DNA from: a virus
Reading direction: 5' to 3' (one strand)
Virus record (IMG/VR): IMGVR_UViG_3300019458_000027
Coordinates: 40,919-104,918 of that record
DNA: 64,000 bases
A model generated the notes under the pieces. That model was given only the letters and a program-made list of their open reading frames with translations, was not told where the DNA came from and did not search any database. This document shows positions 1-64,000 of the stretch, one piece after another. Numbering within the stretch: position 1 is the first letter of the stretch; the number at the start of each line of letters is the position of its first letter. Both the position numbers and the translations under genes were made by a program.

Positions 1-792
1 ATTTCTCGGAAGGGCTTCTCCAAGAGTTTCCCTAGACGGTTCCCACACTAGAGAATCTGCTTTTTCGGTCTTCGGTTTATCTTTTGGTTCTCTTTGAGCG
101 ATCATACGTTGTACGGCGTCCGACTGACCCCCATGATATTTTCCATCGCCAAGAATGTAACCCCCGTCTACTATATCGTCGGGGTCAAGATCGGCGTTAT
201 TGACCACATCTCCATGATGAAGGGCTTTGGGATCGGCGTAAATAGTTCCGTCTTTCATCTTTATAGCGTAACTATGACGACCAATTCCACTCCACTTTGG
301 GTCTTTGGGGTCAAAACGATATTGGGAAGCTCCACCACCTACCCCAGATTCCGTAAATTTCCCACTTTCGTCTCTTGGGTGTTGCTCCTCTTCGAAAGCT
401 TTATTCATTCTTAATCTTCTATCTCTCCGAAGGATATACTTCAAATCCTCCAGAGGAATTATAGCTTCGCTTTGCTCTTCCCCTTCAATATCTATCGGAA
501 GCACCATAAAGACCGCTCCCTCGTCATTCATTCGGGTGTAAACCAGTCTATTTTTGTAGCCCCGATCATACCCTCTTTTCCCTAAAAGTCCTTTATTCCT
601 ACCCACACTATCCCGCAAGTGATGAAGGGTGAAGATACCGGGACCCCCGATGGCCATATCCTCTTGGAGATCCTCTCTGACCAGTCCCAGACCGGATACC
701 TCGGCCGTGAGGATACCTTTGCTGGTCGTAAGATTATCTCTTAGTTTTTCGACTTGTCTTTTTAGAGCTAAGTTTCTTGCCAGGGTGTCCAC
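1..792 (-). CDS. Modular phage protein with HPRD linker, C-terminus cut by window edge
   Basis: The reading frame stays open to base 1, so this is the first 264 residues of a longer protein. The GTG start at 792 is chosen because AAGGAG sits 7 bases upstream; an in-frame ATG 15 codons earlier lacks a ribosome site. Residues 1-130 look like a folded domain with an IEGEEQSEAIIPLEDLKYIL segment. Next comes the linker motif EEQHPRDESGKF, also seen in the genes at 2528-4180 and 16489-18015. The part after the linker (SQYRFDPKDPKWSG, YAIKMKDGTIYADP) is a second domain I do not recognise. The linker motif is common in phage head or portal-adjacent modular proteins, so a virion or injected role is inferred only. 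Confidence 0.8.
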   Translation of the reverse strand, partial: MDTLARNLALKRQVEKLRDNLTTSKGILTAEVSGLGLVREDLQEDMAIGGPGIFTLHHLRDSVGRNKGLLGKRGYDRGYKNRLVYTRMNDEGAVFMVLPIDIEGEEQSEAIIPLEDLKYILRRDRRLRMNKAFEEEQHPRDESGKFTESGVGGGASQYRFDPKDPKWSGIGRHSYAIKMKDGTIYADPKALHHGDVVNNADLDPDDIVDGGYILGDGKYHGGQSDAVQRMIAQREPKDKPKTEKADSLVWEPSRETLGEALPRN

Positions 793-885
793 GCTTAATC
801 TCCTTAAGGCAAACGCAGGAAAAAGTAATACTAGCATCGCTAGAGCCGGTAATGGTTGTCTGGGGTTTCATAATATAGTGTTTCA

Positions 886-1218
886 TTAAACCCTACCCCC
901 ATGCTTTTTGACCTGTTCCAAAGCTTCTTCTCTGGTGGTGTATTTAACCGAATTAGTTCCGAAATAAATATCCTTACGAGGCATGCCATAAAGGACATGA
1001 TGGTATGGAATCTTGTGCTTACTAAGCCACTGCTCAGTCTCCATCATGAGACTGGGGTCTCTGCTGGTGTAAAGTTCGATCTGATAATTCTTTAAGTGGA
1101 GGAGCTTGAGGAACTCTACTACCTCTTCTTTTGGAACCCGATCTTTCACCTCATCAAAAGCTGTAGATTTGGAAATTGGATTACAAAGAACGCCATCAAG
1201 GTCGATTGCGATTATCAC
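886..1218 (-). CDS. Small HAD-superfamily phosphatase
   Basis: The 110-residue protein begins MIIAIDLDGVLC. DLDGV is HAD motif I: the first Asp is the nucleophile and the second the acid/base. YTSRDP near residue 50 fits motif II (Thr/Ser) and the Lys in PRKDIYFG fits motif III. The length matches minimal HAD enzymes without a cap domain. It overlaps the upstream zinc-ribbon gene by ATGA. The substrate is unknown; phage HADs of this size often act on nucleotides or nucleic acid ends, which is inference. Confidence 0.8.
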   Translation of the reverse strand: MIIAIDLDGVLCNPISKSTAFDEVKDRVPKEEVVEFLKLLHLKNYQIELYTSRDPSLMMETEQWLSKHKIPYHHVLYGMPRKDIYFGTNSVKYTTREEALEQVKKHGGRV

Positions 1219-1475
1219 AGTCTATGCCCTCCACGACTTTTTACCCTTGGTTTTAGCTTGCCTTTTTCCCGAATCTTCCATTTCTTCTTGATCACAGTAG
1301 GAATGGTATCATCCATACGAGGATCATAAGTTAACAACCCGATCTTCTTTTTGCTGATAATAAGTAGAACATTCCCACATTTTGGGCAACCGTTCAATGT
1401 AGACGTAATCGCCTTAGTGCCTTCTCTGATCTGAAAAAGCTGACCACAATTCACACATTCTGCCCAAAGATACAT
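1215..1475 (-). CDS. Zinc-ribbon protein with KWKIREKGKL motif
   Basis: The 86-residue protein has an N-terminal CVNCG and a CPKCG about 20 residues later, a four-Cys zinc ribbon. Near residues 67-76 it carries KKWKIREKGKL, a basic peptide that recurs at or near the C-termini of the proteins at 2212-2511, 35904-36452 and 44823-45200. Here the motif is followed by about ten more basic residues. It overlaps its upstream neighbour by TAATG and its downstream one by ATGA. Function is unknown; nucleic-acid or protein binding is plausible for a zinc ribbon with a basic tail. Confidence 0.75.
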   Translation of the reverse strand: MYLWAECVNCGQLFQIREGTKAITSTLNGCPKCGNVLLIISKKKIGLLTYDPRMDDTIPTVIKKKWKIREKGKLKPRVKSRGGHRL

Positions 1476-1609
1476 TAGACCTCAGTGGTTTCTCCGAGCT
1501 TGGTTACTCGAATCCGTGGGTCGCTTTTCACCGATTTCTTGGCGTTCCCGTTATCTTTCAGAGAACGAACTTTCTTTTTAAGACTTGCGTACTTACGAAA
1601 TCTCACCAT
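1475..1609 (-). CDS. Small basic protein, 44 aa
   Basis: The ORF starts MVRFRKYASLKKKVRS and ends TKLGETTEV. It overlaps the end of the upstream zinc protein by 17 bases and its stop overlaps the next start as TAATG, which fits this tightly packed operon. It is rich in Lys and Arg in its first half. No domain is recognised. Confidence 0.6.
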   Translation of the reverse strand: MVRFRKYASLKKKVRSLKDNGNAKKSVKSDPRIRVTKLGETTEV

Positions 1610-1763
1610 TTTTACATACCTCACATTGTTCTGGTTTCACTAGATTGATCATAGCGGGTTGACCCGCAAATTTCTTAAACACCAAGGCCCGAACTTCCTT
1701 GTCCTCTTCGAAGTGCTGCTTACAAATGGGAAAGTATTTGAAATTTCCTACAGATTGTTTCAT
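1593..1763 (-). CDS. Small zinc-binding protein (C..H/CxxC)
   Basis: The 56-residue protein starts MKQSVGNFKYFPICKQHF and has an ICKQH pair and a C-terminal CEVC pair, enough for one zinc site. The start at 1763 is chosen because it overlaps the upstream stop as ATGA. The same frame is open to 1832, with another ATG at 1799 behind GGGAGGG; those starts would add a second CPGCG pair or a short extension. Function is unknown. Confidence 0.6.
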   Translation of the reverse strand: MKQSVGNFKYFPICKQHFEEDKEVRALVFKKFAGQPAMINLVKPEQCEVCKNGEIS

Positions 1764-2029
1764 GATCGTACTACCTTTAAAATTTGGATAATGGTCCATG
1801 TTAACCCTCCCGCACCCAGGGCAATTTTCCATAATAGTGCGGCAAACTCTTTCACAGCTTCGAAACCAATCTTTTGATTAAGCAGTGCATCCAATCCTTC
1901 TTCAATTTCCTCTAGGTCCTTCTTGTCCTGGAGCTTGTCCTCTGCATATTGCTTCTCAAAGTTTCTGACCTCGTTTTTGAGAACGGCCATTTCTTTCTCT
2001 ACTTGGTTGCACTTTTCGCAATCGCTCAT
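1760..2029 (-). CDS. Coiled-coil protein with C-terminal membrane helix, XhlA-like
   Basis: The 89-residue protein begins MSDCEKCNQVEKEMAVLK. Residues 10-50 are charged and heptad-like, and residues 62-86 form one hydrophobic helix (FAALLWKIALGAGG...IIQILK). This layout is that of XhlA/haemolysin-type phage proteins, which assist holins in host lysis. An extra CxxC lies at the N-terminus. Position near the end of the tail genes suits a lysis-associated role, but the family call rests on architecture only. Confidence 0.55.
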   Translation of the reverse strand: MSDCEKCNQVEKEMAVLKNEVRNFEKQYAEDKLQDKKDLEEIEEGLDALLNQKIGFEAVKEFAALLWKIALGAGGLTWTIIQILKVVRS

Positions 2030-2193
2030 TTAGCTTTCCTGTCTCCAAATCGGCTTTTAAATTCAACTATAATTTCGTCTACAAATAAATTACAATCAAA
2101 CAATCGGCAAACCCCGTACTGATTCAGTATATCGGTTACCCATTTTCTGACTTCGGAGAGGGAGAGTTCGTATTTTTCGTCTTGATCGTCCAC
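2026..2193 (-). CDS. Small acidic protein, 55 aa, GTG start
   Basis: From a GTG at 2193 the frame reads V-DDQDEKYELSLSEVRKWV and ends with FKSRFGDRKAK. Its TGA overlaps the ATG of the XhlA-like gene. Composition is protein-like (amphipathic helices, acidic start, basic end). It lies in the same frame as the preceding gene (2212-2511), separated by one TGA, so stop read-through to give a longer product is possible but unproven. The ribosome site before GTG is weak. No homolog is recognised. Confidence 0.5.
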   Translation of the reverse strand: MDDQDEKYELSLSEVRKWVTDILNQYGVCRLFDCNLFVDEIIVEFKSRFGDRKAK

Positions 2194-2528
2194 TTTTGTC
2201 TCATTGGAGGTTCAGACAAGCTTACCCTTTTCTCGAATTTTCCACTTGGTCTTGGAGGAGGTAGGAGGAGCGGGTACTTTGGTGCCATTGGGAGGTACTG
2301 TTCCCCATTTCCTAAGATATTCAATGAAGGCAAGTTCTTCGAGGTATCTCTGGAGTTCTTCTCTTGATGTGATGAGGTACACGGTTTGCCCAGGGCCTTG
2401 GTTAGAAGAGGCTTGATTATCCGACTGAGTACGGTCAGAATTATAGCTAGTCCTTCGACGAAGCCCACCAGTGCCATTACTACTATAAAAATCGTAGCGA
2501 ACAAATCGCATCCTCTCCTCCCAAACAT
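2136..2528 (-). CDS. Overlapping frame encoding an N-terminal membrane segment
   Basis: Starting at an ATG that overlaps the upstream stop as TAATG, this frame reads MFGRRGCDLFATIFIVVMAL and continues as a long hydrophobic stretch through about residue 45, then becomes Pro/Ser-rich and non-protein-like. It overlaps the frame at 2212-2511 almost entirely. Either it is a genuine overprinted holin-like gene, or its first half is joined to the other frame by a -1 shift, or it is chance. The upstream AAAGG is too far from ATG to be a good ribosome site. Confidence 0.35.
   Translation of the reverse strand: MFGRRGCDLFATIFIVVMALVGFVEGLAIILTVLSRIIKPLLTKALGKPCTSSHQEKNSRDTSKNLPSLNILGNGEQYLPMAPKYPLLLPPPRPSGKFEKRVSLSEPPMRQKWTIKTKNTNSPSPKSENG
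2212..2511 (-). CDS. Protein ending in the KWKIREKGKL tail
   Basis: The 99-residue frame has an excellent ribosome site (GGGAGGAGAGG just before ATG). Residues 1-42 are Ser/Asn/Arg-rich. Residues 43-70 (YLITSREELQRYLEELAF...) form a convincing helix, followed by a Pro-rich stretch and the tail KWKIREKGKLV at the C-terminus. The tail is shared with three other proteins in the window. The frame at 2136-2528 covers the same DNA and has a membrane helix where this one is low-complexity, so a -1 frameshift fusion is possible. Function is unknown. Confidence 0.6.
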   Translation of the reverse strand: MRFVRYDFYSSNGTGGLRRRTSYNSDRTQSDNQASSNQGPGQTVYLITSREELQRYLEELAFIEYLRKWGTVPPNGTKVPAPPTSSKTKWKIREKGKLV

Positions 2529-4180
2529 TATTTGGCTTTTGCCTTTACCGTTACATACCAATGCTGACTATTGGCAACACTGGCCCCACCTCTAAAAGGC
2601 GCATCGTGCGTTCCATAATTGACTACCTCATGATCAATTTTAGCGGATTTAAGCCCTGCAGTTACTTTATCTCTAAAGTCCTCGGCAGACTTCCCGTAAC
2701 TATAGAAGAATTGCCGTCTAATTACAAGATTTCCAGATTTGTCCTTCCCCACCGAATCTGGGTGCACCCCCGCATTCTGTAGTGAAGTCTTCACGCTAGC
2801 TGGTGATAGGGTCTTTGGAGTCGGTGCTGGCCCTTCTTTTGGTTCCTTCTCGCCCCTAAAAGGCGGTTTATCGTAATGACCGGCGGTTGCCTGATCATAG
2901 GCTTCTTGAGCTTCTTGTCTTTCACTCTCGGTGTATCGATCCCTGCTCTCCCCTGCTCCTTCGCCAAATTTACCATCGGGATCACGGGGATGCTTTGCCT
3001 CATCCCACTCTTTTTGAATTTTATCAAGCTCAAGATCGGACAATTCTTTGTTTCTACTAGCGAGACTAATAGCGTCCCGTGCTCTATCAAGAGCTTTAGT
3101 TACTTTCTCGTCCTTCACGCCCATATCATGAACATCTTCAGGCCGTGGATGAAGCTCTCTATCCGATTCTTTCTGATTCTCAGCATAGTCCTTATATACA
3201 CGATCGATGACTTCTGACATTGATTGAGTATCCTGTTCGCTATACTCGGCGTCATCGTCCTGTTCGTAATCACGAAGCTCATCGGCCAGATGCCTGCCAT
3301 AACTAGATCCCAAGAAATCCTCCACCTCTTGATTGGTGAGGTCCATATACTCCAAAGAATCGGCCACAAACTCATCATGATCGGAGTTCCGATCTGTCGC
3401 CACACTAAAATAGCCCCAATCTTTCAGCGAAGCCCTTTCTGGAGTTGCCAAATCCCTCATATGCTCTCGAAGGGGCTTATCTTCTTTTCCTGCGCCCCCA
3501 CCTGCTCCTTCACCGAATTTCCCACTCTCATCCCGTGGGTGTTTACTCTCATCCCACTCTCCTTTGAGAAGGGCCGACAAATCACGAAGTTGATCAATAA
3601 GTTTGGTGGTGTGCTTTCCTTTGTCCTCGCCGTGGGTCGTTCTCACGTTCTCGTTCTGGTATTCCTGCCCATCTCTAGAACCAGCAGAACCCCCCGCACC
3701 AGGGTCATAATTGATCCCTGTTATTGGATTCGTACCAATAGCGTCGGGCTTAATACCAATGTCGGCTTTATTAAGATCATCGGCTAGTGGACCCAAAAAC
3801 TTCTTTTGGTGGATAAGGGGATTTCCTCTCCAATCAAAGATCGGTCCGGATTCTCCTGTGAAGGAGTGCTCAGGATCGGTCGTTGCTCTTTCCTCTTCTT
3901 TAATAAGATCGGCATACTCGTTGACGCATTGCCCACCAACACCCTTGATCATGCCCCGATCTCCGATAAAAGCAGGATTACTAATGTCTCTACAAAGGGA
4001 AGCTAAATCATCAAAGAGTTTTCGTACCCACTTCCCCTTAGATTTCTTATATTTGGCTTTGGCAGCTGACCAAGCAATAGCGGAAGCTGTACCTTTGTCC
4101 TTCCCACTAGAAACAGCGGATCGGTAAGCTCCCTCTAAAATCCTATTAAGCCCCGAAGGGCCTCCTTCTACTTGAGGCAT
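2528..4180 (-). CDS. Modular phage protein with two HPRD linkers
   Basis: The 550-residue protein starts with a small helical domain (GTASAIAWSAAKAKY near residues 30-45) of a type common in phage structural proteins. Residues 90-190 follow as an unrecognised domain. Then come the linker WDESKHPRDESGKFGEGAGG (about 208-227), a long acidic helical segment (240-395), a second linker WDEAKHPRDPDGKFGEGAG (about 400-418), and a C-terminal domain (455-550) with a KTSLQNAGVHPDSVGKD helix and a basic end. The beads-on-a-string layout with Gly-rich joints suggests separately folded or cleavable modules in a virion or delivered protein; this is inferred. Its stop overlaps the next ATG. Confidence 0.8.
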   Translation of the reverse strand: MPQVEGGPSGLNRILEGAYRSAVSSGKDKGTASAIAWSAAKAKYKKSKGKWVRKLFDDLASLCRDISNPAFIGDRGMIKGVGGQCVNEYADLIKEEERATTDPEHSFTGESGPIFDWRGNPLIHQKKFLGPLADDLNKADIGIKPDAIGTNPITGINYDPGAGGSAGSRDGQEYQNENVRTTHGEDKGKHTTKLIDQLRDLSALLKGEWDESKHPRDESGKFGEGAGGGAGKEDKPLREHMRDLATPERASLKDWGYFSVATDRNSDHDEFVADSLEYMDLTNQEVEDFLGSSYGRHLADELRDYEQDDDAEYSEQDTQSMSEVIDRVYKDYAENQKESDRELHPRPEDVHDMGVKDEKVTKALDRARDAISLASRNKELSDLELDKIQKEWDEAKHPRDPDGKFGEGAGESRDRYTESERQEAQEAYDQATAGHYDKPPFRGEKEPKEGPAPTPKTLSPASVKTSLQNAGVHPDSVGKDKSGNLVIRRQFFYSYGKSAEDFRDKVTAGLKSAKIDHEVVNYGTHDAPFRGGASVANSQHWYVTVKAKAK

Positions 4181-4189
4181 TTATCCTCC

Positions 4190-6307
4190 TTAATCCAAAG
4201 CTAATTGCAGAACCCCGGCGAGGGGTTCAGTTATCGTATTCCCACGCCCTGCATTATAAAGAATAGACCGTTCATCCTCAGTTAACACCCGTTTCCAGAA
4301 ACCGACCTCATCGATGCGACCATTCATAGCATTTGGGGTGGTGGGAAATGCCGGATTTATTCCTATGGCGAACGCAGAGGCGGTAGAATTTATCGAATCG
4401 TCATGAAAAGCGGTCTCCACAGGTCCGTTATCAACCTGCATAGAAAGGAGATCGGCATCAGGATCATGCCACGCTACTACAAAATACCATCTCCCTATCT
4501 GAATGGCTCCAGTAGAAACATAATTTAAATCAGAATCGTTGGTAGGAGCACCCCTAGTACCAAATTGGAATAAGATAGGTCCTAAGTCTGTAGCGGTTTG
4601 TAGAAAATATTCTACGGCGGAAGCCCCACCCGAACCAAACTTAGCAACCATAGTTTGCCCATTGCTGACGGAATCGAAGTAGACCCAACAAGCGAGGGAA
4701 AATGGCACAGTCCCAGGTCTAAGTGGCGTAATATCCGCTCTACTGAGATACTCGGCGTTTGCCGCCGTAAATTGCCCTGCTGATCCTACTTTTCCAGGGT
4801 TAAAAGTAACGGTATTATTGTCGGTTAAATCCTTCTTTCTGGTGTAGGAGTTTCCTAATCCAGAATTGTAAAGATCCTCTCTTTCTTTAGCCGTCAACAA
4901 CCTCTTCCAAAAACCAACTTCATCAATTCGGCCATCCAAGGTCTGACTATCTTGGTTATTGGTACGACCCAGTTCAAATGGTGCTGTACCATCATTTGGT
5001 ACAAGTCCAGCGGTTGCTGTTGACTCTATTATTCCGTTATTAATCTGTAGATTTATGGTATTAGCAACAGAATCATGCCAAGCCACTACAAAATACCAGG
5101 TGGCATTTGCAAGAAGTACCGTCGAATTAACGGTTACAAAAGTACCGTCTGATGCAAATACACGCCATTTAAATCTACGTTTTGTTTGATCCCCATCCAG
5201 ATCGGTTTCGAAAAGATCGTATTCTCGATTGGGTGCTACGCCGGCCTTTGAAAGCATACCAGAAGTAACCGATACATTATCGAAATAAATCCAACCGGCA
5301 AAAGTAAAATCAATGTCTCCCACAGAAAGATCGGCATTATCAGCAACCGAAAGGTATTCAATATTGGCCATAGTGAATTGCGCTGCTTTAACTTTTGTTC
5401 CTTGATTTTGAGTAACGGTATTATTGTCGGTAAGATTGCTTCCAGGAAGATAGGTGTTTCCTCTACTTGCTAAATAAAGGTCTTTACGCTCCCTCTCGGT
5501 AAGGACTCTTTTCCAAAAACCAACTTCGTCAATTCGGCCATCCCAAGGACCGGCAACTCCTAGTGAGCCGATATTAAAGGGGCCGGTCAAGTCGGAGATG
5601 GTTAGAGTCTTAGTTACACTATCTACCGCCCCGCCATTAACCTGAATATTAATAGTGTTTGCTGTCTCATCGTGCCAACCCACAACGAAGTACCAAACTC
5701 CAGTGGACAGAGTACCGAAAGAATCTGCTGTTACAAATTCGGAAGCATCTATTAAATCTTTTACTAGAAACTGAAATTTATTAAGACTTCCACTTACCCG
5801 AAGTTGCCATTCGTCTTTCCCACCAGTGTTATCCCCTTTGCTAGCTATGACTCTGGTGGTTCCGGTGCTATCGAGGTAAACCCATGCACAAATAGTAAAG
5901 TCAATCTCTCCAGTAGAGAGAGATGCATTGTCAGCTATCTGAAGATACTCGACGTTAGCAGCTACGAATTGCGCTGATTTTCCCCTTTTTCCATCAGCTT
6001 GTGTAACTGTGTTGTTGTCTGTAAGATGGTTAGAACCTTTTGAATCAAATCGGGTTCCGCTCGTCTCTTCTAGTTTCCAGTATGCTACCAAACTCTCTGA
6101 CATTTTCTTGGTTCGGTCTACTGCAAATCGGTCTGTGGTTTCATCTTCTCTTGTTCCTGATGCTTCGTCTAAAGTCCAATAGCCAAACAACTCGTCGGTC
6201 AAGGTCCGGTTCGTATCAAGCTCGAAATGCCCTCCCCACCTATCTCTACGAATCCCACTAGTTTCTTCTAGCTTGTAATAGGCTTTAAGATCGGTAACTA
6301 AGGGCAT
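4190..6307 (-). CDS. LamG-repeat tail protein, three full modules
   Basis: The 705-residue protein is built of concanavalin/laminin-G-like modules (Laminin_G_3 type). Each full module runs from YWKLEETSGTR through LTDNNTVT, QF..AN.EYLS, WYFVVAWHD, NI.QVNGG to GRIDEVGFWKRVLT and an LYN..RGN end. Two short caps (YYKLEETSG and YWTLDEASG followed by about 20 residues) precede three complete modules. Such domains bind glycans or other surface ligands, so a host-recognition tail-fibre role is likely. It sits at the end of a row of three related genes. Confidence 0.9.
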   Translation of the reverse strand: MPLVTDLKAYYKLEETSGIRRDRWGGHFELDTNRTLTDELFGYWTLDEASGTREDETTDRFAVDRTKKMSESLVAYWKLEETSGTRFDSKGSNHLTDNNTVTQADGKRGKSAQFVAANVEYLQIADNASLSTGEIDFTICAWVYLDSTGTTRVIASKGDNTGGKDEWQLRVSGSLNKFQFLVKDLIDASEFVTADSFGTLSTGVWYFVVGWHDETANTINIQVNGGAVDSVTKTLTISDLTGPFNIGSLGVAGPWDGRIDEVGFWKRVLTERERKDLYLASRGNTYLPGSNLTDNNTVTQNQGTKVKAAQFTMANIEYLSVADNADLSVGDIDFTFAGWIYFDNVSVTSGMLSKAGVAPNREYDLFETDLDGDQTKRRFKWRVFASDGTFVTVNSTVLLANATWYFVVAWHDSVANTINLQINNGIIESTATAGLVPNDGTAPFELGRTNNQDSQTLDGRIDEVGFWKRLLTAKEREDLYNSGLGNSYTRKKDLTDNNTVTFNPGKVGSAGQFTAANAEYLSRADITPLRPGTVPFSLACWVYFDSVSNGQTMVAKFGSGGASAVEYFLQTATDLGPILFQFGTRGAPTNDSDLNYVSTGAIQIGRWYFVVAWHDPDADLLSMQVDNGPVETAFHDDSINSTASAFAIGINPAFPTTPNAMNGRIDEVGFWKRVLTEDERSILYNAGRGNTITEPLAGVLQLALD

Positions 6308-7762
6308 TTAGACCTCCACCAACTCTTTCCCAAAGGCGGGAGACTTCGATTTCAAGATTGCTCTGACTGTGTTTCCCCTTCCGGCGTTGTAAAGATCAGA
6401 ACGTTCTTGGGAAGTTAAAACCCGTTTCCAGAATACAGCTTCGTCTATCCTTCCATTCCAAAAATTGGATGGCGTGGTGTCAAGATTTATAGCTCCAATT
6501 CCTAAAGATGAAGTCCCAACAAAAACCCCTAGAGTGTGAGAGGAAGAATCTATGGTTCCATTATTAATTTGAATGTTGATAGTATTAGCTTCGGGGTCAT
6601 GCCATGCCACAATAAGATGCCATGAAGCGGTTGATGGGGAACCAAAGCTATTGGCAAGTAAGGAGACGATACCGCCTGGTGATCCATCGTTGTCCACAAA
6701 GAACCTAAACCTGTCCTCTGAGTTTCGGTAGTCAATTCCAAACTCTCGTTGGTCAGTGGAATCGTTACTTTTAGTGTATATAGCCATGTTCCCTGGCTTG
6801 CTATCTAAATATACCCACGCCGACACCGTAAAACCTATATCGCCCGTTTTGATTGCGGAATTATTGGCTCGGTTAAGGTATTCACTGTTCGCCCGTACAA
6901 ATTGCCCCGCTCGACTCCTGATCCCCGTGTTTACCCCAACTGTGTTATTATCGGTCAAACTTAACGACCTGGTATAAGAATTTCCTCTCCCTGAATTATA
7001 AAGAAGGGATCGTTCCTCTGCTGTCAAGACTCTTTTCCAAATTCCTACTTCGTCAATACGCCCATCGTGGAAACCACCATGGGTAGTTGGTTCATTTCCC
7101 ATAGTAAACTCATGAGTGCTATCAAAACTCCCGCCGCTTCTACTCGTAGAATCTATCGCACCACCATTAATTTGAACATTCATTGTATCATTAACCGAAT
7201 CGTGCCAAACAACAACAAAGTACCAAGTATTAATAGATAAAATAACGGTGGATGACAAAGTGGTGGAATTGATTCCATTGGCAACTACAAACTCAACAAT
7301 AGGTCTTGTACCCCCCAACCCAGTGGCGTTATTGACTCTAACGAGATATTCATTTTGTGCGGCGACGTTGGAACTTCCCTTTGCAACGAAATTGAACGCC
7401 GTATCTCCGGAGGACGGCGGCACTGAATCCATATAGAACCAGAACGCTATCGTAAAATCTATATCACCCATACTAATATCAGAATTGTCTGCAACACTAA
7501 GATATTCACTATTGGCCCGTGTAAATTGCGCTCCCCTAACTTTCTTACCAAGTGCTTGAGTTACTGTATTATTGTCGGTAAGATGGTTGGTTCCCTTTTC
7601 GTCCTCCCTGGTTCCGCTTAACTCATCCAAAGTCCAATAAGCCACCAGATTATTAGGAAGGGTGTTTCTAGCGTCCCGCTCGAATTTGTTGCCCCAGGCG
7701 TCAAATCTGGTCCCGCTCGTCTCATCCAATTGCCATAACGCTTTAAGATCGGAAGTTAGCAT
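6308..7762 (-). CDS. LamG-repeat tail protein, two full modules
   Basis: The 484-residue protein starts with a short cap (LKALWQLDETSGTRFD) and then has two complete LamG-like modules with the same landmarks as its neighbours (LTDNNTV, ANSEYL, WYFVVVWHD, GRIDEVGIWKRVLT). The sequence between landmarks is variable, as expected for ligand-binding loops. It overlaps the upstream LamG gene by 7 bases and abuts the downstream one, so the three probably arose by tandem duplication. No signal peptide or catalytic motif is seen. Confidence 0.9.
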   Translation of the reverse strand: MLTSDLKALWQLDETSGTRFDAWGNKFERDARNTLPNNLVAYWTLDELSGTREDEKGTNHLTDNNTVTQALGKKVRGAQFTRANSEYLSVADNSDISMGDIDFTIAFWFYMDSVPPSSGDTAFNFVAKGSSNVAAQNEYLVRVNNATGLGGTRPIVEFVVANGINSTTLSSTVILSINTWYFVVVWHDSVNDTMNVQINGGAIDSTSRSGGSFDSTHEFTMGNEPTTHGGFHDGRIDEVGIWKRVLTAEERSLLYNSGRGNSYTRSLSLTDNNTVGVNTGIRSRAGQFVRANSEYLNRANNSAIKTGDIGFTVSAWVYLDSKPGNMAIYTKSNDSTDQREFGIDYRNSEDRFRFFVDNDGSPGGIVSLLANSFGSPSTASWHLIVAWHDPEANTINIQINNGTIDSSSHTLGVFVGTSSLGIGAINLDTTPSNFWNGRIDEAVFWKRVLTSQERSDLYNAGRGNTVRAILKSKSPAFGKELVEV

Positions 7763-10713
7763 ATTAGAAGCTCCGTATCCTTCTCGAAGATTAAAGATCG
7801 GGTTCTTGGTTTCTTGGTTATAAGTGCATTACCACGCCCCTGCAAATATAAATCACGACGCTCCTGGGCTGTCAATATCCGCTTCCAGAACCCTAACTCA
7901 TCAATAAAGCCATCCCATCTGCTAGCGTTTCCTGAAGTATCGGCACCCACAGTAAGAGGTTCTGAGGTAAAGTCTGGGACACCTATAGTCGCAACTGAAT
8001 CTATAGCCCCGCCATCTATCTGAATGTTTACAGTGTTGGCAACGGAATCATGCCACCCAACTACATGAAGCCATTGTCCTATCGGTGGAGACCCGAAAGA
8101 ATTAGCAGGAACGGTTCCAACTATGGTGCCACTTCCTAGGCCAAAGATGGTAAATTCAAGTCGATCCAGAGAGCTATTATACCGCATTCGATATTCTCGA
8201 CTTCCAGTGGTTGGATCGGACTTAGCAACGATCGTCATAAATGTGGCCTTTGACTCGAAGTAAATCCAAGCGGAGAAGGTGAAATCTATATCCCCAACGG
8301 AAACAGAAGTATTACTGGCTAAGGACAGGTATTCACTGTTGTCAACTTCAAAGTCCGCTGCATTCTCCCTAACCCCTGCTATTGTGGAGCCAACGGTGTT
8401 GTTATCAGTCAACTCTAGCGATCTAGAGTAAGAATTGGCGTTTCCTGAATTATATAAGTCCGAACGCTCTTTCGCTGTAAGGGTACGCTTCCAAATACCG
8501 ATCTCCTCTATTCTACCGTCCCAATGCTTGTCGATAGTCCCCAGCACGTTTCTTGCTCCAATGATGAGAGAATTGCTGGTCCGCTGGGTGCCTTTTTCAT
8601 GAGACGCCGACATTATCCCGTTATTGTTGACTTGAAAAAACAATCTGCCCTTAATCCCGTCGTACCAAGCTACTAGGAATAACCAAGTACCTGTGGTTAT
8701 CGTTACTCCAGCGTTGCCTTCTAGAGTAGTAAAATCTGCGCCATTCGATATGGTAAATTGCCAAATGTAGGTTGGCGTGTTTGGAGAGTTATTAGTGAGA
8801 GATATAGCATACTCTGAAGCCACGCTTCCGGCCTGAGCTTCGCCTTTATGAATCAGTTGGTGAACGTCTCCTGGAAGGGAATCGATATAGACCCAACAGG
8901 CAATAGTAAAATCTACCCGCCCTGAAGCCAGACCAACATCATCATTATCTGGGAGGGATAAATATTCCGAGTTAGCTTTGGTAAATTGCCCAGCTTTTAC
9001 TTTCTTCCCTGCAGCTTGAGTTACTGTATTGTTATCAGTAAGATGATGGCCGCCGTGATATGGGTTGCCGAGGCCATCATTATAAAGGTCTTGACGTTCT
9101 TGGGCGGTAAGGACTTTCTTCCAAATTCCGACCTCATCGATTCGGCCATTATGACGGTTTTCTTGACCAGTGCTGGTGAACACCGCACCCATCTCGAAGG
9201 GATGAGAACTATCGTAGCTTCCGCCATTCCAAGATGTGCTTGCTATCGTCCCGTTGTCAATCTGTATGTTGATGGTATCGGCTACAGAATCGTGCCAGGC
9301 AACGATAAAATACCACTGTCCTGTAACCTGAGTCCCATCGGCGTTTACGTTCGCAAAGGAGACATTGTTCCCAACATGAAGGACGAACCTAGTTCCATTC
9401 CAGTGGATATAATACTCAAGGGTCTTGGTAACGTTCCCATCGCCTTTGCCTAAGATTGTATTCCCCCCTGTAAAGGAATCGATAAATACCCAACAAGCGA
9501 TGGAAAAGTCAATATCACCCATAGACAGGGCAGCGTTGTCGGTAATTGATAGGTACTCAGTGTTGGCTGCGACAAATTGCGCTGCTTTGCTTACCTTCCC
9601 GTCATTTCGGGTTACGGTATTATTATCAGTAAGATGGCTAGAACCCTTGGAATCTATCCTGGTTCCACTCGGCTCCCCCAATTGCCAATACGCCACTAGA
9701 CTTCGGGTGAGTGTTCCATCCGTGTCTTTTTCGAAATAGCTTACTTCGTCCTGTCTTGTGCCAGAAGCCTCATCGAGGGTGTAATAGGCCGAAAGTCCGT
9801 CTCTAAGACTTCCAACTGGAATCCTCCTACCTGGAAAGAATGTGTTACCTCTTCCCCTCTGGTAAAGCTCTCGACGTTCGGAAGACGACAGCACTTTCTT
9901 CCAAAAACCTAACTCATCAATCCTACCGTTCATGAACTCCTTTACCCCGCCACCCCCACTTTCGGTTACAGCCCCTACCAAAAATTGCGTACTGCTGGAA
10001 AAAGCCGCCCCAGTGGTGGAAACAATTACTGGACTTCCTCCATTCACACTAATGGCTATCTGATTGTTCACTGCGTCATGCCAAGCCACTACAAAATACC
10101 AGGTTGCTGTGGTAAGTGCCGTTGGCCATTGTGCGTCGGCACCAGTTCCAGTGTGACCCAGGACTATCTTGTTGTCATTAGCATTTATCTGTAAGAGATA
10201 CTCCTGATTGGGGGAACCAATTTCATACTTTGTTACTACGTTGAAAGAAGAACCAGCAATGGATGGAAGGGAATCTAGGTAAATCCAGCAAGCGATGGTG
10301 TAGTCTATGTCGCCTGTCGTAAGATCACTGTTGCTGGCCCGGCTTAAGTATTCGCTGTTGGCTTTGGTAAATTGGGCGGCCGGTCCTATAATCCCCGAAC
10401 TTTGCGTTACGGTGTTGTTATCAGTAAGATGACTTGATCCTTTAGAATCTCGACGGGTTCCTGAGGTCTCGTCCAATTTCCAATAGGCCACCAATCTGTC
10501 GGCCAATGTAAGACTGGGGTCAACGTCGAATATACCAGGATCGCTACCCCCCATAATAGCCGTCCTGCCTTGATTACAGTCGGTGTCTTTCTCGAATACT
10601 CCTCCCCAAGCCCCAAAACGGGTTCCGTCAGTTTCTTCAAGACGGAAATACGCTTTCAGATTTGTTCTTAGGGAATCGTTGGTATCGTATTCAAAGACAG
10701 GGGACTTAGGCAT
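7756..10713 (-). CDS. LamG-repeat tail protein, four full modules
   Basis: At 985 residues this is the longest protein in the window. After an N-terminal LKAYFRLEETDGTR cap come a full LamG-like module, a second cap (LSAYYTLDEASGTRQD), then three more full modules. Each module is about 210-220 residues and ends GRIDE.G.WK. followed by an LY..G.GN signature. The N-terminus (MPKSPVFEYDTND) may be the tail attachment end. Lectin-like adhesion to the host surface is inferred from the fold family. Confidence 0.9.
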   Translation of the reverse strand: MPKSPVFEYDTNDSLRTNLKAYFRLEETDGTRFGAWGGVFEKDTDCNQGRTAIMGGSDPGIFDVDPSLTLADRLVAYWKLDETSGTRRDSKGSSHLTDNNTVTQSSGIIGPAAQFTKANSEYLSRASNSDLTTGDIDYTIACWIYLDSLPSIAGSSFNVVTKYEIGSPNQEYLLQINANDNKIVLGHTGTGADAQWPTALTTATWYFVVAWHDAVNNQIAISVNGGSPVIVSTTGAAFSSSTQFLVGAVTESGGGGVKEFMNGRIDELGFWKKVLSSSERRELYQRGRGNTFFPGRRIPVGSLRDGLSAYYTLDEASGTRQDEVSYFEKDTDGTLTRSLVAYWQLGEPSGTRIDSKGSSHLTDNNTVTRNDGKVSKAAQFVAANTEYLSITDNAALSMGDIDFSIACWVFIDSFTGGNTILGKGDGNVTKTLEYYIHWNGTRFVLHVGNNVSFANVNADGTQVTGQWYFIVAWHDSVADTINIQIDNGTIASTSWNGGSYDSSHPFEMGAVFTSTGQENRHNGRIDEVGIWKKVLTAQERQDLYNDGLGNPYHGGHHLTDNNTVTQAAGKKVKAGQFTKANSEYLSLPDNDDVGLASGRVDFTIACWVYIDSLPGDVHQLIHKGEAQAGSVASEYAISLTNNSPNTPTYIWQFTISNGADFTTLEGNAGVTITTGTWLFLVAWYDGIKGRLFFQVNNNGIMSASHEKGTQRTSNSLIIGARNVLGTIDKHWDGRIEEIGIWKRTLTAKERSDLYNSGNANSYSRSLELTDNNTVGSTIAGVRENAADFEVDNSEYLSLASNTSVSVGDIDFTFSAWIYFESKATFMTIVAKSDPTTGSREYRMRYNSSLDRLEFTIFGLGSGTIVGTVPANSFGSPPIGQWLHVVGWHDSVANTVNIQIDGGAIDSVATIGVPDFTSEPLTVGADTSGNASRWDGFIDELGFWKRILTAQERRDLYLQGRGNALITKKPRTRSLIFEKDTELLIC

Positions 10714-10755
10714 AATCCTTTTCTTCTACCTTTCCGAAACCACCTACTAGTGAGA

Positions 10756-11175
10756 TTAGATTTCTTCTATGACTTCGGCCCAAGCAAAATCACGACTCTC
10801 AGGGCCAACTCCAACAGATCGGGAGTATTTCCTCACGACGTTCGGGGTAACGGAGGTGTCCGTTTCCTTAACTGTCGCAACGATCACATATCCTTTTCCA
10901 CTAGGCCCATTATAAGCGTGGACTTCCAAGCGTCCCTTGGCATTGGCCGGAACCGTAATTCCAGCATCGGTCCAGTCGGCGGTTTGATCGGTCGGACTGA
11001 CTGTCGCATCGGTGGCAACGGTCGCCCCATCCTGTGGAATCGATGGCGTCCAAGCAATTCCCTGCCAGTATTTCCCATTGGCAGCCAAATAGTCGGCTTG
11101 CTTGGTGGTAAGTTGTGTTTGCAGATCGCTGATTTCTAAATCAACGGCATCTTTTAAAGCGGTTGAAAGTGGCAT
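10756..11175 (-). CDS. Tail-associated hypothetical protein, 139 aa
   Basis: Residues 1-40 are a predicted helix (ISDLQTQLTTKQADYLAANG). Residues 45-139 look beta-rich (WTDAGITVPANAKGRLEVHA, GYVIVATVKE). The layout, a trimerisation-like helix followed by a beta domain, and its place between a tail-fibre gene and the LamG genes suggest a fibre or baseplate accessory. No named family is recognised. Confidence 0.75.
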   Translation of the reverse strand: MPLSTALKDAVDLEISDLQTQLTTKQADYLAANGKYWQGIAWTPSIPQDGATVATDATVSPTDQTADWTDAGITVPANAKGRLEVHAYNGPSGKGYVIVATVKETDTSVTPNVVRKYSRSVGVGPESRDFAWAEVIEEI

Positions 11176-11193
11176 GTTCTAATCCTCCTCCTG

Positions 11194-11976
11194 TTAATAT
11201 CCTTTAACGAAAGCTACAACGTCCCATTTATCATCAGTAGAATCATAAATGGCGGTCATATAATCGATGGCACTTGGAGTGGTTGATAAAGTTACGTCAA
11301 CAATATCAGTCCCCAAGCGAAACTTTGTATCAAGGGTGATTGTTCTCCCACCCGTAGAATCTTGTTTAAGAATCCAGGTAACTTTCTGTCGATTTGACGG
11401 ATTGGTCGGATTTCCCAGCGTTCTATTTCCCGCCAAAGTAACGGTAAATTGGTTCCCTAAAGCGGCGTTCGTAGCAATTGTGGCTGCATCGGTTAAAGCT
11501 GCCGTTCCTGATCTAAAGCTTTCACTAACGTCGAGCTTAGTAGATGGAGAAGAGGTTCCAATTCCAACCTTATCGGTGGAGGTTTCTAGTCTAACAACCG
11601 TACCATCGTCAGTCCACCCATTAGCACCGCCACCACCACCACCTGCTCCCGAATTTACCCACGTCCTTTTGTCCGTGATAGTAGTAATTGCTCCACCTGC
11701 AGTTACTACTGTGGCAATGGGGATTCTACCAGTAGTGAATCCTACGGTGTTGGAAGTAGCTACTCCCGCCGTGTCAATCTCTACATAGTTAGTGGTAGCA
11801 TTAGTAAGAGCAACAGTCTGCTCGTTTTTATCTGTAACCGTGTTATCGTTTCTAATTCGGCCCGCCCTGACTGTCAGATTTAGGCCCCCTCCATCTTCTG
11901 GAGAGAAATCACGGAGATCATCTATTAAGATGCTTTCGTCTCGTATTTGTCCTGATGGAACTGTAGTTCTAGGCAT
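11194..11976 (-). CDS. Tail fibre / collar-like protein
   Basis: The 260-residue protein starts MPRTTVPSGQIRDESI, a beginning typical of tail-fibre and minor tail proteins that list IRD..I..DDL repeats. A Gly-rich hinge (GAGGGGGGANGW) near residue 115 precedes VGIGTSSPSTKLDV, the signature found ahead of intramolecular chaperone or fibre-tip regions. The C-terminus (DYMTAIYDSTDDKWDVV) is a beta sandwich-like end. It probably forms part of the adsorption apparatus with the LamG proteins. Confidence 0.8.
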   Translation of the reverse strand: MPRTTVPSGQIRDESILIDDLRDFSPEDGGGLNLTVRAGRIRNDNTVTDKNEQTVALTNATTNYVEIDTAGVATSNTVGFTTGRIPIATVVTAGGAITTITDKRTWVNSGAGGGGGGANGWTDDGTVVRLETSTDKVGIGTSSPSTKLDVSESFRSGTAALTDAATIATNAALGNQFTVTLAGNRTLGNPTNPSNRQKVTWILKQDSTGGRTITLDTKFRLGTDIVDVTLSTTPSAIDYMTAIYDSTDDKWDVVAFVKGY

Positions 11977-12137
11977 TACTTCTTCTCCTTCCTACACTTG
12001 GGGCAAACGTAATTATCGGATATCTCAAAGTGTGAGCGTTCTTCCCTAGGAAGATTCTTGAGTAATCCTGCTGGATATTCGACGATACACGCACACTTCA
12101 CGCAGATTTGCTTTAGAAGTTTGTTATCTTTATCCAT
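11976..12137 (-). CDS. Zinc-ribbon protein, tandem paralog 2
   Basis: The 53-residue protein starts MDKDNKLLKQICVKC at 12137, two bases after the upstream stop; the frame is open further upstream but that would overlap its neighbour. CVKC near residue 12 and CPKC at the end form a zinc ribbon. The spacing and the YP..LL..LP segment match the adjacent gene at 12140-12328, so the two are tandem duplicates. Confidence 0.65.
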   Translation of the reverse strand: MDKDNKLLKQICVKCACIVEYPAGLLKNLPREERSHFEISDNYVCPKCRKEKK

Positions 12138-12139
12138 CG

Positions 12140-12328
12140 TTAACAATTGCAATCCCCACTTTGGTATTCTGCTTTTTTGATTTTGAAACAATCTCTGCAC
12201 ATCAGTTTCTCAGGCGTTTCCACAATTTTTCTACCTGGGGGTAGTCCTTCTAATGCCCTCTTGGGGTAAATAATTGGCTCTCCGCAATGTGAGCATTTAT
12301 AAACTAACCTGGGGTCTATGTCTGCCAT
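12140..12328 (-). CDS. Zinc-ribbon protein, tandem paralog 1
   Basis: The 62-residue protein has CSHCG at residue 12, then IIYPKRALEGLPPG, then CRDC near residue 44, a four-Cys zinc ribbon, and a Cys-rich end GDCNC. A good GAGGAG ribosome site precedes ATG. It resembles its downstream neighbour in spacing and core residues, indicating duplication. The structured segment 12329-12601 lies directly upstream and may act as its leader. Confidence 0.75.
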   Translation of the reverse strand: MADIDPRLVYKCSHCGEPIIYPKRALEGLPPGRKIVETPEKLMCRDCFKIKKAEYQSGDCNC

Positions 12329-12601
12329 TTTTACTCCTCAATAGGTGATGGGTTAACGTACCCATCGAACGATCATAAGTCGCTTGACTTTATGACTGGT
12401 TGAAATTTTGCCTTTCTAGCCACTCGAAATTCGAGATGACTAGATCGGACTTTAATATTTTATGAGTGCAAGTGCCTCCTGTTCCCAAGAGGCACCGTCG
12501 AAATGTCTTAAGAATCATCCCTTTCGGGATTATCCCTTCACCAGGTTTTCACTGGCTGATTTCGAATCTACTTGTATTCGACACCCTACGGTGTCCTCCT
12601 A
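12329..12601 (-). ncRNA. Structured non-coding segment B (candidate RNA or leader)
   Basis: This 273-base gap has no convincing ORF but at least five hairpins on the transcribed strand. In order: GACACC-GTAG-GGTGTC; a stem formed by TCAGCCAG and CTGGTGA; ATCCC-GAAA-GGGAT with a GNRA-type loop; GTGCCTC/GAGGCAC with a 10-base loop; GTCATAA..GTC/GAC-TTATGATC; and GATGGGT/ACCCATC. GTCGAA and TTCGAC could close the first three into a multibranch domain. No known riboswitch, ribozyme or tmRNA signature is recognised. It ends just before the ribosome site of the zinc-ribbon gene at 12328. Confidence 0.5.
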
Positions 12602-12826
12602 TTAAACTGAGGTGATGGTTTTGACGCCAACGTTGTCCTTGTGCTTCAAGACATTAGCCGTGGTGTCATACCAGAGATCTCCCTCAACAGCATCGGTCGG
12701 GTTGCCGTCAACACCACGAAGGTGGACAGCGAGACAATCAACAACGTCTCCCCTCATCGTGCCTACCCACTCTCTCCTCGGAGATTCCAGAGAATCGTGG
12801 TCCCTAACTGAAGTCGGTACTGCCAT
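12602..12826 (-). CDS. Small tail-type protein, 74 aa
   Basis: The C-terminal half contains GDLWYDTTANVLKHKDNVG, the pattern found where phage tail fibres display a parameterised beta repeat. The N-terminal half carries VDCLAVHLRG. It lies between two structured non-coding segments and next to other small virion-type genes. A collar or fibre accessory role is likely but not proven. Confidence 0.7.
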   Translation of the reverse strand: MAVPTSVRDHDSLESPRREWVGTMRGDVVDCLAVHLRGVDGNPTDAVEGDLWYDTTANVLKHKDNVGVKTITSV

Positions 12827-12842
12827 TTAAATCACCATCCTT

Positions 12843-13118
12843 TCATAAAGAATTTGGTACATGATTAATCCCAGGTACATTAATCAAAACAAGAGTTCCT
12901 GCATCCACACCTAAAGTATAATTCGTAAGGTGCTTGCTGGTTTCTTCGTCCATCACTATCTGCACGTCTCCTACCGTGGGGTGAACGACGATATCGCCTG
13001 GGTTGATTACTTTATCGAATCCAGCCGAAATAATTCCATCCCTGTAACGCAAACGGTAGAACGTACTTGGACTTTCTTTGTTAAGTCTCTTTACTGCCAC
13101 TTCCGTAAGTTCTAACAT
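12843..13118 (-). CDS. IscA/HesB-like protein lacking the conserved cysteines
   Basis: The 91-residue protein starts MLELTEVAVKRLNKE, like A-type iron-sulfur carriers, and keeps the pattern VQIVMDEETSKHLTNYTLG..AGTLVLINVPG where IscA has VDPES..YLDG and FVFNNPN. The GCSGF and CGCG cysteines of genuine carriers are absent, so iron-sulfur transfer is unlikely. The fold may have been reused as a structural or adaptor module. ATG overlaps the upstream stop as TAATG. Confidence 0.6.
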   Translation of the reverse strand: MLELTEVAVKRLNKESPSTFYRLRYRDGIISAGFDKVINPGDIVVHPTVGDVQIVMDEETSKHLTNYTLGVDAGTLVLINVPGINHVPNSL

Positions 13119-13282
13119 TATCCTATTTTCCTCACTCTAACACCATTGTTTTCGAAATTAACCACTTCAAAGGTTCCAATCTTTATAGTGAACTGATCTC
13201 CTACTCTTGGTTTCCTTCCCAGGTAGTTCTCAACTATCCGCTCAGGGACTATCTGCGTCGAGTATTCCTTCCCAAAAGAAAT
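13118..13282 (-). CDS. Small protein with non-AUG start
   Basis: The frame reads ISFGKEYSTQIVPERIVENY and then a GRKPRVGDQFTIKIG segment, ending RVRKIG; its TAA overlaps the next ATG. It is clearly protein-like, yet no ATG, GTG or TTG exists after the in-frame stop just upstream. A perfect AGGAGG lies 7 bases before an ATT (13282) and 4 before a CTG (13285), so one of these probably starts translation. The alternative, that this is a 3' exon joined through the structured segment upstream, is discussed in the findings. Similar short beta proteins sit near tail genes. Confidence 0.5.
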   Translation of the reverse strand: MSFGKEYSTQIVPERIVENYLGRKPRVGDQFTIKIGTFEVVNFENNGVRVRKIG

Positions 13283-13512
13283 CAGTTACCCTCCTAATAA
13301 ACGACAGCAGGTAACGACGATCCGCCAGTACGTGGCAATTTTAATTCGTACACTCACGCCGTAAGGCTCCCGCTGTCAATTGGTTCGGGTGCTATAGTCT
13401 CTGACAGGCTGCATTAACCTAAGGCGATCTATTATCCATAGCTTCTACGCCCCATTACCAAACCAACCTGCTTCTTAAAACACCTAATTATTAGTCCGTC
13501 CCCGACGATCTC
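13283..13512 (-). ncRNA. Structured non-coding segment A with group I intron-like core motif
   Basis: No ORF with a start fits this 230-base gap. On the transcribed strand there is a 9-bp stem GACAGCGGG/CCTGCTGTC enclosing GCC-TTAC-GGC and GTACG/CGTAC hairpins, and TTGGTT/AACCAA could form a long-range helix. Before this stem lies ATGCAG..TGTCAGAGACTATAG, close to the R element of group I introns (TCAGAGACTA). The matching S-type GATAGTCC is found only inside the next coding region, so a complete intron is not demonstrated. It could be a degenerate intron or an unrelated structured RNA. Confidence 0.45.
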
Positions 13513-14679
13513 TTACTTCTTTTTGTTCTTTTTCTCCCCACCAGCTTGCTCAACAATATGCTGAGCTAGAGCATGCGGATCTTCCACCCCTGGTTGATCT
13601 ACAACTCTCTCGTATGCCTCGGTGTGAGTTATTTCGCCCTTAGCAAGTTTACCAATTCTAGCCACTCGTTCTGCTAAGGAAATTACTTGCTCCGCTAATT
13701 CCATCGCTTGTGGAACAACATCGGCCCCTTCTTCCTCGGCATGTTCAGCACCCTCACGCCTGGCCTGATTCTCAAGGTAGGCAGCAGGTTCCTCTTCTTC
13801 ATCCATCGAAGGTGCATCGCCTTCATCGATCGGTTCCCCGTTTTCGTCTACCTTCGGGGCCTCATCCGCTTTCTCTTCTCCAGGAACGACTTCCTCCTCA
13901 CCCGCTTCTTCCTCCATACCCTCTTCTCCTGGTACTTCCTCCTCTTCCTCTTCCGTACCAACGTCATCCTTCGGAGGGAATCTAAAAGCACCAGCTTTCT
14001 TAACGGGGGGAGTGATTTCGTCCTCTTCCTCCTTGTAATTCTTGTCTACGAGCTTTCCCTTATAGACTTTCTTGACCGAATCGGGGGTTTCGAATGTCTG
14101 GGTCATGGTAGATTTCCAGAGAACGGTCAATCCGCCCTTTGAGGAGACACCAGCAACGACACCAACCTCTTTGCCCATCCTGGTCTCTCGAACGACAAGG
14201 TTCCCAACTTCGAACTTAATAACACCCGCTTTCTCACGGGTATACATCTCTCGGCGATCCGCCTCATTCTGCAGATCGTTCTTATCCTCGTCGGCGTCCT
14301 TATCAGAAGCTTTCGGCTTCCCTTTGGCGTCATCGTCTCCAATCTTGCCAGCTTGATCGGAATGTTTGTCGCTCTTGGTCGGGTCCTCCGCTTTCGGTGA
14401 GGTCTTAGCTTGTTCAAGCCCTCCCGCAGCTTCTGCCAGCCTATTGACGTGGGTCTCACTGGGAACCTGCCCAACAAAGGAAGCTGCTTTCTTCAACTCT
14501 TTGACTTGCTCTCCTGTAAGAGTATACCAATTCCTCTTCTGCATGGTGCTCTTAGCGGCGAGTAGCTTGTCGAAAGTCTCCGAGGCGAACTTATCTTCCT
14601 CTGGTGTTAATGGAATACAAGCCGATCTCTTTTCGAGAACAGACTTGAGCAATTCTTTTTCTTTCGGCGTTAAAGCCAT
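13513..14679 (-). CDS. Acidic modular protein, 388 aa
   Basis: The N-terminal 75 residues are helical (TPKEKELLKSVLEKRSACIP). A charged Lys/Asp linker follows to about residue 135. Residues 145-210 form a small beta domain (FEVGNLVVRETRMGKEVGVV) resembling KOW/Tudor-like barrels. Then comes a very acidic Glu/Pro/Gly tract (about 235-310) and a helical C-terminus ending in a Lys cluster (KKNKKK). Acidic tracts like this occur in scaffold or DNA-mimic proteins; the role here is unknown. It sits in the region where capsid-related genes would be expected. Confidence 0.7.
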   Translation of the reverse strand: MALTPKEKELLKSVLEKRSACIPLTPEEDKFASETFDKLLAAKSTMQKRNWYTLTGEQVKELKKAASFVGQVPSETHVNRLAEAAGGLEQAKTSPKAEDPTKSDKHSDQAGKIGDDDAKGKPKASDKDADEDKNDLQNEADRREMYTREKAGVIKFEVGNLVVRETRMGKEVGVVAGVSSKGGLTVLWKSTMTQTFETPDSVKKVYKGKLVDKNYKEEEDEITPPVKKAGAFRFPPKDDVGTEEEEEEVPGEEGMEEEAGEEEVVPGEEKADEAPKVDENGEPIDEGDAPSMDEEEEPAAYLENQARREGAEHAEEEGADVVPQAMELAEQVISLAERVARIGKLAKGEITHTEAYERVVDQPGVEDPHALAQHIVEQAGGEKKNKKK

Positions 14680-14693
14680 CTTTCCTCCTTTTC

Positions 14694-15242
14694 CTAATAT
14701 CCTCTTCGAAGAAGGTCTCGGCGTGTAATTACGTCAAGATCACTTTCTTCGTGTTCGTTTAAGTCCGTCTCCCTCTCGGCAAAAACTCTCCTAGCAAACT
14801 TTCTCAGAGTTCGAGGACTGTACTTGGCTAACAAGTACCTGATTAAAGTCTCCTCATCCACGTGGACGGGGAAATTTCCGCACATATTCGCTGTGTACAT
14901 TCGGCTGAGCTTTTCGTGATCGGGAACAATACACAGACGTTCATAGGTTACTGGATTATGGCCACATTCAACTGCATAAGGCCTCATCCACGTGTAATCG
15001 GAGGGATACCTTTTTCTAGCCGTGTTATACTTACGATAGTCGGCTCGGCTTCTAAAAACGTGAACCTCGGTTCTCTCCTTCGCCACCTCGTAAACCTGCT
15101 TGCCGTGGTACACTACAATAACCCTCTTTCGAAGGTATTTACTGTACTGCTTTTTGCCTAGAAGCCGTCTTAGGAGCTTCCTGGCCCTTCGTCCCGCCCG
15201 TTCCGACATGATCTGCTCATCGTCCATATAAGGAGCCATCAC
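14694..15242 (-). CDS. Basic hypothetical protein, 182 aa
   Basis: The N-terminus is very basic (RAGRRARKLLRRLLGKKQYS), followed by a beta domain (KRVIVVYHGKQVYEVA, EVHVFRSRADYRKY) and a central region with Cys and His (VECGHNPVTYERLCIVPD). The C-terminus is helical. A domain of this shape with a basic helix-rich start recurs in phage genomes without a known function. The gene is co-directional with the Ubl-like gene upstream and the acidic protein downstream. Confidence 0.65.
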   Translation of the reverse strand: MMAPYMDDEQIMSERAGRRARKLLRRLLGKKQYSKYLRKRVIVVYHGKQVYEVAKERTEVHVFRSRADYRKYNTARKRYPSDYTWMRPYAVECGHNPVTYERLCIVPDHEKLSRMYTANMCGNFPVHVDEETLIRYLLAKYSPRTLRKFARRVFAERETDLNEHEESDLDVITRRDLLRRGY

Positions 15243-15260
15243 ACGCCACCCTTTAAGAGA

Positions 15261-15473
15261 TTAACCCCCAACCATTGGCATTAGGAGAAACGTCTCTCGC
15301 TCGTTGATATCGAACGACTTGGAGACTTTCCCATCTTCGGTAATTCCTGTGTATCCCTGGCGAACACGGTTGCGAAACTCTTCTCTAGCTTTCGCAACGG
15401 AAGTCTCGTCTTTCACGTTAAACTCCAAAGTCGTGTCCCCAAAACGAGGATCAATAATAGTCAGTTTGTTCAC
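15261..15473 (-). CDS. MoaD/ThiS-like beta-grasp protein ending in GG
   Basis: The 70-residue protein, read from a GTG with AGGGG 8 bases upstream, has an N-terminal beta hairpin (KLTIIDPRFGDTTLEFNV), a helix (SVAKAREEFRNRV), and ends FLLMPMVGG. The hydrophobic-P-x-V-GG terminus is the hallmark of MoaD/ThiS sulfur carriers and related ubiquitin-like proteins, whose C-terminal Gly is activated by an E1-like enzyme. No E1, E2 or JAB partner is visible in this window. The frame is open upstream to 15512, but the GTG has the better site. A tail-assembly or sulfur-carrier role is inferred from the fold only. Confidence 0.6.
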   Translation of the reverse strand: MNKLTIIDPRFGDTTLEFNVKDETSVAKAREEFRNRVRQGYTGITEDGKVSKSFDINERETFLLMPMVGG

Positions 15474-15554
15474 TTGTTTCACCCCTTTAAAGGTAAATGA
15501 TAAACAGAGCATGAGGTAAACTCAAGCTCTATGTGGCCACCCCATAAAACAAAA

Positions 15555-16202
15555 TTATTCCGCTACCTCGGCCTTCATCTTAGCTTGGGCTTCTTTAATC
15601 AACTTCAAAGCTAACTCCTTGGCTTCCCCCTTGCACACTTCTAGAGCGTTAGCTGCCTCGGAATCGCCAGAATTATAAAGCATTCGAACATGATCGTCCA
15701 TGCTCTTAGCAAGCCGAATCAGTTGCTCAGCGTAGTCAATGTAAACCTCTTCTGGTGTCTGCATGAGAGGAGTAGCAGGATAGGCCTGCGTCGAATCCAT
15801 CTCCATGCCATTCTTTCTAATGTCGATTATTTTCTGAGTGAGATCAGCTAGTTTCTTAGCTTCCTCATCTATGCCCTCTTCTTCTACGTGGCCGGCGATG
15901 GCTTCTCCAGTGGATTCTCCTGGTTCCTTACCAACGGGCTTACCGCCGATAGTAACCTCGGTTTCCTCTTCACCCTCTTTAACTTTTACAACCACTCTCT
16001 TCTCCAGTCGGTCGAGGCGGGAGACTACTTTCTTAGTTTGGTCCGCTTCTTTCTCCACGGAACTCCCTTTTTCGATCTTGAGACCCTTACCGACGGCGGT
16101 CTTGATGGCTTCGGCTTCCTGGCGAGAGACTAATCTCTTAAAGCCGATCTTGGTCGCAAGGGATTTATCAATCTCTTTGTTTTCAACTATATTTCTGTTC
16201 AT
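15555..16202 (-). CDS. Hypothetical coiled-coil protein, 215 aa
   Basis: The start is taken at MNRNIVENKEIDKSL, which overlaps the upstream stop as TAATG. Residues 20-90 are highly charged and include a heptad-like VVSRLDRLEKRVVVKV. A short acidic Gly-rich loop follows. The C-terminal half is helical with EEVYIDYAEQLIRLAKSMDD and LALKLIKEAQAKMKAE. No family is recognised; a scaffold-like or oligomerisation role is possible from the helix content. Confidence 0.65.
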   Translation of the reverse strand: MNRNIVENKEIDKSLATKIGFKRLVSRQEAEAIKTAVGKGLKIEKGSSVEKEADQTKKVVSRLDRLEKRVVVKVKEGEEETEVTIGGKPVGKEPGESTGEAIAGHVEEEGIDEEAKKLADLTQKIIDIRKNGMEMDSTQAYPATPLMQTPEEVYIDYAEQLIRLAKSMDDHVRMLYNSGDSEAANALEVCKGEAKELALKLIKEAQAKMKAEVAE

Positions 16203-16312
16203 TACGCCCCCTTCCAGAGCTTTACTACAAGCTTCACAAACCAATATACAAAAACGATCAAGACCAGTCGGGTCACGATCATTTCATACATTGGAAGGCA
16301 ACAGGGATTCAT
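16202..16312 (-). CDS. Small single-helix membrane protein, 36 aa
   Basis: The ORF starts MNPCCLPMYEMI and contains a hydrophobic helix (LVLIVFVYWFVKLVV) with a basic C-terminus. ATG directly follows the upstream stop, and the TAA overlaps the next ATG. It forms a pair with the 24-residue membrane peptide just upstream. Two adjacent tiny membrane proteins could be holin-type or superinfection factors; this is speculative. Confidence 0.5.
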   Translation of the reverse strand: MNPCCLPMYEMIVTRLVLIVFVYWFVKLVVKLWKGA

Positions 16313-16387
16313 TTACTTGGCAATGTACTTTTTATAGAGCAGATACAACCCGTATGCCACACCCGCTAACAGTAATAGTTTCAGCAT
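16313..16387 (-). CDS. Membrane micropeptide, 24 aa
   Basis: MLKLLLLAGVAYGLYLLYKK plus four residues. A strong AAAGGAG site lies 9 bases upstream. It is almost entirely one transmembrane helix with a basic end. It is too short to assign, but the ribosome site and tight packing support translation. Confidence 0.45.
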   Translation of the reverse strand: MLKLLLLAGVAYGLYLLYKKYIAK

Positions 16388-16428
16388 TGAAATCATCTCC
16401 TTTAAATTAAGATTGCGAACTTCCCTCT

Positions 16429-16479
16429 TTACTGCGCCCGTCTTGCGTTGGGATCACACTCCTGGAAACATTGTTTCAT
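16429..16479 (-). CDS. Possible 16-aa micropeptide
   Basis: A strong AAGGAGGAG site precedes ATG, and the frame reads MKQCFQECDPNARRAQ before TAA. It lies between the ParB-domain protein and the membrane micropeptides. It may be a real peptide or a translational coupling leader. Confidence 0.25.
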   Translation of the reverse strand: MKQCFQECDPNARRAQ

Positions 16480-16488
16480 AGCTCCTCC

Positions 16489-18015
16489 TTAGGTTCGGTA
16501 AGCCCCGACCCCATCATTCGAGAAACTACCTCCTGCTTGTCCTTGTGCGCCTCTTGTTGGCCCGAAGCGGAAATCCTGATTCTTAGGCCCCCTTTTACCC
16601 TCAGGATCGAGAGCGGTAATTGAGTAAGGTGGTTCTACCCCTTCATGAGCACCTGTAACCTTCTGAGTCTCTGCCTTTCTAGCTAGGTAATAGCTAGACT
16701 TCTTCTTATCAGCGTCGTATCGTTCTTCTACCCTCAATTGACCACGATCAACCAATGATAACAACGCTGCCCTTTCATTCTTATTCAGCCATTTCAACGG
16801 GTCAGAATACATTAAGGGATTAGAGACAAATCCAAGCTCTAAACCCCCAGATGGCACATATCTGTCTATCACACCTTGTTCTGTCCTAGTCAAAGGTGCA
16901 TTGGGGTCTTTACTAGCAAATTCTACATATCTGGAGCTAAATCTAGGTACGGCCCTCGCCTCGTCTAAAACTCTGCCGGAAACGTCTTTATGTTCTTCAG
17001 TTGCAGAACCTTCTCCAAACTTCCCATCAGAACTACGTGGGTGCTTGCTCTCATCCCACTCAGCTTTTTCGAATTTCTCGCACACTCCACCGATTCTCTC
17101 TTCGTCTCCGCATTGAAGACACCGTGGGTGTCCGTTTGGGTGGGTCCACTCAGCAGCTTTAAACTTGTGAGGAAACTTAGCTGTCTTCTTATTTTCATTA
17201 ATTAGTTCGGTTTCTTTGTCAGCAGCAGGGTTGCTCTTCCTCTTTGCCACCCGATGTAAAACGCTTCCATCAGCGTCTAAATCATCACTTGCCCAAACTC
17301 CATAACGATCTCTGGTCTGATCCCTCGTAAGAAAGCGTCCTTTATCATCAACAAACCCATCAACGGCTGCGGAGGTATCATTCATCTGACTACGATGCCG
17401 AACGAATAACTGACCATGAGGGGCTATATCATTTGCTATAAAAATCCTGCCACTATCGTTTATTGCGGGTCGCAGACCCGTTTCAGGTATTGTCCCCACA
17501 ACCACGTTGAGCTTAGGTGAACCCTCGCCTCCAGAGAACCGACCTTTTTCATCCCTAGAGTGCTTGGCTTCGTCAAAGGCAGCTTTATCTATTGACTTTG
17601 GCTCTCGCTCCTTTGCCGTTTCAGTCCCCCTATCGTCGGCCATTACAGCGGGGGCTGTCTTATACCCCATTTCTTTAAGAGCATGATATCTATGGTGACC
17701 GTCTGTAAGCATTAAGCTTTTCTTGCCGTCATTATCTACCTCGGTTACAACTAGAGGCTTGATCTCCCCCGATTCCTTGATCTTGCCTTTGATTTCTTCG
17801 ACCTTATCCTTGTCGATATCTTTATTGTAGGGATTTAGGAGAACTTCGTTTAGATTGATATCGAGGGATTTCTTATCTAAGGGCTTTGCTACCGGAGGAG
17901 ACACGGCAAGGTTCTCCTCTTGCTTCATATAGACGATTCCCCGATTTTTCGAGGAGGCGTTCCGTGCCCTCTCAATACACGCTTTTACATTCTGATCATA
18001 CTCAAATAGTGGCAT
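16489..18015 (-). CDS. ParB-like domain protein with HPRD linkers
   Basis: Residues about 48-125 match a ParB/Srx-type domain: LNPYNKD, a helix, GEIKPLVV, then LTDGHHRYHALKEMGY. DGHHRY stands where ParB family members have their nucleotide or nuclease motif. A linker AFDEAKHSRDEKGRFSGGEG follows (about 150-170). After a central domain comes HPNGHPRCLQCGDEE...CEKF, a Cys pair with a third Cys (about 300-325), then a second linker WDESKHPRSSDGKFGEGS. The C-terminal 170 residues are unrecognised. The zinc-like module plus linker is common in head-proximal phage proteins, so virion association with a DNA-acting module is plausible. Confidence 0.75.
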   Translation of the reverse strand: MPLFEYDQNVKACIERARNASSKNRGIVYMKQEENLAVSPPVAKPLDKKSLDINLNEVLLNPYNKDIDKDKVEEIKGKIKESGEIKPLVVTEVDNDGKKSLMLTDGHHRYHALKEMGYKTAPAVMADDRGTETAKEREPKSIDKAAFDEAKHSRDEKGRFSGGEGSPKLNVVVGTIPETGLRPAINDSGRIFIANDIAPHGQLFVRHRSQMNDTSAAVDGFVDDKGRFLTRDQTRDRYGVWASDDLDADGSVLHRVAKRKSNPAADKETELINENKKTAKFPHKFKAAEWTHPNGHPRCLQCGDEERIGGVCEKFEKAEWDESKHPRSSDGKFGEGSATEEHKDVSGRVLDEARAVPRFSSRYVEFASKDPNAPLTRTEQGVIDRYVPSGGLELGFVSNPLMYSDPLKWLNKNERAALLSLVDRGQLRVEERYDADKKKSSYYLARKAETQKVTGAHEGVEPPYSITALDPEGKRGPKNQDFRFGPTRGAQGQAGGSFSNDGVGAYRT

Positions 18016-18017
18016 CT

Positions 18018-18320
18018 TTACATCTGATAAGGTTCTGATGTTGCAGGAGTTACTGGCTCCGTTGCCTCTTTAGAGGGCTTAATTACCTTCACAACTTTGG
18101 CTTTGTAAGCACCAGAATCCTTGACGGATTTTTCGATAAATCCTAGTACACAGGGGTCTGAGCAAAAATGGAAGCTTGGGTCAGTCGCCAATGGATGACT
18201 TTCTGGGAAATAGACTATGATCGCTCCACCTTTGATCTCTTTAAGACAAGTATCACAAATGTATCCCTTGTTGTCTCCCGAACTCTCACCCCTTGGAGTT
18301 CTTTTGAACACCCTCATCAC
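18018..18320 (-). CDS. Zinc-finger protein, 100 aa
   Basis: A CDTC pair near residue 22 and a CSDPC group near residue 53 form a likely zinc site, with FHFCSDPCVLGFI reminiscent of treble-clef fingers. The C-terminus is Pro/Thr-rich and probably disordered. A stretch of about 95 bases upstream holds only a 16-codon ORF. Function is unknown. Confidence 0.65.
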   Translation of the reverse strand: MMRVFKRTPRGESSGDNKGYICDTCLKEIKGGAIIVYFPESHPLATDPSFHFCSDPCVLGFIEKSVKDSGAYKAKVVKVIKPSKEATEPVTPATSEPYQM

Positions 18321-18416
18321 CTGTCCTATGCTATTAATAGTGGCTTACAGGGCCGATTATCTATGATTAGATTTGCCCTGTTGTCCCTTTATGGTTGGAG
18401 GGGACGGATGGCTTCA

Positions 18417-18710
18417 TTAGGAAGCGAAACAAACACAAGGTTTTTGGTTGCAATCCTCACAAACTTCCACCTTCGTTGAACCACCATTATCCATCAAGAT
18501 TTTCCGATTTAGTCTCGGCATATATTTCGATAAGAACGGATCGTCTAGGTCTATAGGAGTTGCAATTGTTCCAGTCTCTACTTGTTCAGGGTCATACCAA
18601 GTAACTTTCCCAAGATTGCCCTTATTGATTTCCATCCTCAATACTCCAGTGGGATTCTTGAAGAGGTGGGTTATCAACCAATGGACAAAGGTACTGACCC
18701 GATCAGCCAT
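18417..18710 (-). CDS. Hypothetical protein with Cys-rich C-terminus, 97 aa
   Basis: The first part is amphipathic (VSTFVHWLITHLFKNPTGVL), the middle is acidic, and the end reads VEVCEDCNQKPCVCFAS, a C-x2-C-x4-C-x-C cluster likely to bind metal. It overlaps the upstream ORF end by one base. No family is recognised. Confidence 0.6.
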   Translation of the reverse strand: MADRVSTFVHWLITHLFKNPTGVLRMEINKGNLGKVTWYDPEQVETGTIATPIDLDDPFLSKYMPRLNRKILMDNGGSTKVEVCEDCNQKPCVCFAS

Positions 18711-18910
18711 TAAAAGTTCTTAACCTCTGTTTTGCCGTCATTATGATCGACGGACTGAATTTGGGTTACCCTGCCCTCCACCACCTGCAGAGTAATCCTC
18801 CCCGTCGGCTTCTTTTTGAACCAAGCGTTGACATAATCACCAGAGGGGTTTATCTTGAACTTTCGCTCTTTCGCCAGGTATGGTGGTTTGCCTCTCTCTC
18901 GAACTAGCAT
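18710..18910 (-). CDS. Small basic protein, 66 aa
   Basis: The protein starts MLVRERGKPPYLAKERKFKI and continues with a beta-like GRITLQVVEGRVTQIQSV segment. It overlaps the zinc protein upstream by 7 bases. The basic N-terminus and short beta domain suggest nucleic-acid or protein binding, but nothing specific is recognised. Confidence 0.55.
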   Translation of the reverse strand: MLVRERGKPPYLAKERKFKINPSGDYVNAWFKKKPTGRITLQVVEGRVTQIQSVDHNDGKTEVKNF

Positions 18911-19131
18911 GACTCCCCTCCGATCTCCTGAATCTTCTTACCCATGATCTTCAATGCTTCGGGTCCATACAAATCTAAATTACAATCAGTGCAGTGTCCA
19001 TACTCGATCTTTGGGGCTTCTATCTTCTTCTCCACAGGCCAAACCTGAATAGCAACGGTAGGATATGCCTCCATTACCTCACAAGATTTCCCACAGTTAG
19101 GGCATTCGATCGTCTTGGGTTTGGCCATCAT
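18904..19131 (-). CDS. Zinc-ribbon protein, 75 aa
   Basis: CPNCGKSC near residue 10 and CTDCNLD near residue 47 form a four-Cys ribbon. It overlaps the next zinc-ribbon gene upstream by ATGA. It is one of four small Cys-pair proteins between 18 and 20 kb. Confidence 0.65.
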   Translation of the reverse strand: MMAKPKTIECPNCGKSCEVMEAYPTVAIQVWPVEKKIEAPKIEYGHCTDCNLDLYGPEALKIMGKKIQEIGGESC

Positions 19132-19337
19132 TTTTGCACCTTCGCCTTCTTCTCCTCGTTGATCACTCTTGTAGTTCTCTGTTTGATAGTACGAGTAGCT
19201 ATCGTTCTATTAGTCTCTAGCTCTTGAACCTCCCCACAGTCAGAGCAAATCTCAATGATTACTCTATGACCGTTGGCTAGAACTTTGTAGGTCGTTTTCG
19301 ATGAACCCGTCGCTCGTTCGCAACTCGTACACCACAT
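19128..19337 (-). CDS. Zinc-ribbon protein, 69 aa
   Basis: The protein begins MWCTSCERATGSSKTTYKVL and has CSDCGE near residue 31, giving a CxxC..CxxC ribbon. The C-terminal half is Thr/Arg/Lys-rich. No enzymatic motif is seen; an RNA- or DNA-binding adaptor is plausible. Confidence 0.65.
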   Translation of the reverse strand: MWCTSCERATGSSKTTYKVLANGHRVIIEICSDCGEVQELETNRTIATRTIKQRTTRVINEEKKAKVQK

Positions 19338-19351
19338 GGTCCCGAACCCCC

Positions 19352-19501
19352 TTACTTTTCTAACCTGTCGCCACCCAAAAGTTTGATCGCCTTGTCCAAA
19401 CGCTTAATTATCCTCTGATCCTGCACCCAAATAAGTACCATGAGAGCCAAGGAACCCATCAACCCCAAAAAGATAAATCGTAATATTGCAACTAGCTCCA
19501 T
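19352..19501 (-). CDS. Small membrane protein, 49 aa
   Basis: MELVAILRFIFLGLMGSLAL begins a single transmembrane helix of about 25 residues, followed by a charged helix (IIKRLDKAIKLLGG). A GAGGG site precedes the ATG. The layout is like phage spanin-helper or holin-like peptides, without specific evidence. Confidence 0.5.
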   Translation of the reverse strand: MELVAILRFIFLGLMGSLALMVLIWVQDQRIIKRLDKAIKLLGGDRLEK

Positions 19502-19534
19502 CTGCCCTCGCTTTAATTGTAAAGGCTACCGCCG

Positions 19535-19726
19535 TTATTTAACTTTTTTCGGATAATCGTTGCAATGAAATCCAGGCCCTTTGAAGATGACCCCCAGTCC
19601 AGCCGAGATAAGCCTTTTCGAAGTGCCTCCACAGTCTGGACACTTAGCTGTTGGCTTTGAAGTAATTGGTTGAAGCTTATCAAACCGATAATAGCATTTA
19701 TTACATTCGTACTCATAAGTTGGCAT
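19535..19726 (-). CDS. FmdB-type zinc-ribbon protein
   Basis: The 63-residue protein opens MPTYEYECNKCYYRFDKLQ and has CPDCGG about 20 residues later, followed by KRLISAGLGVIFKGPGFHCND. This is the full signature of the FmdB/CxxC_CxxC_SSSS putative regulatory zinc-ribbon family, common in bacteria and present in some phages. The family's molecular function is not established. Confidence 0.8.
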   Translation of the reverse strand: MPTYEYECNKCYYRFDKLQPITSKPTAKCPDCGGTSKRLISAGLGVIFKGPGFHCNDYPKKVK

Positions 19727-19855
19727 TTACCTCTTCCCCACCATCTTCCCAAAGACTACAATTGCGGTGATCAACACCATACCGATCACCGCCCAATTTC
19801 TCAGAATCAAAGCCCATTGAGGGCTTCCATTAGGAAACAGGAGACTTGCTAGCAT
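19727..19855 (-). CDS. Small membrane protein, 42 aa
   Basis: MLASLLFPNGSPQWALILRN is followed by one transmembrane helix (AVIGMVLITAIVVFG) and a basic end. ATG overlaps the terminase stop as TAATG and the stop abuts the FmdB-type start. No family is recognised. Confidence 0.55.
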   Translation of the reverse strand: MLASLLFPNGSPQWALILRNWAVIGMVLITAIVVFGKMVGKR

Positions 19856-21648
19856 TACCAGTTCATCCTCCTGTGTGGCTTCTCCCCGTACCTCACCAAT
19901 TTTTCCTGTTCTTCCCTCTGCGGGTCCACTGATTTCGGAGGTACGCCGGGAGTCCTATTTGCTGCCCACGATCGGAACTCGTATTGACCCGCTTCCAAAC
20001 AGAGGCGAACGACACCTGCGACAGCATCCGCAACGTCTTTGGATCCGCCCATTCTCCCTTCTTCAACCTGTCGTCTATAGGAGTTGTCAGGGTGATCTAC
20101 CTTCTGTCCAACTTCCGTTAGTTGAAGTTCCTCCAGTTCTCTCTGGAGGATCGGCTGAGCGTAGAGGTCCACCAAACCTTTGTATATTAGCTCCTTCAAA
20201 GAGTCGTAAGCAATCCTATCTCTATCGACTGACTGAACCTCTGACTGAATGCCAGCTTTGTTCAGCAGTTGAATTTCACCTAGAGATTGCCAGCCGTCGT
20301 AAGTTACCTTGTGAATCGGAAACTTAGCACCATATTTCAACTTCTCAAGGAACAACCGAACTTCTTCTAATTGGATTTCTTGCCCTGGTCTCGCTCGAAT
20401 TTGGATAGCCAGGTCTATTACCACCCCAACCTGGGGCTTACCCGCCACTCTTGAGAGGTCTATTCCCTCATTCTTTAGAACATTCTCGACATACTCTTGG
20501 CTGAGAGTCGTCGTCATACCTCTCACTAGGTGTCCAATTGAAATACCAGCACAGTCGCCACCTTCTTGCCCCTTCGCCAGGTCGACGTGGCAATAATAGC
20601 TGATACCAATCAAGGGGATGAAACTTTCTTTAAATCTAAGAGTTAAAAGGTCATCCGTCCATACCCTATCGCCAAAGACGGGGTTATCCCTACCTTTGTT
20701 AAAGCTTGCAGATATTCTCTCTCTATACCTGATATAGCCCCGTTCACCAGCTTCGATAATGCACTGATAGGTACGTTTCGCTGCTATCGGGTCCTTGGCG
20801 AAATCGTCGGCGAAGTCCTCCATGGTAACCCTAGGATTCCACTCCCAGGTTGCCTTCCTATCTCGGAAGGTGGTAGGTTCGTTCTTCGCCTCATTGTACC
20901 GAATCATCATATAGTCGTTCTCATCCCGGGGATAGGATATCAAGAACGTCTTGTGGAGCTTTGGAAACCGGCTTCTTTGGGTAGTCTTGAGGGCAGAATA
21001 AAGCTTCTTGGCTTTCAGCGGGGGGAATCCTCCCACCTCATCGAAGATTACCACCAACAGGTTAAGTCCCTCCCCAGTATACTCCTCGGAATCTAGGGAA
21101 TAGGCGGTAATATTCTTCGGGAACTTGACCTCCCTGATCTGGATGGCCTTCTGGAGGTCTACCCCGTGCTCCTCAAACCAATTCTTCCCAGTCTTGGGGT
21201 CTCTCGTCTCCCTTAGGAGGGTGGTAAAGTTTTTAAAGAAAACGTCTTTCGCCAGTCGGGAGTTAATCGACACATTACCCAAGTCAATAGCTGATCCAAC
21301 GCCAAGGGTAGCCCCCATCTCTCTAAGGTACTTTTGGGGATTCCTCATACAGAGGAGTTTGTAGACACAGTACACCAGGATTTTGGAGATTGTCCTATCC
21401 TTCCCTCCACCCTTCCCAATTAGCCCTATTCCCTCCTGGAAGGTACTATCCCAGGTAGTAGGATTGGTTCCTAGAGTTTTATCGACAAATGATTGTTGTT
21501 CGGGATAAGCTGCTTCCCCTATGTACTTCTCAAAAAACTCTTGTGGGCTTACTGGAGGTTCCAACCATGCTTCCCCAGTCTCTTTTCCCTCGTTGACCAC
21601 TCCTTGAAGGATCTCCTCAGTCTCCTTAGGGATATCATTAGCTTCCAT
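19855..21648 (-). CDS. terL: Terminase large subunit
   Basis: The 597-residue protein is the DNA-packaging motor. The ATPase half has a P-loop GLIGKGGGKDRT near residue 82 and a Walker B VVIFDEVGG near residue 175. The nuclease half has the expected acidic positions: HVDLAKGQEGGD near 345, GVVIDLAIQ near 405, and KDVADAVAGVV near 555. Length is normal for TerL. It lies downstream of TerS with two small genes between, a usual packaging order. TerL translocates DNA into the prohead and cuts the concatemer. Confidence 0.9.
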   Translation of the reverse strand: MEANDIPKETEEILQGVVNEGKETGEAWLEPPVSPQEFFEKYIGEAAYPEQQSFVDKTLGTNPTTWDSTFQEGIGLIGKGGGKDRTISKILVYCVYKLLCMRNPQKYLREMGATLGVGSAIDLGNVSINSRLAKDVFFKNFTTLLRETRDPKTGKNWFEEHGVDLQKAIQIREVKFPKNITAYSLDSEEYTGEGLNLLVVIFDEVGGFPPLKAKKLYSALKTTQRSRFPKLHKTFLISYPRDENDYMMIRYNEAKNEPTTFRDRKATWEWNPRVTMEDFADDFAKDPIAAKRTYQCIIEAGERGYIRYRERISASFNKGRDNPVFGDRVWTDDLLTLRFKESFIPLIGISYYCHVDLAKGQEGGDCAGISIGHLVRGMTTTLSQEYVENVLKNEGIDLSRVAGKPQVGVVIDLAIQIRARPGQEIQLEEVRLFLEKLKYGAKFPIHKVTYDGWQSLGEIQLLNKAGIQSEVQSVDRDRIAYDSLKELIYKGLVDLYAQPILQRELEELQLTEVGQKVDHPDNSYRRQVEEGRMGGSKDVADAVAGVVRLCLEAGQYEFRSWAANRTPGVPPKSVDPQREEQEKLVRYGEKPHRRMNW

Positions 21649-21810
21649 TTATACCCCTTCGGGTGTAGCTTCGGGTTCTTCAACTACCTTATTAACCCGC
21701 CTCCAACAACCCTTATGGCAGTAGTTTCTACCATCCCGAAAGTAATGCTTCTTCTTCTTAAAGATACTCTTTTTATCGGCGGGACAGATTCCCAACGGAT
21801 CTTTCTTCAC
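21649..21810 (-). CDS. Small zinc-type protein, 53 aa, GTG start
   Basis: Starting at a GTG behind GGAAAGG, the frame reads VKKDPLGICPADKKSIFKKK and has YCHKGC further on, giving three Cys and His residues. It immediately follows the upstream stop and ends before TerL. It is basic in the middle, so DNA binding near packaging is conceivable. Confidence 0.55.
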   Translation of the reverse strand: MKKDPLGICPADKKSIFKKKKHYFRDGRNYCHKGCWRRVNKVVEEPEATPEGV

Positions 21811-22074
21811 TTAACAATACCTTTCCCCGGGCGGTACATCTTCGTCGTCGGGTGTCATTCCTTGCGGATGCTCAGGAGGTATTTCTATGTTTTCCAGATA
21901 CTCGATAGCTTCTAAGCACTCCTCCATAGTATTGCTAAGCTCAGCCAAGTCCTGAAGACTGTCCTCCCTGTCCTTCAGGTCGTGTCCTAACTTAATCTGA
22001 AGGTCTACCAGTCTCGCTCGAATTGCTTGCCTTCCCTCTGTGGTCATGGGGGATAGGGGATGAATTTCTCTCAT
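21811..22074 (-). CDS. Helical protein between terminase genes, 87 aa
   Basis: The protein is mostly alpha-helical with a heptad-like DLQIKLGHDLKDREDSLQDL, and ends in an acidic Pro-rich tail. An internal Met (MTTEGRQ) at residue 10 may be the real start. No family is recognised; its position suggests a packaging accessory. Confidence 0.6.
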   Translation of the reverse strand: MREIHPLSPMTTEGRQAIRARLVDLQIKLGHDLKDREDSLQDLAELSNTMEECLEAIEYLENIEIPPEHPQGMTPDDEDVPPGERYC

Positions 22075-22109
22075 ATTGTCCGTTTCCGGGATTCCCCTCT
22101 GTGGGGTTC

Positions 22110-22652
22110 TTACCCTTCTTGAACCGGGGTCGAAGCGGTTTTGAGATATTCCTCGATCCTGGCGATTAGAGATGCTTTCAAACTGGGTGAATCTCCCAGT
22201 ACGTCTTCTATGGCTTTGCTAAGAATCTTGATCGTCTCTTCTACAGCTAAGTTTGGAACCCTCGACTTTAACCCTTTTTCTATCTCAATTTTGGTCCTAA
22301 CCAATTTCTCGATACTATTGACATACCCTTGAATTGCCAATGGTCCCAAGTTCTCTTGGGTTAGCATGGAAGCTCGAACGAAGTTAATCTCATCGTCCAA
22401 CTTCTCTACCTCCTCCTTATCTAGTTCGGAAAGCTCCTCGTAGACTTGGCTTAAGGTGGTATTCTTCTTCAAAAGTTGTTCGGAATAGATAAGTCCTTTT
22501 TTCGGGGTAGAACCTGCTCCCCCATGGTAGAGGCACCTTCCGACACTTACATGGCCGGTCTTATAACCAGCGGGAAGAGAACAATACCCTGGACTATTCT
22601 TCTTCCTAGCATTGCACTTGGTGTCGGGTTCTTTTACGGGCAGATCGCTCAT
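22110..22652 (-). CDS. terS: Terminase small subunit
   Basis: The 180-residue protein starts MSDLPVKEPDTKCNARKKN behind GAGGAGGACC. Residues 12-50 contain CNARKKNSPGYCSLPAG and GRCLYHGG, the C..C..C..HGG signature found at the N-terminus of many phage small terminase subunits, likely a zinc finger. The rest is helical (NSIEKLVRTKIEIEKGLK), as expected for oligomerisation. It recognises the packaging site and recruits TerL. The frame is open upstream to 22721, but that part lies inside strong hairpins and is not coding. Confidence 0.8.
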   Translation of the reverse strand: MSDLPVKEPDTKCNARKKNSPGYCSLPAGYKTGHVSVGRCLYHGGAGSTPKKGLIYSEQLLKKNTTLSQVYEELSELDKEEVEKLDDEINFVRASMLTQENLGPLAIQGYVNSIEKLVRTKIEIEKGLKSRVPNLAVEETIKILSKAIEDVLGDSPSLKASLIARIEEYLKTASTPVQEG

Positions 22653-22672
22653 GGTCCTCCTCAGAATAAGTT

Positions 22673-22719
22673 GGGCCTCCCCCATTAGAGGAGGAGGCCC
22701 TCTGGGCCCGCCTACGGGC
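22673..22719 (-). promoter_or_regulatory. Double hairpin in the terS leader
   Basis: Two strong inverted repeats sit between the terminator and terS: GCCCG/CGGGC with a 4-base loop (22706-22719) and GGGCCTCC/GGAGGCCC (22673-22700). The second lies about 20 bases before the terS start codon region. They could regulate terS translation or belong to the cos/pac recognition site, which usually lies beside terS. Confidence 0.5.
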
Positions 22720-22733
22720 ATAACGGATACTTG

Positions 22734-22784
22734 AAAAAGGGAAGGTGGCCATCATCGGTCGCTAGAGAGCGGCCGATCCTTCCC
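22734..22784 (-). terminator. Rho-independent terminator between early and late blocks
   Basis: On the minus strand GGGAAGG (22778-22784) pairs with CCTTCCC (22739-22745), followed by TTTTT. An inner near-perfect 10-bp stem (ATCGG.CGCT type) strengthens it. It separates the sigma-like gene from the packaging and tail block. Confidence 0.7.
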
Positions 22785-22944
22785 GAAAACTATAAGTGCA
22801 GTGGTTTTTTAGTCCGCTTACCCTGTTGGGAAAATACCACTAAAAACCAACTTTTGTAAGGAGTCTTATCATAGTTTGTGCTCCTTTGTGGGCAACTTTT
22901 AGGTTGCGGTTTCACAAATGCTGGGTCTTGCAGATATTTGGGGA
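22785..22944 (-). other. Intergenic region after the sigma-like gene
   Basis: No gene is supported here. It contains a GCAAC/GTTGC hairpin and complementary GGTTTTTAG and CTAAAAAACC segments, so the transcript is structured. A 10-codon ORF with an AAGGAG site is present but too short to call. A late promoter is expected near here, but no clear -10/-35 pair is seen. Confidence 0.4.
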
Positions 22945-23364
22945 TTATTCTTTGGTGGGTTTGACGAGCAGGATTAGAGCGATTCTCTTACGAAGTTGGG
23001 TTAGCCCCCTTCTCATTATAATAGAGGCGGATTGGTGGGTTATTCCTAGTTCTTTACCAATCTCCTCCAGGGTCATTGGCTTCTGTCTACTCAATCCGAA
23101 ATAAAGAGTTAAGATTTCTCTCTGTCTCTTGGGAAGCTGTTCGAAAACCTGGTACAAAGCCCTAAGTACCATAGGGTCTACCCTCTTTATCATCTGTCCT
23201 TGCTTTCTCTGGATGATATTGCTGAGAACATCGGGGTCGAAGGAAAGCTCTTTGTAGGACTTATTCTTGGTAACGTCCCGCAACTGGGATTCCCAAAATT
23301 CGGTTACCTCTTTAGGAAGCCGATTGTAAGCTTTAGTTGTACCCTGCTTATAGACTTTGCTCAT
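22945..23364 (-). CDS. Sigma-70 region 4-like regulator
   Basis: The start is placed at MSKVYKQGTTKAYNRL (23364), 5 bases after GAGGG. The C-terminal half carries a sigma region 4 helix-turn-helix: LPKRQREILTLYFGL, then MTLEEIGKELGITHQSASII, then RRGLTQLRKRI. There is no region 2, so alone it cannot melt promoters. It more likely acts as a DNA-binding regulator or as part of a split sigma factor, perhaps with the protein at 57720-58454. It is the last gene before the terminator and packaging block, suggesting a role in the early-late switch. Confidence 0.75.
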   Translation of the reverse strand: MSKVYKQGTTKAYNRLPKEVTEFWESQLRDVTKNKSYKELSFDPDVLSNIIQRKQGQMIKRVDPMVLRALYQVFEQLPKRQREILTLYFGLSRQKPMTLEEIGKELGITHQSASIIMRRGLTQLRKRIALILLVKPTKE

Positions 23365-23379
23365 AGCCACCCTCTACTT

Positions 23380-23568
23380 TCACTTTTCCCACAATACACC
23401 ACTCCAATCAGGCATTACAGCGTGTTCACCAGCTAAAACTTCATCGATCACTTTTATCTTGTCATAAAATCCGTTCCCGTCAACCTGTTCGGTTAGATGA
23501 ATCCACCCTTTTCCCCGTTCAAAGATTGCCGCCCTATGACACGCTATGCACTTCGCCTCTCCTAACAT
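23380..23568 (-). CDS. Small protein with CxxCH motif, 62 aa
   Basis: The protein starts MLGEAKCIACHRAAIFERGK and has no other Cys. CIACH resembles a haem-c site, but without a signal peptide and in this context a structural metal site is more likely. The C-terminus is DWSGVLWEK. It overlaps the end of the Mom-like gene by 35 bases. Confidence 0.55.
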   Translation of the reverse strand: MLGEAKCIACHRAAIFERGKGWIHLTEQVDGNGFYDKIKVIDEVLAGEHAVMPDWSGVLWEK

Positions 23569-24304
23569 TCCCTTCCTCCTCTCGTTTTGGGAAGGGCTTT
23601 AGTAAGTGTTTGATCGCACCAAGGTTTTTCTTCGTTTCAGCTTTACTACCACGAAAGGCAAAGTATCGTGCTTTACTAAGCTGTTTTATGACCGTGGCGT
23701 CAGGCCACACCTTTCGTACCTCATCGATCCTTTGACACCCCACTCTAGCCCTAACCGTTCTACTCCCAATTATTTTACCTCCCGATTTTATTGCCCAACG
23801 TGTTTTATTCTTTCTCATAACTCCAGTATAAACAAAGTTGCAAGCTTGATAAATCGTGCCAACTTCTCCAGCATTCGCATCCACCGTTGCCGTTACTACT
23901 TTATATTTCGGCGGTAGAAGCCTCATAGATTCTCTAATAAGCTTGCTAGCCGTATTTTTCGGGGTCCAATGAGCACAAGCCCCCCTAGCTAACAAGATCA
24001 TCTTTCCTGTATAACCGTACTTGTCCCAAACCCCACGATTCTCCACATAATCGTGGGCGTAAATAACCACACCCCCACATTCGTAACCTAGTCCATTTTT
24101 CCAGGGAAAGAAGATTCCGTAAGATTGAAGCATGACAGACGGCATTGTGCCTAACCACTCGTATCTCAAGATGATCTCTTTAGTAAGTTGATAGCTTGAA
24201 GGCTTGACCACGGCCACGGAAAGATCAACGTTCACGTGGGACCACGGTTCAAGCCCGAAGTTTTTTAATTCTCTTTCCCTAATTGTGGATTGATGTGCTT
24301 TCAC
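23534..24304 (-). CDS. Mom-like DNA base modification protein, second copy
   Basis: This protein of about 256 residues has the GNAT-like layout of phage Mom proteins: SYGIFFPWKNGLGYECGGVV, then a conserved LARGACAHWTPKNTASKLI helix, VVTATVDANAGEVGTIYQAC and NFVYTGVM, followed by a basic C-terminal region. Mu Mom converts adenine to N6-carbamoylmethyladenine. The start is placed at a GTG overlapping the upstream stop as GTGA; another GTG lies at 24319. It forms an operon with the shorter Mom-like gene and an AAA ATPase. It diverges clearly from its neighbour, so the two may act on different substrates or steps. Confidence 0.7.
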   Translation of the reverse strand: MKAHQSTIRERELKNFGLEPWSHVNVDLSVAVVKPSSYQLTKEIILRYEWLGTMPSVMLQSYGIFFPWKNGLGYECGGVVIYAHDYVENRGVWDKYGYTGKMILLARGACAHWTPKNTASKLIRESMRLLPPKYKVVTATVDANAGEVGTIYQACNFVYTGVMRKNKTRWAIKSGGKIIGSRTVRARVGCQRIDEVRKVWPDATVIKQLSKARYFAFRGSKAETKKNLGAIKHLLKPFPKREEEGNVRRGEVHSVS

Positions 24305-24939
24305 GGCGAAGGGTTCCACTTTGGATAGGGTCTAATCTGATATCTTAACTTCTTTAGTAACACTTTCCTCCGAGCTTTGCTACAGTTAAAGTAGACGTAC
24401 CGATGTTTCCTCGGCCTCTCTGTGGCCAACATTTGGTTTCCTAATGCTTCTTTAGTCCTGTTCACCCCACCGTATTTATCGTACTGATGCCGATCATGCC
24501 CGATTTCACCAGGCAATTTCCACAAAACATGACGAGTGCTAAGTCCAGTATAAACCCAATTAGAAGCTTGGTAAACGTAACCCACATGATTTACGGAAGG
24601 ATCGGCAAAACTTACGACGATATCCTTCTTGACCTTCTTCAAAGATTGGCTAATGACAAAACTCTCTAAGTTTTTGGGAAGTCCGTCTTCGACCCATAAC
24701 CTAGTCAGTTCTATAACATTATTCGCTTCGTCTGCGCCACAAATGCCCACCTGTAAGTTTCTACTGGCCGGAACACCATAAAGTGCAATTCCCACCAATC
24801 GGCAAACAACCTCCCCGCAATCAAAAACCCCGAAAGCATAACTACAGGGAGCTTTTCGGTGTAAATAATGGTTTCTAATGCTCAAGTCTTGAGCTAACGA
24901 TTTGGCAATTGTCGTTACAACGAATCGATCAGTAATCAT
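24301..24939 (-). CDS. Mom-like DNA base modification protein
   Basis: The 212-residue protein closely fits the Mom family: HYLHRKAPCSYAFGVFDCGE near residue 25, IELTRLWVEDGLPKNLESFV near 80, then IVVSFADPSVNHVGYVYQAS and NWVYTG. These are the landmarks of Mu Mom, which modifies adenine in phage DNA to evade restriction. Length is close to Mu Mom. The C-terminal 60 residues are basic, suited to DNA contact. It overlaps the AAA ATPase gene by 11 bases. The actual target base here is uncertain because the genome also encodes PurZ. Confidence 0.8.
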   Translation of the reverse strand: MITDRFVVTTIAKSLAQDLSIRNHYLHRKAPCSYAFGVFDCGEVVCRLVGIALYGVPASRNLQVGICGADEANNVIELTRLWVEDGLPKNLESFVISQSLKKVKKDIVVSFADPSVNHVGYVYQASNWVYTGLSTRHVLWKLPGEIGHDRHQYDKYGGVNRTKEALGNQMLATERPRKHRYVYFNCSKARRKVLLKKLRYQIRPYPKWNPSP

Positions 24940-26320
24940 AATCGTCGTCCATCAACCTCTTCCATCGCAAAGATTCCGATTCAACCGGGGAAAGGTCGGC
25001 GGGACTTTTGAAGCCAACGTCAGCGTTCTTCTTCTTTTTCACCCTCTTCACGGACTCTTCAAAATGCCTTCTGGTAAGGTGAATCTTCTCTTTCTTGTAG
25101 GACTTATCATCAATGGCCGAGATAATGGCGGTCGTTACAAGCTCCCTCACATGAGAACCAGTCATTCCATCCGTGGCATCCGCAAGGGCTTTATAATCTA
25201 GCTCGGTTAAATCGCAAACGCAATCCCCACGATTAATGTAGAGCTTAAGGAGAGCTTCCCTCTGCGTCGCCTCAGGTAACTTTATCTCATAAGATCGGTC
25301 GAAACGCCCAGGTCGGCTTCTTAGGGCTTCCTCAATTTGCTCGGCTCTATTGGTAGTAGCAATGGTAACGACATACTCATTTGTCGTCAGACCATCCAAT
25401 TGATTCATAAGCTCCCCTAGTAACCCCATGTCGGTCGATTGTTCTCGGTGCTTGGTATAGAGGTCCATATCCTCAAGGAAAAGAATGGCGGGGGACAGGT
25501 CCCTTACCAATTCGTATATATCACTAACGTCTTTCGCCTCCCGAACAAACCTAGGAGTTACCCAAACAAAAGAGCACCCAACGGTGGAACACAAAATCTT
25601 GCCAATAAGGGTCTTCCCCGTTCCGGGCACACCCTTAAGCATGATTCCTCTTTTGAAAGGAAGCTCGGCTTTCTTGTATGCTTCAATATTGTTGAATAAG
25701 CTATCAATGTTTAGCTTAAGCTCTTTCTTCACTTTCTCAGGGAGAATCACATCATCCCAAGTATATTTTCTGTCTAGTTTAATGTGCTTGAAAGCGGGAT
25801 TTATCTTTTTCCCTTTTAAGAAGTTGTGAGATTTCGCATAAGCCCTGGAATCATTGAGAAATTTTTGTGCTGCGTCGGCTCCCTCTTTTCTGCAAAGAAC
25901 CTCGTAAGTATATAGTCTTGAACCAGAAGAAGCCATCTCCACAACAATAGATTCACCGTTAGGGGTTTTCAAGAAAATGTTGCCCTCGCCCCATCCCCTC
26001 TTGAAAACTTCCGGTTCTATTTCTATGTTGATGTACTCAGGGGCAGAAATATCGTCGTCCCAAACTTTGAAGGATTGACCCCTAATGTACCCCGCCTCCT
26101 TGCAGAAATCCTCAAAGGCGGCGGCAATGAGAATGTGTTCGTACTCGGATATTCTCTGCGTTATCGAAAGAACGTTTTGAATTGGAATCCCAACATGATC
26201 GGAATATAATTTAGATCGTAATTTAGAGTACCAACCAGAATGCCGAAGGGCCTCAGCATACTCCTGTAGGTTGGCTTCCGTAAGCTTCTTTCCTTGCCAA
26301 TCGGGTTTTTCGTCAGACAT
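24929..26320 (-). CDS. AAA ATPase
   Basis: The 463-residue protein has an N-terminal domain of about 200 residues without a recognised family, then a classical AAA module: Walker A MLKGVPGTGKT near 235, Walker B AILFLEDMD near 285, and the second region of homology TTNRAEQIEEALRSRPGRFD with arginine fingers near 325. Such modules unfold or remodel proteins, as in proteasome-ATPase, FtsH, Bcs1 and SpoVK. There is no protease or membrane domain. Position directly upstream of two Mom-like genes suggests a shared function, perhaps remodelling a DNA-protein complex during modification; this is inference. Confidence 0.9.
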   Translation of the reverse strand: MSDEKPDWQGKKLTEANLQEYAEALRHSGWYSKLRSKLYSDHVGIPIQNVLSITQRISEYEHILIAAAFEDFCKEAGYIRGQSFKVWDDDISAPEYINIEIEPEVFKRGWGEGNIFLKTPNGESIVVEMASSGSRLYTYEVLCRKEGADAAQKFLNDSRAYAKSHNFLKGKKINPAFKHIKLDRKYTWDDVILPEKVKKELKLNIDSLFNNIEAYKKAELPFKRGIMLKGVPGTGKTLIGKILCSTVGCSFVWVTPRFVREAKDVSDIYELVRDLSPAILFLEDMDLYTKHREQSTDMGLLGELMNQLDGLTTNEYVVTIATTNRAEQIEEALRSRPGRFDRSYEIKLPEATQREALLKLYINRGDCVCDLTELDYKALADATDGMTGSHVRELVTTAIISAIDDKSYKKEKIHLTRRHFEESVKRVKKKKNADVGFKSPADLSPVESESLRWKRLMDDDYDY

Positions 26321-26338
26321 TAAGGAGTCCCTCCTCTA

Positions 26339-26488
26339 TTACGTACTATGAGCGCACTGATCACAAAGATAAATGATCACACCATAAAACGGGTCAATCT
26401 CATAGCCCCAGACAGCGGGACGTTTATCACAACGAGAGCACATATAGATTCGCTTGGGTTTATGAGACTTTCTGACGAAAACGTTCAC
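26339..26488 (-). CDS. Small zinc-ribbon protein, 49 aa, GTG start
   Basis: Starting at a GTG overlapping the upstream stop, the frame reads VNVFVRKSHKPKRIYMCSRC and ends YLCDQCAHST. CSRC and CDQC form a zinc ribbon. It precedes the AAA ATPase gene, whose ribosome site lies just after its stop. Confidence 0.6.
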   Translation of the reverse strand: MNVFVRKSHKPKRIYMCSRCDKRPAVWGYEIDPFYGVIIYLCDQCAHST

Positions 26489-26709
26489 AATCCCTCCTCG
26501 TACTCCTCCAATCCTTCTTGAATCTGCTCTTGCTCAGGAGGCAATTCACGACTTTCGTCGTTGTGAACTTGAGTGCCTGGATTACGAGGCCAGGACTTTC
26601 GTATTTTTATCCTATCCCGCCTTCTCTGTTTCTCGTCTTTCTTATCAGAGAACTCTCTCGTGGGTCTCCTGATGTTCTCAGGTATCCTACCCTTCCCGAA
26701 TCGTCCCAT
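26485..26709 (-). CDS. Charged hypothetical protein, 74 aa
   Basis: The first 45 residues are strongly basic (PTREFSDKKDEKQRRRDRIK) and the last 25 acidic (LPPEQEQIQEGLEEYEEGL), a polarity typical of disordered adaptor proteins. No domain is recognised. Confidence 0.6.
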   Translation of the reverse strand: MGRFGKGRIPENIRRPTREFSDKKDEKQRRRDRIKIRKSWPRNPGTQVHNDESRELPPEQEQIQEGLEEYEEGL

Positions 26710-26718
26710 CGATCTTAC

Positions 26719-26796
26719 CTAGACATAATGGCAATCACAGTAGCAATCTCTATCTTTACAGTTTTTGTGATTCCCGTCGGAACAGTCATCACTCAT
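26719..26796 (-). CDS. Cys-rich microprotein, 25 aa
   Basis: The ORF reads MSDDCSDGNHKNCKDRDCYC then DCHYV, with five Cys and two His in 25 residues. ATG overlaps the end of the protease gene. The CYCDCH core resembles CTCDCYD and CDCSCKE in the microproteins at 54812 and 55281. Metal binding is likely. Confidence 0.45.
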   Translation of the reverse strand: MSDDCSDGNHKNCKDRDCYCDCHYV

Positions 26797-27514
26797 TAAC
26801 TTTTTGTACTAAACCTGCGTCTGTTAACAATCTTCTGGCGTCTTCGATTGGGTAAGCAAAGTACATCGTGTGCTGAGGTCCTCCCTCGCTCGAAAACTCC
26901 GTAGCCGTCATACAAGCGATACCTACCAGGTAACCATCTTCTGACATTAATGCTCCACCCGATGAACCCGGGGCAACAAACACATCTAACTGCAACAGAT
27001 TAGGCGTTGCCCCATCTGGTACATTTAGGGTAACATGAGTATTAGCTATAATTCCACTGTAGATCGAGGGACGAGAATGCCGTATCATCCCAATTAGCGG
27101 GTAGGCGATCACCGCCACGCTGTCCCCAGGGAGGACAGGTCGTGTCAGATCAATCTTTACTGGAATTAATCCTGTAGCGTCCACCTTAATTAAGGCCAGG
27201 TCCTCCTCAGGGTCTAATATAATTGTAGTTGCACGGTATATTGTTCTATCCGCCATCCTGACGACTACTCCAGCGATTCCTACCGTGGAGAAGTTATGCT
27301 TTGTGGTTAAGATGTAACCGCCTTCCCCAACGACAACTCCGCTTCCCACCGTGTGGATTTTCTGGAGATCGCTCTTATCAAAGGTTATGCCAACGGAAAC
27401 TATAGAGGGAAGAGTATCCAAATATAGCTTATCCTTGCCAGAATCGGCAAGGGAGGAACCACCAAACAACAAGATCGAACTAAGTGCCAGAGATACCAGG
27501 ACCCGTACCTTCAT
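26789..27514 (-). CDS. Secreted trypsin-like serine protease
   Basis: The start is at MKVRVLVSLALSSILLFGGS, behind AGGAGG, giving a signal peptide of about 22 residues. The mature protein has a chymotrypsin/DegP-like triad: His in ILTTKHNFS (about residue 72), Asp in DPEEDLALIKVD (about 105) and Ser in APGSSGGALM (about 185). No PDZ domain follows. It probably works in the periplasm or outside the cell. A secreted protease is unusual in a phage; possible roles are superinfection control, host envelope remodelling or lysis. Confidence 0.8.
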   Translation of the reverse strand: MKVRVLVSLALSSILLFGGSSLADSGKDKLYLDTLPSIVSVGITFDKSDLQKIHTVGSGVVVGEGGYILTTKHNFSTVGIAGVVVRMADRTIYRATTIILDPEEDLALIKVDATGLIPVKIDLTRPVLPGDSVAVIAYPLIGMIRHSRPSIYSGIIANTHVTLNVPDGATPNLLQLDVFVAPGSSGGALMSEDGYLVGIACMTATEFSSEGGPQHTMYFAYPIEDARRLLTDAGLVQKVNE

Positions 27515-27851
27515 TGCCTTCCTCCTCAGGCCCCATATCAAACGGCAAGGGGCCAAGTCTATTCTCAAAATCGTATTGTTCAACTAACGCCCTCGCTTGG
27601 TCCAGTACCTCAGGCGGTACATTTTTCGATAAAAGGGAAAGTACCTTTATTAGGAAGGTCGTCTGAACGGTTACTTTGTCGAAGTCCTGCAGAATCATAA
27701 CCCTCTCACGGAGGAGAGCTTGGGTAAGCTCTTCATAGCGTTGAACTAACAGCGTGAGATTTCTGAAATTCGTATATAATTCTTCCAACTCGTCGTAAGT
27801 AACAAGTTGGGGTCCAGACACCCATTTACTTATCCAGTTTAGGAGTCCCAT
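27480..27851 (-). CDS. Helical hypothetical protein, 123 aa
   Basis: The start is at MGLLNWISKWVSGPQLVTYD. Residues 15-100 are helical with coiled-coil character (YEELTQALLRERVMILQDF), and the C-terminus is Gly/Pro/Glu-rich. It overlaps the upstream membrane protein by 26 bases and the protease start by 35. No family is recognised. Confidence 0.6.
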   Translation of the reverse strand: MGLLNWISKWVSGPQLVTYDELEELYTNFRNLTLLVQRYEELTQALLRERVMILQDFDKVTVQTTFLIKVLSLLSKNVPPEVLDQARALVEQYDFENRLGPLPFDMGPEEEGNEGTGPGISGT

Positions 27852-28098
27852 CCTTCTCCTTTTGCCACCTAACGTAGGCGTAACTTCCAACCCCGCTACC
27901 AGCTGCATACGACACAGCCAACCAAAGATTGCTAATATTAGACACGATAGACACCAAAACAGCATACCAAATGATAACGTAGGCAAAATCCAGCATACCC
28001 GATAGAAATGCATGACCTCTGCTAATAGCTTTTACGTGCCAAGAACTAACGAAATCCTCCAACACCCCGGCGAGGAATAATCCAACAAGAAGAAGCAT
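27826..28098 (-). CDS. Membrane protein, 90 aa
   Basis: Three hydrophobic segments are visible: MLLLVGLFLAGVL at the start, FAYVIIWYAVLVSIVSNI in the middle, and LAVSYAAGSGVGSYAYV, followed by a basic tail. The layout resembles small integral membrane proteins of the DUF2179/DUF5698 type, but this is tentative. ATG follows the upstream stop directly. Confidence 0.65.
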   Translation of the reverse strand: MLLLVGLFLAGVLEDFVSSWHVKAISRGHAFLSGMLDFAYVIIWYAVLVSIVSNISNLWLAVSYAAGSGVGSYAYVRWQKEKDGTPKLDK

Positions 28099-28607
28099 TA
28101 CTTTTCCTCGTCTTTGATCTTCTTGGTATACTCTTCCTTGATATGATCAAGCATGGAATCCCAGGTGTCGAATCTCCTGCCCGTTTCCAGTAAAAGGGAC
28201 AGAATCCATGAATTGACCTTACTAACGCTACCCGAACACTTCCAAAGAACGGGGATTTTTTGCTCCCAAGCTTTCACGATTTCGTGCACTGTACCACCCA
28301 TCTGTGCACCGTCGGAATCGGGAACCAAAGCGATTAGAAACAAGGATTTACTAACGGCCGTGATATCCTGATCTCTAATGGGAGCCATATCCTTAAGGAA
28401 CAACTCCCACTGACCTTGTTCCTTAATCTTGGTCATTTTCGTCTTGTGTTCTACTACGGGGAGACCCGATACGTCGGCCTCCCGAATACATGGGTCGAAT
28501 ACATGGAGGCCCAATTTCTCAAGATCGGGAGTCAGTCGTTCTCTCCACTTACTCCCTCCATCCTTAGCGTCCTCGATAGGTCCGCAGAGATAAACCATAT
28601 ATTTCAC
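28098..28607 (-). CDS. Nucleoside 2-deoxyribosyltransferase-like protein
   Basis: The 169-residue protein has the family's landmarks: MVYLCGPIEDAKDGG at the N-terminus (nucleoside-binding GP), FDPCIRE near 38, RDQDITAVSKSLFLIAL near 80, and GAQMGGTVHEIVKAW near 105, where Glu is the expected nucleophile. These enzymes swap bases between deoxynucleosides or hydrolyse modified nucleotides. With the neighbouring DERA it suggests deoxynucleoside salvage or clean-up of unwanted purines. Substrate is not established. Confidence 0.7.
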   Translation of the reverse strand: MKYMVYLCGPIEDAKDGGSKWRERLTPDLEKLGLHVFDPCIREADVSGLPVVEHKTKMTKIKEQGQWELFLKDMAPIRDQDITAVSKSLFLIALVPDSDGAQMGGTVHEIVKAWEQKIPVLWKCSGSVSKVNSWILSLLLETGRRFDTWDSMLDHIKEEYTKKIKDEEK

Positions 28608-28882
28608 GATTCCTCCTTCTCTGAACTTCCATCCTTTGGAAACTCCAACGTAACACTAACCATATTGAACTTAGCTCGGATGGTATTCAGTATCATCAGT
28701 TTGTCGGTAATCTTGTCGGCGGCGGCGTCCTCCGCTTCTGGAACAGCGATCACTGCATGGGCATTACGCAACTCAGCATCGAGAAAGTCGCCGTAGGTCC
28801 TTAGTGCATCGAGAACCATTCGGTATTCATCAAAAGGGAACACTACTTCTGTTTTGTCGGTTTTTATCGTAACGTCTGTCAT
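28604..28882 (-). CDS. Hypothetical protein, 92 aa
   Basis: An N-terminal beta strand pair (VTIKTDKTEVVFPFDEYRMV) leads to helices and a C-terminal strand with an acidic tail. It overlaps its neighbours by ATGA on both sides, between DERA and the deoxyribosyltransferase-like gene. No family is recognised; a regulatory or accessory role in the same pathway is possible. Confidence 0.6.
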   Translation of the reverse strand: MTDVTIKTDKTEVVFPFDEYRMVLDALRTYGDFLDAELRNAHAVIAVPEAEDAAADKITDKLMILNTIRAKFNMVSVTLEFPKDGSSEKEES

Positions 28883-29565
28883 TTTTCCCCTTCCTGCGTC
28901 GGAGATTTTGGATTATCTCGGTCGGTAAGTTGCTTCATAATATCCACACCGGAAGATGTTCCAATTCTCTCGGCACCATGGTTTATAAGCTCTTCCACTA
29001 CATCAATTTGACGAATCCCACCAGAAGCTTTCACCTTAAGGTCATCCCTCTTGTAGTGGTTTATGATAAATAGATCGTGCGGGGTTACACCCCTAGTCTC
29101 CCATCCCGTACAAGTTTTAATCCACTCCGCTTTTGTCTCAGACACCAACCTCGCAGCGTCGGCGATCTGCCTATCCGTCAGATGCGGAGTGCTGATAATT
29201 ATCTTTAGTACCTTTTCAGGATAAGCCTCCTTAACAAGGTTAATTTCGTCCTCAACTTTATGATACGACCCGTCGAGAAAGGCAGAAATGTTCATAACCA
29301 TGTCAATTTCGTCTACCCTCTTTTGAACCTCAGCAAGCTTAGCTTCCGGAGAGTTGTATCCTAAGGGAAATCCAACAACCTGTCCCACCTTAACGGGAGC
29401 ATGAAGAAGTCTAGTATAAACATAGTCTACCCAATAAGGAGGAACCATTACGCTATAGAATCTATAATCCTCTGCTTCCTCAACCAGTTTGTCGTAGTCC
29501 TTTCTGGTCTTGTTCGGATTCAACATCGTGTGATCTATAAGAAGAGCCAACTCTTGCTTAATCAT
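28879..29565 (-). CDS. deoC: Deoxyribose-phosphate aldolase
   Basis: The 228-residue protein matches DERA. Residues 10-16 read LIDHTML. Asp in DEIDMVMNIS is the expected catalytic acid, Lys in WIKTCTGW is the Schiff-base lysine, and Lys in KVKASGGIR is the second active-site lysine. DERA cleaves 2-deoxyribose 5-phosphate to glyceraldehyde 3-phosphate and acetaldehyde. In a phage it could recycle sugar from degraded host DNA. It is co-transcribed with a deoxyribosyltransferase-like gene. Confidence 0.85.
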   Translation of the reverse strand: MIKQELALLIDHTMLNPNKTRKDYDKLVEEAEDYRFYSVMVPPYWVDYVYTRLLHAPVKVGQVVGFPLGYNSPEAKLAEVQKRVDEIDMVMNISAFLDGSYHKVEDEINLVKEAYPEKVLKIIISTPHLTDRQIADAARLVSETKAEWIKTCTGWETRGVTPHDLFIINHYKRDDLKVKASGGIRQIDVVEELINHGAERIGTSSGVDIMKQLTDRDNPKSPTQEGEK

Positions 29566-29956
29566 CGACTTCTACCATCCTTTTCAACCTTCTATCGCTA
29601 TAAAATCCATGCTGAGCTTTTTTCTCTTTGGTTAAGAGATCGAAGGAGTCCATCACGAATAACCACGGATTCCAGGGTCTCGTCTTAGCCCTCTTCGGGT
29701 AGAGATTGTAGGACACCCAAAGTAAGTATCCAGTCGTGAGCACCCCCACACCATAAACTGCATCCAGAATAAAGTCCCCCTTCGGGAGGACGTATATAGT
29801 TCCAATTAGGTGGGAGAGAAACGACACAATTACGAACTTTCTCGAAATAAGAATCGAGGTTGAATATTTCTTGACTTTTTTTGCTTGCCAAATGTACTTC
29901 AAGTTGTCTATCGTTCCCACAAGCAAGAGGAACGTTCCAATCAACCAAGGGATCAT
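29558..29956 (-). CDS. Small membrane protein, SemiSWEET/PQ-loop-like
   Basis: Three transmembrane helices are visible in the first 90 residues (WLIGTFLLLVGTIDNL, FVIVSFLSHLIGTIYVL, VGVLTTGYLLWVSYNLY) with a basic loop KKVKKYSTSILISR. The three-helix layout and loop resemble SemiSWEET half-transporters. The C-terminal 40 residues are soluble and basic. It is paired with the YgjV-like protein immediately upstream. The family call is by architecture. Confidence 0.55.
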   Translation of the reverse strand: MIPWLIGTFLLLVGTIDNLKYIWQAKKVKKYSTSILISRKFVIVSFLSHLIGTIYVLPKGDFILDAVYGVGVLTTGYLLWVSYNLYPKRAKTRPWNPWLFVMDSFDLLTKEKKAQHGFYSDRRLKRMVEVDD

Positions 29957-30180
29957 TTGTCCTCCTTAGTGAATCTAACGAATTGTAGAACGTTTATCAT
30001 GGCCAGTAATCCGTTTAGAATCACAAAAACCATGTCCCCCTTAAAATGGGAGTAGAAGAGCAATACAAAACAAGCTACGGCTAAAACCCCATGAAGCTTG
30101 TATCGCTTTTTCTGGAAGTAGGACACCAGTATCAGCACCATCCCAAGGTATCCGATACCATCAACAATAAGGGGGTTCAC
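29953..30180 (-). CDS. Small membrane protein, YgjV-like
   Basis: The 75-residue protein has three helices, with GIGYLGMVLILVSYFQKKRY, then GVLAVACFVLLFYSHFKGD, then ILNGLLAMINVLQF. This matches the pattern of the YgjV/Imp-YgjV family (GylG...SF...ilNg). It overlaps the next membrane gene by ATGA. A transport or membrane-modifying role for the pair is inferred. Confidence 0.6.
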   Translation of the reverse strand: MNPLIVDGIGYLGMVLILVSYFQKKRYKLHGVLAVACFVLLFYSHFKGDMVFVILNGLLAMINVLQFVRFTKEDK

Positions 30181-30668
30181 GTTTTCTGCCCTGTCTCATC
30201 AATTAACTTAATGGAAACCAACCAATCGAAGAAGTCATTATCTTCCATAGTTGCTGGCGTCGTGGTAATGTCCTTCCTAGATTTCTGAACGAACGCCACA
30301 GCTTCCTTTTTCCAATCGGCAACCGTTCTGACATTAGGAAGAATGTAAGTGTCTTTCAGTCTCGCCAATACTCTGGCCTTGAAATCGGGTGCTTTGGGGT
30401 CAATATCGTCTAATCGGACTTCTGGAGTGGTTTCTGTCGGAGTGGCCCTCTTAACCACCGTAGTGGCCTGTTTCGGGTTGTCCAATGCATCCTTTAGTCC
30501 TGTAAGAAGGGCAGTAGACTTGGGATTAAGCAATTTCAGCATCGGGCTACCCTCTACCAGAAGCTCCCCAATCAAGTCGGATAGGGCTTGAGCTTCTGGT
30601 GCTTCGAACCCGACCACCACCTTCTCAAATGTTACGGGCTTTACTTCTTTTTCGACTACTGAATCCAT
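30177..30668 (-). CDS. Hypothetical protein, 163 aa
   Basis: The N-terminal half is helical (EAQALSDLIGELLVEGSPML), the centre is a Thr/Pro-rich linker, and the C-terminal half has NVRTVADWKKEAVAFVQKSR and DNDFFDWLVSIKLI helices. It may be a two-domain adaptor. No family is recognised. Confidence 0.6.
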   Translation of the reverse strand: MDSVVEKEVKPVTFEKVVVGFEAPEAQALSDLIGELLVEGSPMLKLLNPKSTALLTGLKDALDNPKQATTVVKRATPTETTPEVRLDDIDPKAPDFKARVLARLKDTYILPNVRTVADWKKEAVAFVQKSRKDITTTPATMEDNDFFDWLVSIKLIDETGQKT

Positions 30669-30676
30669 TTTGTCTC

Positions 30677-31888
30677 CTATTCATGCGGTACTACATTGAG
30701 ATTGGCTTTCTCCTGCAGTACCTTGTATTTCCTAGTCTGACCGACTGGAAGGTTAGTATCCGCTAGATCGATCGTGTAAATCCAAGTCATGCCCCTCTTC
30801 TTGTTGACCCCGAAGAATTGCTGAGCAGGGTTAGATTCGATCTTCAACACTCTCATAGCAAAGTCGTCGGAACTAGTGAAGGTTCCGTTGGTAATAAGAG
30901 TAAGGTCTTTAGTCCAGTGAATAATGTTTGCCGTGTGGAAATGCCCCACCACCAAGTATCTAAACTTCTCTGGAATCGTGGTGGCCCATCGCATGAGGGC
31001 GGCGATAAGTCCAACCAAAGGAAGGCCCGTGCTACCACCACTAACAGCGTCTCCGTGTGTCAGCAAGAAGTTATGCCCTTGAACTGGCACAACCGCTTTC
31101 CAGTCGTCATAGACATTGAACTTGATCTGCTTATAATTTCTGAAATGGGCTTCCAGGTGTTTGTATAGCACGTAGTCGAAGTTAGTTTTCCTGGAAGCGT
31201 ACTTGTTTACCCGTCCGTGGTTCCCGTAAATACAATGTACTTCCACCTTCTTAAATAGCTTCATCATCGTCAGGAGGAAATCCCGCAGCATCGGAATCCC
31301 AAGTTGGTAAATCTGGTCAATGACCGGCATCTCAATCCCGTGGGCTTGGCCTGGATATATCATATCTCCATCAACCACGTCCCCAATGAGGAAGATGTTC
31401 AGCTTGTTAATCTTGTACCCTCTTCGGAGAAGGTTAACAATACGATGGACAGAGTAATTTAGCTTAGTGAATCTTTCCCCCATGACGTGATAATTGAAAG
31501 TTTCCGTCCGCTTCCCGAAGTGGATATCGGACAGAACCAACACCGCCTCTTCCACAGAACGATCATCGACGGGGCCCATGATTGGCTTTTCTATGACGGG
31601 CTTGGGGTCGAAATAATTCAAGTCCTTAACCAGGGGGGTAAGGGCCTCAACCACCTGTTGTGTCTGTGTTTTCTGTTCCTCAATCTGGTCCTGAGCGGCC
31701 ATAGACATGGCTCTCTTCACAATCTTTCCCTTACTTCTCAGAAGAGTTAAACGGGCAGAAACCTTCCCATACTCAGTTTCAAGATTCTGAGCGATAGCAA
31801 CCAGGGAAAGCCGACGATTGTATAGGTCAATCAACTTATCGTCGTCTGCCTGTTCCCAATATGTCCGGCCTGCTGGCGATGTTCTCAT
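30677..31888 (-). CDS. HTH-calcineurin-like phosphoesterase fusion
   Basis: Residues 1-60 form a small helix-turn-helix domain (LIDLYNRRLSLVAIAQNLET) of the type that reads DNA. Residues 115-380 are a metallophosphoesterase with all motifs: LVLSDIHFGK, LIGDVVDGD, YGNHGR, LTHGDAV and VGHFHT. Such phage enzymes may be nucleases or phosphatases acting on nucleic acid ends. A GGAGGG site precedes ATG. The fusion of a DNA-reading domain to a phosphoesterase suggests a DNA substrate. Confidence 0.85.
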   Translation of the reverse strand: MRTSPAGRTYWEQADDDKLIDLYNRRLSLVAIAQNLETEYGKVSARLTLLRSKGKIVKRAMSMAAQDQIEEQKTQTQQVVEALTPLVKDLNYFDPKPVIEKPIMGPVDDRSVEEAVLVLSDIHFGKRTETFNYHVMGERFTKLNYSVHRIVNLLRRGYKINKLNIFLIGDVVDGDMIYPGQAHGIEMPVIDQIYQLGIPMLRDFLLTMMKLFKKVEVHCIYGNHGRVNKYASRKTNFDYVLYKHLEAHFRNYKQIKFNVYDDWKAVVPVQGHNFLLTHGDAVSGGSTGLPLVGLIAALMRWATTIPEKFRYLVVGHFHTANIIHWTKDLTLITNGTFTSSDDFAMRVLKIESNPAQQFFGVNKKRGMTWIYTIDLADTNLPVGQTRKYKVLQEKANLNVVPHE

Positions 31889-31907
31889 TACTTACCCTCC
31901 ATTTCCA

Positions 31908-32072
31908 TTATACTTCGTGTGTATCCCAATGTGATTTTGAGAGTTTCTTTGATTTCTTTTTACCGCCCCCTGTTAACCGTAGCATCTCGTCTGCATAGGT
32001 CCCACGGGGTCCTAATTCATCCCTTCTACCCTGCAAAGCACTAATCCGCCTTTTCTTCATAAATGGCGTCAT
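31908..32072 (-). CDS. Small basic protein, 54 aa
   Basis: The ORF reads MTPFMKKRRISALQGRRDEL and ends with a Lys/Ser-rich stretch (GGGKKKSKKLSKSH). It starts one base after the purZ stop and ends 20 bases before the phosphoesterase gene. Nucleic-acid binding is plausible from charge alone. Confidence 0.55.
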   Translation of the reverse strand: MTPFMKKRRISALQGRRDELGPRGTYADEMLRLTGGGKKKSKKLSKSHWDTHEV

Positions 32073-32073
32073 A

Positions 32074-33141
32074 TTAGTGAAGTATCGGTCCTTCTGCTAA
32101 GCGATCAACCATATGTGTAATATCTGGCCCCGTTCCAACCAAGGTCACAGGAACACCTGTCAACTCCTGTATTTTATCAATAAATCTCTTGGCCGATGAG
32201 GTCAGATTCTCATATTTATTGACCCCGTGATTTTTCCAGTCTATATAATCCGCAAACATCAGGGCAATTGCACTGGGGCGGTTCGCTTTCACGGCTCGAA
32301 CAACCATTTCCTCATTGAACTCGCTCACCCTCCGAACTCTTTTAGTAACCGTGGTTAGCTCTGTGATAATCCCCTCAGGAGCACCACACCGCTTAGGAAC
32401 CGTTGGCCAATCAATCTCATCCGCTCCCATCGGCCCTGAGTTACCCGCCACCCTGATTGGATAGGTTCTAACTACCATGTAGACATTATTAACCACCGTC
32501 GGAGCTAACCCACTATCAGATAGTAAACTAGCGGAGATCACATCACGTGAAGTAACAAATGGCCACTCCCCATGATTTAAACTGATACCGTAGCCCTGTG
32601 TACCCTCAATCATAATCTTAAGGCCCCGATCTACGGCCTCATTAAGGTAGTCGGACACATTGGTTACGAACGGCTTTAACCAACCAACGTCTTTGGCTCG
32701 AAGGAAACCATCCGTACGGAGAACTTTCTCAGCTTGAGCTTCTCCAATTCCTTCGCAAGTGGAACCCAGTTTCTCGAACATTCTCCTTTGCTGTTCGTTT
32801 AACCGATGTTTCTCGGTAACTATGCCGGCATTCCGGTCGATCTTTAGGCGAGTTGTGGAGTGGGGAACCAAGTCCATTTCGGCTTTGAGGACTGTTTCCT
32901 CCAACAATCCATTCGCACCAACACACAACACCGTGGTGTCGTCAACCAAACCCGCACACGGAAGCTGTCTCATCTTCCACTTCTGGTCACCAACCTGAAC
33001 GGTATGCCCTGCATTGGGGGCACCAACCCGTACGGCAACATCATAATGACTTTTCTTGGCAAGATAGGCAACCACGGCTCCCTTACCCTCCGAGCCATAT
33101 TGCCCCCCAACAATTAGATCGACCGATTTAGTCTTTTCCAT
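32074..33141 (-). CDS. purZ: PurZ, phage 2-aminoadenylosuccinate synthetase
   Basis: The 355-residue protein belongs to the adenylosuccinate synthetase family. Its P-loop reads GGQYGSEGKG, where cellular PurA has GTQWGDEGKG. Ser at residue 17 replaces the catalytic Asp, the change that marks phage PurZ and lets it use dGMP. GAPNAGHT (about residue 45), IEGTQGYGISLNHG and TSRD, TYPIRVAGNSG and the end region VTLVGTGPD are retained. PurZ joins dGMP and aspartate; host PurB then gives dZMP. The start at 33141 follows GAGGAG. It lies downstream of the SbcC-like gene. Z would replace A throughout the phage genome. Confidence 0.88.
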   Translation of the reverse strand: MEKTKSVDLIVGGQYGSEGKGAVVAYLAKKSHYDVAVRVGAPNAGHTVQVGDQKWKMRQLPCAGLVDDTTVLCVGANGLLEETVLKAEMDLVPHSTTRLKIDRNAGIVTEKHRLNEQQRRMFEKLGSTCEGIGEAQAEKVLRTDGFLRAKDVGWLKPFVTNVSDYLNEAVDRGLKIMIEGTQGYGISLNHGEWPFVTSRDVISASLLSDSGLAPTVVNNVYMVVRTYPIRVAGNSGPMGADEIDWPTVPKRCGAPEGIITELTTVTKRVRRVSEFNEEMVVRAVKANRPSAIALMFADYIDWKNHGVNKYENLTSSAKRFIDKIQELTGVPVTLVGTGPDITHMVDRLAEGPILH

Positions 33142-33160
33142 TGATTTCTCCTCACCGTTA

Positions 33161-34822
33161 TTATACCCTCTCCAACACCTTAGATACTCCGTTCTCTTTA
33201 ACGACCTCAGACACATTGATGGTTCTATCCCGAACGTCAGTATGACTAATCACCAATACCTTCTTGAATTGTTCTGTTAATCGGGACACAAGGGAAATGA
33301 ATCGATCTCTTCCTTCCTCGTCCAATGATTCCGAAGCTTCATCAATAATGAGGGTCTTGAGACGATAGCTATTCCTACGGGCCAAGACCACAGCAATTCC
33401 TAACCGAACAGCCAAATCTATTCGGGCCTTCTCTCCCCCGCTGAAATTGCTATAAATTCGGTCGTGTAACCCATCGTAGATGAAAAGCTGTAGAGTGTCA
33501 GCTATTCCTCCACCCTTTAATTCCTTCTCCAAACGCAATTCTACCCTGAACCGTCCGTTTGTTAACTGATCAAGAAAGGTATTGGCCGCCAGTTGGACTT
33601 CCTCCAATGCGGAGGACATGATAATGGTGGGGATACCGTTACTGCCAAAAGCGTCCAACAGATACCGATAAATGGCAAATTCCTCCTTCTTTGTTGTTAT
33701 CTTACTCTGTAATTCGCTAAGTTGGGCTTTCAAACGGGTCTGGTTGTCATACATGGAAACAATATAACCACGCTTTTCGCTAAGCTCCTGCAAAGTTTTC
33801 TCATATCCATTCACTAATATAGCGTTCTCACTGATCTCGAAAGTTAGATTCCCGAAATCCTTCTTAGAAAAGGTCTCAATCTCGGCATAAATAGCTTCCA
33901 GCTTGTCTTTATATGAGGCCATATGCTCTTGGAGTCTCTGGATGGCCACACTACGGGATTTATCGCTCCATCCCCCTCCACAAAAGGGACAACTATCGGA
34001 GCTTATCCCATTTAGAGACGACTCCAACAATTGAAGCTCCTCTACTTTATTTTGTAAGAACTCTCTCTTTCCATTTAGCTTGTCGAGGAGGTCTTGATTT
34101 TCTTTTTTAGCCGCCTCCAATATGTGTGTCAAGTAACGTTGTTTGCTATTAACTTCTATCCTAGCATCGTTGACAACGTTAATTCGAAGGTCGAGAGATT
34201 GAAGTTTCTCTTCCGAACCCTCTAGTGGGATAGCTTCTTGTTCTAAAGTTTTGGCCCTAGTTTCATATTCAATGAGGTCGTTTTGGATTATTCTCACGTT
34301 TTCTCGTACTTTGGTTTCGTAAGTTTGATACTCCGACAATCCTAGGATATCATAAAAGACCCTCTTAGCTTCCTTGGGGGTTAGGGAAGAGAAGGAACTT
34401 AGTTTTCCTTGTTCAATACAAGCGGAATTGGAAAAAGTTTCATATGTAAATCCTAAAACCCGTTCAATCTTTTGCTGTGTGTCTGCCAGAGTGTCCCCCG
34501 TTATTTCCTCGTCGTTCTTAAAAAAGGAAAGGTAAGACTTTTCGTTACGATTCCTACCCCGAATTACAGTATAAGAATCCCCGTTCAAACCAAATCCTAC
34601 CGTAACCTCGGCGTAATCTTCGCCCTCGGTTATAAGCTGGTCCCCCGCCCTATCTTTGTTCCGGGCCACCCCAAACAAACCCCAAGTTATGGAATCTTTA
34701 ACTAACGAGGACTTCCCCGCTCCATTTTTTCCGACAAAAACCTTAACCGATGTGTTGGAGAAATCCAACACCGTGTCCTTATGACTAAGGAAATTAGTCA
34801 GTTTCAGACTTAGGATATTCAT
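33161..34822 (-). CDS. SbcC/Rad50-like recombination ATPase
   Basis: The 553-residue protein has the ABC-type P-loop VGKNGAGKSSL near residue 32, two coiled-coil arms with a zinc hook CPFCGG near residue 280, and a C-terminal signature FSGGEKARIDLA followed by Walker B LIIDEASESLD. This is the T4 gp46/SbcC architecture in short form. It works with the SbcD-like nuclease encoded at 36445-37398 in processing DNA ends and recombination-dependent replication. Several small genes now separate the pair. Confidence 0.88.
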   Translation of the reverse strand: MNILSLKLTNFLSHKDTVLDFSNTSVKVFVGKNGAGKSSLVKDSITWGLFGVARNKDRAGDQLITEGEDYAEVTVGFGLNGDSYTVIRGRNRNEKSYLSFFKNDEEITGDTLADTQQKIERVLGFTYETFSNSACIEQGKLSSFSSLTPKEAKRVFYDILGLSEYQTYETKVRENVRIIQNDLIEYETRAKTLEQEAIPLEGSEEKLQSLDLRINVVNDARIEVNSKQRYLTHILEAAKKENQDLLDKLNGKREFLQNKVEELQLLESSLNGISSDSCPFCGGGWSDKSRSVAIQRLQEHMASYKDKLEAIYAEIETFSKKDFGNLTFEISENAILVNGYEKTLQELSEKRGYIVSMYDNQTRLKAQLSELQSKITTKKEEFAIYRYLLDAFGSNGIPTIIMSSALEEVQLAANTFLDQLTNGRFRVELRLEKELKGGGIADTLQLFIYDGLHDRIYSNFSGGEKARIDLAVRLGIAVVLARRNSYRLKTLIIDEASESLDEEGRDRFISLVSRLTEQFKKVLVISHTDVRDRTINVSEVVKENGVSKVLERV

Positions 34823-35084
34823 CGCCCATCCTCATGTCCAAAGTTTTTCCTAATTTACCAAGCTCGATCTCAATATCAAGGTAGATCATCCGTTCACAAG
34901 TAGCGCACCAATCATACACGGTGATATGCCCCTGCAAGACCCTAAGAGACGGCGTTGAAAGCTGGTCTCCAGGTTTATACTCATACATTTCGCATCCAAG
35001 GGCCTTGCTCTGAAAATTGTCAAGGATACCCCCACACCCAGGGCATTGAACGGCGTAAGCGAAACTATCGTATAGGCCCATCAT
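34794..35084 (-). CDS. Zinc-ribbon protein, 96 aa
   Basis: CPGCGG near residue 14 and CATCER near residue 60 form a zinc ribbon embedded in a beta-rich domain (GHITVYDWCATCERMIYLDI). It overlaps the SbcC-like gene by 29 bases. No family is recognised. Confidence 0.65.
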   Translation of the reverse strand: MMGLYDSFAYAVQCPGCGGILDNFQSKALGCEMYEYKPGDQLSTPSLRVLQGHITVYDWCATCERMIYLDIEIELGKLGKTLDMRMGDEYPKSETD

Positions 35085-35572
35085 CCACCAAGCATAATTC
35101 TCTGAATCAAATCCAGCAGAATAGCATACAAAACTAGAGACCCCTCGGCACTTCCTACAGCGTTTTCAACGGAAGGCCATGAATAGTCGTTATTGTTTCT
35201 GGACACAGCGTACAACGGAACAAAGGCCACCACCGTAATCAAAGCTGGAAAAATTGTATGGTAGAGCGGATAAAACGCCAATCCGTAGCTCAGGCCAACT
35301 AGAGATCGAATGAACCATGCCATCGGCTTCCCCAGTTTGTCGAACTTCTCTCCATACGGCAAAGAGTGAGCCGCACCCAGCAGAACCGCAACAAGAACGG
35401 CGGTCCCTAAGTGGGCTACGCCCGACAGCCACAGAACAATACCAACCAAGGCCGGCCACACCACAACCTTTACTAAACGTTTGTACGTCCCTCCGATAAA
35501 GTGAAGCTGTCCCCCGATGGTAGGGAGCAAAACCGTGAACATTGAAACCAACCAAGCCAATAGAATAGCCAT
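35081..35572 (-). CDS. Multi-pass membrane protein, 163 aa
   Basis: About five hydrophobic segments are visible, starting MAILLAWLVSMFTVLLPTIG, then LVKVVVWPALVGIVLWL, AVLVAVLLGAA, LYHTIFPALITVVAFVPL, and a C-terminal LVLYAILLDLIQRIMLGG. A soluble loop with ENAVGSAEGS lies before the last helix. No transporter signature is recognised; a role in the host membrane is assumed. Confidence 0.65.
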   Translation of the reverse strand: MAILLAWLVSMFTVLLPTIGGQLHFIGGTYKRLVKVVVWPALVGIVLWLSGVAHLGTAVLVAVLLGAAHSLPYGEKFDKLGKPMAWFIRSLVGLSYGLAFYPLYHTIFPALITVVAFVPLYAVSRNNNDYSWPSVENAVGSAEGSLVLYAILLDLIQRIMLGG

Positions 35573-35573
35573 A

Positions 35574-35792
35574 TTATTTCCTCCTTATAATACCAAAAAG
35601 TCCCCTTGAGGGTTCCTCTTTTTTACTCTTCATGTGGTCTTCATGTTTCTTTTGGGCTATTTCCAATTGGCTGGCCCAAAAGTCGTCCACCCTTAAACAA
35701 ATTTTGCATTGAGCAAGGATATGGCCACCAGTTAGGTGAATTGTAATTACTCGATAGTCGTGAACTCCCAACTCACAGGGTGCGCTCATCAA
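35574..35792 (-). CDS. Small protein with CxxC motif, 72 aa
   Basis: The N-terminus MMSAPCELGVHDYRV and CKICLR near residue 29 supply three Cys and nearby His residues for metal binding. The C-terminal half is a charged helix ending RGLFGIIRRK. ATG overlaps the upstream stop as TGATG. Confidence 0.55.
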   Translation of the reverse strand: MMSAPCELGVHDYRVITIHLTGGHILAQCKICLRVDDFWASQLEIAQKKHEDHMKSKKEEPSRGLFGIIRRK

Positions 35793-35902
35793 TCCTCCAG
35801 TTTATAACCGCAATCAGGACATTCAAAATCATCGATATCCACCGCACATGAGCATATTGGGCAATACCAAAACTCTCCGTCGGGGTCGTACTCAATATCC
35901 AT
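35789..35902 (-). CDS. Rubredoxin-like zinc-ribbon microprotein, 37 aa
   Basis: The ORF reads MDIEYDPDGEFWYCPICSCA and ends ECPDCGYKLED. Two CP.C knuckles 15 residues apart make a minimal zinc ribbon. It abuts the upstream stop and overlaps the next start. Confidence 0.6.
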   Translation of the reverse strand: MDIEYDPDGEFWYCPICSCAVDIDDFECPDCGYKLED

Positions 35903-35903
35903 G

Positions 35904-36452
35904 TCAGCCACAGATTGTCCCCTTTTCCTTAATGACCCACTTCTTCTTTAAAATCTCTGGTTTAGTATATTCGTACAATTTTTTAACTTCCTGAGAGCTT
36001 AGCTTCTTAATGGTTCCGGTGGAAATTCCCACGGGTTCCTCTTTCAAATCCCAATATGTGGCTATACTAGATGCCACGTAAACTGCTGTCTTTGGGGCTT
36101 TAACAATGCCGTTGTAAAATCGAGGCATCTGGCTAACCAAACTGTACGTAATAGAGTTACTAAAGTAGTTAATAAGGGCGTTAGAATCCCGAAATATGAT
36201 TCTAGGGTCCGTTAATCTAAATTCTTCGATTGGAAGCGTCTTAATCTCTAACCTTATCAAAACCCCGCTCAATCTTTCCTCTTCTCTCATCTCAACGATA
36301 GTAACTTGGGTTGGGAATTTCATCCCTCTATAACAACCGTCAGCAATCTGGAGGCCAATGTTTTGGCACCAATAAGACAGGACGGTAGTTATATCCTTTC
36401 CTATGAAAAGAACGTTTGATAACACCGTATCCAAAATAACTGTATCACCCAC
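35904..36452 (-). CDS. Hypothetical protein with KWVIKEKG tail, 182 aa
   Basis: The N-terminal half is beta-rich (DTVILDTVLSNVLFIGKD), followed by mixed helices (SNALINYFSNSITYSLV). The last 15 residues read KKKWVIKEKGTICG, the third instance of the shared tail motif. It lies between the SbcD-like gene and small zinc proteins. No family is recognised. Confidence 0.65.
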   Translation of the reverse strand: MGDTVILDTVLSNVLFIGKDITTVLSYWCQNIGLQIADGCYRGMKFPTQVTIVEMREEERLSGVLIRLEIKTLPIEEFRLTDPRIIFRDSNALINYFSNSITYSLVSQMPRFYNGIVKAPKTAVYVASSIATYWDLKEEPVGISTGTIKKLSSQEVKKLYEYTKPEILKKKWVIKEKGTICG

Positions 36453-37398
36453 CGATTACCTCAATTCCCTTTTCCAAGACTTTCTTCTCCAACTCGTCCC
36501 CAATTTTAAGGGTCTTCACATACTCTTCAAGGGCCTTTTGCGCTGTAACTCCCTCTTTTATGACTTCTCGATCTTCACGTACCGTCTTTGGTCTTTCTAT
36601 GTCGTAACTAACGGAAAGGGAATACGCATTGACAAGCTGACCCCTTATAGAGGCCTCGTCGAAATTTTTCAACTCATTCCTTGTTCCACTAACGATGACT
36701 TTTACTATAGAATCTTTGTAGTCCCCGACGGGAAAGGAAGCCGTCGCTTTCATGTTTATCTGAATCATGGGTCTTAGAGGAAGCTTTATGCTGTCCAATG
36801 TGTGTACTTGTCCATCACCACCAGTTTCCGCAAAATAAACGAACTTATCCTCCCCCAACTCCCCAAAATCTGTTCTGTCAATGCTACCCGTATGAAATAC
36901 CGTGGGGTTTTGGTGCATAAATTGTGGCTTATGAATATGCCCTAAGGCATAAAGAGAGCAACCAGGGTATGAAACCAAAAAGTCCCGCAGGAGCATCTGA
37001 TTTGGAATATGAAAATCAAGGGGTCCCATTGAGGATTCCGCTAGGCCAAAATGCCCCATAAAAATGTCGTCCTCAATATGGGGAGAACCATATACGTGAA
37101 TGCCAGGAATATTCAAAATTTTGAACTCTCCCAACGCCGATGTGCCACCCGTCAGATCGTGATTCCCCTCAATAAACACCACATCAATCCCTCTATCAGC
37201 AATCCTCTTAGCCCAGGTTTCTAAGGCCCTCATTTCCTGTTGATAAGGGCGGCGGGATTCATAAGCGTCCCCTAACTGCAGGACTTTATCTACCTTATAA
37301 TCAAAAGCAAGGTCGGCAATGTAATGCAAGAGACTGACGGTATCCTCAAATCGGCGGTGCAAATCTAGGTGTAAGTCTCCCACTAAAAGGTATCTCAT
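36445..37398 (-). CDS. SbcD/Mre11-like nuclease
   Basis: The 317-residue metallophosphoesterase starts MRYLLVGDLHLDLH and has LQLGDAYE, FIEGNHDL, MGHFGLAE and LGHIHKPQ, the full Mre11/SbcD metal-binding set, then a FHTGSIDRTDFGE capping segment. The C-terminal helices likely contact the SbcC partner. It is the T4 gp47 equivalent, processing DNA ends with the protein encoded at 33161-34822. Confidence 0.88.
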   Translation of the reverse strand: MRYLLVGDLHLDLHRRFEDTVSLLHYIADLAFDYKVDKVLQLGDAYESRRPYQQEMRALETWAKRIADRGIDVVFIEGNHDLTGGTSALGEFKILNIPGIHVYGSPHIEDDIFMGHFGLAESSMGPLDFHIPNQMLLRDFLVSYPGCSLYALGHIHKPQFMHQNPTVFHTGSIDRTDFGELGEDKFVYFAETGGDGQVHTLDSIKLPLRPMIQINMKATASFPVGDYKDSIVKVIVSGTRNELKNFDEASIRGQLVNAYSLSVSYDIERPKTVREDREVIKEGVTAQKALEEYVKTLKIGDELEKKVLEKGIEVIGG

Positions 37399-38171
37399 TT
37401 CTTCTCTTTCTTACCTTTAGCTTCATCCATCTTTTGTTCAACCTTTTGTTCTTCCTCGGTCTGCCTCAAGACTTGGTTGATCTCAGAATCGGGCACAGGA
37501 GGTTCCTCCACCATCTTTTTGCAGTAAACCGCTACTCTGCGTCTTAAAGCGAAGTCATCCTCGTCGGCCCGCCTTTTTAGTCCTATTAGCCCAACAAGAT
37601 CATCCAACTTAGCGGGGGATTCGTTCTTGAAAAACTCATCGCTCCTGCCGATAACGTAAACTTCGTAAAATTGATCAACGCTTATCTGTGCCTTGAGCAA
37701 TTCTTCAATGGGCTTTAGCTCTCTAACCCGCAATTCAACCAAGATTTTCCCGCTCGTATCCCGTTCGCATTTCCTGTCGAAGAGAACACGGAAATTTTGT
37801 ATCTTAGAATAACTTGGACGATTCTTTGCTCTCATTAGAACCAATAAACTCTCAGCACCCGTTATTGTCTCTACCATATCGGGCGATAACACCCCAATAA
37901 GAAAAATAACCTGAGAACTAGTCCTGCCTTCAATTCTGTACTCATCAGGGTATTCGAAGGGAACATTGCTCCGTCGCTCTTCCTCGGATTCAACGTCCAC
38001 CAGTTGAACTTGAAACTTCTTGCTCCCAACAATGACCAAAATCGGGGATACAATCTCCCCCGACGAACCATAACGTCCAGGAGACTTTTCCATCTTGATA
38101 AGACGAACAACCTCCTCAGCGTCTAGGTCTAGGGTATGCTTTATTTCTTTATCTACTATCGAGAGCTTCAT
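37395..38171 (-). CDS. Hypothetical protein, 258 aa
   Basis: The protein begins with beta strands (MKLSIVDKEIKHTLDLDAEE), has a central SSQVIFLIGVLSPDMVE segment, and ends with a charged Glu/Lys-rich tail. It overlaps the SbcD-like gene by ATGA and the coiled-coil gene likewise. The context suggests a role in DNA end processing or replication. No family is recognised. Confidence 0.6.
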   Translation of the reverse strand: MKLSIVDKEIKHTLDLDAEEVVRLIKMEKSPGRYGSSGEIVSPILVIVGSKKFQVQLVDVESEEERRSNVPFEYPDEYRIEGRTSSQVIFLIGVLSPDMVETITGAESLLVLMRAKNRPSYSKIQNFRVLFDRKCERDTSGKILVELRVRELKPIEELLKAQISVDQFYEVYVIGRSDEFFKNESPAKLDDLVGLIGLKRRADEDDFALRRRVAVYCKKMVEEPPVPDSEINQVLRQTEEEQKVEQKMDEAKGKKEKK

Positions 38172-38527
38172 TCTTTGGTTGTTGCTTTCTTGTGAATTGG
38201 AATTGTTCTACGCTCAATGTCGGCCAAGAACTCTCTCATTTCCTCCAGAATGTCTTCCAACTTCTCCAAATCCTCCTCCACCTCTTCGATTTCCTTCTCA
38301 AGCTGTCGCTTTTCAAGCTCGGAGGTAGCTTCTCTAAGCCGTTTTCGTAGCTTCTCCAATTCCTTCTTGTGATCTTCGATTAATGAGGCCACCTTACCAG
38401 CAAAACTTTCTAGAGCTTTTTTGCCTTTTTCACGGATTTCGTCTTTCGAGAGGTCTTGCTTTTCATAATTCCGGACTTCTTCTTTCTTGATTTCCCATTC
38501 ACGCCTCATCTTAACATCACACGGCAT
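38168..38527 (-). CDS. Coiled-coil protein, 119 aa
   Basis: Almost the entire protein is a charged coiled coil, for example DHKKELEKLRKRLREATSEL and EEVEEDLEKLEDILEEMREF. The C-terminus is basic. It could oligomerise or scaffold the neighbouring DNA-processing proteins; nothing more can be said. Confidence 0.65.
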   Translation of the reverse strand: MPCDVKMRREWEIKKEEVRNYEKQDLSKDEIREKGKKALESFAGKVASLIEDHKKELEKLRKRLREATSELEKRQLEKEIEEVEEDLEKLEDILEEMREFLADIERRTIPIHKKATTKE

Positions 38528-39473
38528 TGTCGCTCACCCCCTTAGATTCTGTTGCCCTCTCCGTTAGAAACGCCTTTAATACGTTCAAGCATAGTTTAGG
38601 AGCGTTCTTTTTAATAACATCGAACCGAACGGTGTTGAACTCTTTGACCACTCCCCATGTTTCTTCCTTAAAGATATCCTCAATCACATCTTTGGGCAAC
38701 GAGTGCATCATAGGAAGTCCGAAGGGCTGACCTCCCTCCTCATGTAACCTGTGAATTGCCTTTTTAATCCGTGCCTCGGTATAGTACATCTCGATGAACT
38801 TACTAGTATCGTCCGTCAATGGCTTTAGATTGGCCCCACCACCGAACGTTACTTGATTCAACTCCTTGAACTCCTGTCGAACCAACTTTCCAAACAACTG
38901 CCTACCATAAACATTTCGACGGAAGTAATTCTTTATTACAATCCCCTCCATCTGACACTCACCATAGGCCGTTTTTCCGATGAAATTCTCCAGTCTGGTA
39001 ATGTCAACCTCGGAAACCTTGCCCTTAAAAAGCAGAGGAATGGTGGGTATCCCCAACCGTTCAAATTCCTCCCTTAAGGGGGCGTCTGGAATATAGTTAT
39101 GGGCCGATAGGCAGTAGATATCAAGCCCAACGAATTTAGGGGTGGCGGCCCAATCGTATACTAGAGTGTGTTTCTTCATCCACTCCCCGTAATAGATGTA
39201 GTCTGGATTTAACTCTACGTCCTGCAACTGTTCAAGCACCCATTGGGCGTTATCCCCAAACTGCTTTTTCTGAGCACTCTCCACATTCAACGTGAACATA
39301 TTGTTCCTACTCCCGAAGATAACCTGTCCATCCCAAAGACGAAAATGCCCATTACCACCATCAACTTTTTCGGTAATGGTGATTACGTCCTCAGGAACGT
39401 CCAGAAGCCCATAATTCTCCTCAGAACCGAGGCGATCTATGTCTATGTATTTGTGGAAAGTCGGGTTATCCAC
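38517..39473 (-). CDS. RNA ligase, T4 Rnl2-like
   Basis: The 318-residue protein carries ligase motif I as TEKVDGGNGHFRLW (Lys near residue 36 is the AMP acceptor), motif III-like IYYGEWMKKH and VGLDIYCLS, motif IV MEGIVIKNY, and motif V-type FGKLVRQEF. These fit the Rnl2 branch of nucleotidyltransferases. It probably repairs nicked RNA, such as tRNA cleaved by host defences, together with the polynucleotide kinase/phosphatase at 55359-56231. Confidence 0.85.
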   Translation of the reverse strand: MDNPTFHKYIDIDRLGSEENYGLLDVPEDVITITEKVDGGNGHFRLWDGQVIFGSRNNMFTLNVESAQKKQFGDNAQWVLEQLQDVELNPDYIYYGEWMKKHTLVYDWAATPKFVGLDIYCLSAHNYIPDAPLREEFERLGIPTIPLLFKGKVSEVDITRLENFIGKTAYGECQMEGIVIKNYFRRNVYGRQLFGKLVRQEFKELNQVTFGGGANLKPLTDDTSKFIEMYYTEARIKKAIHRLHEEGGQPFGLPMMHSLPKDVIEDIFKEETWGVVKEFNTVRFDVIKKNAPKLCLNVLKAFLTERATESKGVSDNAV

Positions 39474-39482
39474 CTGTCCTCC

Positions 39483-39812
39483 TTACGGACTAACTATTGC
39501 ACCCGTTCTTTTGTTGACTTTCATATTGCCCATCACATTAGCCACGAGGCCAACCAGCTTTCTAAGGTCGTATTCCTCGATAGCTTCACGGCACAATTGC
39601 TTAGCATCCGTGGAATGGGGGCAATTCTGAACGTTAACAACCTCGACAATTCTACCCACTGCCGGATCACGAACGATGAGGAGCTTCTGATATCGGGCCT
39701 CGGCTGCCTCAAGGGCCTTCTTAGCCTCTTCGTTCTCTTTCTCCACACCCTCGGCAAACTCGTTCGATTTCTTAACCACTTCTTCTCCCTCTTTCTTGTT
39801 TTCCTCTACCAT
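39483..39812 (-). CDS. Hypothetical protein, 109 aa
   Basis: The first half is a charged coiled coil (EKENEEAKKALEAAEARYQK). The second half reads VEVVNVQNCPHSTDAKQLC and ends in VMGNMKVNKRTGAI. It follows the RNA ligase gene's operon order with a 9-base gap. No family is recognised. Confidence 0.6.
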   Translation of the reverse strand: MVEENKKEGEEVVKKSNEFAEGVEKENEEAKKALEAAEARYQKLLIVRDPAVGRIVEVVNVQNCPHSTDAKQLCREAIEEYDLRKLVGLVANVMGNMKVNKRTGAIVSP

Positions 39813-39813
39813 T

Positions 39814-40050
39814 TTACCTTTCCTCCTTGTTTGGATACGACAAGCGGTAGAAATACGTCATCGCCGCCTGTTCATCGATTGCCAACTGTAACCCTCTGAA
39901 ATTACTCCGAAACGCTTTAACGCCCTTCTCCGTCAAGGCGTATTTCTGATTAAAGTCGCCATCTAGATAGTTGTAAATAAGCCCTTTATTTATCAACCCA
40001 TTTATCACGGCATCCCATGAATTATATTTGTCTTTAGACGATCTTTCCAT
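39814..40050 (-). CDS. Small winged-helix-like protein, 78 aa
   Basis: The start MERSSKDKYNSWDAVINGLI lies inside the end of the upstream gene. INGLINKGLIYNYLD followed by QKYALTEKGVKAFR has the pattern of a winged helix wing and last helix, as in small transcription or replication adaptors. The frame is open to 40209, so a longer form is possible. Confidence 0.5.
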   Translation of the reverse strand: MERSSKDKYNSWDAVINGLINKGLIYNYLDGDFNQKYALTEKGVKAFRSNFRGLQLAIDEQAAMTYFYRLSYPNKEER

Positions 40051-40357
40051 TTCTGGTAACTTTCCCTCTAAGAGTGATTGAGCCAAAATCGATGATGAAT
40101 ATGGCTTCTTTGCCCACTCTTGTAGCTTCTGAATAAATCTTCTCCAATAACAGCTTATGTAGTACGAAGCTTTTATTTGCAGTAGATTTAACTTCAACCA
40201 AAGTGTCATTGGTCTTTATGTCTCCTTTGGTACTCCAATTGGCCCCGCTATTTTTAGTCAGTCGGCCACTCGTCTCTTTGGCTATCTTTTTCTCTCTTTT
40301 CGTTGCCCACTTCCTGGTCGGGAGGGGCCCCTTCTCCAACCATTTCGATTTTGCCAC
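40034..40357 (-). CDS. PD-(D/E)XK nuclease-like, Hjc-type resolvase candidate
   Basis: From a GTG 6 bases after GGAGG, the 107-residue protein has REKKIAKETSGRLT near residue 20 (acidic helix) and GDIKTNDTLVEVKSTANKS near residue 45, the D..ExK core of the PD-(D/E)XK fold. Size and layout fit small archaeal-type or phage Holliday junction resolvases. It would complement or duplicate the RuvC-like enzyme at 45204-45785. Confidence 0.6.
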   Translation of the reverse strand: MAKSKWLEKGPLPTRKWATKREKKIAKETSGRLTKNSGANWSTKGDIKTNDTLVEVKSTANKSFVLHKLLLEKIYSEATRVGKEAIFIIDFGSITLRGKVTRNGKIV

Positions 40358-40703
40358 GGTCATCCTCCAGAGCATGGTTGTGCTGAATCAGTTTTTCTAT
40401 TAGTTCATTCCCGAAAATATACCGTAAATCCTTGTCGTTTTCCGTCAACACGTAGCCAGAACCGAAACCAATCACCCTCGTCGTTGGTTTCTTGAATCCG
40501 TGCTTCAACTCCAGAATCGTTCCCACGGTCCTTAGAATGTCGTGGAGGCCAACAGATAAATCCGAACTCAGCCATTCTTCGGCGGCCTCTATCATTAGGT
40601 CGTGTACAAATTTCCTCCATTCTTCCTCCCCCATCTCCAAGTCGTGTTCCAATAGAGTAGACCACCGATCATTACGACTTCTCCACTCTATCTTGTATAA
40701 CAT
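40254..40703 (-). CDS. Hypothetical protein, 149 aa
   Basis: A helical N-terminal half (EEEWRKFVHDLMIEAAEEWL) is followed by VGTILELKHGFKKPTTRVIG and GSGYVLTENDKDLRY, then a disordered charged tail that overlaps the nuclease-like gene by 104 bases. That large overlap makes the C-terminal extent uncertain. No family is recognised. Confidence 0.55.
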   Translation of the reverse strand: MLYKIEWRSRNDRWSTLLEHDLEMGEEEWRKFVHDLMIEAAEEWLSSDLSVGLHDILRTVGTILELKHGFKKPTTRVIGFGSGYVLTENDKDLRYIFGNELIEKLIQHNHALEDDRGKIEMVGEGAPPDQEVGNEKREKDSQRDEWPTD

Positions 40704-40960
40704 CAGAGCTTCTCCCGAATAGCGTTAACACCACTAACGAATCCCATCGTCCAGTCAAACTCTCTTTGTCCAAAATGTTTGGCTTCCTGGGTCTGTTTCA
40801 TAGCAACCTTTAGATCATCCATGGTGTTAACAAAAGCTCTATGTACTTTTACTTCATGAACTACGGCCCCACCCAAGTACCCTAGAGCTAGACCTGTAAC
40901 TAACGCCAAGGCAACGGCAACCAAATCCACCTTCGACTTAAGAAATTGTGGGCTTTTCAT
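40703..40960 (-). CDS. Membrane-anchored hypothetical protein, 85 aa
   Basis: Residues 12-32 form one transmembrane helix (LVAVALALVTGLALGYLGG) after a basic start, and the rest is a soluble helix-rich domain. Its type could be an Rz-like anchor, but there is no specific evidence. Confidence 0.6.
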   Translation of the reverse strand: MKSPQFLKSKVDLVAVALALVTGLALGYLGGAVVHEVKVHRAFVNTMDDLKVAMKQTQEAKHFGQREFDWTMGFVSGVNAIREKL

Positions 40961-41357
40961 TAGTCAGAAGCTCCGCATAGTCGGCTCCCGCTACAATATA
41001 CCTCCAATAACGGGGGTACTTAGCTTTGTACTTCATATGGACTTGGCGATAGACCTTCACTTGCTTTTCGTCGGCCAACCCATTGGTATAAACCCTCACC
41101 TGTCCAAATTTCTCCTTCCAATCAGCGACGGAGATTCCTCTCTTTTTTAAGTCTTTGGCGATCTCGCTGGCGATCTTCCCAATAACTCGGAAGAAGTTAG
41201 TAGAGATTGGTCGTCCTCTCCAGTCCTTCTTAGCTCCCCAGTACGCTCCCTCGCCTTTACCAGCAAAGGTTACGATAACCCCCACTTTAGTTCCTCCTAC
41301 ATCAATCTCCCCACGCAACCTCCCGGTATTGGGGTCTACTTTCAGTTTTTTATTCAT
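40938..41357 (-). CDS. Hypothetical protein, 139 aa
   Basis: The start MNKKLKVDPNTGRLRGEIDV follows a GGAGG site. The domain is mixed alpha/beta with KVGVIVTFAGKGEGAYWGAK and VRVYTNGLADEKQVKVY. The C-terminus overlaps the membrane-protein gene by 23 bases. No family is recognised. Confidence 0.6.
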   Translation of the reverse strand: MNKKLKVDPNTGRLRGEIDVGGTKVGVIVTFAGKGEGAYWGAKKDWRGRPISTNFFRVIGKIASEIAKDLKKRGISVADWKEKFGQVRVYTNGLADEKQVKVYRQVHMKYKAKYPRYWRYIVAGADYAELLTNEKPTIS

Positions 41358-41358
41358 C

Positions 41359-41841
41359 TTATCCTCCGCAACATTTCTTCCACTTTTTAGTGCTTCCACA
41401 AAGACATGGCTCGTTACGCCCAGGTTCCTTGGCCCTACGATCTTCGATAGTTAGTCCTTGTAGGTGGTCGATCTCATGCTGAATGCATTGCGCCGTCAGT
41501 CCGTACACAGCGAAACGTCTACCGTCCCCATTCTCAAAGACAACATCAGAAGCCCGTTTAACCGTGAAGATTTGGCCGGGATAACTCAAACAACCCTCAT
41601 GGTAAAACTTTAGTCCCGTCATTTCAATGATCTTAGGATTCCACAAATCTACCTTTTCTTCGCCAATCCTAACAATAGCAATCTGCATAGGAAGTCCGAT
41701 TTGAACTCCAGCAAGTCCGATTCCGGGAACCTTTGACGCCTTTAGCTCAAGCTCCAACTGAGCAAATAGACTGGGGAGATTTACCTCCTCATTCCTTTCA
41801 ACTTTTCTGCTTACCCGTCCTCGAATCCCACCGTAGATCAT
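41359..41841 (-). CDS. Peptide deformylase with C-terminal SEC-C motif
   Basis: The 160-residue protein has the three deformylase motifs: GIGLAGVQIG (motif 1, about residue 40), EGCLSYPG (motif 2, Cys ligand, about 83) and QHEIDHLQG (motif 3, about 120). It ends PGRNEPCLCGSTKKWKKCC, a SEC-C zinc knuckle. Deformylases remove the N-terminal formyl group from new proteins. Marine phage deformylases are known, but fusion to a SEC-C zinc knuckle, which may tether it to ribosomes or nascent chains, is unusual. Confidence 0.88.
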   Translation of the reverse strand: MIYGGIRGRVSRKVERNEEVNLPSLFAQLELELKASKVPGIGLAGVQIGLPMQIAIVRIGEEKVDLWNPKIIEMTGLKFYHEGCLSYPGQIFTVKRASDVVFENGDGRRFAVYGLTAQCIQHEIDHLQGLTIEDRRAKEPGRNEPCLCGSTKKWKKCCGG

Positions 41842-42593
41842 TTTTCCTCCACCATATCTCCAAAGTTGTTGAGGATTGCCATAATCAGTCGGGCCCCACC
41901 ACGAAGCTGATCGGCTTCTTTTGCTTTTCCAGGAATTTCAACCGTAATGGAGAAAGTAGCACCTTTGTCAAACATTAACTCTTCCATGGTCTTTTCTCCA
42001 TCGGCACTAGAAACTACCCCATCCTTGCAAGGTTCCTCATAAACGGTGGAATTGGGTGCTATATCGAAGTAATCTTCCGTATCCTGTAAAGCTACCCTCG
42101 CCAACGATTTCTTTTTGGGGTCTCTGCGCTCGTAGGCGTAAACATACGGCTTATCCACGTCGCTGTGGATATCAATAAAAAGATCGAACTTAGACGGTAT
42201 GTTTTTTAGAACTAAATCAATTTCGGGTAAGTCTCGTTCTCCAACTCTACGATTAATGCCTTTCCCGTCCCCCGTCTTTCTAGATATGTGCCTGAACCCA
42301 AACGGGTTTACTGCTGGAAAAACGTAGAAATTCCACTCGTCAACGTCGAACTTTTCCAACGCCTCTATCAAAGCCCTAATTCCTATACTTTCGTCTCCAT
42401 GAGCACCCGCTGTTATAACGGCCGTTCTCTTAGCCCTCTTTTGATAGGACTTAAGCATCAAAAACGGATAATCTTCATCCCCATAGCGAAGGTTTTTTAG
42501 GTACAGAACGTCAAGATCGATCTTAGAACCCTTCGCTAAGATATCATTGACAAGACGTTGGTAATCACGCTTTAGCTTCAATCCATCCTCCAT
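41838..42593 (-). CDS. M14-family zinc carboxypeptidase / AstE-like
   Basis: The 251-residue protein has the metallocarboxypeptidase sites: TAGAHGDESIG (HxxE zinc ligands near residue 64), VNPFGF...KGINRRVG (substrate-binding Asn/Arg), DLFIDIHSD (third zinc His) and SITVEIPGKA (catalytic Glu near 220). The fold family includes succinylglutamate desuccinylases and murein peptidases. In a phage, cell-wall peptide trimming or lysis are possible roles; no signal peptide is present, so it acts in the cytoplasm unless exported with holin help. Confidence 0.75.
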   Translation of the reverse strand: MEDGLKLKRDYQRLVNDILAKGSKIDLDVLYLKNLRYGDEDYPFLMLKSYQKRAKRTAVITAGAHGDESIGIRALIEALEKFDVDEWNFYVFPAVNPFGFRHISRKTGDGKGINRRVGERDLPEIDLVLKNIPSKFDLFIDIHSDVDKPYVYAYERRDPKKKSLARVALQDTEDYFDIAPNSTVYEEPCKDGVVSSADGEKTMEELMFDKGATFSITVEIPGKAKEADQLRGGARLIMAILNNFGDMVEEK

Positions 42594-42765
42594 ATTCGAC
42601 TATGGTGATCGGCCATTTTCCATAGTTAGCGAAAGAAAAGTGGCAGGAGCAAGATGTTAAGAAATATCCTCTCCATTGTGTCGTCGGTGCTGAGGGGCAA
42701 CCTTCTCCACATTTCGGACATTTCAACGTCCTGGAAATTTCGGGTCCTGACAACAGCCGTCGCAT
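42565..42765 (-). CDS. Zinc-ribbon protein, 66 aa
   Basis: Starting at MRRLLSGPEISRTLKCPKCG, behind GGAG, the protein has CPKCGEGCPS and a SCSCHFSF segment. A TTG start at residue 14 that overlaps the upstream stop is an alternative. The C-terminus overlaps the M14 gene by 29 bases. No family is recognised. Confidence 0.55.
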   Translation of the reverse strand: MRRLLSGPEISRTLKCPKCGEGCPSAPTTQWRGYFLTSCSCHFSFANYGKWPITIVEYGGWIEAKA

Positions 42766-42878
42766 CCGTGTACGTCTCCGTGTCCAATTTCGTGGGGACA
42801 ATCATATTCTACCTTGTCCCGTCTAAAATTACGGGGCCATTTCCAATGCTTAAGGTCGGCTTTTTGCCGTTTGTTCAT
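42723..42878 (-). CDS. Small His/Cys-rich protein, 51 aa
   Basis: The ORF begins MNKRQKADLKHWKWPRNFRR and ends with DCPHEIGHGDVHGCDGCCQD and a short tail. Four Cys and three His in 20 residues suggest metal binding. It overlaps the genes on both sides. Confidence 0.5.
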   Translation of the reverse strand: MNKRQKADLKHWKWPRNFRRDKVEYDCPHEIGHGDVHGCDGCCQDPKFPGR

Positions 42879-43149
42879 TGGTAGCTTCATCTAGGATTTC
42901 CTTGAATCGTTTATGTAGTTCCCCTTTTAACTGCCCGTAGGAGTCGTCGTCAACCCTACTAAGTTTCAATATATTGGTCTCTATCAACCATAAGGTGAAT
43001 GATTCGGCCTCTCGACTGGCTCTCTCATTATTCTCCTCAATCCTAGCTCTTTGGGATTCAGCACTAGCAGCTATTGACACAACAGTGGCTACCGTGATGA
43101 AAGAGAATATAAATAATGCTAGGATAATGGTGAACGTTTTTAAGGTCAT
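42850..43149 (-). CDS. Membrane-anchored or secreted protein, 99 aa
   Basis: Residues 1-28 are a hydrophobic helix (TIILALFIFSFITVATVVSI) followed by ASAES, which may be a signal peptide or an anchor. The mature part is a charged helix-rich domain. It lies immediately downstream of recA. A spanin-like or envelope role is possible, without direct support. Confidence 0.6.
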   Translation of the reverse strand: MTLKTFTIILALFIFSFITVATVVSIAASAESQRARIEENNERASREAESFTLWLIETNILKLSRVDDDSYGQLKGELHKRFKEILDEATNEQTAKSRP

Positions 43150-44174
43150 TTTTTCAGGTATAACTCCTTTATTTCCTTCTCGTACTTTTTATAATTCTTC
43201 CCGTCCCGAAAAAACTCTGCCAATCCTGCCTTCCCTTGAAGTTTTTCTTCTCCGGCCTGGAAGAATGACCCTTTTTGTGTAACTAGCCCTAACATAAGAG
43301 CGTATCTGGCCATGGACTCGGCGTTATCAATCTGCCCCTGATTTTCTCCTGAGAAGTAGAAAGGAATCTCTGCCGTTCTGTATGGAGGAAAAGTCTTGTT
43401 CTTATCGGTTCTGCCCTTGAAATGCCTACCGATCTTGACCTTTTCCCCATCTTTATCGTCCTCTATCCATTCCCCCGTCCGCATTTCTACCGTAATGGAG
43501 GAAGCAAACTTAATGCCCATGCCTCCTGGGGTGGTCGTATTCGGGCCGTACATCACTCCAACTTTATATCGTAGCTGGTTTATGAGGAATACCAAGCATT
43601 GGTTGAGAGTGCCATCATCGGCCCGTACATTGATGGCTGAATGAAGCTTCCTAATTAAACGATTCATCATTAACGCTCGGTCTCCGATCTTTTCTACCTC
43701 TGTCATTGGGGTCTCGTTGTCCATAGAGGGGAGCATAGCAGCCACGGAATCTAAGACTACCAATCCACAATCACCGGATCGGGTAACGGCGTCAACAAAG
43801 TCGGCGGCCTCTTCTCCTGTGTTGGGTTGAACCACAGTAATCTTATCAATATCCACCCCTAGAATCTTAGACCATTCGGGGTCGAATGCCCTTTCTTGGT
43901 CTATCCACACTACAGGCCTTCCAAGCTTCTGAACCTCAGAGGCGGCCTTCAAGGCCAGCATGGTCTTTCCGCAGCTTTCCCACCCATGAACCTCCACCAC
44001 CCTGCCGAGGGGCCAACCCCCGCCGATCTCCAGGTCAAGAGCTAGGGAGCCGGTGGATACTCGTTCCAGTTTAGTCCTTTTCAGAACTTCTGGGTCAATG
44101 ATCGTATGGCTACCGTACTTCTTGGCTAACTCTTTCAGGGTTTCCTGTAGCTCTCCCAACGACGTTCCTCCCAC
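43146..44174 (-). CDS. recA: RecA recombinase
   Basis: The 342-residue protein has the RecA core: STGSLALDLEIGGGWPLGRV, Walker A EVHGWESCGKTML near residue 65, VVWIDQERAFD, Walker B LVVLDSVAAML near 140, and INQLRYKVGVMYGPNTTTPG (L2 region). It promotes strand exchange in phage recombination and repair. It sits between the DUF4338 gene and small zinc and membrane genes, in the replication block. Confidence 0.92.
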   Translation of the reverse strand: MGGTSLGELQETLKELAKKYGSHTIIDPEVLKRTKLERVSTGSLALDLEIGGGWPLGRVVEVHGWESCGKTMLALKAASEVQKLGRPVVWIDQERAFDPEWSKILGVDIDKITVVQPNTGEEAADFVDAVTRSGDCGLVVLDSVAAMLPSMDNETPMTEVEKIGDRALMMNRLIRKLHSAINVRADDGTLNQCLVFLINQLRYKVGVMYGPNTTTPGGMGIKFASSITVEMRTGEWIEDDKDGEKVKIGRHFKGRTDKNKTFPPYRTAEIPFYFSGENQGQIDNAESMARYALMLGLVTQKGSFFQAGEEKLQGKAGLAEFFRDGKNYKKYEKEIKELYLKK

Positions 44175-44826
44175 TTGTATGATACCTTACGCCTAACTCA
44201 TGGGCCCTCTTCTTCTGTAATTCCTTAGCCAGTCTCTTCTCTTCTGGAGTTTCATTGGCCCACGATGAAACGTGCATTCCAGTTGGGGCTACTGGGTGTA
44301 AATCTGCCCAACGGCAATAAATTAGTTTCGGTGCTGTCGTAGCTCTCTTATGGGGATTGGAGATGTTGCGACTGACCTTAGTGCTTCCCGCCGTCTGGCC
44401 CAGGAAAGTCCAATTGTCGGCCTTGTACAACGCCCCCACCCTAGTAGGAGTCTCAACTACGAATGTCTCGAATCCAATAACCGAAGTCCCATAAAATTTC
44501 TCCCACAAGAGGGTAACTACCTTCCTCCAAGTAGATAACACCATCGTTGCTAGGTTTTTCTCATGAGATTCTAACCTGAACACCGTGTTATTAACTAGGT
44601 GAGGAAGCAAGGAATCTCTATTCTGCTGGTTAATTTCGAAGAATATATCTCTCGCCTTTACTGAGTAAACCGATGAGGCCCCCGAAATGATACCAACTAT
44701 CGTCTCGTCCTTCCAGATTAAGAAATGAATCTGCCTTCCAATGGCCCCATGATTTTCTACATAATGCCTATCCCGAAACGTTTGGTATCGAGGGTCAGAA
44801 ATCTTGCACACTTCCAACTCTATCAT
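44110..44826 (-). CDS. DUF4338 (DruA-like) protein
   Basis: The 238-residue protein resembles DUF4338: RHYVENHGAIGRQIHFLIWK near residue 20, IISGASSVYSVKARDIFFEI near 50, HLVNNTVFRLESHEKNLATM near 75, then YGTSVIGFETFVV and ALYKADNWTFLGQTAGS. This domain is the defining part of DruA from the Druantia defence system. It may have a nucleic-acid modifying or acetyltransferase-like fold. Here it stands alone in a phage, between recA and a gene with the KRWKIKEKG tail, and shares the late Y-x-A-x-NW pattern with the Mom-like proteins. Its function is unknown. Confidence 0.65.
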   Translation of the reverse strand: MIELEVCKISDPRYQTFRDRHYVENHGAIGRQIHFLIWKDETIVGIISGASSVYSVKARDIFFEINQQNRDSLLPHLVNNTVFRLESHEKNLATMVLSTWRKVVTLLWEKFYGTSVIGFETFVVETPTRVGALYKADNWTFLGQTAGSTKVSRNISNPHKRATTAPKLIYCRWADLHPVAPTGMHVSSWANETPEEKRLAKELQKKRAHELGVRYHTSGRNVVGRATGNPERVSQEVR

Positions 44827-45200
44827 ATCCTACCCTTCTCTTTAATTTTCCACCTTTTCTTTGGTTTCTTATTGGTCGGTTTCGGGTTCTTCTTCACCAC
44901 TATTCGGTCATATGGGTCAAGGCCAACAAGTGATTTCTTAGTGAGATTCCTCTTTCCTAACTCCTGTAACATGCTGTCATAAAGAGGAGACAATTTGGAG
45001 GCCACTCTCTCCAAACTAACATCGTTCATCCCGTCCTCAATATCGAACGGAACCATATTTCTCAATACCAGTAGATACTTAATAGAAGCTCTCTCGATAT
45101 AACGGACAACGTTCCTAAGATGATCGTCCGTCATATCTTTGATCTTTACTTTGGTGCCATCGGCTGTCGTCCAGATTTGGTTTCTGCTGGTATTAGCCAT
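44823..45200 (-). CDS. Hypothetical protein with RWKIKEKGRI tail, 125 aa
   Basis: The protein starts MANTSRNQIWTTADGTKVKI and has a helical centre (LRNVVRYIERASIKYLLVLR), a Pro/Lys linker, and ends KKRWKIKEKGRI at its very C-terminus, the fourth instance of the shared tail. The stop overlaps the DUF4338 start as ATGA. No other domain is recognised. Confidence 0.65.
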   Translation of the reverse strand: MANTSRNQIWTTADGTKVKIKDMTDDHLRNVVRYIERASIKYLLVLRNMVPFDIEDGMNDVSLERVASKLSPLYDSMLQELGKRNLTKKSLVGLDPYDRIVVKKNPKPTNKKPKKRWKIKEKGRI

Positions 45201-45203
45201 GAC

Positions 45204-45785
45204 TTACCGTATTCTCCTCTTAGTGATACCGAGATCACCTTCTTTTTCACCACCAAAAGACCCTTCTGGAGCTTCTTCCTCCACTCTCCCCGCCACCTTC
45301 CAGGCGTGATAAGCCACCGCCACCGCATCGGCTTCGTTGTTATCTTCAATAGCTGGACGGAACTTAAATTTCTCATTCACCGCTTTGATCACGTCCTCTT
45401 TTTGGCAATTCCCCTTCACTCCAATGGACGGACGAACACTTGTAGCATAATAGTAAGTAACGCTTTTGCCCTTCATGTTGTACCACATAGACTGAACGGC
45501 TCCCGCCAATCGATCAAGAACCTTAGCCGTCATGAAATTTTTCCCTAAAAAGACATTTTCAATGGCGCATTCTTCTGGATTATAGAGCTTAATCAGCCCC
45601 ACAATTTGATGAACCAACCAGTACATCTTCTGACTATCATTCAAATTCTTCCCAAACTTGATTACTCCTTTAGCTGTGACCTCAGCAATTTCCACCTTCG
45701 ACAGAACAGGGTCTAAGCTATCCTCGGCCTCCACAATGGCCCATCCTGTACAGACACTACTTATATCGAGGCCCAATACTCTCAT
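45204..45785 (-). CDS. ruvC: RuvC-like Holliday junction resolvase
   Basis: The 193-residue protein starts MRVLGLDISSVCTGWAIVEA, overlapping the upstream stop as ATGA. Asp in LGLDIS, Glu in AIENVFLGKN near residue 75, and the Asp pair in NEADAVAVAYHA near 160 form the RNase H-fold active site. It resolves recombination intermediates. The last 30 residues are charged and disordered. Confidence 0.85.
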   Translation of the reverse strand: MRVLGLDISSVCTGWAIVEAEDSLDPVLSKVEIAEVTAKGVIKFGKNLNDSQKMYWLVHQIVGLIKLYNPEECAIENVFLGKNFMTAKVLDRLAGAVQSMWYNMKGKSVTYYYATSVRPSIGVKGNCQKEDVIKAVNEKFKFRPAIEDNNEADAVAVAYHAWKVAGRVEEEAPEGSFGGEKEGDLGITKRRIR

Positions 45786-45916
45786 TTCTTTAAATCCCCA
45801 TAGAATAATTGACAGATTGCCAACGTCCACACGAACACAAATACTGGCATAGGGGCCACCCAAAAGCCAGCCCACTTAAAAATATGAAGCAATATCAACC
45901 AATCCAAACTATCCAT
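45782..45916 (-). CDS. Small membrane protein, 44 aa
   Basis: MDSLDWLILLHIFKWAGFWV opens a protein that is almost entirely hydrophobic, with a second segment VFVFVWTLAICQLF. Its stop overlaps the ruvC start. No family is recognised. Confidence 0.5.
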   Translation of the reverse strand: MDSLDWLILLHIFKWAGFWVAPMPVFVFVWTLAICQLFYGDLKK

Positions 45917-46007
45917 CTAAGCATTCCTCTGAATCATAGATACAATCCTTACAGTATCCACCGATAGTTTCCTCGACCAACTTATCGCAACCCCTACATC
46001 GCTTCAT
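45909..46007 (-). CDS. Cys-rich zinc microprotein, 32 aa
   Basis: The start MKRCRGCDKLVEETIGGYCK follows a GAGGG site and the ORF continues DCIYDSEECLDG. CRGC and CKDC make a zinc knuckle. The frame is open upstream to a TTG at 46100, so a 63-residue form is possible. Confidence 0.5.
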   Translation of the reverse strand: MKRCRGCDKLVEETIGGYCKDCIYDSEECLDG

Positions 46008-46100
46008 GTGTACCCTCAAAGTGGAGCGGGTTGAAGGAACCACCCCTTCCCTTCCCGTTGGAACAGGCGTATCTTTCTTGATACCTAACCCGCAATACAA

Positions 46101-46604
46101 CTATCTCTTAACTAGAGTTTCCGCTTTAGCAAATAAAGCGTCTACCTTAGCATAGAGATCATCGAATCCTGTATTGTTGTCAAGTACCGCAGATACGGGG
46201 TACTCGTCCATCTCGGTTTCAGAGGCATGGTTGTCAACGATTCCAGTATCCCGTTGGACACGGACGACAATGCCGCCCAATTCCTTAATGGCCTCGGCCT
46301 CATTTGGGAAACGAACATCTGGAATGACGAAGCATACACTATCGTCTTTCTTCCACACCTTCTCAATGAACTTTGTTACAACCCGAATCCAGAAACCTTG
46401 GTCGTAGTTTCTGACCACCATACCCAACTCCTGGAGAAGCTTCCGTCCTTGCTGATCTTTCTTTCCGCTCCAACCGACAAGCCCCGCTACCTTTTTCAAG
46501 TAGTCGGCGTTGCCGATTCTTTCATACCCATAGCGGAGAACAAGATACGATGCTACTGTATCCTTGCCCACCCGTTGCTTTCCGGTAAGTCCAATTACAA
46601 CCAT
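46101..46604 (-). CDS. Deoxynucleoside monophosphate kinase
   Basis: The 167-residue protein has a P-loop VIGLTGKQRVGKDTVAS at the N-terminus, IPDVRFPNEAEAIKELGG near residue 95 and VQRDT...HASETEMDEY near 120, the signature of phage dNMP kinases such as T4 gp1. These phosphorylate dNMPs, including modified ones. In this genome the enzyme is a candidate for making dZDP from the PurZ pathway product; that is inference. Confidence 0.8.
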   Translation of the reverse strand: MVVIGLTGKQRVGKDTVASYLVLRYGYERIGNADYLKKVAGLVGWSGKKDQQGRKLLQELGMVVRNYDQGFWIRVVTKFIEKVWKKDDSVCFVIPDVRFPNEAEAIKELGGIVVRVQRDTGIVDNHASETEMDEYPVSAVLDNNTGFDDLYAKVDALFAKAETLVKR

Positions 46605-46623
46605 TGGCGATCTCCTTTATTGG

Positions 46624-47289
46624 TTAAAACGGCTGGTCGTCTGACGATATCTCTGGAACCGGAGCGGGGGTGGGTTCGGACTTAGCCAAAACCTGCCTGG
46701 GCGGTGCACTACCCTGGGTTTTTTGGTTCTCAGGGGGAAGCTCACCACGAAGGTAGTAAGCGACCTTCGCCATGTCCGTAACCTTGTAAATCCGATCAAG
46801 GTCAGGAGCACCAGAAACCGCCGTCTTTTCTTCCTCCGTAAGCTCCGTAACCGCACCCTTGTTCGCAGGAGTGGTGAACCACTTAGTGTCCTTCTTTGTT
46901 CCCTGCCGAGTGAGAGTTACGTCATAATCCTTGGGGTCTCCGAATGCCTCGGCCATAGAAGCGATTTGCTCCTTGACCGTTCGGCTGAACTCCCAAAGCT
47001 CGATCTTGCCCGTAGCCCGATTGATAATGTAGGCAAAGTACCTAAGCTGAGGGCTAAGGCCTTTGTCGCAGGTGAGGCACTGAACGGTTTCTCCCTCTTG
47101 TGCCGTAGTCTTTGGGCAAACGGCTCTCCGCTTTACGGAATCGAACCAATGCACCAATGCAAACTTCGGCTCAGAGACGATCTTGATTAGGTGCTTCCCC
47201 GGTGTGAAATTTGCCTTGTCGGGCAAATCTCCCTTCTGTCTTTCTCGAACCACACGTCCTTCTGTATCGGTATCGGCGTTCCAAGGCAT
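46624..47289 (-). CDS. ssb: Single-stranded DNA-binding protein
   Basis: The 221-residue protein has an OB-like core (LIKIVSEPKFALVHWFDS), a zinc-type pair region VCPKTTAQ...CLTCDKG near residue 60-78, and an aromatic-rich RYFAYIINRATGKIELWEF. The C-terminus is a Pro/Gln linker that ends SSDDQPF, the acidic peptide by which SSBs recruit partners. This fits a T4 gp32/T7 gp2.5-like phage SSB. It lies in the replication operon. Confidence 0.75.
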   Translation of the reverse strand: MPWNADTDTEGRVVRERQKGDLPDKANFTPGKHLIKIVSEPKFALVHWFDSVKRRAVCPKTTAQEGETVQCLTCDKGLSPQLRYFAYIINRATGKIELWEFSRTVKEQIASMAEAFGDPKDYDVTLTRQGTKKDTKWFTTPANKGAVTELTEEEKTAVSGAPDLDRIYKVTDMAKVAYYLRGELPPENQKTQGSAPPRQVLAKSEPTPAPVPEISSDDQPF

Positions 47290-47293
47290 CGAA

Positions 47294-47728
47294 TTATCCT
47301 CCTAGATTTTTTGTCAGTGATTTTTCTGAAAGTAACGCTTCCTGATTCTTCTTAGTCGTATTGACTATTTGTTCACACTTGAGCATTTGGGCTTCGGCAA
47401 AGTCCCGAAGGAAACGCTCCTTTGCCACCGCAAAGCTGGCTTCTCTCTCTGCCACGGCAGAAACGAATTTATCCGTGGTAAGACGCTTGCTATTAACATA
47501 GGTCCCAACTTCGTTGTTGGTCTTTACGGCACTTGCTGTCTTAAATCTCGGTATCCAGAAACAATAATGCGCCGTTCCTGCATTCATCCACCGAGAGTTT
47601 GTGTCTGGGTCTAACGTCCTACCACTCAGCACCCACTCTAATAGCTCGTTGGCAATTTTATCAACGGCGGTGGCCGATTCCAACCAGTCGGTCGGAATTT
47701 CGCTCGTAAAATCACCTTGGATTGGCAC
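47294..47728 (-). CDS. Hypothetical protein, 144 aa
   Basis: The first half contains DWLESATAVDKIANELLEWV and WMNAGTAHYCFWIPRF; the second half is helical (FAVAKERFLRDFAEAQMLKC). It is directly upstream of ssb, so a replication accessory role is plausible. No family is recognised. Confidence 0.6.
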   Translation of the reverse strand: MPIQGDFTSEIPTDWLESATAVDKIANELLEWVLSGRTLDPDTNSRWMNAGTAHYCFWIPRFKTASAVKTNNEVGTYVNSKRLTTDKFVSAVAEREASFAVAKERFLRDFAEAQMLKCEQIVNTTKKNQEALLSEKSLTKNLGG

Positions 47729-47912
47729 TAGAGGCCTCCTTTACTAGGTTAACCAATTCAATCCATTCATCGGCATCGAAGAACATGGTAATACCCTTAT
47801 CAAACAATTCCACAATCACCATGTCCTCGTCAACGTGGACGGAGCCATAGTCATTGGCGGCAAGGTGTCCTAACTCGTCGTTCCCCTCGGATTCATTCCT
47901 ATATTTAGGCAT
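47712..47912 (-). CDS. Small acidic protein, 66 aa
   Basis: The start is at MPKYRNESEGNDELGHLAAN, overlapping the upstream stop; an ATG at 47930 is an alternative. The centre (SVHVDEDMVIVELFDKGITM) is beta-like. No family is recognised. Confidence 0.55.
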   Translation of the reverse strand: MPKYRNESEGNDELGHLAANDYGSVHVDEDMVIVELFDKGITMFFDADEWIELVNLVKEASSANPR

Positions 47913-48102
47913 TGGGAGACGGCTTCTCATGAAGATCGGTTTTCATCAACTCAACAAGCTTTACCGTCAATTCCTTATTGACAGTTTCTAGAGACTCCCC
48001 ATCCTCTATCTCGGCCTCCAACTCATTCTCCACACGGAGAGATTCATAATTGCCGAGATTCTTGACCTTCCCAAATCTTTTAGTCAATCGTGTAATTTTC
48101 AT
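47905..48102 (-). CDS. Small protein, 65 aa
   Basis: The start MKITRLTKRFGKVKNLGNYE follows GAGG. The C-terminal half is helical (LETVNKELTVKLVELMKTDL). It sits between the polymerase gene and a small acidic gene. This general pattern, a basic beta hairpin followed by a helix, is frequent in phage replication loci; the function is unknown. Confidence 0.6.
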   Translation of the reverse strand: MKITRLTKRFGKVKNLGNYESLRVENELEAEIEDGESLETVNKELTVKLVELMKTDLHEKPSPNA

Positions 48103-48110
48103 GGCTACCT

Positions 48111-50645
48111 CTATTTTACCCCCACAACCTCTTCCGAGACTTTCTCCATCTGACCCCATGACTTCCCCACCTTGAGGTCTATTTCAATGGGAACCCTTCT
48201 CTCCAATTCTGTAAATACAGAGGGGTATTCAGTCATGTCTTTCCTAATAATTTTAATGACCTCATCTTTTTCCCCTTCTGGAACCTCCAACACTATTGAA
48301 TCATGAACTGTTAAAACGAAGCGGGATTTTAAAGCTCTCTGCTTTAATGATATACTCATTCTAACCATAGCATTATATAAAGTGTCGGCGGTATTTGCTT
48401 GGATAATCGAATTAGTGGCTTGCCGTTGGGCCTCTTCCTGCTTATCTTCATCTGAACTCAATATGGCCGGTAATCTCCTAGCCCTACCATAATGACTTCG
48501 TACCTCCAGGTGTTCTTTAAGCTCGGCTGTGATGGCGTATTCCCATCTCCGTGCCGTTGAGTAACGGCGGTAAAAACGAGTAATAATTTCGGTCGCCTTA
48601 TCCTCTGAAATCTTTAACCTCTTAGCGAGAGTGTATGAGCTAATTTTGAAGATCATTGAGTACACAACCGTTTTAGCAACAGACCTTTGCTCTTGAGTAA
48701 CCTTGTCCTGGGGAGTATTGAAAATCTCCGACGCAATTAGCTTATGAATATCCACACCACTAGTCAAGTCCTCGGCCATTTTATCGTCTCTGGAATACAT
48801 GGCCCACATTCTAAAGTCCATCTGCCGATAGTCGGCCTCTAAGAAAATAAACCCTGGGTCTGGAATGAAAATCTCTTTGATCTCATGATCTCTAATGATG
48901 TTTTGTAGGTTGGGGTCTCGGCTGGATAGTCTACCAATCACCGTGCCGTGTTGCAAGTAATGCGTATGAAGTCTTCCCTCGCTATCTATTCGCTCCTTAA
49001 TGCCATCAATATAGGTGCTGATAAGCTTCTGAACGCTTCGGTATTGAACGATCATGTTGGGAATCTCATGACGATCGGCCACTTCTTTAAGAACCTCTTC
49101 ATCCGTAGAGGCGTTCCCGGTGGCCGTCTCTTTCACTGACTTCAATCTAAGAACGTCAAACAATAACACTCTTAATTGGACGGGGGAGCCAAAGTTAAAC
49201 GGCTCCGGCTCGTGAATCTTCTTAGATTTGACTACCTCGGACATGGTATTGCCGTGCTCGTCAATCGTCCTTTTTACTTTATTATTCTTTCGATTGGCTA
49301 TAAGCTGTTCGGCTTGCTTTACCTCAGGAAATCCTCTGAGACGGTGATCTAAGTCCTCCAGGATATCTCCATACTTTTTCTTAAAATACTCCAACTTTTT
49401 CATGTCAATTCTAATCCCTCTCCACTCCATATCGAGCAGAACATTAGTCATTGGCATGACAATCTTCTTAAATAGAAGATCAAGGTTGGCAGGGCCTCTA
49501 TAGCTGATATCGTATTTTAGTTTTGGTTCGAAAAGCTCCTTTAACCGTAGAGTGCAATCGGCGTCGGCACCACAATATTGCCACAAATCTTCATCGGGAG
49601 CTTCATTAAGCTTTATATTTCCATCCTCTACCTTTCGAAACTCCCTAAGCTTTTCTTCATAGCCGCCCATGTCGATATCGGGGAGCCAAGCTAGCTGTTT
49701 CAATCCATGATCGGAATTTTCGTCTAGAAGGTGATGGGCCAGCATGGTATCAAAATCGTAACCATTGACTTCAACGCCCACGTCCCTAAGAAACTTTCTA
49801 TCAAAATTACCGTTGTGGCCCACCTTATGAATTTCATTGTTTGAAAAGAACGGTTTCAATAAATCTAAGATTTCTTTACTCTTCATGTCGGTGATCACGT
49901 GGGCCTCTCCCTTTTTCCAAGAGAAGGCAATACAACGAATTTCTCCAGTATGATGGTCTAAACTGGTGGTTTCAATATCGAAGCTAACCCATTCTTGGGA
50001 GTTTAATTGACCAACCAACCCCTCTACTTCCTGAGGAGTTTTATATAAAGTAACCTTGGTGGGGTCTGGTCTAGTTATTTCACCGGTCGTGGCTAGCTCG
50101 TTGATAAGCTTCAAGTCTGTGATCATGGCTTCACGGATTCTTGGTTGAACCGATTCCCTTAGTACATATGATGGATGAAACGTGGGGATGATATGGGCTT
50201 TATATTTCTCAGACCAAACTGGTGTACCTCTCATCTTAGTGATACCGAGGGTTTTGCCTAGGATTCTCTTCATTGCATCGTTACCTAAAACACCAATTAC
50301 AGTAGGTTTGATGAGGGCAATTTCTTCCTCTAGTTTAGAGAAACAAACTTCTACTTCCTCAGGTGTGGGGGGTCTATCTTTACCATTATCTTGGGTTCTG
50401 AAAAAGACGGTGTTGGTAATCCAAATGGAGGGTCTATCAATCCCCGCTTGCTTCAAACAATCATTTAGCAACTGGCCGGCGGGGCCGATAAATGGACGAC
50501 CTACGACTTCTTCATCCCTACCAGGAGACATTCCTAATAGAAGTATCTTAGCTAATTTATTGCCTTCCCCGGACACAGACTTGACCTTCATCCCTTTGAA
50601 AGCAGTTTCAAACGTCGTCGCAGGAACGAAGGTCAAGTCGCTCAT
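48111..50645 (-). CDS. Uracil-DNA glycosylase / DNA polymerase I fusion
   Basis: Residues 1-190 match family 4 uracil-DNA glycosylases (LLGMSPGRDEEVVGRPFIGP, FHPSYVLRE). Residues 210-400 are a 3'-5' exonuclease (VSFDIETTSLD, HNGNFDRKFL, YCGADADC). Residues 430-844 are an A-family polymerase: motif A EADYRQMDFRMWAMYS, O-helix region RSVAKTVVYSMIFKISSY, motif C VHDSIVLEV. SPO1-type phages have a similar fusion. The O-helix has Tyr and Phe where E. coli Pol I has Phe762 and Tyr766, and the steric-gate Glu is Asp. In a PurZ genome this is the DpoZ candidate. Confidence 0.9.
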   Translation of the reverse strand: MSDLTFVPATTFETAFKGMKVKSVSGEGNKLAKILLLGMSPGRDEEVVGRPFIGPAGQLLNDCLKQAGIDRPSIWITNTVFFRTQDNGKDRPPTPEEVEVCFSKLEEEIALIKPTVIGVLGNDAMKRILGKTLGITKMRGTPVWSEKYKAHIIPTFHPSYVLRESVQPRIREAMITDLKLINELATTGEITRPDPTKVTLYKTPQEVEGLVGQLNSQEWVSFDIETTSLDHHTGEIRCIAFSWKKGEAHVITDMKSKEILDLLKPFFSNNEIHKVGHNGNFDRKFLRDVGVEVNGYDFDTMLAHHLLDENSDHGLKQLAWLPDIDMGGYEEKLREFRKVEDGNIKLNEAPDEDLWQYCGADADCTLRLKELFEPKLKYDISYRGPANLDLLFKKIVMPMTNVLLDMEWRGIRIDMKKLEYFKKKYGDILEDLDHRLRGFPEVKQAEQLIANRKNNKVKRTIDEHGNTMSEVVKSKKIHEPEPFNFGSPVQLRVLLFDVLRLKSVKETATGNASTDEEVLKEVADRHEIPNMIVQYRSVQKLISTYIDGIKERIDSEGRLHTHYLQHGTVIGRLSSRDPNLQNIIRDHEIKEIFIPDPGFIFLEADYRQMDFRMWAMYSRDDKMAEDLTSGVDIHKLIASEIFNTPQDKVTQEQRSVAKTVVYSMIFKISSYTLAKRLKISEDKATEIITRFYRRYSTARRWEYAITAELKEHLEVRSHYGRARRLPAILSSDEDKQEEAQRQATNSIIQANTADTLYNAMVRMSISLKQRALKSRFVLTVHDSIVLEVPEGEKDEVIKIIRKDMTEYPSVFTELERRVPIEIDLKVGKSWGQMEKVSEEVVGVK

Positions 50646-50648
50646 CTT

Positions 50649-50876
50649 TTATTCTTGTGGTGCAACAGACGGTGCTGTTTGTGTTGGCTTTGCGGTGCTG
50701 GCCGTCTCGATATCTAGAGGACGGATGGTTTTGAACTGACGGGTGTTTGTAATGGCGTTCTCAATCATCGCCGTTACTTTTCTCTCCAGAACGGCTAAAG
50801 CGTCCTTCTGGATGAGCTTCCCTTTCTCATGAACCAACTTTTTCACAGCACTATTATTCACAAATCCCATAGCCAT
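50649..50876 (-). CDS. Histone-fold-like DNA-binding protein
   Basis: The first 60 of 75 residues resemble an archaeal histone: AVKKLVHEKGKLIQKDALAV (helix 1, loop, start of the long helix), EAITNT-type continuation, then QFKTIRPLDIETA, matching the HMf pattern GRKTIKAEDIELA. The last 15 residues are a Pro/Thr/Ala tail. It has its own strong promoter and an AGGAGG site, indicating high expression. A role in compacting or organising phage DNA is inferred. Bacterial histone-fold proteins exist, but phage examples are rare. Confidence 0.6.
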   Translation of the reverse strand: MAMGFVNNSAVKKLVHEKGKLIQKDALAVLERKVTAMIENAITNTRQFKTIRPLDIETASTAKPTQTAPSVAPQE

Positions 50877-50913
50877 TGTCAGTATCCTCCTAAGTTAACA
50901 ATCTTCCACCGGA

Positions 50914-50943
50914 AGTATACCACATAAAGGTATTCTTTGTCAA
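50914..50943 (-). promoter_or_regulatory. Promoter P1 of the histone-like gene
   Basis: TTGACA (50938-50943), 18 bases, TATACT (50914-50919), preceded by TGTGG as an extended -10. CCGG lies just upstream of -35 and just downstream of -10, and CTTCC-GGT-GGAAG forms a small palindrome at the expected transcription start. The same layout recurs at 60797 and 62737. Confidence 0.8.
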
Positions 50944-51113
50944 CCGGCGGTATAAAACAAACCCTCTAAAGCTATAACCACACCATCTAAAGAGTTAATG
51001 ATCTCATCCAATTCCTCTTCTGTCGTTACACGCTTTAAATCAATAGCCAACACCCTTAGAGATTGAGATTCTTTAATGACACTATTTACTTGGTCTTTCG
51101 TAAGGTTCCTCAT
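50940..51113 (-). CDS. Small helical protein, 57 aa
   Basis: The ORF starts MRNLTKDQVNSVIKESQSLR and contains helix-rich TEEELDEIINSLDGVVIALE. Its ATG overlaps the upstream stop as ATGA and its stop overlaps the -35 of promoter P1. No family is recognised. Confidence 0.6.
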   Translation of the reverse strand: MRNLTKDQVNSVIKESQSLRVLAIDLKRVTTEEELDEIINSLDGVVIALEGLFYTAG

Positions 51114-51472
51114 TTACTAACCTCCAGAATTTGCCAATGTTCATATTCGTAGTCATGATCTTTACGATAATTCAATAACTCTTTAATAGCCCTAATATCA
51201 CCCTTCTTTGCTTTAGTATATAAATTGAACTGGTATAGGTGTGATCTAAGCTCTTCTTCATAATCATTAGGTTTGTGGCCCTCGCATTGATGGGTGCAAC
51301 TCTCTAACTCCTTTCTAGTGTCGTCGGGATAATCTAGATCGGAATATACCTCCCATTCGGTACGAAGGAGTTTAAATAATGATTTAAAAGCTTTATCTTC
51401 AAGCTCCTTAGTAGAAATATCCCAAATGGTTGGGTCGATCTTCCTATTTTCATAAACCAATACTTTTTTCAT
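51110..51472 (-). CDS. Hypothetical protein, 120 aa
   Basis: The protein starts MKKVLVYENRKIDPTIWDIS, has a central CTHQCEGHKPND pair, and ends in helical DIRAIKELLNYRKDHDYEYE. It lies between the primase-helicase and the histone-like gene. No family is recognised. Confidence 0.6.
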   Translation of the reverse strand: MKKVLVYENRKIDPTIWDISTKELEDKAFKSLFKLLRTEWEVYSDLDYPDDTRKELESCTHQCEGHKPNDYEEELRSHLYQFNLYTKAKKGDIRAIKELLNYRKDHDYEYEHWQILEVSK

Positions 51473-51490
51473 ACCGGTATTATACCTCTT

Positions 51491-53881
51491 TTAAGATTTT
51501 CCCTTCGGGTTTAACACCATCTCTCGGTACATTCTCATCTCTAGATCGGAGCACTCCACCACCTTAGATTTGTCGGTGTAGAACTTATAATACAGAACCC
51601 CTTTGAACTCTTCTACCTTATTTTTGCCGAAGATGAACTCAACGATAGGATAAACCTTTTTCTTACCGGGAGCGATTTCCTCGTCAAAGTAAAGATCAGA
51701 CTGTCCACGTGCCGCCAACTCATTGTAGATCATCATAATTACGTCGGCATCGAAGGCGAAGCTTCCAGTCTCTTTAATATCGTCCAGGGTAGGACGTGCT
51801 CCTGGGCTGTTAAGTTTACGAAGCTCAGCCGTCGTAACCAACGGAATCTGGTTATCGTCGATAATCCCCTTCAACTCCTTGCTCAACCTAACATACATCG
51901 CCCTAATATCTTTCTCACCAGGAACGGTAAGCTTGTGAAGGTTGTCAATAAATAGCACCAGCTTACGATCTTTACCAGCAATCTCTTTATAAAGCTGTAC
52001 CAATCTCTTGACTTGCTCAAGGTTCTGTACCGTACCATCGTCTTTCACGGCCAAACAATCTTTAAAGTTTATGACCTCTTGGCCTTGGCCGGCCTTTGGG
52101 GAAACAACGGACGATAACGTGCTTTTTCCCGGAAGGGGGCCAAGGGGGGAACCAAAGGCACTAACGGCCATATATCTTTTAGTCAATAAATCGGCCTTCT
52201 CAGCGTCAGATATCTTGTCGTTATTAACTATATGCTCGACAGGGTTTTTGATAAGTCGTATCGGCAACCCACCGTGGAGTGCCTCAAACCTTGGGATAGT
52301 TTTGCTCAAATTATCATCAATACTTAAATATAAAACAAACACCTTACCTGGATTGTTTAATAATACCCCATAAGCGAGAGACATTAATATCGCAGACTTA
52401 CCAATATTAGTCTCTCCAGCGATGATGTGATATGCGTCTTGCAGACCCTCCAACTTCTGATCAAAGATTGGAAATCCAGTTACCAATCCAAGCATTCCGT
52501 TTCTCGACCAAGCCCGTCTCTCTAGGTCATCAACATCGGTCTCGAATGTCCTTTTCTCTTGAAGTACCTCTACAGATGAGATTTGGTATTCTACCCCTTT
52601 CGTGGTTGCAATTCGCTCCAATTCATTGAGAATGGTTTCCTCTCGAACTTTGAGAGCTTTCGCCATCTTCTTAGCCATTTGATCACGTTCAATGAATGAA
52701 GGATTGGTGAGAATATAATCAAGCAACTTCTCCCTCATGGTGCTGTCATTCGGGCTATTAGCACATCGAACTAATTGATAGTCAAATGATGATACCTCAG
52801 GAAGAGCATCAAACGCATCACGCTTATATTTCTGTAGGAACTCATCAACATCTTTTACTGGTGTCTCAGGGCTGAGTGGTAGTTTGATGAGAATATCAAG
52901 CCCTCTTTGCACTTTACATGTTGTTTCTAGAATCTGGTGGAGACAATTCATTCCAACATCGTCAAGATCGGGGCAGATTACTAATTGTTTGACCCCCGCC
53001 CGAACCAAAGACTTATAGTGGCTCTCGGTGAAAGCCGTCCCCATCATCGCAACAGCGTTAAACACACCATAAGAAGCCATTGTCCATACATCGGCATTAC
53101 CTTCAACCAAGTACACCTTCTCCTGCCCTTTAACGTTATATAGGTTATATAACGTATCCATCTTTCGGAACAACTCAGTGGTTGTCGTGGTAGCATAGCG
53201 GTTATCACTTTCAGGTGAGACCCCAGGAATTAGTCGGGAACCGAACGCAACCACCCTACCGTGATAGTCTTTAATTGGGTATATCAATCTACGATCAAGA
53301 GCCACGGCCGATGTAACACCCGATTCTCGAAGCTCCTGGTCGGGATAACCAAACTTCGTTCTAAGGAGATCGATGAGCTTCTCATACTTACAATAGCCAA
53401 ACTCGAAGGTGTCAAACACTCTGTTCCATCCACGATCAGCGATATATTTTTTGATCGGTGCTAGTTCGGCATTTTCATTCTTCAATACACCGTGAATGAT
53501 AGTATTCGCCGTGGTTAGGATAGAGCGAAGTCTCTCCTGCTTCTTCTCCTCAGGAGAAAGCTCCTCGGTCTCATATATGATCTTGAACCGATCGGCCAAA
53601 GACATAACGATATCAACAAAGGACTGTCCACCCATTTCTTTATTTTCAAACAGAGACATAGCAGTTAGAATATCCCCCGATTCCTCACAGGCAAAACATT
53701 TCCAACGGGTATCATCATCGGGGGCGAAAGCGGCGGCGGGTTTTGAATCGTTGTTCTTATGAACCTTACGGTTTGGACATTGAAAGTGAGTACGGCTGAA
53801 CTCAGTACCAATCTGCTCCAAGTATTCTCGAAGATGCGGTTTAAGCTGATTGACTAGAGTTTCCAGATTTCGAACCTTCAC
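51491..53881 (-). CDS. Primase-helicase
   Basis: The 796-residue fusion has an N-terminal CHC2-type zinc domain (HFQCPNRKVHKNN and KCFACEESGDI, residues 30-75), a TOPRIM domain (VYLVEGNADVWTM near 245 and VICPDLDDVG near 290) and a DnaB-type RecA motor (Walker A IIAGETNIGKSAILM near 480, Walker B KLVLFIDNLHKL near 640, LVTTAELRKL). It resembles the T7 gp4 arrangement but is longer. It opens the fork and lays RNA primers for the PolA-type polymerase. The start is a GTG overlapping the RNase H stop. Confidence 0.9.
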   Translation of the reverse strand: MKVRNLETLVNQLKPHLREYLEQIGTEFSRTHFQCPNRKVHKNNDSKPAAAFAPDDDTRWKCFACEESGDILTAMSLFENKEMGGQSFVDIVMSLADRFKIIYETEELSPEEKKQERLRSILTTANTIIHGVLKNENAELAPIKKYIADRGWNRVFDTFEFGYCKYEKLIDLLRTKFGYPDQELRESGVTSAVALDRRLIYPIKDYHGRVVAFGSRLIPGVSPESDNRYATTTTTELFRKMDTLYNLYNVKGQEKVYLVEGNADVWTMASYGVFNAVAMMGTAFTESHYKSLVRAGVKQLVICPDLDDVGMNCLHQILETTCKVQRGLDILIKLPLSPETPVKDVDEFLQKYKRDAFDALPEVSSFDYQLVRCANSPNDSTMREKLLDYILTNPSFIERDQMAKKMAKALKVREETILNELERIATTKGVEYQISSVEVLQEKRTFETDVDDLERRAWSRNGMLGLVTGFPIFDQKLEGLQDAYHIIAGETNIGKSAILMSLAYGVLLNNPGKVFVLYLSIDDNLSKTIPRFEALHGGLPIRLIKNPVEHIVNNDKISDAEKADLLTKRYMAVSAFGSPLGPLPGKSTLSSVVSPKAGQGQEVINFKDCLAVKDDGTVQNLEQVKRLVQLYKEIAGKDRKLVLFIDNLHKLTVPGEKDIRAMYVRLSKELKGIIDDNQIPLVTTAELRKLNSPGARPTLDDIKETGSFAFDADVIMMIYNELAARGQSDLYFDEEIAPGKKKVYPIVEFIFGKNKVEEFKGVLYYKFYTDKSKVVECSDLEMRMYREMVLNPKGKS

Positions 53882-54288
53882 GGCAACTCCTTCCTTGCGG
53901 CCTTGGCAAGTTTATCACAGATTTCATTCTCTACATGACCACTATGGCCCTTGATATGTTGATACTGTACTTGTAATTTTCTTTCTCTGATAAGATCGTC
54001 GATATCCCGACAAATGGCTGCGCAACCTGGATTCTTCCGTTGCCAACCGTTATACAGCCAACCAATTACTAATCGGGAGTCGGTTACCACTAGAACTTCT
54101 TCACCGTTCTCGATGGTTCTTAATCCTTCTAATACCGCCATAAGCTCCATTTGGTTATTGGTGGTGTTCTCCACCCTACCAGAATAAGTACGTTGACCTG
54201 GGACCATCGTACCTGTAACGAGGACTCCCCAACCCCCAACCCCGCCTGTCTTACCATTAGAACTACCATCAGTATAAAGGGTAATCAT
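53878..54288 (-). CDS. rnhA: Ribonuclease HI
   Basis: The 136-residue protein has the RNase HI catalytic set: LYTDGSSNG, NNQMELMAVLEGL, VVTDSRLVIGWL and GHSGHVENEICDKLAK. Length is normal. It removes RNA primers. It overlaps the primase-helicase gene, consistent with joint action. Confidence 0.9.
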   Translation of the reverse strand: MITLYTDGSSNGKTGGVGGWGVLVTGTMVPGQRTYSGRVENTTNNQMELMAVLEGLRTIENGEEVLVVTDSRLVIGWLYNGWQRKNPGCAAICRDIDDLIRERKLQVQYQHIKGHSGHVENEICDKLAKAARKELP

Positions 54289-54815
54289 TCTTCTGATTTT
54301 GCATGGGTCTTAGCTACAGCGAGTTTTGCGCTGTGATAGATCAATTCCTTTTCTGCTCTCCTAACACAATCTCTATGGTAGTGAACGTGCCAACTCCAAT
54401 TCTTAGTTTCCCTCTCTTTCCTAAGCATTCTACGTTGCTCTTCAATCGTGTGATTGGCCACAAGCTCCTTTGCCCGAACCTGAGCAGATTCCTCATCAGG
54501 GTAAAGATTTTCCTCATCCGTTCGGTAGCATCCATTGAAACCGTATCTTACCACATGTTCTTCCATTTCAATTTGTGTGATTGTAACTTCCCGAACATTA
54601 GGGAAAGCTTCATACTCTATCACAAATCCTCTTGGGTATTCAAGACCAGGAGCACAGCCCATACAATCAACGGTTACCTGGGAATTGTCTCCTAAAATAA
54701 CGGTTAGAAAGAGTTTACCGAAGCATTCAGGGCAAGGGATATGCTTTTCCCTTGTATCTAAAGTAGAATACCACGCTTTATCGCCCAATTTAAATTTAAC
54801 GGCTATCTCGCTCAT
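54285..54815 (-). CDS. Zinc-binding hypothetical protein, 176 aa
   Basis: The N-terminal domain has CPECFGK and CMGCAPG, a zinc ribbon inside a beta domain (KFKLGDKAWYSTL). The C-terminal part is helical and charged. It resembles small RNA-binding or nuclease adaptors but has no named family. Confidence 0.6.
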   Translation of the reverse strand: MSEIAVKFKLGDKAWYSTLDTREKHIPCPECFGKLFLTVILGDNSQVTVDCMGCAPGLEYPRGFVIEYEAFPNVREVTITQIEMEEHVVRYGFNGCYRTDEENLYPDEESAQVRAKELVANHTIEEQRRMLRKERETKNWSWHVHYHRDCVRRAEKELIYHSAKLAVAKTHAKSEE

Positions 54816-54922
54816 TTATCATCCTCCTCTTGTTGCTCTGGCCAAATGTCGTAACAATCACAAGTGCACGGCCTGTCAATCCAAATTAGGCAATAAATAG
54901 AATGTCTACCAATGTTGCTCAA
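54812..54922 (-). CDS. Cys-rich microprotein, 36 aa, TTG start
   Basis: A TTG that overlaps the upstream stop as TTGA follows AAGGAGG. The ORF reads LSNIGRHSIYCLIWIDRPCT then CDCYDIWPEQQ and an acidic end. The CTCDC core resembles those of the microproteins at 55281 and 26719. It ends overlapping the next ATG. Confidence 0.5.
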   Translation of the reverse strand: MSNIGRHSIYCLIWIDRPCTCDCYDIWPEQQEEDDK

Positions 54923-55284
54923 TCCTCTTCCTCCTTCCACTCGTTACCGTCTTTGTCCCATCGATACTTACAAAGATGGCATTGATATTCCGTGTTTTTA
55001 TAATACCTCGCATAACTACTATGGGAGAAGGTATTGTAAACGGAAATATCATCGTACTCGGCTTTTCCGCACTTGGGGCAACTCATCCTCTTCATAAGGA
55101 AATCTGTCCATTTACTCTCTAGGTCATGATCTACGAGCAATCTAGGGTCCTCGGCAAGCCAATTTAGAAAGGTCTCAGCTACATCGGCGTCTCGCATGAG
55201 AGGCCCGAAAGCCCAATCGGTCGTGGAGCAGTAGAAAACAGCTTGCCCCGAATCTTTATCTATTAGGATTCGTACACCCATCAT
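54919..55284 (-). CDS. Zinc-ribbon hypothetical protein, 121 aa
   Basis: The N-terminal half is beta/alpha (ILIDKDSGQAVFYCSTTDW). The C-terminal half has CPKCGKAEYDD near residue 69 and CHLCKYRW near 102, a zinc ribbon. It is flanked by the two Cys-rich microproteins. Function is unknown. Confidence 0.65.
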   Translation of the reverse strand: MMGVRILIDKDSGQAVFYCSTTDWAFGPLMRDADVAETFLNWLAEDPRLLVDHDLESKWTDFLMKRMSCPKCGKAEYDDISVYNTFSHSSYARYYKNTEYQCHLCKYRWDKDGNEWKEEED

Positions 55285-55358
55285 TTGTCCTCCTTACATG
55301 AGCAATCGCATTTACCATGACAATGTACACCCTCTCGACAGTATAAACAAATGTACAC
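55281..55358 (-). CDS. Cys-rich microprotein, 25 aa, GTG start
   Basis: A GTG directly after the kinase stop, with AAGGAA upstream, opens VYICLYCREGVHCHGKCDCS and ends CKEDK. Six Cys and one His make metal binding likely. The end overlaps the next ATG. Confidence 0.5.
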   Translation of the reverse strand: MYICLYCREGVHCHGKCDCSCKEDK

Positions 55359-56231
55359 TTAGAAATTTCCTTCGGCAACTTGCAAACAAGTTAAGCCCTG
55401 CTCCCTCCACATATCGACCACCCGTTGACGATCATCAAACACGCACAGGATATTATACTTCCCCCTAAGAAAGCTGTCGTAGATGGCTTTCTTAACAATG
55501 TCGTCTCTTCGGTGGTCGTTTGTGCGGCGCATAAGAAGGGTTGCCGTCGGTATACCGTTCTTTTTTAACCAATTTACCGTCTGCTCCCTATATTTGTGCT
55601 CCCGTCCGGAAACGAAGATAAGCTTTCTGCTTGGGCCTAAGAGCATACTACCCACCACTCGCCAAACGGGTTCGTTGAGACTATCTTCCTCGCATCGGCT
55701 ATGATCATAAGGGCTTCTATCTCCTTTCAGAGCCAAAGTACCGTCAATGTCGCAGATAATGGCATCCGGAAGATTAGGGTCATACTGGACAGGAACGGCC
55801 ACACCCGATTGCAGACGGTTCTCCCCTTTAAGGTATTTGTTGTGCATTCTAATTATGGGTTCGGACCCGATAGGATTAGTTCTCTTTTTGTCCCGTTCAA
55901 TACACTCTTCTAGAGGAACGTCAAAGAACTTTACTTCCACCGTGGCCCCAAACTTCCTGGCAATTCCTTTGATTTGCTTCTCGTGCCACGGGTCAAGATT
56001 TGTGTCGTCAATGATAACGTCTTTTCCAAATTCCAAGAAGACGGATAGTAGCCGATCCCTAGCCACAACAATCAGCTTCTCGTCCTCGGCATGCCAACGT
56101 CCGTCGTCAACCATAGCCCGGAGATCGTCTTTGTTGATTCTTTTATATTTACCAGGGAAGTCGGCAAGGAGTTTCCTGGCATAGGTACTCTTACCAGAAC
56201 CAGGAAGGCCCTTAAGGATTAGAACGTTCAT
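55359..56231 (-). CDS. pnkP: Polynucleotide kinase 3'-phosphatase
   Basis: The 290-residue protein has a kinase half with P-loop LKGLPGSGKSTYARK at the N-terminus and VIIDDTNLDPWHE, and a phosphatase half with HAD motif CDIDGTLALKGD (about residue 170), FVSGREHKYREQT and a late VFDDRQRVVD. This is the T4 Pnkp order. It heals broken nucleic acid ends for the RNA or DNA ligase encoded nearby. The start is at 56231, overlapping the upstream stop as ATGA. Confidence 0.9.
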   Translation of the reverse strand: MNVLILKGLPGSGKSTYARKLLADFPGKYKRINKDDLRAMVDDGRWHAEDEKLIVVARDRLLSVFLEFGKDVIIDDTNLDPWHEKQIKGIARKFGATVEVKFFDVPLEECIERDKKRTNPIGSEPIIRMHNKYLKGENRLQSGVAVPVQYDPNLPDAIICDIDGTLALKGDRSPYDHSRCEEDSLNEPVWRVVGSMLLGPSRKLIFVSGREHKYREQTVNWLKKNGIPTATLLMRRTNDHRRDDIVKKAIYDSFLRGKYNILCVFDDRQRVVDMWREQGLTCLQVAEGNF

Positions 56232-56776
56232 ATTTTCACCAGCAATGTTAAATACTCTAGGGCGTAAACATTGCTCCATGCGTCCCAAAGAGCGTGATGT
56301 TGACTAAGGTTAGGAAGCTTCTCATGGGTCTTTCTGCTCATATAGTCGAAACCATCCTTCCTAATATCATAAAACGATCTTCCTGTAGATTGGGCTATCC
56401 CAAATATGAAACCAGTAAGGTCAAACACCCGTCGCTCTAAATGGGAGGAGGTTATAGGCAAATCTCGATGGATGAACTTCATATCGAAGTACCCAATACC
56501 CCTCCCCATGGCAATATATTTCCCCTCTCCCAACCATTGAGCTATTTCTTTGTCCATTTCCTCTAGAGTAGGGAGATTCTTGTCGTCCAACTGGTCAATA
56601 GTGATACTGTTCACCTTCATGGATTCGGGTTTGATGAACAGACCGTTTCGGAACTTGGCTTGACGGTAGAAATTCTCGCCGGTGGCCAACTTCACCAATC
56701 CTATGGAGAGTAATACCCCATCCAAGTCGGAACTGCTGGTCTCTATGTCCAGCGAAAGTATTCTGTCGGTGTCCAT
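56228..56776 (-). CDS. DnaQ-like 3'-5' exonuclease
   Basis: The 182-residue protein starts MDTDRILSLDIETSSSDLDG behind AAGGAG. DIET is ExoI; RGIGYFDMKFIHRD is ExoII-like; QHHALWDAWSNVYA is ExoIII. It may proofread or degrade host DNA. The frame is open to 56857 and a start there overlapping the upstream stop is an alternative. Confidence 0.75.
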   Translation of the reverse strand: MDTDRILSLDIETSSSDLDGVLLSIGLVKLATGENFYRQAKFRNGLFIKPESMKVNSITIDQLDDKNLPTLEEMDKEIAQWLGEGKYIAMGRGIGYFDMKFIHRDLPITSSHLERRVFDLTGFIFGIAQSTGRSFYDIRKDGFDYMSRKTHEKLPNLSQHHALWDAWSNVYALEYLTLLVKI

Positions 56777-56849
56777 CGGCTTCTCCTTACCGGTTCTCTG
56801 TGGCCCCTTGGCGGCGTCCTTGCCCTCGGAGTATTCTGGAGACATTGGG

Positions 56850-57662
56850 CTAGCCATTAAGGTAGCTACCCATACTCTGGAGGTATTTCATCGCTTCATG
56901 GGATTCGTAGTCCTCCCAAAGGTACGGAAGGATACCGCAATTCAGAACCCCGTACCGTGCCTCCCTAGATTTTACCCCGAACACCCACTTCAAAAAAGCG
57001 GAATAGATAGCGTCGGGATACTTCTTTCGGCTCCGAATCGTTTCCAACAGCACCTTGCAATGCCCCAAATCTCTAGCTTTGAACTTGGTATCATATGGTC
57101 GGTTATACCTGCTCTTGAAAAACTCCCCAAAAGATTCGTAGATGGTATATGGTACTATGGTATCCCCTACCTTAGCTTCTAGCTTTGGCTTGTTTTTCAT
57201 AAGCTGCCCTAAGTCCACCCCCACTGGAACTCTAGAAACGATCTCGGCAAGGGTAGTTTCCCTTGGTGGTAATCCAAGTGCTCTAACAATATCATAGTAT
57301 GCCGAACCCGGATTAGGAATCCACTGTTTCCATAGAGGATTAAAGATGTACACCTTCTTGGCTATCACAACATAGACCAATGGACTCCATCTAGCGGTTA
57401 ACCGTTCCTTTTGCTTCTTGGGGTCGGCTTCGATGGTTTCAACGAAAACCACCCCCTTATTTAACAACCGCTCCAATGAATCCTGGACGGCCCCCACGTC
57501 AGGCAGGTCAATGTACGCTCTGAGGGTCGTGGTCGTGATTTGGTGGAGATTCGACTTGATACCACTATCCAGATATGAGGTAACCAACACTAGGGCGAGA
57601 TTCAAGTCCTCTCTACGAAGCCCCAACAATATTAGAGCATTGAGAAGAAATCCTTGTGTCAT
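56850..57662 (-). CDS. Hypothetical protein, winged-helix N-terminus, 270 aa
   Basis: Residues 1-75 look like a winged helix (LHQITTTTLRAYIDLPDVGA, VQDSLERLLNKGVVFV), as in replication initiators or transcription regulators. The remainder is mixed, with VYVVIAKKVYIFNPLWKQW and a helical C-terminus. It lies between the sigma-like gene and the exonuclease. A DNA-binding role is inferred. Confidence 0.6.
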   Translation of the reverse strand: MTQGFLLNALILLGLRREDLNLALVLVTSYLDSGIKSNLHQITTTTLRAYIDLPDVGAVQDSLERLLNKGVVFVETIEADPKKQKERLTARWSPLVYVVIAKKVYIFNPLWKQWIPNPGSAYYDIVRALGLPPRETTLAEIVSRVPVGVDLGQLMKNKPKLEAKVGDTIVPYTIYESFGEFFKSRYNRPYDTKFKARDLGHCKVLLETIRSRKKYPDAIYSAFLKWVFGVKSREARYGVLNCGILPYLWEDYESHEAMKYLQSMGSYLNG

Positions 57663-57719
57663 TTTAATGAATCCCGTATGACCATTTATGACAAAACCGA
57701 CACCACCACCGTCTAACTT

Positions 57720-58454
57720 TCATCGTGCCAACCGCTTTCTCATCAACTGATAGAAAGCACGGCGATCGGGTCGGGTTCGGATTCCGGCTTCTCTCAAAGC
57801 TTGGTGAGTATTCATCCCACTAAGGATATTGAGGACGGCTTTCTGATAGGAGATAGCTAACCCGCCAATCCACCGTAGAACCTGCTCCCGATCTTCCAAA
57901 GCATCCCTAGGGGTTTGATGCTTATCAATAAAGAACCTAGATTCTTCTGCCTCTGTCAATTCTCCTTCTTGGGTGCTTTCGTCCTTTTCCAAAATCCACT
58001 CAACAGATCGTGGGGGGAACAGAGGTCGTCTGAGAAGCTTCCCAAACTCTTTCATTTTCCCTCTCTTGTTCTTCCTCATCATTCCAACAATATTGTATAT
58101 GGACGGTTTGCTGAAAAAGTCGGAAGCCATCCTATTGTGCACGGCCGTCCAAAACAGATTGAGGAAACTGGAAACCGTTGGGTCGTACTTGACCATAATC
58201 CTGGTCAAGACTATAGTAAGAAGATAGTCAATGTACTCATCCTGTTCGGCTTGGGTCAGCCCCCCATCTTCCTCAGATTTGAACTTCCCTTTGTTTCCAA
58301 GCTCTTTCCTAATGCGAGATTCCAACAGAGGAATGAGCTTTTTAAGATAGGCCTCGTCTCCCGTTGTCTTAAATTTCTTCGCTAGTTCGTTCACTTCCTC
58401 GGCTCTAGTTTTCTGAGATTTGCTCAGACGAGGCACAGCGTCATAATTCTCCAT
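57720..58454 (-). CDS. Sigma factor-like protein
   Basis: The 244-residue protein has a region 2-like segment (LTRIMVKYDPTVSSFLNLFW, then RMASDFF) and a C-terminal helical domain YQKAVLNILSGMNTHQALRE, the expected position of region 4. The pattern Y-D-P...F..L....V.NRM.D is typical of sigma-70 region 2. It probably directs host RNA polymerase to phage promoters. A partner may be the region 4-only protein at 22945-23364. Confidence 0.65.
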   Translation of the reverse strand: MENYDAVPRLSKSQKTRAEEVNELAKKFKTTGDEAYLKKLIPLLESRIRKELGNKGKFKSEEDGGLTQAEQDEYIDYLLTIVLTRIMVKYDPTVSSFLNLFWTAVHNRMASDFFSKPSIYNIVGMMRKNKRGKMKEFGKLLRRPLFPPRSVEWILEKDESTQEGELTEAEESRFFIDKHQTPRDALEDREQVLRWIGGLAISYQKAVLNILSGMNTHQALREAGIRTRPDRRAFYQLMRKRLAR

Positions 58455-58469
58455 GTTAAATACTCCTAA

Positions 58470-58634
58470 TCAGAAAGAATCGGTTAGCTTCTGTAAATCT
58501 GTACGTAAGCTCGTCAGCAATCTGGTGGTGAGGGTCGTGTTGATCATCAAATCACCATCTTCGTTCAACTTGATAAGATCATCAAGTCTAGCCAATTGAG
58601 CAACCAGCAATGCTTTCTTTTCGCTGTCATTCAT
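58470..58634 (-). CDS. Small helical protein, 54 aa
   Basis: MNDSEKKALLVAQLARLDDL begins a helix-rich protein; a GGAGG site supports the start, and the ATG overlaps the membrane protein stop upstream. No family is recognised. Confidence 0.6.
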   Translation of the reverse strand: MNDSEKKALLVAQLARLDDLIKLNEDGDLMINTTLTTRLLTSLRTDLQKLTDSF

Positions 58635-58828
58635 TTTAATGCCTCCGCTATAGCAGACAATAGAACCAAAAACCCAAAGATCACCAAAGTCAGAACGAGA
58701 GGACCCCACAACGGGACCGTAATCCACCACCAACTCCAGTGAATTACTCCCACCAGCTTGAGCACTAAGAAAATAAGGAACAGCACCCCGCCAAAACCCA
58801 TGTTAGGCCCCTCCACTTTAATGCTCAT
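58631..58828 (-). CDS. Small membrane protein, 65 aa
   Basis: Two hydrophobic helices are visible: GVLFLIFLVLKLVGVIHWSW and VPLWGPLVLTLVIFGFLVLL. This two-helix small protein type recurs in phage early regions without a known role. Confidence 0.65.
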   Translation of the reverse strand: MSIKVEGPNMGFGGVLFLIFLVLKLVGVIHWSWWWITVPLWGPLVLTLVIFGFLVLLSAIAEALK

Positions 58829-59100
58829 TTTCGTCTCCCATTGCTAATTCGAATCCTACGAAGCAACTCTCTCCGTTCGTCCTCCACCTTGTTCGGATTG
58901 ACACCGAAGTATTCCTCTAGAAGCTTCTGAACAGTATACCCTGTCGGCCAATACCCCTGTTCACCCTCCACCCGTTCAAGAGTGCAAAGACTAATATGCT
59001 TCTCTTCTTTTAACCAGTAAAGAAAGTCCCCGATTTTTTGACTATCTTTTGAAACACTAACCAGCTTATTACAAGCTCTCAAGTCCTTAGTCTTGATCAT
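58825..59100 (-). CDS. Hypothetical protein, 91 aa
   Basis: The start MIKTKDLRACNKLVSVSKDS overlaps the upstream stop. The middle reads LYWLKEEKHISLCTLERVEG and the C-terminus is helical and basic (VEDERRELLRRIRISNGRRK). No family is recognised. Confidence 0.6.
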   Translation of the reverse strand: MIKTKDLRACNKLVSVSKDSQKIGDFLYWLKEEKHISLCTLERVEGEQGYWPTGYTVQKLLEEYFGVNPNKVEDERRELLRRIRISNGRRK

Positions 59101-59509
59101 CGGGTGGATTACCTCCCTCTGTGCCATCACAGAACGTGCATCCCTTCCCCGTAACAGATGGTTCAAATCCAGTAGACTTGCATTCAAGACAGAGATAAGT
59201 ACCCTCTGTAGGAAAGTCCTTATCCTCCATGCCAGGAATGAACCTAATACCATATTCCACAATGGGACAGAAATCATCTTCCATTATTGCCTGGTACTTC
59301 CTATCGGCCTCTACCAACGCCTCTTCCCTCGTTGAAAACACCTTGCTATCGTGAAAGTAGTCATAGACTACTTTGGGATTTAGTTCGGCTCGTTCTCCCC
59401 ATTTACCGTCCTCGCCTTGCCACCAATTCAGATTCTCAATGGCTTGGGCATGAGTAACCCTGAATCCGTCTTTGGTTTGAAGAATGTAAATCCCGTTGTC
59501 GGCACTCAT
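59087..59509 (-). CDS. Conserved phage protein with C-terminal zinc pair, 140 aa
   Basis: The start MSADNGIYILQTKDGFRVTH follows GGAGG and is recognisable: this opening recurs in many phage early proteins of unknown function. The C-terminal part has CLECKSTGF and CTFCDGTE, a zinc ribbon. The function has not been established for the family. Confidence 0.7.
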   Translation of the reverse strand: MSADNGIYILQTKDGFRVTHAQAIENLNWWQGEDGKWGERAELNPKVVYDYFHDSKVFSTREEALVEADRKYQAIMEDDFCPIVEYGIRFIPGMEDKDFPTEGTYLCLECKSTGFEPSVTGKGCTFCDGTEGGNPPDDQD

Positions 59510-59685
59510 CGAAATACCTCCGTTTTTCTGCACCAAATGATTCTAGTCGGCCCAAAGGCAACACCCCAATGGGTAATAGCCCCGCCTCTATCAAAGTAGA
59601 ATAGCCAATTTGTAAAATCCAAAACAAGAAGCAACCGTCCTACCTGTAAATTCCAACTTTCCAATATGTGTCGTAGACGAATCAT
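59506..59685 (-). CDS. Small hydrophobic protein, 59 aa
   Basis: MIRLRHILESWNLQVGRLLL begins the protein, followed by VLDFTNWLFYFDRGGAITHW. It overlaps both neighbours as ATGA. It is aromatic-rich and may be membrane-associated. Confidence 0.55.
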   Translation of the reverse strand: MIRLRHILESWNLQVGRLLLVLDFTNWLFYFDRGGAITHWGVAFGPTRIIWCRKTEVFR

Positions 59686-59957
59686 TTCTTTTCTCCTTTA
59701 ATACCCTTCCACAATTGTTTATCAGTCATGGTATGAATATCAATGATCTCATCCAAAGAGATCGGTTCAGAAGGAACACCCGTCGGTTTCGGTTCCTTAG
59801 GGAGAATCCTAGCCGAAGAGGTTTTACCCTTCTCGTTAAGAGCATCCTGCACCATTTCCGTCGGGAGATCGAGATATCGTCCAATTCTTTCACTATCCCA
59901 TTTCTCCCTCGCCAACATCTTAATCCGAGCTATGGTCTCTTTTGGCAGTTGGCCCAT
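59682..59957 (-). CDS. Helix-turn-helix protein, 91 aa
   Basis: The first 40 residues form a resolvase-type HTH (PKETIARIKMLAREKWDSER, IGRYLDLPTEMVQDALN). The C-terminal part is a Pro-rich linker and a short helix. It is a candidate early transcription regulator. Confidence 0.65.
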   Translation of the reverse strand: MGQLPKETIARIKMLAREKWDSERIGRYLDLPTEMVQDALNEKGKTSSARILPKEPKPTGVPSEPISLDEIIDIHTMTDKQLWKGIKGEKK

Positions 59958-59958
59958 T

Positions 59959-60106
59959 TTAGTCCCCTCCGAATAGGTCTTTCCATCGATATTTTACCCT
60001 AATACCAACCGTGTGATCTCCGTTCTTGTTGTCTTGGTAATTGTAAAAGGTCTCTACCCGATAGCATGAAAGTAGCGGTCAGCAGCATAAACGCTAATTG
60101 CCTCAT
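59959..60106 (-). pseudogene. Lipoprotein-like gene with a one-base frame break
   Basis: An AAGGAG site and ATG open MRQLAFMLL, a signal peptide start. In the +1 frame the next residues are PLLSCYRVETFYNYQDNKNG, a lipobox (LLSC) plus a protein-like mature part ending RWKDLFGGD. In the starting frame the C is lost and the ORF ends after 35 residues. A +1 shift near the CTGCTGACC sequence would restore a lipoprotein of about 47 residues. It may be a sequencing indel, a decayed gene or programmed shifting. Confidence 0.45.
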
Positions 60107-60298
60107 TCAAATCTCCTTTCTGACCACCATTTGATAGACTTCAAGATACTGACTAAGTATTTCAGAGTTGGGGGCGTAAACTCGCCTAAGAGAGTCCTCA
60201 ACTCCCTCCAGTCCACGCTCCTTGGCGTAATGCCTGATTTGTTCAGCCATCTGCCGTTGAACGTCCATCTTAATTCTGCCCTCAAGAAATTCATCCAT
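60107..60298 (-). CDS. Small helical protein, 63 aa
   Basis: MDEFLEGRIKMDVQRQMAEQ begins a helix-rich protein with SEILSQYLEVYQMVV near the end. An overlapping frame at 60103-60294 reads less like protein. No family is recognised. Confidence 0.6.
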   Translation of the reverse strand: MDEFLEGRIKMDVQRQMAEQIRHYAKERGLEGVEDSLRRVYAPNSEILSQYLEVYQMVVRKEI

Positions 60299-60773
60299 TA
60301 TGGTAGCTCATGATCTGATCGTTGTACTTGTTAATGAACCGTCTCTTTTGGGCAACCGTCTCGGCCGTCTCAGCCAACTTATCGGCTTTTTTCACCCAAT
60401 CCGACACGAACCCATTAGCTTCCTCGTTGTAAATCCGTCGAATCCTAATCTTTAAGTCGTCGAAAACAAGGCAATCGGCTTGCTCGTCATATGCCACAAC
60501 GTCCAAGCCAAATCGTTTCGCACACACCCCGCCGATCTGCACCCACTGATGGGTTGTGTGGTTCACAGCATAATAAGATTTGAGCAACCTCTCGTCGTGG
60601 CAACGATCGCAAACCTTAATCCCCGATTCATCTTTGTTGTGGGTAACCAACCGATCATAACCAGCAGGAGCAGAATCAGCAAGCTCCCATCCTTTATCGG
60701 GGTTCAAATCAAACTCGGCTTCAACCCGAACGACATGGGCACCCCGCCCAACCAAAACCGCAGAATCGGCCAT
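60291..60773 (-). CDS. Zinc-binding hypothetical protein, 160 aa
   Basis: The start MADSAVLVGRGAHVVRVEAE lies 24 bases after the -10 of promoter P2, with GGAGGG upstream. Central CDRCHDERLLKSYYAVN and a further GGVCAKRFGL give a Cys/His site. The C-terminal half is helical. The frame is open to 60839, but that part contains the promoter. Function is unknown. Confidence 0.7.
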   Translation of the reverse strand: MADSAVLVGRGAHVVRVEAEFDLNPDKGWELADSAPAGYDRLVTHNKDESGIKVCDRCHDERLLKSYYAVNHTTHQWVQIGGVCAKRFGLDVVAYDEQADCLVFDDLKIRIRRIYNEEANGFVSDWVKKADKLAETAETVAQKRRFINKYNDQIMSYHNG

Positions 60774-60796
60774 GTCCTCGCCCTCCTTTACCGGAA

Positions 60797-60826
60797 AGTG
60801 TACCACACCGAGGGTGTCTTTGTCAA
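60797..60826 (-). promoter_or_regulatory. Promoter P2, same family as P1
   Basis: TTGACA (60821-60826), 18 bases, TACACT (60797-60802), with TGTGG just before the -10 and TTCCGGT just after. It serves the gene at 60291-60773. Confidence 0.8.
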
Positions 60827-60835
60827 GGTTCTCGT

Positions 60836-61723
60836 TCAACTGATATCCCTCTCGTCTCGAAGTCCCACGAAAACGGGGAACCGTGGCACGTCCTTAACCC
60901 CATAGGGCTGAAACTTGAACTTTAGGAGCTTACCCTTAAGAGTGTTCCTAACTTTCCAAAGGGAAACTCGCTGTTCCTCGGTTAGTCCAGTGCCGACACT
61001 AAACTGATTTGAAAACTCTTTTGACTTCACCAAGAAAGCTCCCAATGCTCCAGTTGGAACCATGTTTTCCTGGTGAGAGCTTCTCTCGGTTCTGCCGAAG
61101 GCGTCCTTTTTGGCTTCATTCGCATTGTGCATCCTTTCCTCAAAGCCAACGATCTCTGCCTCGGCGTCCTCGAACCGCTTTAATTTCAACAGATATCCTT
61201 CCTTTTCTGAGCTGCGCCCACACTTGTATGGACTGTTCGGGGTACGAAGCATAATACCTTCGTACCCATCTGCCAAGCATTGCTTCTCGAATGCCAGCAA
61301 CTCTTTCTCATTATTAATTGGCACAGGCAGAATCAGACGATATGATTCCGCTGGTGCTGTTATTTTCAAAGACATGGTGTACAAGTCTTTCGTTCTCTGC
61401 AGATATGGAACGTCAAGATTCCCCTTGACGTAATCGAAGATGTAGTACACCACAGAGGGCTTCCCATCTTCGCTCATCACAGCATGGGTTACCTCCTGAA
61501 ACGTGGTGTTCTCCACCATTAATTCACCATCCACACCATCAGGGAAATGCTTCTCCACCATTTCCCTAGAGTGCTGATTTGGGATTGGCTTGAACGATCG
61601 AGATACCGCCTTCCCGTCAATCTTCAAGCACCGAATCCCATCCAACTTTGGGGTAGCCCACACAGGGTACTTTATGTCGGCTATCGCCCCAACTTTCCCC
61701 GCTAACATCGGTTTCGTGATCAT
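60836..61723 (-). CDS. ATP-dependent DNA ligase, T7-like
   Basis: The 295-residue protein has motif I ATPKLDGIRCLK (Lys near residue 26), DGELMV (motif III-like), GYEGIMLRTPN (motif IV) and LLKLKRFEDAEAEIVGFEE (motif V and the link to the OB domain). Compact ligases of this size are typical of phages. It seals nicks during replication. It lies just upstream of the promoter P2. Confidence 0.9.
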   Translation of the reverse strand: MITKPMLAGKVGAIADIKYPVWATPKLDGIRCLKIDGKAVSRSFKPIPNQHSREMVEKHFPDGVDGELMVENTTFQEVTHAVMSEDGKPSVVYYIFDYVKGNLDVPYLQRTKDLYTMSLKITAPAESYRLILPVPINNEKELLAFEKQCLADGYEGIMLRTPNSPYKCGRSSEKEGYLLKLKRFEDAEAEIVGFEERMHNANEAKKDAFGRTERSSHQENMVPTGALGAFLVKSKEFSNQFSVGTGLTEEQRVSLWKVRNTLKGKLLKFKFQPYGVKDVPRFPVFVGLRDERDIS

Positions 61724-61724
61724 T

Positions 61725-62366
61725 TTAGTCCATCACGTCCGTGTCGGTGTACCCACAACCAACCGAGAGACACCGAATGTCAATCCTAGCAACCTCCGGA
61801 CCAACTTTCTCCGAGGTTTGAATCACGGTGAATTTCTTACAATCGGGGCATTCATCACCCCTAATAGCCCGACGATCACCGAAAATCTTGCTCATTTCGG
61901 CTTGCCCCTGTAACTTAGCCCACTCCCTCTTGGAGAAGTCTTTCCGATTTAAAATCATGGACTTCTCAGGAACACCCTTGGGAGTCGTAATCAACTCCAA
62001 GGAATCCTGCGAAGTAACATCGGGAACCGTCGTTTTCCCAACCACCTTCTCCGTAGAGGGAGAAAGGTGGGATGGGGAGACTTTCCACCGTCTCCCGTCT
62101 GAACAATCGTCCAAGGAAACGGTTTTCAGATTGATCGTCTTGATCGTTCCCTGAATCATCGCTCCATACTTCGAGCTTCGGAATTGAACCCTCTGCCCAA
62201 CGTTAAACTTAACGAGGGCTTTTCGGGCTTCCTTAGTCTCGATATCACGGTATCGGGCTTTCAGCACGTCCCAAGCATTGAGAACCTGATCTTTGTCCCA
62301 CGTGCTAACCTCGTTCTCAAGCTTTGACAACCAATCGTGATCAACCAATCCGGCAATTGGTTTCAT
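61725..62366 (-). CDS. Hypothetical protein, barrel domain and zinc ribbon, 213 aa
   Basis: Residues 50-110 form a small beta barrel (FNVGQRVQFRSSKYGAMIQG) similar in pattern to KOW or Tudor folds, and the C-terminus has CPDCKKFTV and CLSVGCGY, a zinc ribbon. Between them lies a Thr/Pro-rich stretch. A nucleic-acid-binding role is suggested by the combination. Confidence 0.65.
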   Translation of the reverse strand: MKPIAGLVDHDWLSKLENEVSTWDKDQVLNAWDVLKARYRDIETKEARKALVKFNVGQRVQFRSSKYGAMIQGTIKTINLKTVSLDDCSDGRRWKVSPSHLSPSTEKVVGKTTVPDVTSQDSLELITTPKGVPEKSMILNRKDFSKREWAKLQGQAEMSKIFGDRRAIRGDECPDCKKFTVIQTSEKVGPEVARIDIRCLSVGCGYTDTDVMD

Positions 62367-62370
62367 CGGT

Positions 62371-62505
62371 TTACTCCTTTTGCTTCACTTGGTTAATGTC
62401 CACAACAACATGGGCGTTAACGTAAATCGGGTGTCTCGAATCACCCTGAATCACGGTAGCGCACCCCGACAACATCAGAACCCCAACCAACAGAAGGAGT
62501 CTCAT
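62371..62505 (-). CDS. Small lipoprotein, 44 aa
   Basis: MRLLLLVGVLMLSGCATVIQ begins with a hydrophobic signal and the lipobox LSGC; the mature part is 30 residues. ATG overlaps the upstream stop. The product is expected to be attached to a membrane after signal peptidase II cleavage. Small phage lipoproteins can block receptors or act as outer spanins; the latter is not supported by length. Confidence 0.65.
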   Translation of the reverse strand: MRLLLLVGVLMLSGCATVIQGDSRHPIYVNAHVVVDINQVKQKE

Positions 62506-62708
62506 CAAGCCAACCGAAACCCTTCTCCGTTCTTCATTCCAAACAACGCTCCAGCGTTGTTCCCTTCCTCATCTTGGGAAGGGTAAATCAGCGTTCCATC
62601 TTCCAGCACGATCACTGTGGCTGGCATATCCCAACCCTCGTATTCCATTTCCGCTTTCGTCTGAACCCGAATTTCTCTGATCTTCAATCCAACCATTGGG
62701 TGTTCCAT
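62505..62708 (-). CDS. Hypothetical protein under promoter P3, 67 aa
   Basis: The start MEHPMVGLKIREIRVQTKAE follows AAAGGAGGG. The rest is beta-like (PATVIVLEDGTLIYPSQDEE). The frame is open to 62777, but that part covers the promoter. No family is recognised. Confidence 0.65.
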   Translation of the reverse strand: MEHPMVGLKIREIRVQTKAEMEYEGWDMPATVIVLEDGTLIYPSQDEEGNNAGALFGMKNGEGFRLA

Positions 62709-62736
62709 TTTTAACCCTCCTTTATCTCCACCGGAA

Positions 62737-62765
62737 AGTGTACCACAGGGAAGGTTTCTCGTCAA
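62737..62765 (-). promoter_or_regulatory. Promoter P3, same family as P1 and P2
   Basis: TTGACG (62760-62765), 17 bases, TACACT (62737-62742), with CCGG upstream of -35, TGTGG before the -10 and TTCCGGTGGA after it, nearly identical to P1 and P2 at those positions. Confidence 0.8.
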
Positions 62766-62795
62766 CCGGTTGTACAATCTGCACAGGTTATAATC

Positions 62796-63044
62796 TTACA
62801 CCTTAAACTTTATGCCCGTACCGTTGCAACGAGGGCAGGGATGAGGGTCACCGTAATTATCATCTACCCATTTATCTCCATGGCATAGATCACAGACAAT
62901 TTCGGTTCGTTTAAATCCTTTCTTGGTTAGTTGATAGAGAATCTCCCCCTTCTCGCCAAGAATCATTTCAATCAGCCCTTGGTCAAGGAGATCGTTCAAG
63001 TCCTCGTCTAACGGTTGAAATTCGTCAGGATTTAGTCTTTCCAT
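62796..63044 (-). CDS. DnaJ-type zinc-finger protein, 82 aa
   Basis: The N-terminal 50 residues look like a winged-helix fragment (DLLDQGLIEMILGEKGEILY). CDLCHGDKW and CPRCNGTG at the C-terminus are the CxxCxG.G type of DnaJ zinc fingers. It may bind nucleic acid or unfolded protein. Confidence 0.65.
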   Translation of the reverse strand: MERLNPDEFQPLDEDLNDLLDQGLIEMILGEKGEILYQLTKKGFKRTEIVCDLCHGDKWVDDNYGDPHPCPRCNGTGIKFKV

Positions 63045-63360
63045 CTTTTTTGTTCCTAGTCCAGTCTCTTAGTTTGACTTCATCCCACGTATCTACGATG
63101 GCTTCTTCCAGACTAATTCCCCGTAGCGCACAATAGTTAGCTAGGAAAACAACAGCGTCCCCAATGGCGTCTTTGATGGCGTCGTCATGCTCAGCTATCG
63201 TTCCACGGATTCCCTGTTCTTGCTTTAAATGGGCGTGGCAAAGCTCTCCAATTTCCTCAACAACTCCAAGGAGAGGATGATAGGAATGCTTTCTTCCGAA
63301 GTTTTTAGAGGCCCATTTCTCTACTTCTTTCTGAAACTTGGTTAAGTTTAACGGTGTCAT
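63025..63360 (-). CDS. MazG-like nucleotide pyrophosphohydrolase, MazZ candidate
   Basis: The 111-residue protein has LGVVEEIGELCHAHLK near residue 30 (EEIGE metal ligands) and AIGDAVVFLANYCALRG near 70 (the second ExxD-type half), the all-alpha MazG fold. MazG-like enzymes hydrolyse NTPs to NMPs. In Z-genome phages MazZ converts dGTP to dGMP for PurZ, and this gene is a natural candidate. Ordinary MazG function in stress or nucleotide clean-up is not excluded. Confidence 0.75.
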   Translation of the reverse strand: MTPLNLTKFQKEVEKWASKNFGRKHSYHPLLGVVEEIGELCHAHLKQEQGIRGTIAEHDDAIKDAIGDAVVFLANYCALRGISLEEAIVDTWDEVKLRDWTRNKKDGKTKS

Positions 63361-63716
63361 TCCTTTATTTCCCTTTCGAACAACCAGGCAACAATCTCAT
63401 TCTCGGTAATCTCAAATGGCTCGTCCTGGTTACGCCTGGCTATAAAAGCTTCCTTGAATTGATTGTGATACTTCCAGGCGTCCCCGTCAATCGCCTCTTT
63501 GTCGTTCTTGACCCCGTAGTAGTCAGCCAAGATTGAAAGGGCTAAGTCCGAAGGACCACTCCCCAAGTAACCATATTCGAACCCTGTAGGGGAATGGTAA
63601 ACCACGTGATGGAGAGGATAAGGGAACCTCTTGTCAAGGGTTCCATCCCTCTGTTCGTCGTCCACCGCACAGCCGACACCGCCATCATTGGCACGATATA
63701 TCTGGTAAATCTTCAT
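63357..63716 (-). CDS. DUF6166-like protein, 119 aa
   Basis: The start MKIYQIYRANDGGVGCAVDD is at 63716. The region HHVVYHSPTGFEYGYLGSGP followed by SDLALSIL matches a family seen in many phage and bacterial genomes (DUF6166). The function is not known. Confidence 0.7.
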   Translation of the reverse strand: MKIYQIYRANDGGVGCAVDDEQRDGTLDKRFPYPLHHVVYHSPTGFEYGYLGSGPSDLALSILADYYGVKNDKEAIDGDAWKYHNQFKEAFIARRNQDEPFEITENEIVAWLFEREIKE

Positions 63717-63743
63717 ACGTTCTTCCCTCCGCAATAGTCTTTA

Positions 63744-63905
63744 TTAGAGACTTGGAAAAAACTTGACCTTTACTTCCTCGATGGCTTTATTGAGCGAATC
63801 GCCCTCTATACAAGCTCTTTTCCCCATTTCAACCATCCAAAAAGCTGTGAACAGTTCAAAAGCTTCTAGCATTGGGTCGTTTCGGTGATCGTCTAGCTCA
63901 GGCAT
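63744..63905 (-). CDS. Small hypothetical protein, 53 aa
   Basis: The start MPELDDHRNDPMLEAFELFT follows a GGGGAGGGG tract. The rest is helical (AFWMVEMGKRACIEG). The frame is open to 63956 but that part is Gly/Val noise over the G-rich tract. No family is recognised. Confidence 0.55.
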   Translation of the reverse strand: MPELDDHRNDPMLEAFELFTAFWMVEMGKRACIEGDSLNKAIEEVKVKFFPSL

Positions 63906-64000
63906 ATCGTTTCCCCTCCCCCCCACCGCCCCCACCACAAAAACAAAACAAACCATTATTCACCATTTACATTTTACTGTCATCATCAATAAGATCTATA
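63906..64000 (-). other. Upstream segment with G-rich tract
   Basis: No gene is supported in the last 95 bases. On the transcribed strand it contains GTGGGGGCGGTGGGGGGGAG, a possible G-quadruplex just before the gene at 63905, and T-rich sequence further upstream. It may be a leader or part of a gene beyond the edge. Confidence 0.35.

Follow-up and report, generated by a model that had tools for sequence, protein, structure and literature searches.

The Mom protein of bacteriophage Mu adds a carbamoylmethyl group to the N6 of adenine in Mu DNA. Adenine (A) and 2-aminoadenine (Z) have this exocyclic amino group in common. Residues of Mu Mom are referred to here as H58, Y59, D149 and Y159, which we take to be H48, Y49, D139 and Y149 of the published numbering; the H48/Y49 pair (H58/Y59) is presumably part of the iron/active site. 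The residue and iron claims for Mu Mom are said to go back to the work of Karambelkar in 2020. Position S124 was also counted as important, because the title of the solved Mu Mom structure, 8BV8, contains the words 'inactive mutant S124A'.

The Z pathway has been worked out in three phages, SH-Ab 15497 among them, according to PMC12884076. The open-access literature searched contains no description of PurZ, or of 2-aminoadenine or diaminopurine, together with Mom: PMC8281217 lists 2-aminoadenine and the Mom modification separately, PMC8072286 does no more than cite work on methylcarbamoylation, and a search of PMC8670742 for Mom returned nothing. An earlier note on this DNA, made from the sequence alone, knew of no described system with this combination. 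The literature searched agrees with that statement, but the pairing is present, unremarked, in the public genome of Acinetobacter phage JeffCo. The coexistence of Mom and PurZ is a new combination of two known kinds of modification, rare but not unique.

The stretch of DNA that we analysed (the window) is 64,000 nt long and corresponds to bases 40919–104918 of a 104,918-base IMG/VR virus record. All of the genes discussed in the window lie on the minus strand. The ORFs in the remainder of the record are mainly structural-looking or without assignment, as judged by eye from their translations. Near one end of the window, at 4190–10713, three large ORFs consist of similar repeated LamG-like blocks (recognized by eye), and these probably encode tail or adhesion proteins.

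Two Mom-family ORFs are found on the same strand at 23534–24939. Mom1 (ORF A, 23534–24319, minus strand) encodes 261 aa from a GTG start, and overlaps by 19 nt with Mom2 (ORF B, 24301–24939, minus strand), which encodes 212 aa from an ATG start. The start of Mom2 is in turn overlapped by 11 nt by a gene for an AAA+ ATPase (24929–26320, minus strand; Pfam AAA, 80 bits). Given these overlaps, the ATPase, Mom2 and Mom1 genes look like a single operon. The ATPase is PAN/FtsH-like, and its N-terminal part has no family assignment. A search of the Mom and PurZ loci turned up a relative of the ATPase gene only at one PurZ locus (L154), and we rejected the gene as a constant partner of Mom.

Mom2 is a canonical member of the family. 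It matches the Pfam Mom profile (PF25680) with 155.8 bits, against a cut-off of 27.1, and its best PHROG match (E 3e-49) is 1384, 'Mom-like DNA modification protein'. Comparison with the Mu protein gave an E value of 2e-15 by phmmer against 8BV8 and 29.5% by tblastn, and 8BV8 was the top PDB match of the Mom2 AlphaFold model (AF2, pLDDT 92.0; Foldseek E 1e-14). All five of the Mu positions that we checked (H58, Y59, S124, D149 and Y159) are kept. We predict that Mom2 is probably the active N6 modifier of purines.

Mom1 belongs to the same family at a greater distance, with 61.6 bits to PF25680 (cut-off 27.1) and PHROG 1384 as its best match (E 4e-21). The AlphaFold model of Mom1 (AF2, pLDDT 83.1) also ranks 8BV8 first in the PDB (Foldseek E 5e-10), and VIA-align superimposed the two with a Z-score of 16.1 and an rmsd of 3.3 over 184 residues; among the folds listed by VIA-align, the next GNAT reached 12.0. 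The earlier note had described two divergent Mom-like genes in tandem, and this description is borne out: homology places both proteins inside the Mom/GNAT families, the structure search returned Mu Mom for each, and the divergence extends to the active-site columns, which read HYSDY in Mom2 and EWSDY in Mom1. Like Mu Mom, then, the window proteins have the Mom family signature and fold, and Mom2 shares the five residues as well; unlike Mu, the window carries tandem genes, has a Glu–Trp pair in Mom1 and also encodes a PurZ-like enzyme.

The active-site columns were read at Mu H58, Y59, S124, D149 and Y159 in an alignment of Mu Mom, three window proteins, the Mom proteins of JeffCo and of a 41.6 kb IMG/VR record (G074), the proteins of phages f2b1 and 501E54-1, and 81 IMG/VR ORFs. 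HYSDY was read in Mu, Mom2 and the G074 and JeffCo proteins. The Mom2-like ORFs (n=70) comprised 30 with HYSDY, 36 with HYSEY and four with HWTDY. Mom1 is without the canonical H58/Y59, having Glu and Trp in their place with the Ser, Asp and Tyr kept, and of the 13 relatives that group with Mom1, 12 have the same Glu–Trp pair: f2b1, 501E54-1 and 10 of the 11 Mom1-like IMG/VR ORFs all read EWSDY, and the single exception is a short, weak match of 17.7 bits. Because the change is uniform across the aligned relatives, we regard Mom1 as representing a distinct phage subfamily rather than a product of random decay. Strong matches to Mom1 in cultured phages were limited to f2b1 and 501E54-1, two of the five records listed, the other three being weaker and partial.

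The replacement of a His–Tyr pair that we take to be part of the iron/active site raises the possibility that Mom1 does not modify DNA, and instead partners Mom2 in an inactive or regulatory role or acylates a protein or a small molecule. We consider this quite improbable. S124, D149 and Y159 are kept and the Glu–Trp pair is uniform in the subfamily, so the site looks maintained but different; the pair also occurs in phages with a single Mom match, such as G002–G009, and Mom1 is closer in structure to Mu Mom than to the next GNAT by the Z-scores given above. Of the nine records of the Mom1 clade that are most closely related, eight (G002–G009) contain just one Mom match, which led us to reject an obligate Mom1–Mom2 partnership; the ninth (G001) contains two Mom1-type genes.

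A third, distant relative of Mom is encoded at 44110–44826 (minus strand). The Mom profile matches this protein with 18.5 bits, under the cut-off of 27.1, and the five Mu columns read H, Y, T, V and Y. It is a DruA-domain protein (Pfam DruA, 63.8 bits), thereby resembling DruA of Druantia, and lies outside the Mom tandem. The gene overlaps the end of a recA-like gene (recA recognized by eye).

The claim of the earlier note that this is a PurZ genome stands in part. An ORF at 32074–33216 (minus strand), in which the gene probably starts at residue 26, encodes a PurZ-like enzyme (PHROG 1211, E 5e-72) with the PurZ-defining Ser (GSEGKG) at the position of PurA Asp13, where either Ser or Gly marks PurZ, and its motifs RVAGNSG and TTVTK resemble those of characterized PurZ0 enzymes. 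What does not stand is a firm assignment to PurZ. The protein scored 228.5 bits with the NCBIfam PurZ profile (NF038379), missing the cut-off of 300, and 322.3 bits with the adenylosuccinate synthetase profile PRK04293, above the PurZ score and also short of its cut-off (368). It is nearer in sequence to the adenylosuccinate synthetases 5K7X and 2D7U than to the solved PurZ enzymes, and in a 63-row tree it fell with support in neither the PurZ nor the PurZ0 clade, being absent from every supported set that comprised half of the rows or fewer. A single-protein scan of viral contigs with PurZ, which was too strict, returned no relatives.

PurZ-like genes with the defining Ser are also frequent in cellular genome contigs, where they may be prophage or host genes, with 437 places confirmed by tblastn, and a motif scan of 80 loci kept from these gave 75 with S, four with G and one with D. 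Ser alone is, therefore, no proof of Z-DNA. The bacterial and archaeal GTDB contigs with such genes (L276–L355) include Sorangium, Terriglobus, a Halobacteria genome and DPANN archaea. No Mom was found near the purZ-like genes of cellular genomes in the fetched flanks of the 80 loci.

Several genes of the window could serve a Z pathway. A MazG-like pyrophosphohydrolase (63025–63360, minus strand; PHROG 715, E 1e-11) is a candidate MazZ-type dGTPase, and with 124.8 bits matched the MazG portion of an ORF that lies close to purZ at another locus (L123). In that locus, the ORF at 1069–1854 has a DUF1937 domain fused to the MazG-like domain, and lies near an ORF at 4440–6062 that is a kinase–PurZ fusion (kinase recognized by eye). 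A nucleoside deoxyribosyltransferase-like (NDT-like) protein is encoded at 28098–28607 (minus strand; Pfam Nuc_deoxyri_tr2, E 6e-6, 27.1 bits, missing the cut-off of 30), and with 24 bits it matched an NDT gene that lies immediately upstream of purZ at locus L104. The NDTs of Wayne or Ghobes used as queries gave no match to it, nor did a sequence search of the PDB. With weak matches only, it was rejected as a proven DmtZ and stays a weak candidate. The window also encodes a deoxyribose-phosphate aldolase (deoC, 28879–29565, minus strand; NCBIfam TIGR00126, 186.7 bits, cut-off 117.3) and a deoxynucleoside monophosphate kinase (46101–46604, minus strand; PHROG 139, E 5e-43; Pfam DNMK, 65.3 bits).

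The DNA polymerase does not fit the pathway as readily. It is a fusion of a family 4 uracil-DNA glycosylase (UDG), a 3'-5' exonuclease and a family A DNA polymerase (48111–50645, minus strand; Pfam/NCBIfam), and by NCBIfam it is not DpoZ, with 135.8 bits to NF038380 (cut-off 500) and 63.8 bits to NF038381 (cut-off 350). Searches of the record, which may be incomplete, gave no match for relatives of DatZ (a search run without a positive control), DutZ or DUF5664, and no gene removing dATP or selecting dZTP was found in it. The window thus resembles phages with PurZ (phiVC8, SH-Ab 15497 and S-2L) or PurZ0 (Wayne and Ghobes) in its Ser for Asp13, its motifs and its MazG-like and NDT-like genes, but differs from them in falling under the PurZ and DpoZ cut-offs and in the partner genes that were not found. 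We treat the window gene as PurZ-like, because the missed cut-off, the tree, the polymerase and the partners weigh against the MazG-like, NDT-like, deoC and kinase genes. The view of the earlier note that a PurZ genome should contain Z instead of A is accordingly too strong for this phage, given the missed cut-off and the dATP-removing or dZTP-selecting gene that was not found; partial substitution by Z is as likely as full substitution.

These data also bear on the possibility that the phage contains little or no Z, with the polymerase inserting mostly A, the PurZ-like enzyme giving little dZTP or having another job, and both Mom proteins acting on adenine as in Mu. The missed PurZ cut-off, the polymerase that is not DpoZ, the failure to find in the record a partner removing dATP or both dGTP and dATP, and the abundance of Ser-type genes in cellular contigs all favour such a scheme. 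It is opposed by the agreement of RVAGNSG and TTVTK with characterized PurZ0, by the set of MazG-like, NDT-like, deoC and dNMP kinase genes, and by the published survey of PMC12884076, where Ser occurs in each of the 147 PurZ-group sequences from phages. On balance, we regard a phage of this kind as a minority possibility that deserves to be taken seriously.

To place the combination in context, we determined how often Mom and PurZ share a genome. Among 171 whole IMG/VR records with PurZ relatives, besides the window, Pfam Mom was found in three; these were three of the 80 closest to the window gene, with none in 41 records from the PurZ0 query and none in 50 from the PurZ query. Cultured phages with PurZ relatives had Mom in 0 of 12 cases in one set and 1 of 9 in another, the one being JeffCo, which was in that set because it had been returned earlier by a search for Mom. 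In the opposite direction, PHROG 1211 was matched in 0 of 92 Mom records (0/42 and 0/50), many of which are fragments. The background frequency of Mom2 matches is 250 in 50,697 phage records, and against it the three in 171 represent no clear enrichment of Mom in Z phages, many of the records being fragments. Given the rarity of the pairing, the counts offer no statistical indication of selection for Mom to act on Z.

Tandem arrangement is no better a guide. Of 42 other Mom records, four (G001, G038, G039 and G042) have two Mom genes next to each other, and seven have at least two Mom matches; a PurZ match was found in none of the four. Tandem Mom genes are thus not specific to Z, and the reading of the earlier note calls for correction on this point. 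The options that it listed, a doubly modified purine, partial Z substitution and a different target for one enzyme, are still the appropriate ones.

The two genes are neighbours in G074 (IMG/VR 3300032242_001495; locus L180, 3832–5567), in which PolA, Mom, PurZ, NDT and dUTPase follow in this order on one strand as a PurZ0-type cluster, and mom is directly upstream of purZ, ending 32 nt before it. The PurZ of this record scores 344.5 bits, over the NCBI cut-off of 300, the polymerase falls just short of the DpoZ cut-off (332.5 bits against 350), and the NDT and dUTPase assignments are supported by Pfam. The gene content fits the PurZ0 gene set given in PMC12884076, with Mom as an extra. As a lone query, the PurZ of G074 matched only itself.

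The other two records are large. G078 (355.8 kb; PurZ locus L128, Mom loci L174 and L176–L179) combines PurZ with five Mom matches in long ORFs, the N-terminal part of which is endonuclease-like (by eye). Mom–REase fusions of jumbo phages appear in PMC7824862; the Mom domain is common to these and to the window proteins, but the fusions carry an endonuclease-like part whereas the window Moms stand alone, and G078 holds its five such ORFs beside a PurZ gene. G090 (312.4 kb) has PurZ and one Mom match of 32.7 bits with one internal stop codon.

JeffCo (MW176034) is a cultured phage with PurZ and an intact Mom in which five of five checked residues are kept. The Mom gene (gp55, 41151–41789) encodes 212 aa and matches the Pfam Mom profile with 132.2 bits, whilst DpoZ scores 915 bits (cut-off 500) and PurZ 421 bits (cut-off 300). 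Identity to SH-Ab 15497 is 84.6% for PurZ, 61% for the DUF550/5664-type protein and 75% for DatZ, and JeffCo is grouped together with SH-Ab 15497 and Barton in PMC11126041. Like the window, JeffCo has a PurZ-type gene and an intact Mom in one genome; it differs in having one Mom, far from purZ, and a full Z cluster including DpoZ and DatZ. In the public record (L262, 41151–41789 and 31197–32363), the intact Mom that accompanies the full Z cluster is annotated merely as a hypothetical protein. The nearest relatives of JeffCo Mom are proteins of Staphylococcus, Bacillus and Exiguobacterium phages (60–61%), and the sister phage Barton, which shares with JeffCo the host A. calcoaceticus ATCC 23055, gave no Mom match.

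We read the window pair as a probable operon for two Mom-type DNA modifiers that use acyl-CoA, in a tailed phage whose PurZ-like enzyme makes, or once made, dZMP. This reading is the likeliest of those considered, although it falls a little short of an even chance. Under it, Mom2 would place the carbamoylmethyl group known from Mu on the N6 of purines at some of the sites in phage DNA after replication, and could use A or Z, depending on which of them is there. Mom1 most likely modifies DNA as well, but with its different metal/active-site pair it would do so by another acyl chemistry or in another target context. Mom and Z would be two independent defences against restriction that coincide by chance. 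According to PMC8342488, E. coli methyltransferases act in vitro on DNA that contains Z, though with lower efficiency, so that the action of an N6 enzyme on Z is plausible. In JeffCo, where replacement by Z is expected to be complete, the predicted product would be N6-carbamoylmethyl-2-aminoadenine; for the window phage, a mixture of A and Z is more likely.

A bolder reading, which we consider a minority possibility, is that JeffCo, G074 and, to some extent, the window phage stack both changes on a single base, with PurZ providing Z and Mom then altering its N6, and that Mom1 of the window phage adds another group of different chemistry, perhaps on Z. Z substitution and Mom modification are each known. 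If Mom acts on Z, phages could join base replacement during replication to hypermodification of that base afterwards, which would create a new DNA base and probably widen the escape from restriction. The uniform Glu–Trp subfamily is a separate lead towards a different DNA modification that depends on acyl-CoA.

The distribution of Mom could alternatively arise if Mom in Z phages were a passing moron, at present functionless, that meets PurZ by coincidence. We consider this rather unlikely: the reading frames are open and the five checked residues intact in the Moms of G074 and JeffCo and in Mom2, and in G074 the gene immediately upstream of purZ is mom. The rarity of co-occurrence (three of 171, against the background of 250 in 50,697) would sit well with a moron, as would the affinity of JeffCo Mom to proteins of Staphylococcus, Bacillus and Exiguobacterium phages and the lack of a Mom match in its sister phage Barton.

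What the first reader, a model, noticed from the sequence alone, without database searches (positions are those of the whole stretch)
32074..33141. PurZ gene: this phage may replace adenine with 2-aminoadenine
The P-loop GGQYGSEGKG has Ser where PurA has the catalytic Asp, with GAPNAGHT and the rest of the family motifs intact. By established knowledge this substitution marks PurZ of Z-genome phages. It implies restriction-resistant Z-DNA.
Basis: partly seen in the sequence, partly recalled or inferred. Interest (0 to 1): 0.9.

Follow-up and report, generated by a model that had tools for sequence, protein, structure and literature searches.

The report
PurZ-type gene, probable Z-DNA phage
An uncultivated phage carries a gene for PurZ, the enzyme some phages use to replace the DNA base adenine with 2-aminoadenine; it forms a lineage outside the two named PurZ groups, and whether the phage's DNA really contains the altered base has not been shown.

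Summary
The gene is real. It lies on the MINUS strand, 33141->32074 (355 aa, Shine-Dalgarno GGTGAGGAG), in a 104,918-bp IMG/VR phage record. The protein is a full-length adenylosuccinate-synthetase fold (AlphaFold pLDDT 93.9). Two of its residues separate PurZ from PurA: Ser17 (Asp in every Asp-type PurA sampled) and Thr263 (Gly in PurA). It keeps Asp298, the guanine-nucleotide-type residue of PurZ0 and PurA that ATP-using PurZ replaces with Asn/Gln. A tree places it in the Ser clade with PurZ and PurZ0 (100/99). Grouping it with Asp-type PurA is rejected (AU p = 1.9e-7). It belongs to neither PurZ0 nor PurZ but, with one metagenomic relative (50% identity), forms a separate deep lineage.

Genome support for Z-DNA is moderate. 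The phage's PolA has the helix-O Tyr->Phe change shared by both known DpoZ clades (2 of 79 control PolAs have it), and NDT-like, DeoC, MazG-like and dNMP-kinase genes are present. No dUTPase, DatZ or PurB was found, and MazG is not enriched near such purZ genes. Ser17 marks the PurZ clade, not a Z genome: Ser homologues also occur in bacterial genomes, some fused to a kinase. PurZ activity is likely (~0.8); Z-substituted DNA is plausible (~0.6) but unshown.

The parts
32074..33141 (-). purZ-like gene, 355 aa: Ser17 (PurA Asp), Thr263 (PurA Gly), Asp298 (guanine-nucleotide-type donor site), Arg268 (PurA R303 position)
   Evidence: tree; structure
33148..33156 (-). Shine-Dalgarno-like GGTGAGGAG ahead of the ATG at 33141
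   Evidence: sequence read
33161..34822 (-). SbcC-like gene immediately upstream of purZ (19 nt gap, same strand)
   Evidence: phrog_77 E 5.4e-84
30677..31888 (-). metallophosphoesterase-type exonuclease downstream of purZ
   Evidence: phrog_284 E 1.8e-49
48111..50645 (-). DNA polymerase I (N-terminal UDG-superfamily domain, 3'-5' exonuclease, PolA) with Phe at the helix-O Tyr position; candidate DpoZ
28098..28607 (-). nucleoside deoxyribosyltransferase-like protein with NDT Tyr6, Pro57-type and Glu nucleophile positions; possible dNMP glycosidase
   Evidence: PF15891 E 5.6e-6 (27.1 bits, below the cut-off of 30); alignment
28879..29565 (-). DeoC-like deoxyribose-phosphate aldolase, two genes from the NDT-like gene
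   Evidence: PF01791 E 1.4e-4 (22.0 bits, below the cut-off of 23.8)
46101..46604 (-). deoxynucleoside monophosphate kinase, possible dZMP kinase
   Evidence: phrog_139 E 5.2e-43, PF21448 E 8.2e-18
63025..63360 (-). MazG-like pyrophosphatase, possible dGTP to dGMP source; not shown to be a MazZ
   Evidence: phrog_715 E 1.1e-11; alignment; control

Best explanation
The gene encodes a PurZ0-like 2-amino-adenylosuccinate synthetase. It joins aspartate to the 6-position of dGMP, using a guanine nucleotide (probably GTP) as phosphate donor, and gives N6-succino-2-amino-dAMP (dSMP). Host adenylosuccinate lyase (PurB) would turn dSMP into dZMP. A kinase, either the phage dNMP kinase or a host one, would make dZTP, and the phage's own PolA would put Z opposite T, partly or fully replacing A. 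Shown: the gene, its fold, the clade, the diagnostic residues and the Phe in the polymerase. Inferred: substrate, donor, product and Z in the DNA.
For: Tree: Ser clade 100/99, apart from Asp-type PurA; holding it with PurA costs 66.6 log-likelihood units, AU p = 1.9e-7. Ser17 and Thr263 match 15/15 PurZ and PurZ0 and 0/13 PurA; both columns contact substrates in S-2L PurZ (PMC8342488). Asp298 matches PurZ0 (7/7) and PurA (13/13), not ATP-type PurZ (0/8). Confident model with the PurA/PurZ fold: 5k7x TM 0.89, PurZ0 7vf6 TM 0.83. PolA helix O has Phe, the one mutation shared by both DpoZ clades (PMC8599892), also seen here in Ghobes, Wayne, VP2 and SH-Ab 15497; 2 of 79 control phage PolAs have it. 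In other Ser-clade phages a dUTPase lies within 3 kb downstream of purZ in 23 of 56 loci, most within 100 bp or so, as dutZ does in known PurZ0 phages (PMC12884076).
Against: No dUTPase, YfbR-type DatZ or PurB was found in the 104.9-kb record (the record may be incomplete). Phe is not proof of DpoZ: it occurs in two phage records without purZ, L205 and L256, and none of the PolAs near other metagenomic Ser-clade purZ genes has it; PurZ0 phage Galactica has Tyr. The PolA falls in neither DpoZ clade. Arg268 is PurA-like, so discrimination against ribonucleotides is not assured. Ser homologues exist in bacterial genomes. The best single PDB match by sequence and by fold is archaeal PurA.
Confidence: 0.65

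Rival explanations
1. A phage-encoded ordinary adenylosuccinate synthetase of archaeal type (IMP to adenylosuccinate) that boosts adenine nucleotide supply.
For: Best sequence and structure matches are Pyrococcus PurA 5k7x/2d7u; the short-PurA model scores above the PurZ model; Asp298 and Arg268 are PurA-like.
Against: The catalytic Asp is Ser and the Gly of the aspartate loop is Thr, as in every PurZ and PurZ0 sampled and no PurA; the tree rejects grouping with PurA.
Confidence: 0.1
2. A true PurZ enzyme in a phage whose genome is not fully Z: it makes dZTP or drains dGMP for partial substitution or nucleotide-pool control, with the host or phage polymerase still using dATP.
For: No known dATP-removing gene (DatZ, dUTPase) found; PolA outside both DpoZ clades; other Ser lineages lack the DpoZ Phe and some lie in bacterial genomes.
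Against: PolA has the Phe seen in characterised DpoZ enzymes; an NDT-like gene plus DeoC could remove dAMP.
Confidence: 0.22
3. A Ser-clade enzyme with a different amination product or substrate (for example GMP, or a signalling or defence nucleotide), as may hold for the bacterial kinase-fused homologues.
For: Bacterial Ser homologues fused to P-loop kinases with DUF7002 partners, or beside MmeI or Mrr restriction genes; Arg268 retained.
Against: The window protein is a single domain in a phage replication and recombination region and does not group with the kinase-fused clade; characterised Ser enzymes act on dGMP.
Confidence: 0.08

Closest known systems
PurZ0 of Gordonia phages Ghobes and Archimedes (7VF6), Arthrobacter phage Wayne
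   Same: Ser at the catalytic Asp, Thr273-type residue, Asp at the donor base site, RVAGNSG segment, short form; PolA with Phe in helix O (Ghobes, Wayne)
   Different: 35-37% identity; outside the PurZ0 clade (100/100); no dUTPase (DutZ) found; NDT-like protein has Glu at the DmtZ Asp12 position and lacks a clear Asn77; PolA is UDG-fused and outside DpoZ-1
PurZ of phiVC8-like phages and cyanophage S-2L (6FM1, 7ODX)
   Same: Ser and Thr signature, fold
   Different: Asp298 instead of Asn/Gln (predicted guanine-nucleotide rather than ATP donor); outside the PurZ clade; no DatZ; MazG-like protein lacks the MazZ-1 Asp60 (Asn here)
Bacillus phage vB_BpsS-140 PurA/PurZ
   Same: Ser-clade enzyme in a phage with dUTPase, NDT-like and adenylate kinase genes
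   Different: 36% identity, Asn at the donor site, branches on the PurZ side of the tree
Metagenomic phage contig IMGVR_UViG_3300033145_000244 (L021)
   Same: sister protein, 50% identity (100/99)
   Different: P-loop reads DGQYGSCGKG; its contig encodes what looks like a DnaE-type polymerase (by eye) and an adenylate kinase-like protein
Archaeal short PurA (Pyrococcus horikoshii 5K7X)
   Same: length, fold, C-terminal region, Asp at the GTP site
   Different: Asp instead of Ser17, Gly instead of Thr263

Membership tests
PurZ superclade (PurZ + PurZ0) | Ser in place of the catalytic Asp of PurA | tested here: met
   Ser17; 15/15 PurZ/PurZ0 Ser, 13/13 PurA Asp
PurZ superclade (PurZ + PurZ0) | Thr in place of Gly in the aspartate loop (S-2L T273) | tested here: met
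   Thr263
PurZ superclade (PurZ + PurZ0) | groups with PurZ/PurZ0, not PurA | tested here: met
   100/99 support; AU p = 1.9e-7 against PurA
PurZ superclade (PurZ + PurZ0) | converts dGMP + Asp to dSMP | not testable with these tools
   needs purified enzyme
PurZ0 | inside the PurZ0 clade | tested here: not met
   outside the 100/100 PurZ0 clade
PurZ0 | Asp at the donor-base site (guanine nucleotide) | tested here: met
   Asp298; donor itself not assayed
PurZ0 | dutZ in the genome (98/98 PurZ0 phages in PMC12884076) | tested here: not met
   no PF00692 match in the 104,918-bp record; record may be incomplete
PurZ (ATP type) | inside the PurZ clade, Asn/Gln at the donor site | tested here: not met
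PurZ (ATP type) | datZ in the genome | tested here: not met
   no PF12917 match; record may be incomplete
DpoZ | Phe for the conserved helix-O Tyr | tested here: met
   background 2/79
DpoZ | inside the phiVC8-like or Wayne-like DpoZ clade | tested here: not met
DmtZ | NDT residues Tyr6, Asp12, Asn77, Glu103 | tested here: inconclusive
   Tyr and Glu kept, Asp12 is Glu, Asn77 column unclear (probably Asp)
MazZ | guanine-specific Ile56/Asp60 (MazZ-1) | tested here: not met
   Val and Asn; other MazZ types not excluded
Z-genome phage | 2-aminoadenine in virion DNA | not testable with these tools
   needs LC-MS

The most novel reading that the evidence does not exclude
A third, separately assembled Z-DNA system: a deep PurZ lineage with a guanine-nucleotide donor, paired with an independently altered UDG-fused PolA (Tyr to Phe) and with an NDT-like protein plus DeoC removing dAMP in place of DatZ or DutZ.
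Probability: 0.3. Interest if true: 0.65.

Novelty: new variant of a known kind. Interest (0 to 1): 0.45.

Why it matters
Replacing adenine with 2-aminoadenine changes the chemistry of the genome and blocks many restriction enzymes. The isolated Z-phages fall into two enzyme groups, PurZ0 and PurZ, with matching polymerases and pool-cleaning enzymes. This phage and the many metagenomic Ser-clade relatives found here show that the named groups are two branches inside a much wider clade. They give concrete candidates for testing how the pathway arose, whether polymerase selectivity evolved more than twice, and whether Ser-type enzymes always mean Z-DNA.

Tried and rejected
Close-relative scans with single sequences (PurZ, PolA, NDT) found nothing; alignment queries were needed. 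MazG-like gene as a PurZ partner: its type is no commoner in Ser-purZ records (3/24) than in control PolA records (2/19), so I give it little weight. The PF03819 search of the own genome missed this gene, so empty family searches there are not proof of absence. The helix-O Phe was first taken as strong proof of DpoZ; controls lowered it, because it occurs without purZ and most Ser-clade PolAs have Tyr. Conserved SbcC-purZ synteny with vB_BpsS-140 was tested and not found. dUTPase presence alone discriminates weakly (14/32 metagenomic Ser-purZ records against 5/24 controls); its position next to purZ is the informative part. Placement inside PurZ0 or PurZ was not supported by either tree.

Full report
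Observation. The stretch 32074-33141 holds one open frame on the minus strand, ATG at 33141, 355 aa. A Shine-Dalgarno sequence GGTGAGGAG precedes the ATG, and the upstream gene, an SbcC homologue, ends 19 nt away. The window is bases 40919-104918 of a 104,918-bp IMG/VR virus record with terminase; other virion-type genes in the rest of the record were recognised by eye only. Pfam, PHROGs and NCBIfam all place the protein in the adenylosuccinate synthetase family. PHROG 1211 (2-aminooxy adenylosuccinate synthetase) gives E = 3.3e-72. The NCBIfam PurZ model (229 bits, cut-off 300) and the short archaeal PurA model (323, cut-off 368) both miss their cut-offs.

Residues. Against S-2L PurZ, whose substrate contacts are published (PMC8342488), the window has Ser17 (S23), Thr263 (T273), Lys267 (K277) and Asp298 (Q308). 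In the sampled set Ser17 and Thr263 occur in all 15 PurZ and PurZ0 and in none of 13 PurA. Asp298 occurs in all PurZ0 and PurA and in no ATP-type PurZ. S-2L PurZ uses ATP or dATP (PMC8342488). That PurZ0 uses GTP rests on my own knowledge of the PurZ0 structure paper (entry 7VF6, paper not held); the sentence in PMC12884076 states the preferences the other way round, which I take to be a slip. Arg268 stands where PurA has R303, which faces the ribose 2'-hydroxyl, and where phiVC8 has K267, so strict preference for the deoxy substrate is not certain.

Phylogeny. A 95-row tree (LG+C20) separates a Ser clade (100/99) from Asp-type PurA. PurZ0 (100/100) and PurZ (100/100) are both nested in it. 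The window pairs with metagenomic L021 (100/99) and lies in neither. A 41-row tree agrees, and forcing the window and L021 to the PurA side is rejected, p = 1.9e-7. Of 80 metagenomic viral relatives, nearly all carry Ser; one long-branched sequence, L091, carries Asp.

Structure. AlphaFold2 with 46 sequences gives pLDDT 93.9, pTM 0.92. Foldseek against the PDB returns only adenylosuccinate and deoxyguanylosuccinate synthetases as strong hits: 5k7x first (TM 0.89), PurZ0 7vf6 at rank 4 (0.83), phiVC8 PurZ 6fko and 6fm1 (0.82-0.83), S-2L 7odx (0.81). The fold does not choose between PurA and PurZ; residues and tree do.

Polymerase. The phage encodes a UDG-exonuclease-PolA protein at 48111-50645. 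Helix O reads AKTVVYSMIFKISS, with Phe where PolA enzymes carry Tyr. [quoted passage not shown] In 80 control phage PolAs, found through exonuclease motifs so not selected at this site, 77 have Tyr, 2 Phe and 1 lacks the region; the records of those two lack purZ. PolAs near other metagenomic Ser-purZ genes carry no Phe. The window PolA branches with ordinary phage PolAs, outside both DpoZ clades. I read this as moderate support for Z selectivity, arisen separately if real.

Partners. The record holds an NDT-like gene (28098-28607), a DeoC-like gene (28879-29565), a dNMP kinase (46101-46604) and a MazG-like gene (63025-63360); the NDT, DeoC and MazG Pfam scores are below the curated cut-offs. 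dUTPase, YfbR/DatZ and PurB searches of the own record were empty; a similar search for MazG also came up empty although the gene is there, so these negatives are soft. In the wider Ser clade a dUTPase lies within 3 kb downstream of purZ in 23 of 56 loci, mostly adjacent, and NDT-like genes with DmtZ-type residues and PurB genes recur. That ties the clade as a whole to the known Z pathway, although the window's own genome lacks the dUTPase. The window NDT-like protein keeps the Tyr, Pro and Glu positions but has Glu for Asp12. The MazG type shows no association with purZ.

Ser is not enough. Seven bacterial genome contigs carry Ser-clade proteins. In Synergistaceae (L106) and Cellulomonas (L102) the PurZ domain lies in a ~550-aa frame behind an N-terminal extension (a P-loop kinase by Pfam in L106) followed by a DUF7002 gene; in L106 an Mrr nuclease is nearby. 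In Mesorhizobium (L103) it is followed by a dCTP-deaminase-like gene and an MmeI-type restriction-methylase. These may be islands or prophage remnants; I did not settle which. They show that the Ser signature identifies the enzyme clade, not a Z genome.

Conclusion. PurZ-type enzyme: about 0.8. PurZ plus Z-containing phage DNA: about 0.65 as the best single account. It is a new, deep variant of a known kind, and the chemistry of the virion DNA remains to be measured.

Noticed in passing
L106:2380-4749, L102:2434-4734, L061:5515-7137: Ser-type PurZ domain in ~550-aa frames with an N-terminal P-loop kinase (Pfam in L106 and L061), followed in L106 and L102 by a DUF7002 gene; L106 also has an Mrr nuclease. 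Possible bacterial nucleotide or defence system, not described in the papers searched.
   Followed up: partly
L103:2935-7005 (Mesorhizobium qingshengii): Ser-type PurZ gene followed by a dCTP-deaminase-like gene and an MmeI-type restriction-methylase, on a bacterial genome contig.
   Followed up: partly
L002:7540-8016 and 25006-26181 (Bacillus phage vB_BpsS-140): Cultured Bacillus phage with Ser-type purZ plus NDT (DmtZ-like residues), adenylate kinase and dUTPase genes: a ready laboratory candidate for a Z-DNA phage outside the known groups.
   Followed up: partly
L205 (IMGVR_UViG_3300044797_000101): Phage PolA with the DpoZ-like helix-O motif MFNMGS but no purZ in its 119.8-kb record.
   Followed up: partly
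window 48111-50645: PolA carries an N-terminal uracil-DNA-glycosylase-superfamily domain (PF03167 E 3.1e-29), shared with many phage polymerases.
   Followed up: no
window 41359-41841: Phage peptide deformylase with a C-terminal SEC-C motif.
   Followed up: no
L182:3295-3699 (record bases of the window's phage outside the window): dCMP/cytidine deaminase-like gene in the same phage genome.
   Followed up: no
window 4190-10713: Three long neighbouring genes that look like repeats of one another by eye (repeated segments such as LTDNNTVT, NGRIDE and GFWKR), perhaps tail or receptor-binding proteins.
   Followed up: no
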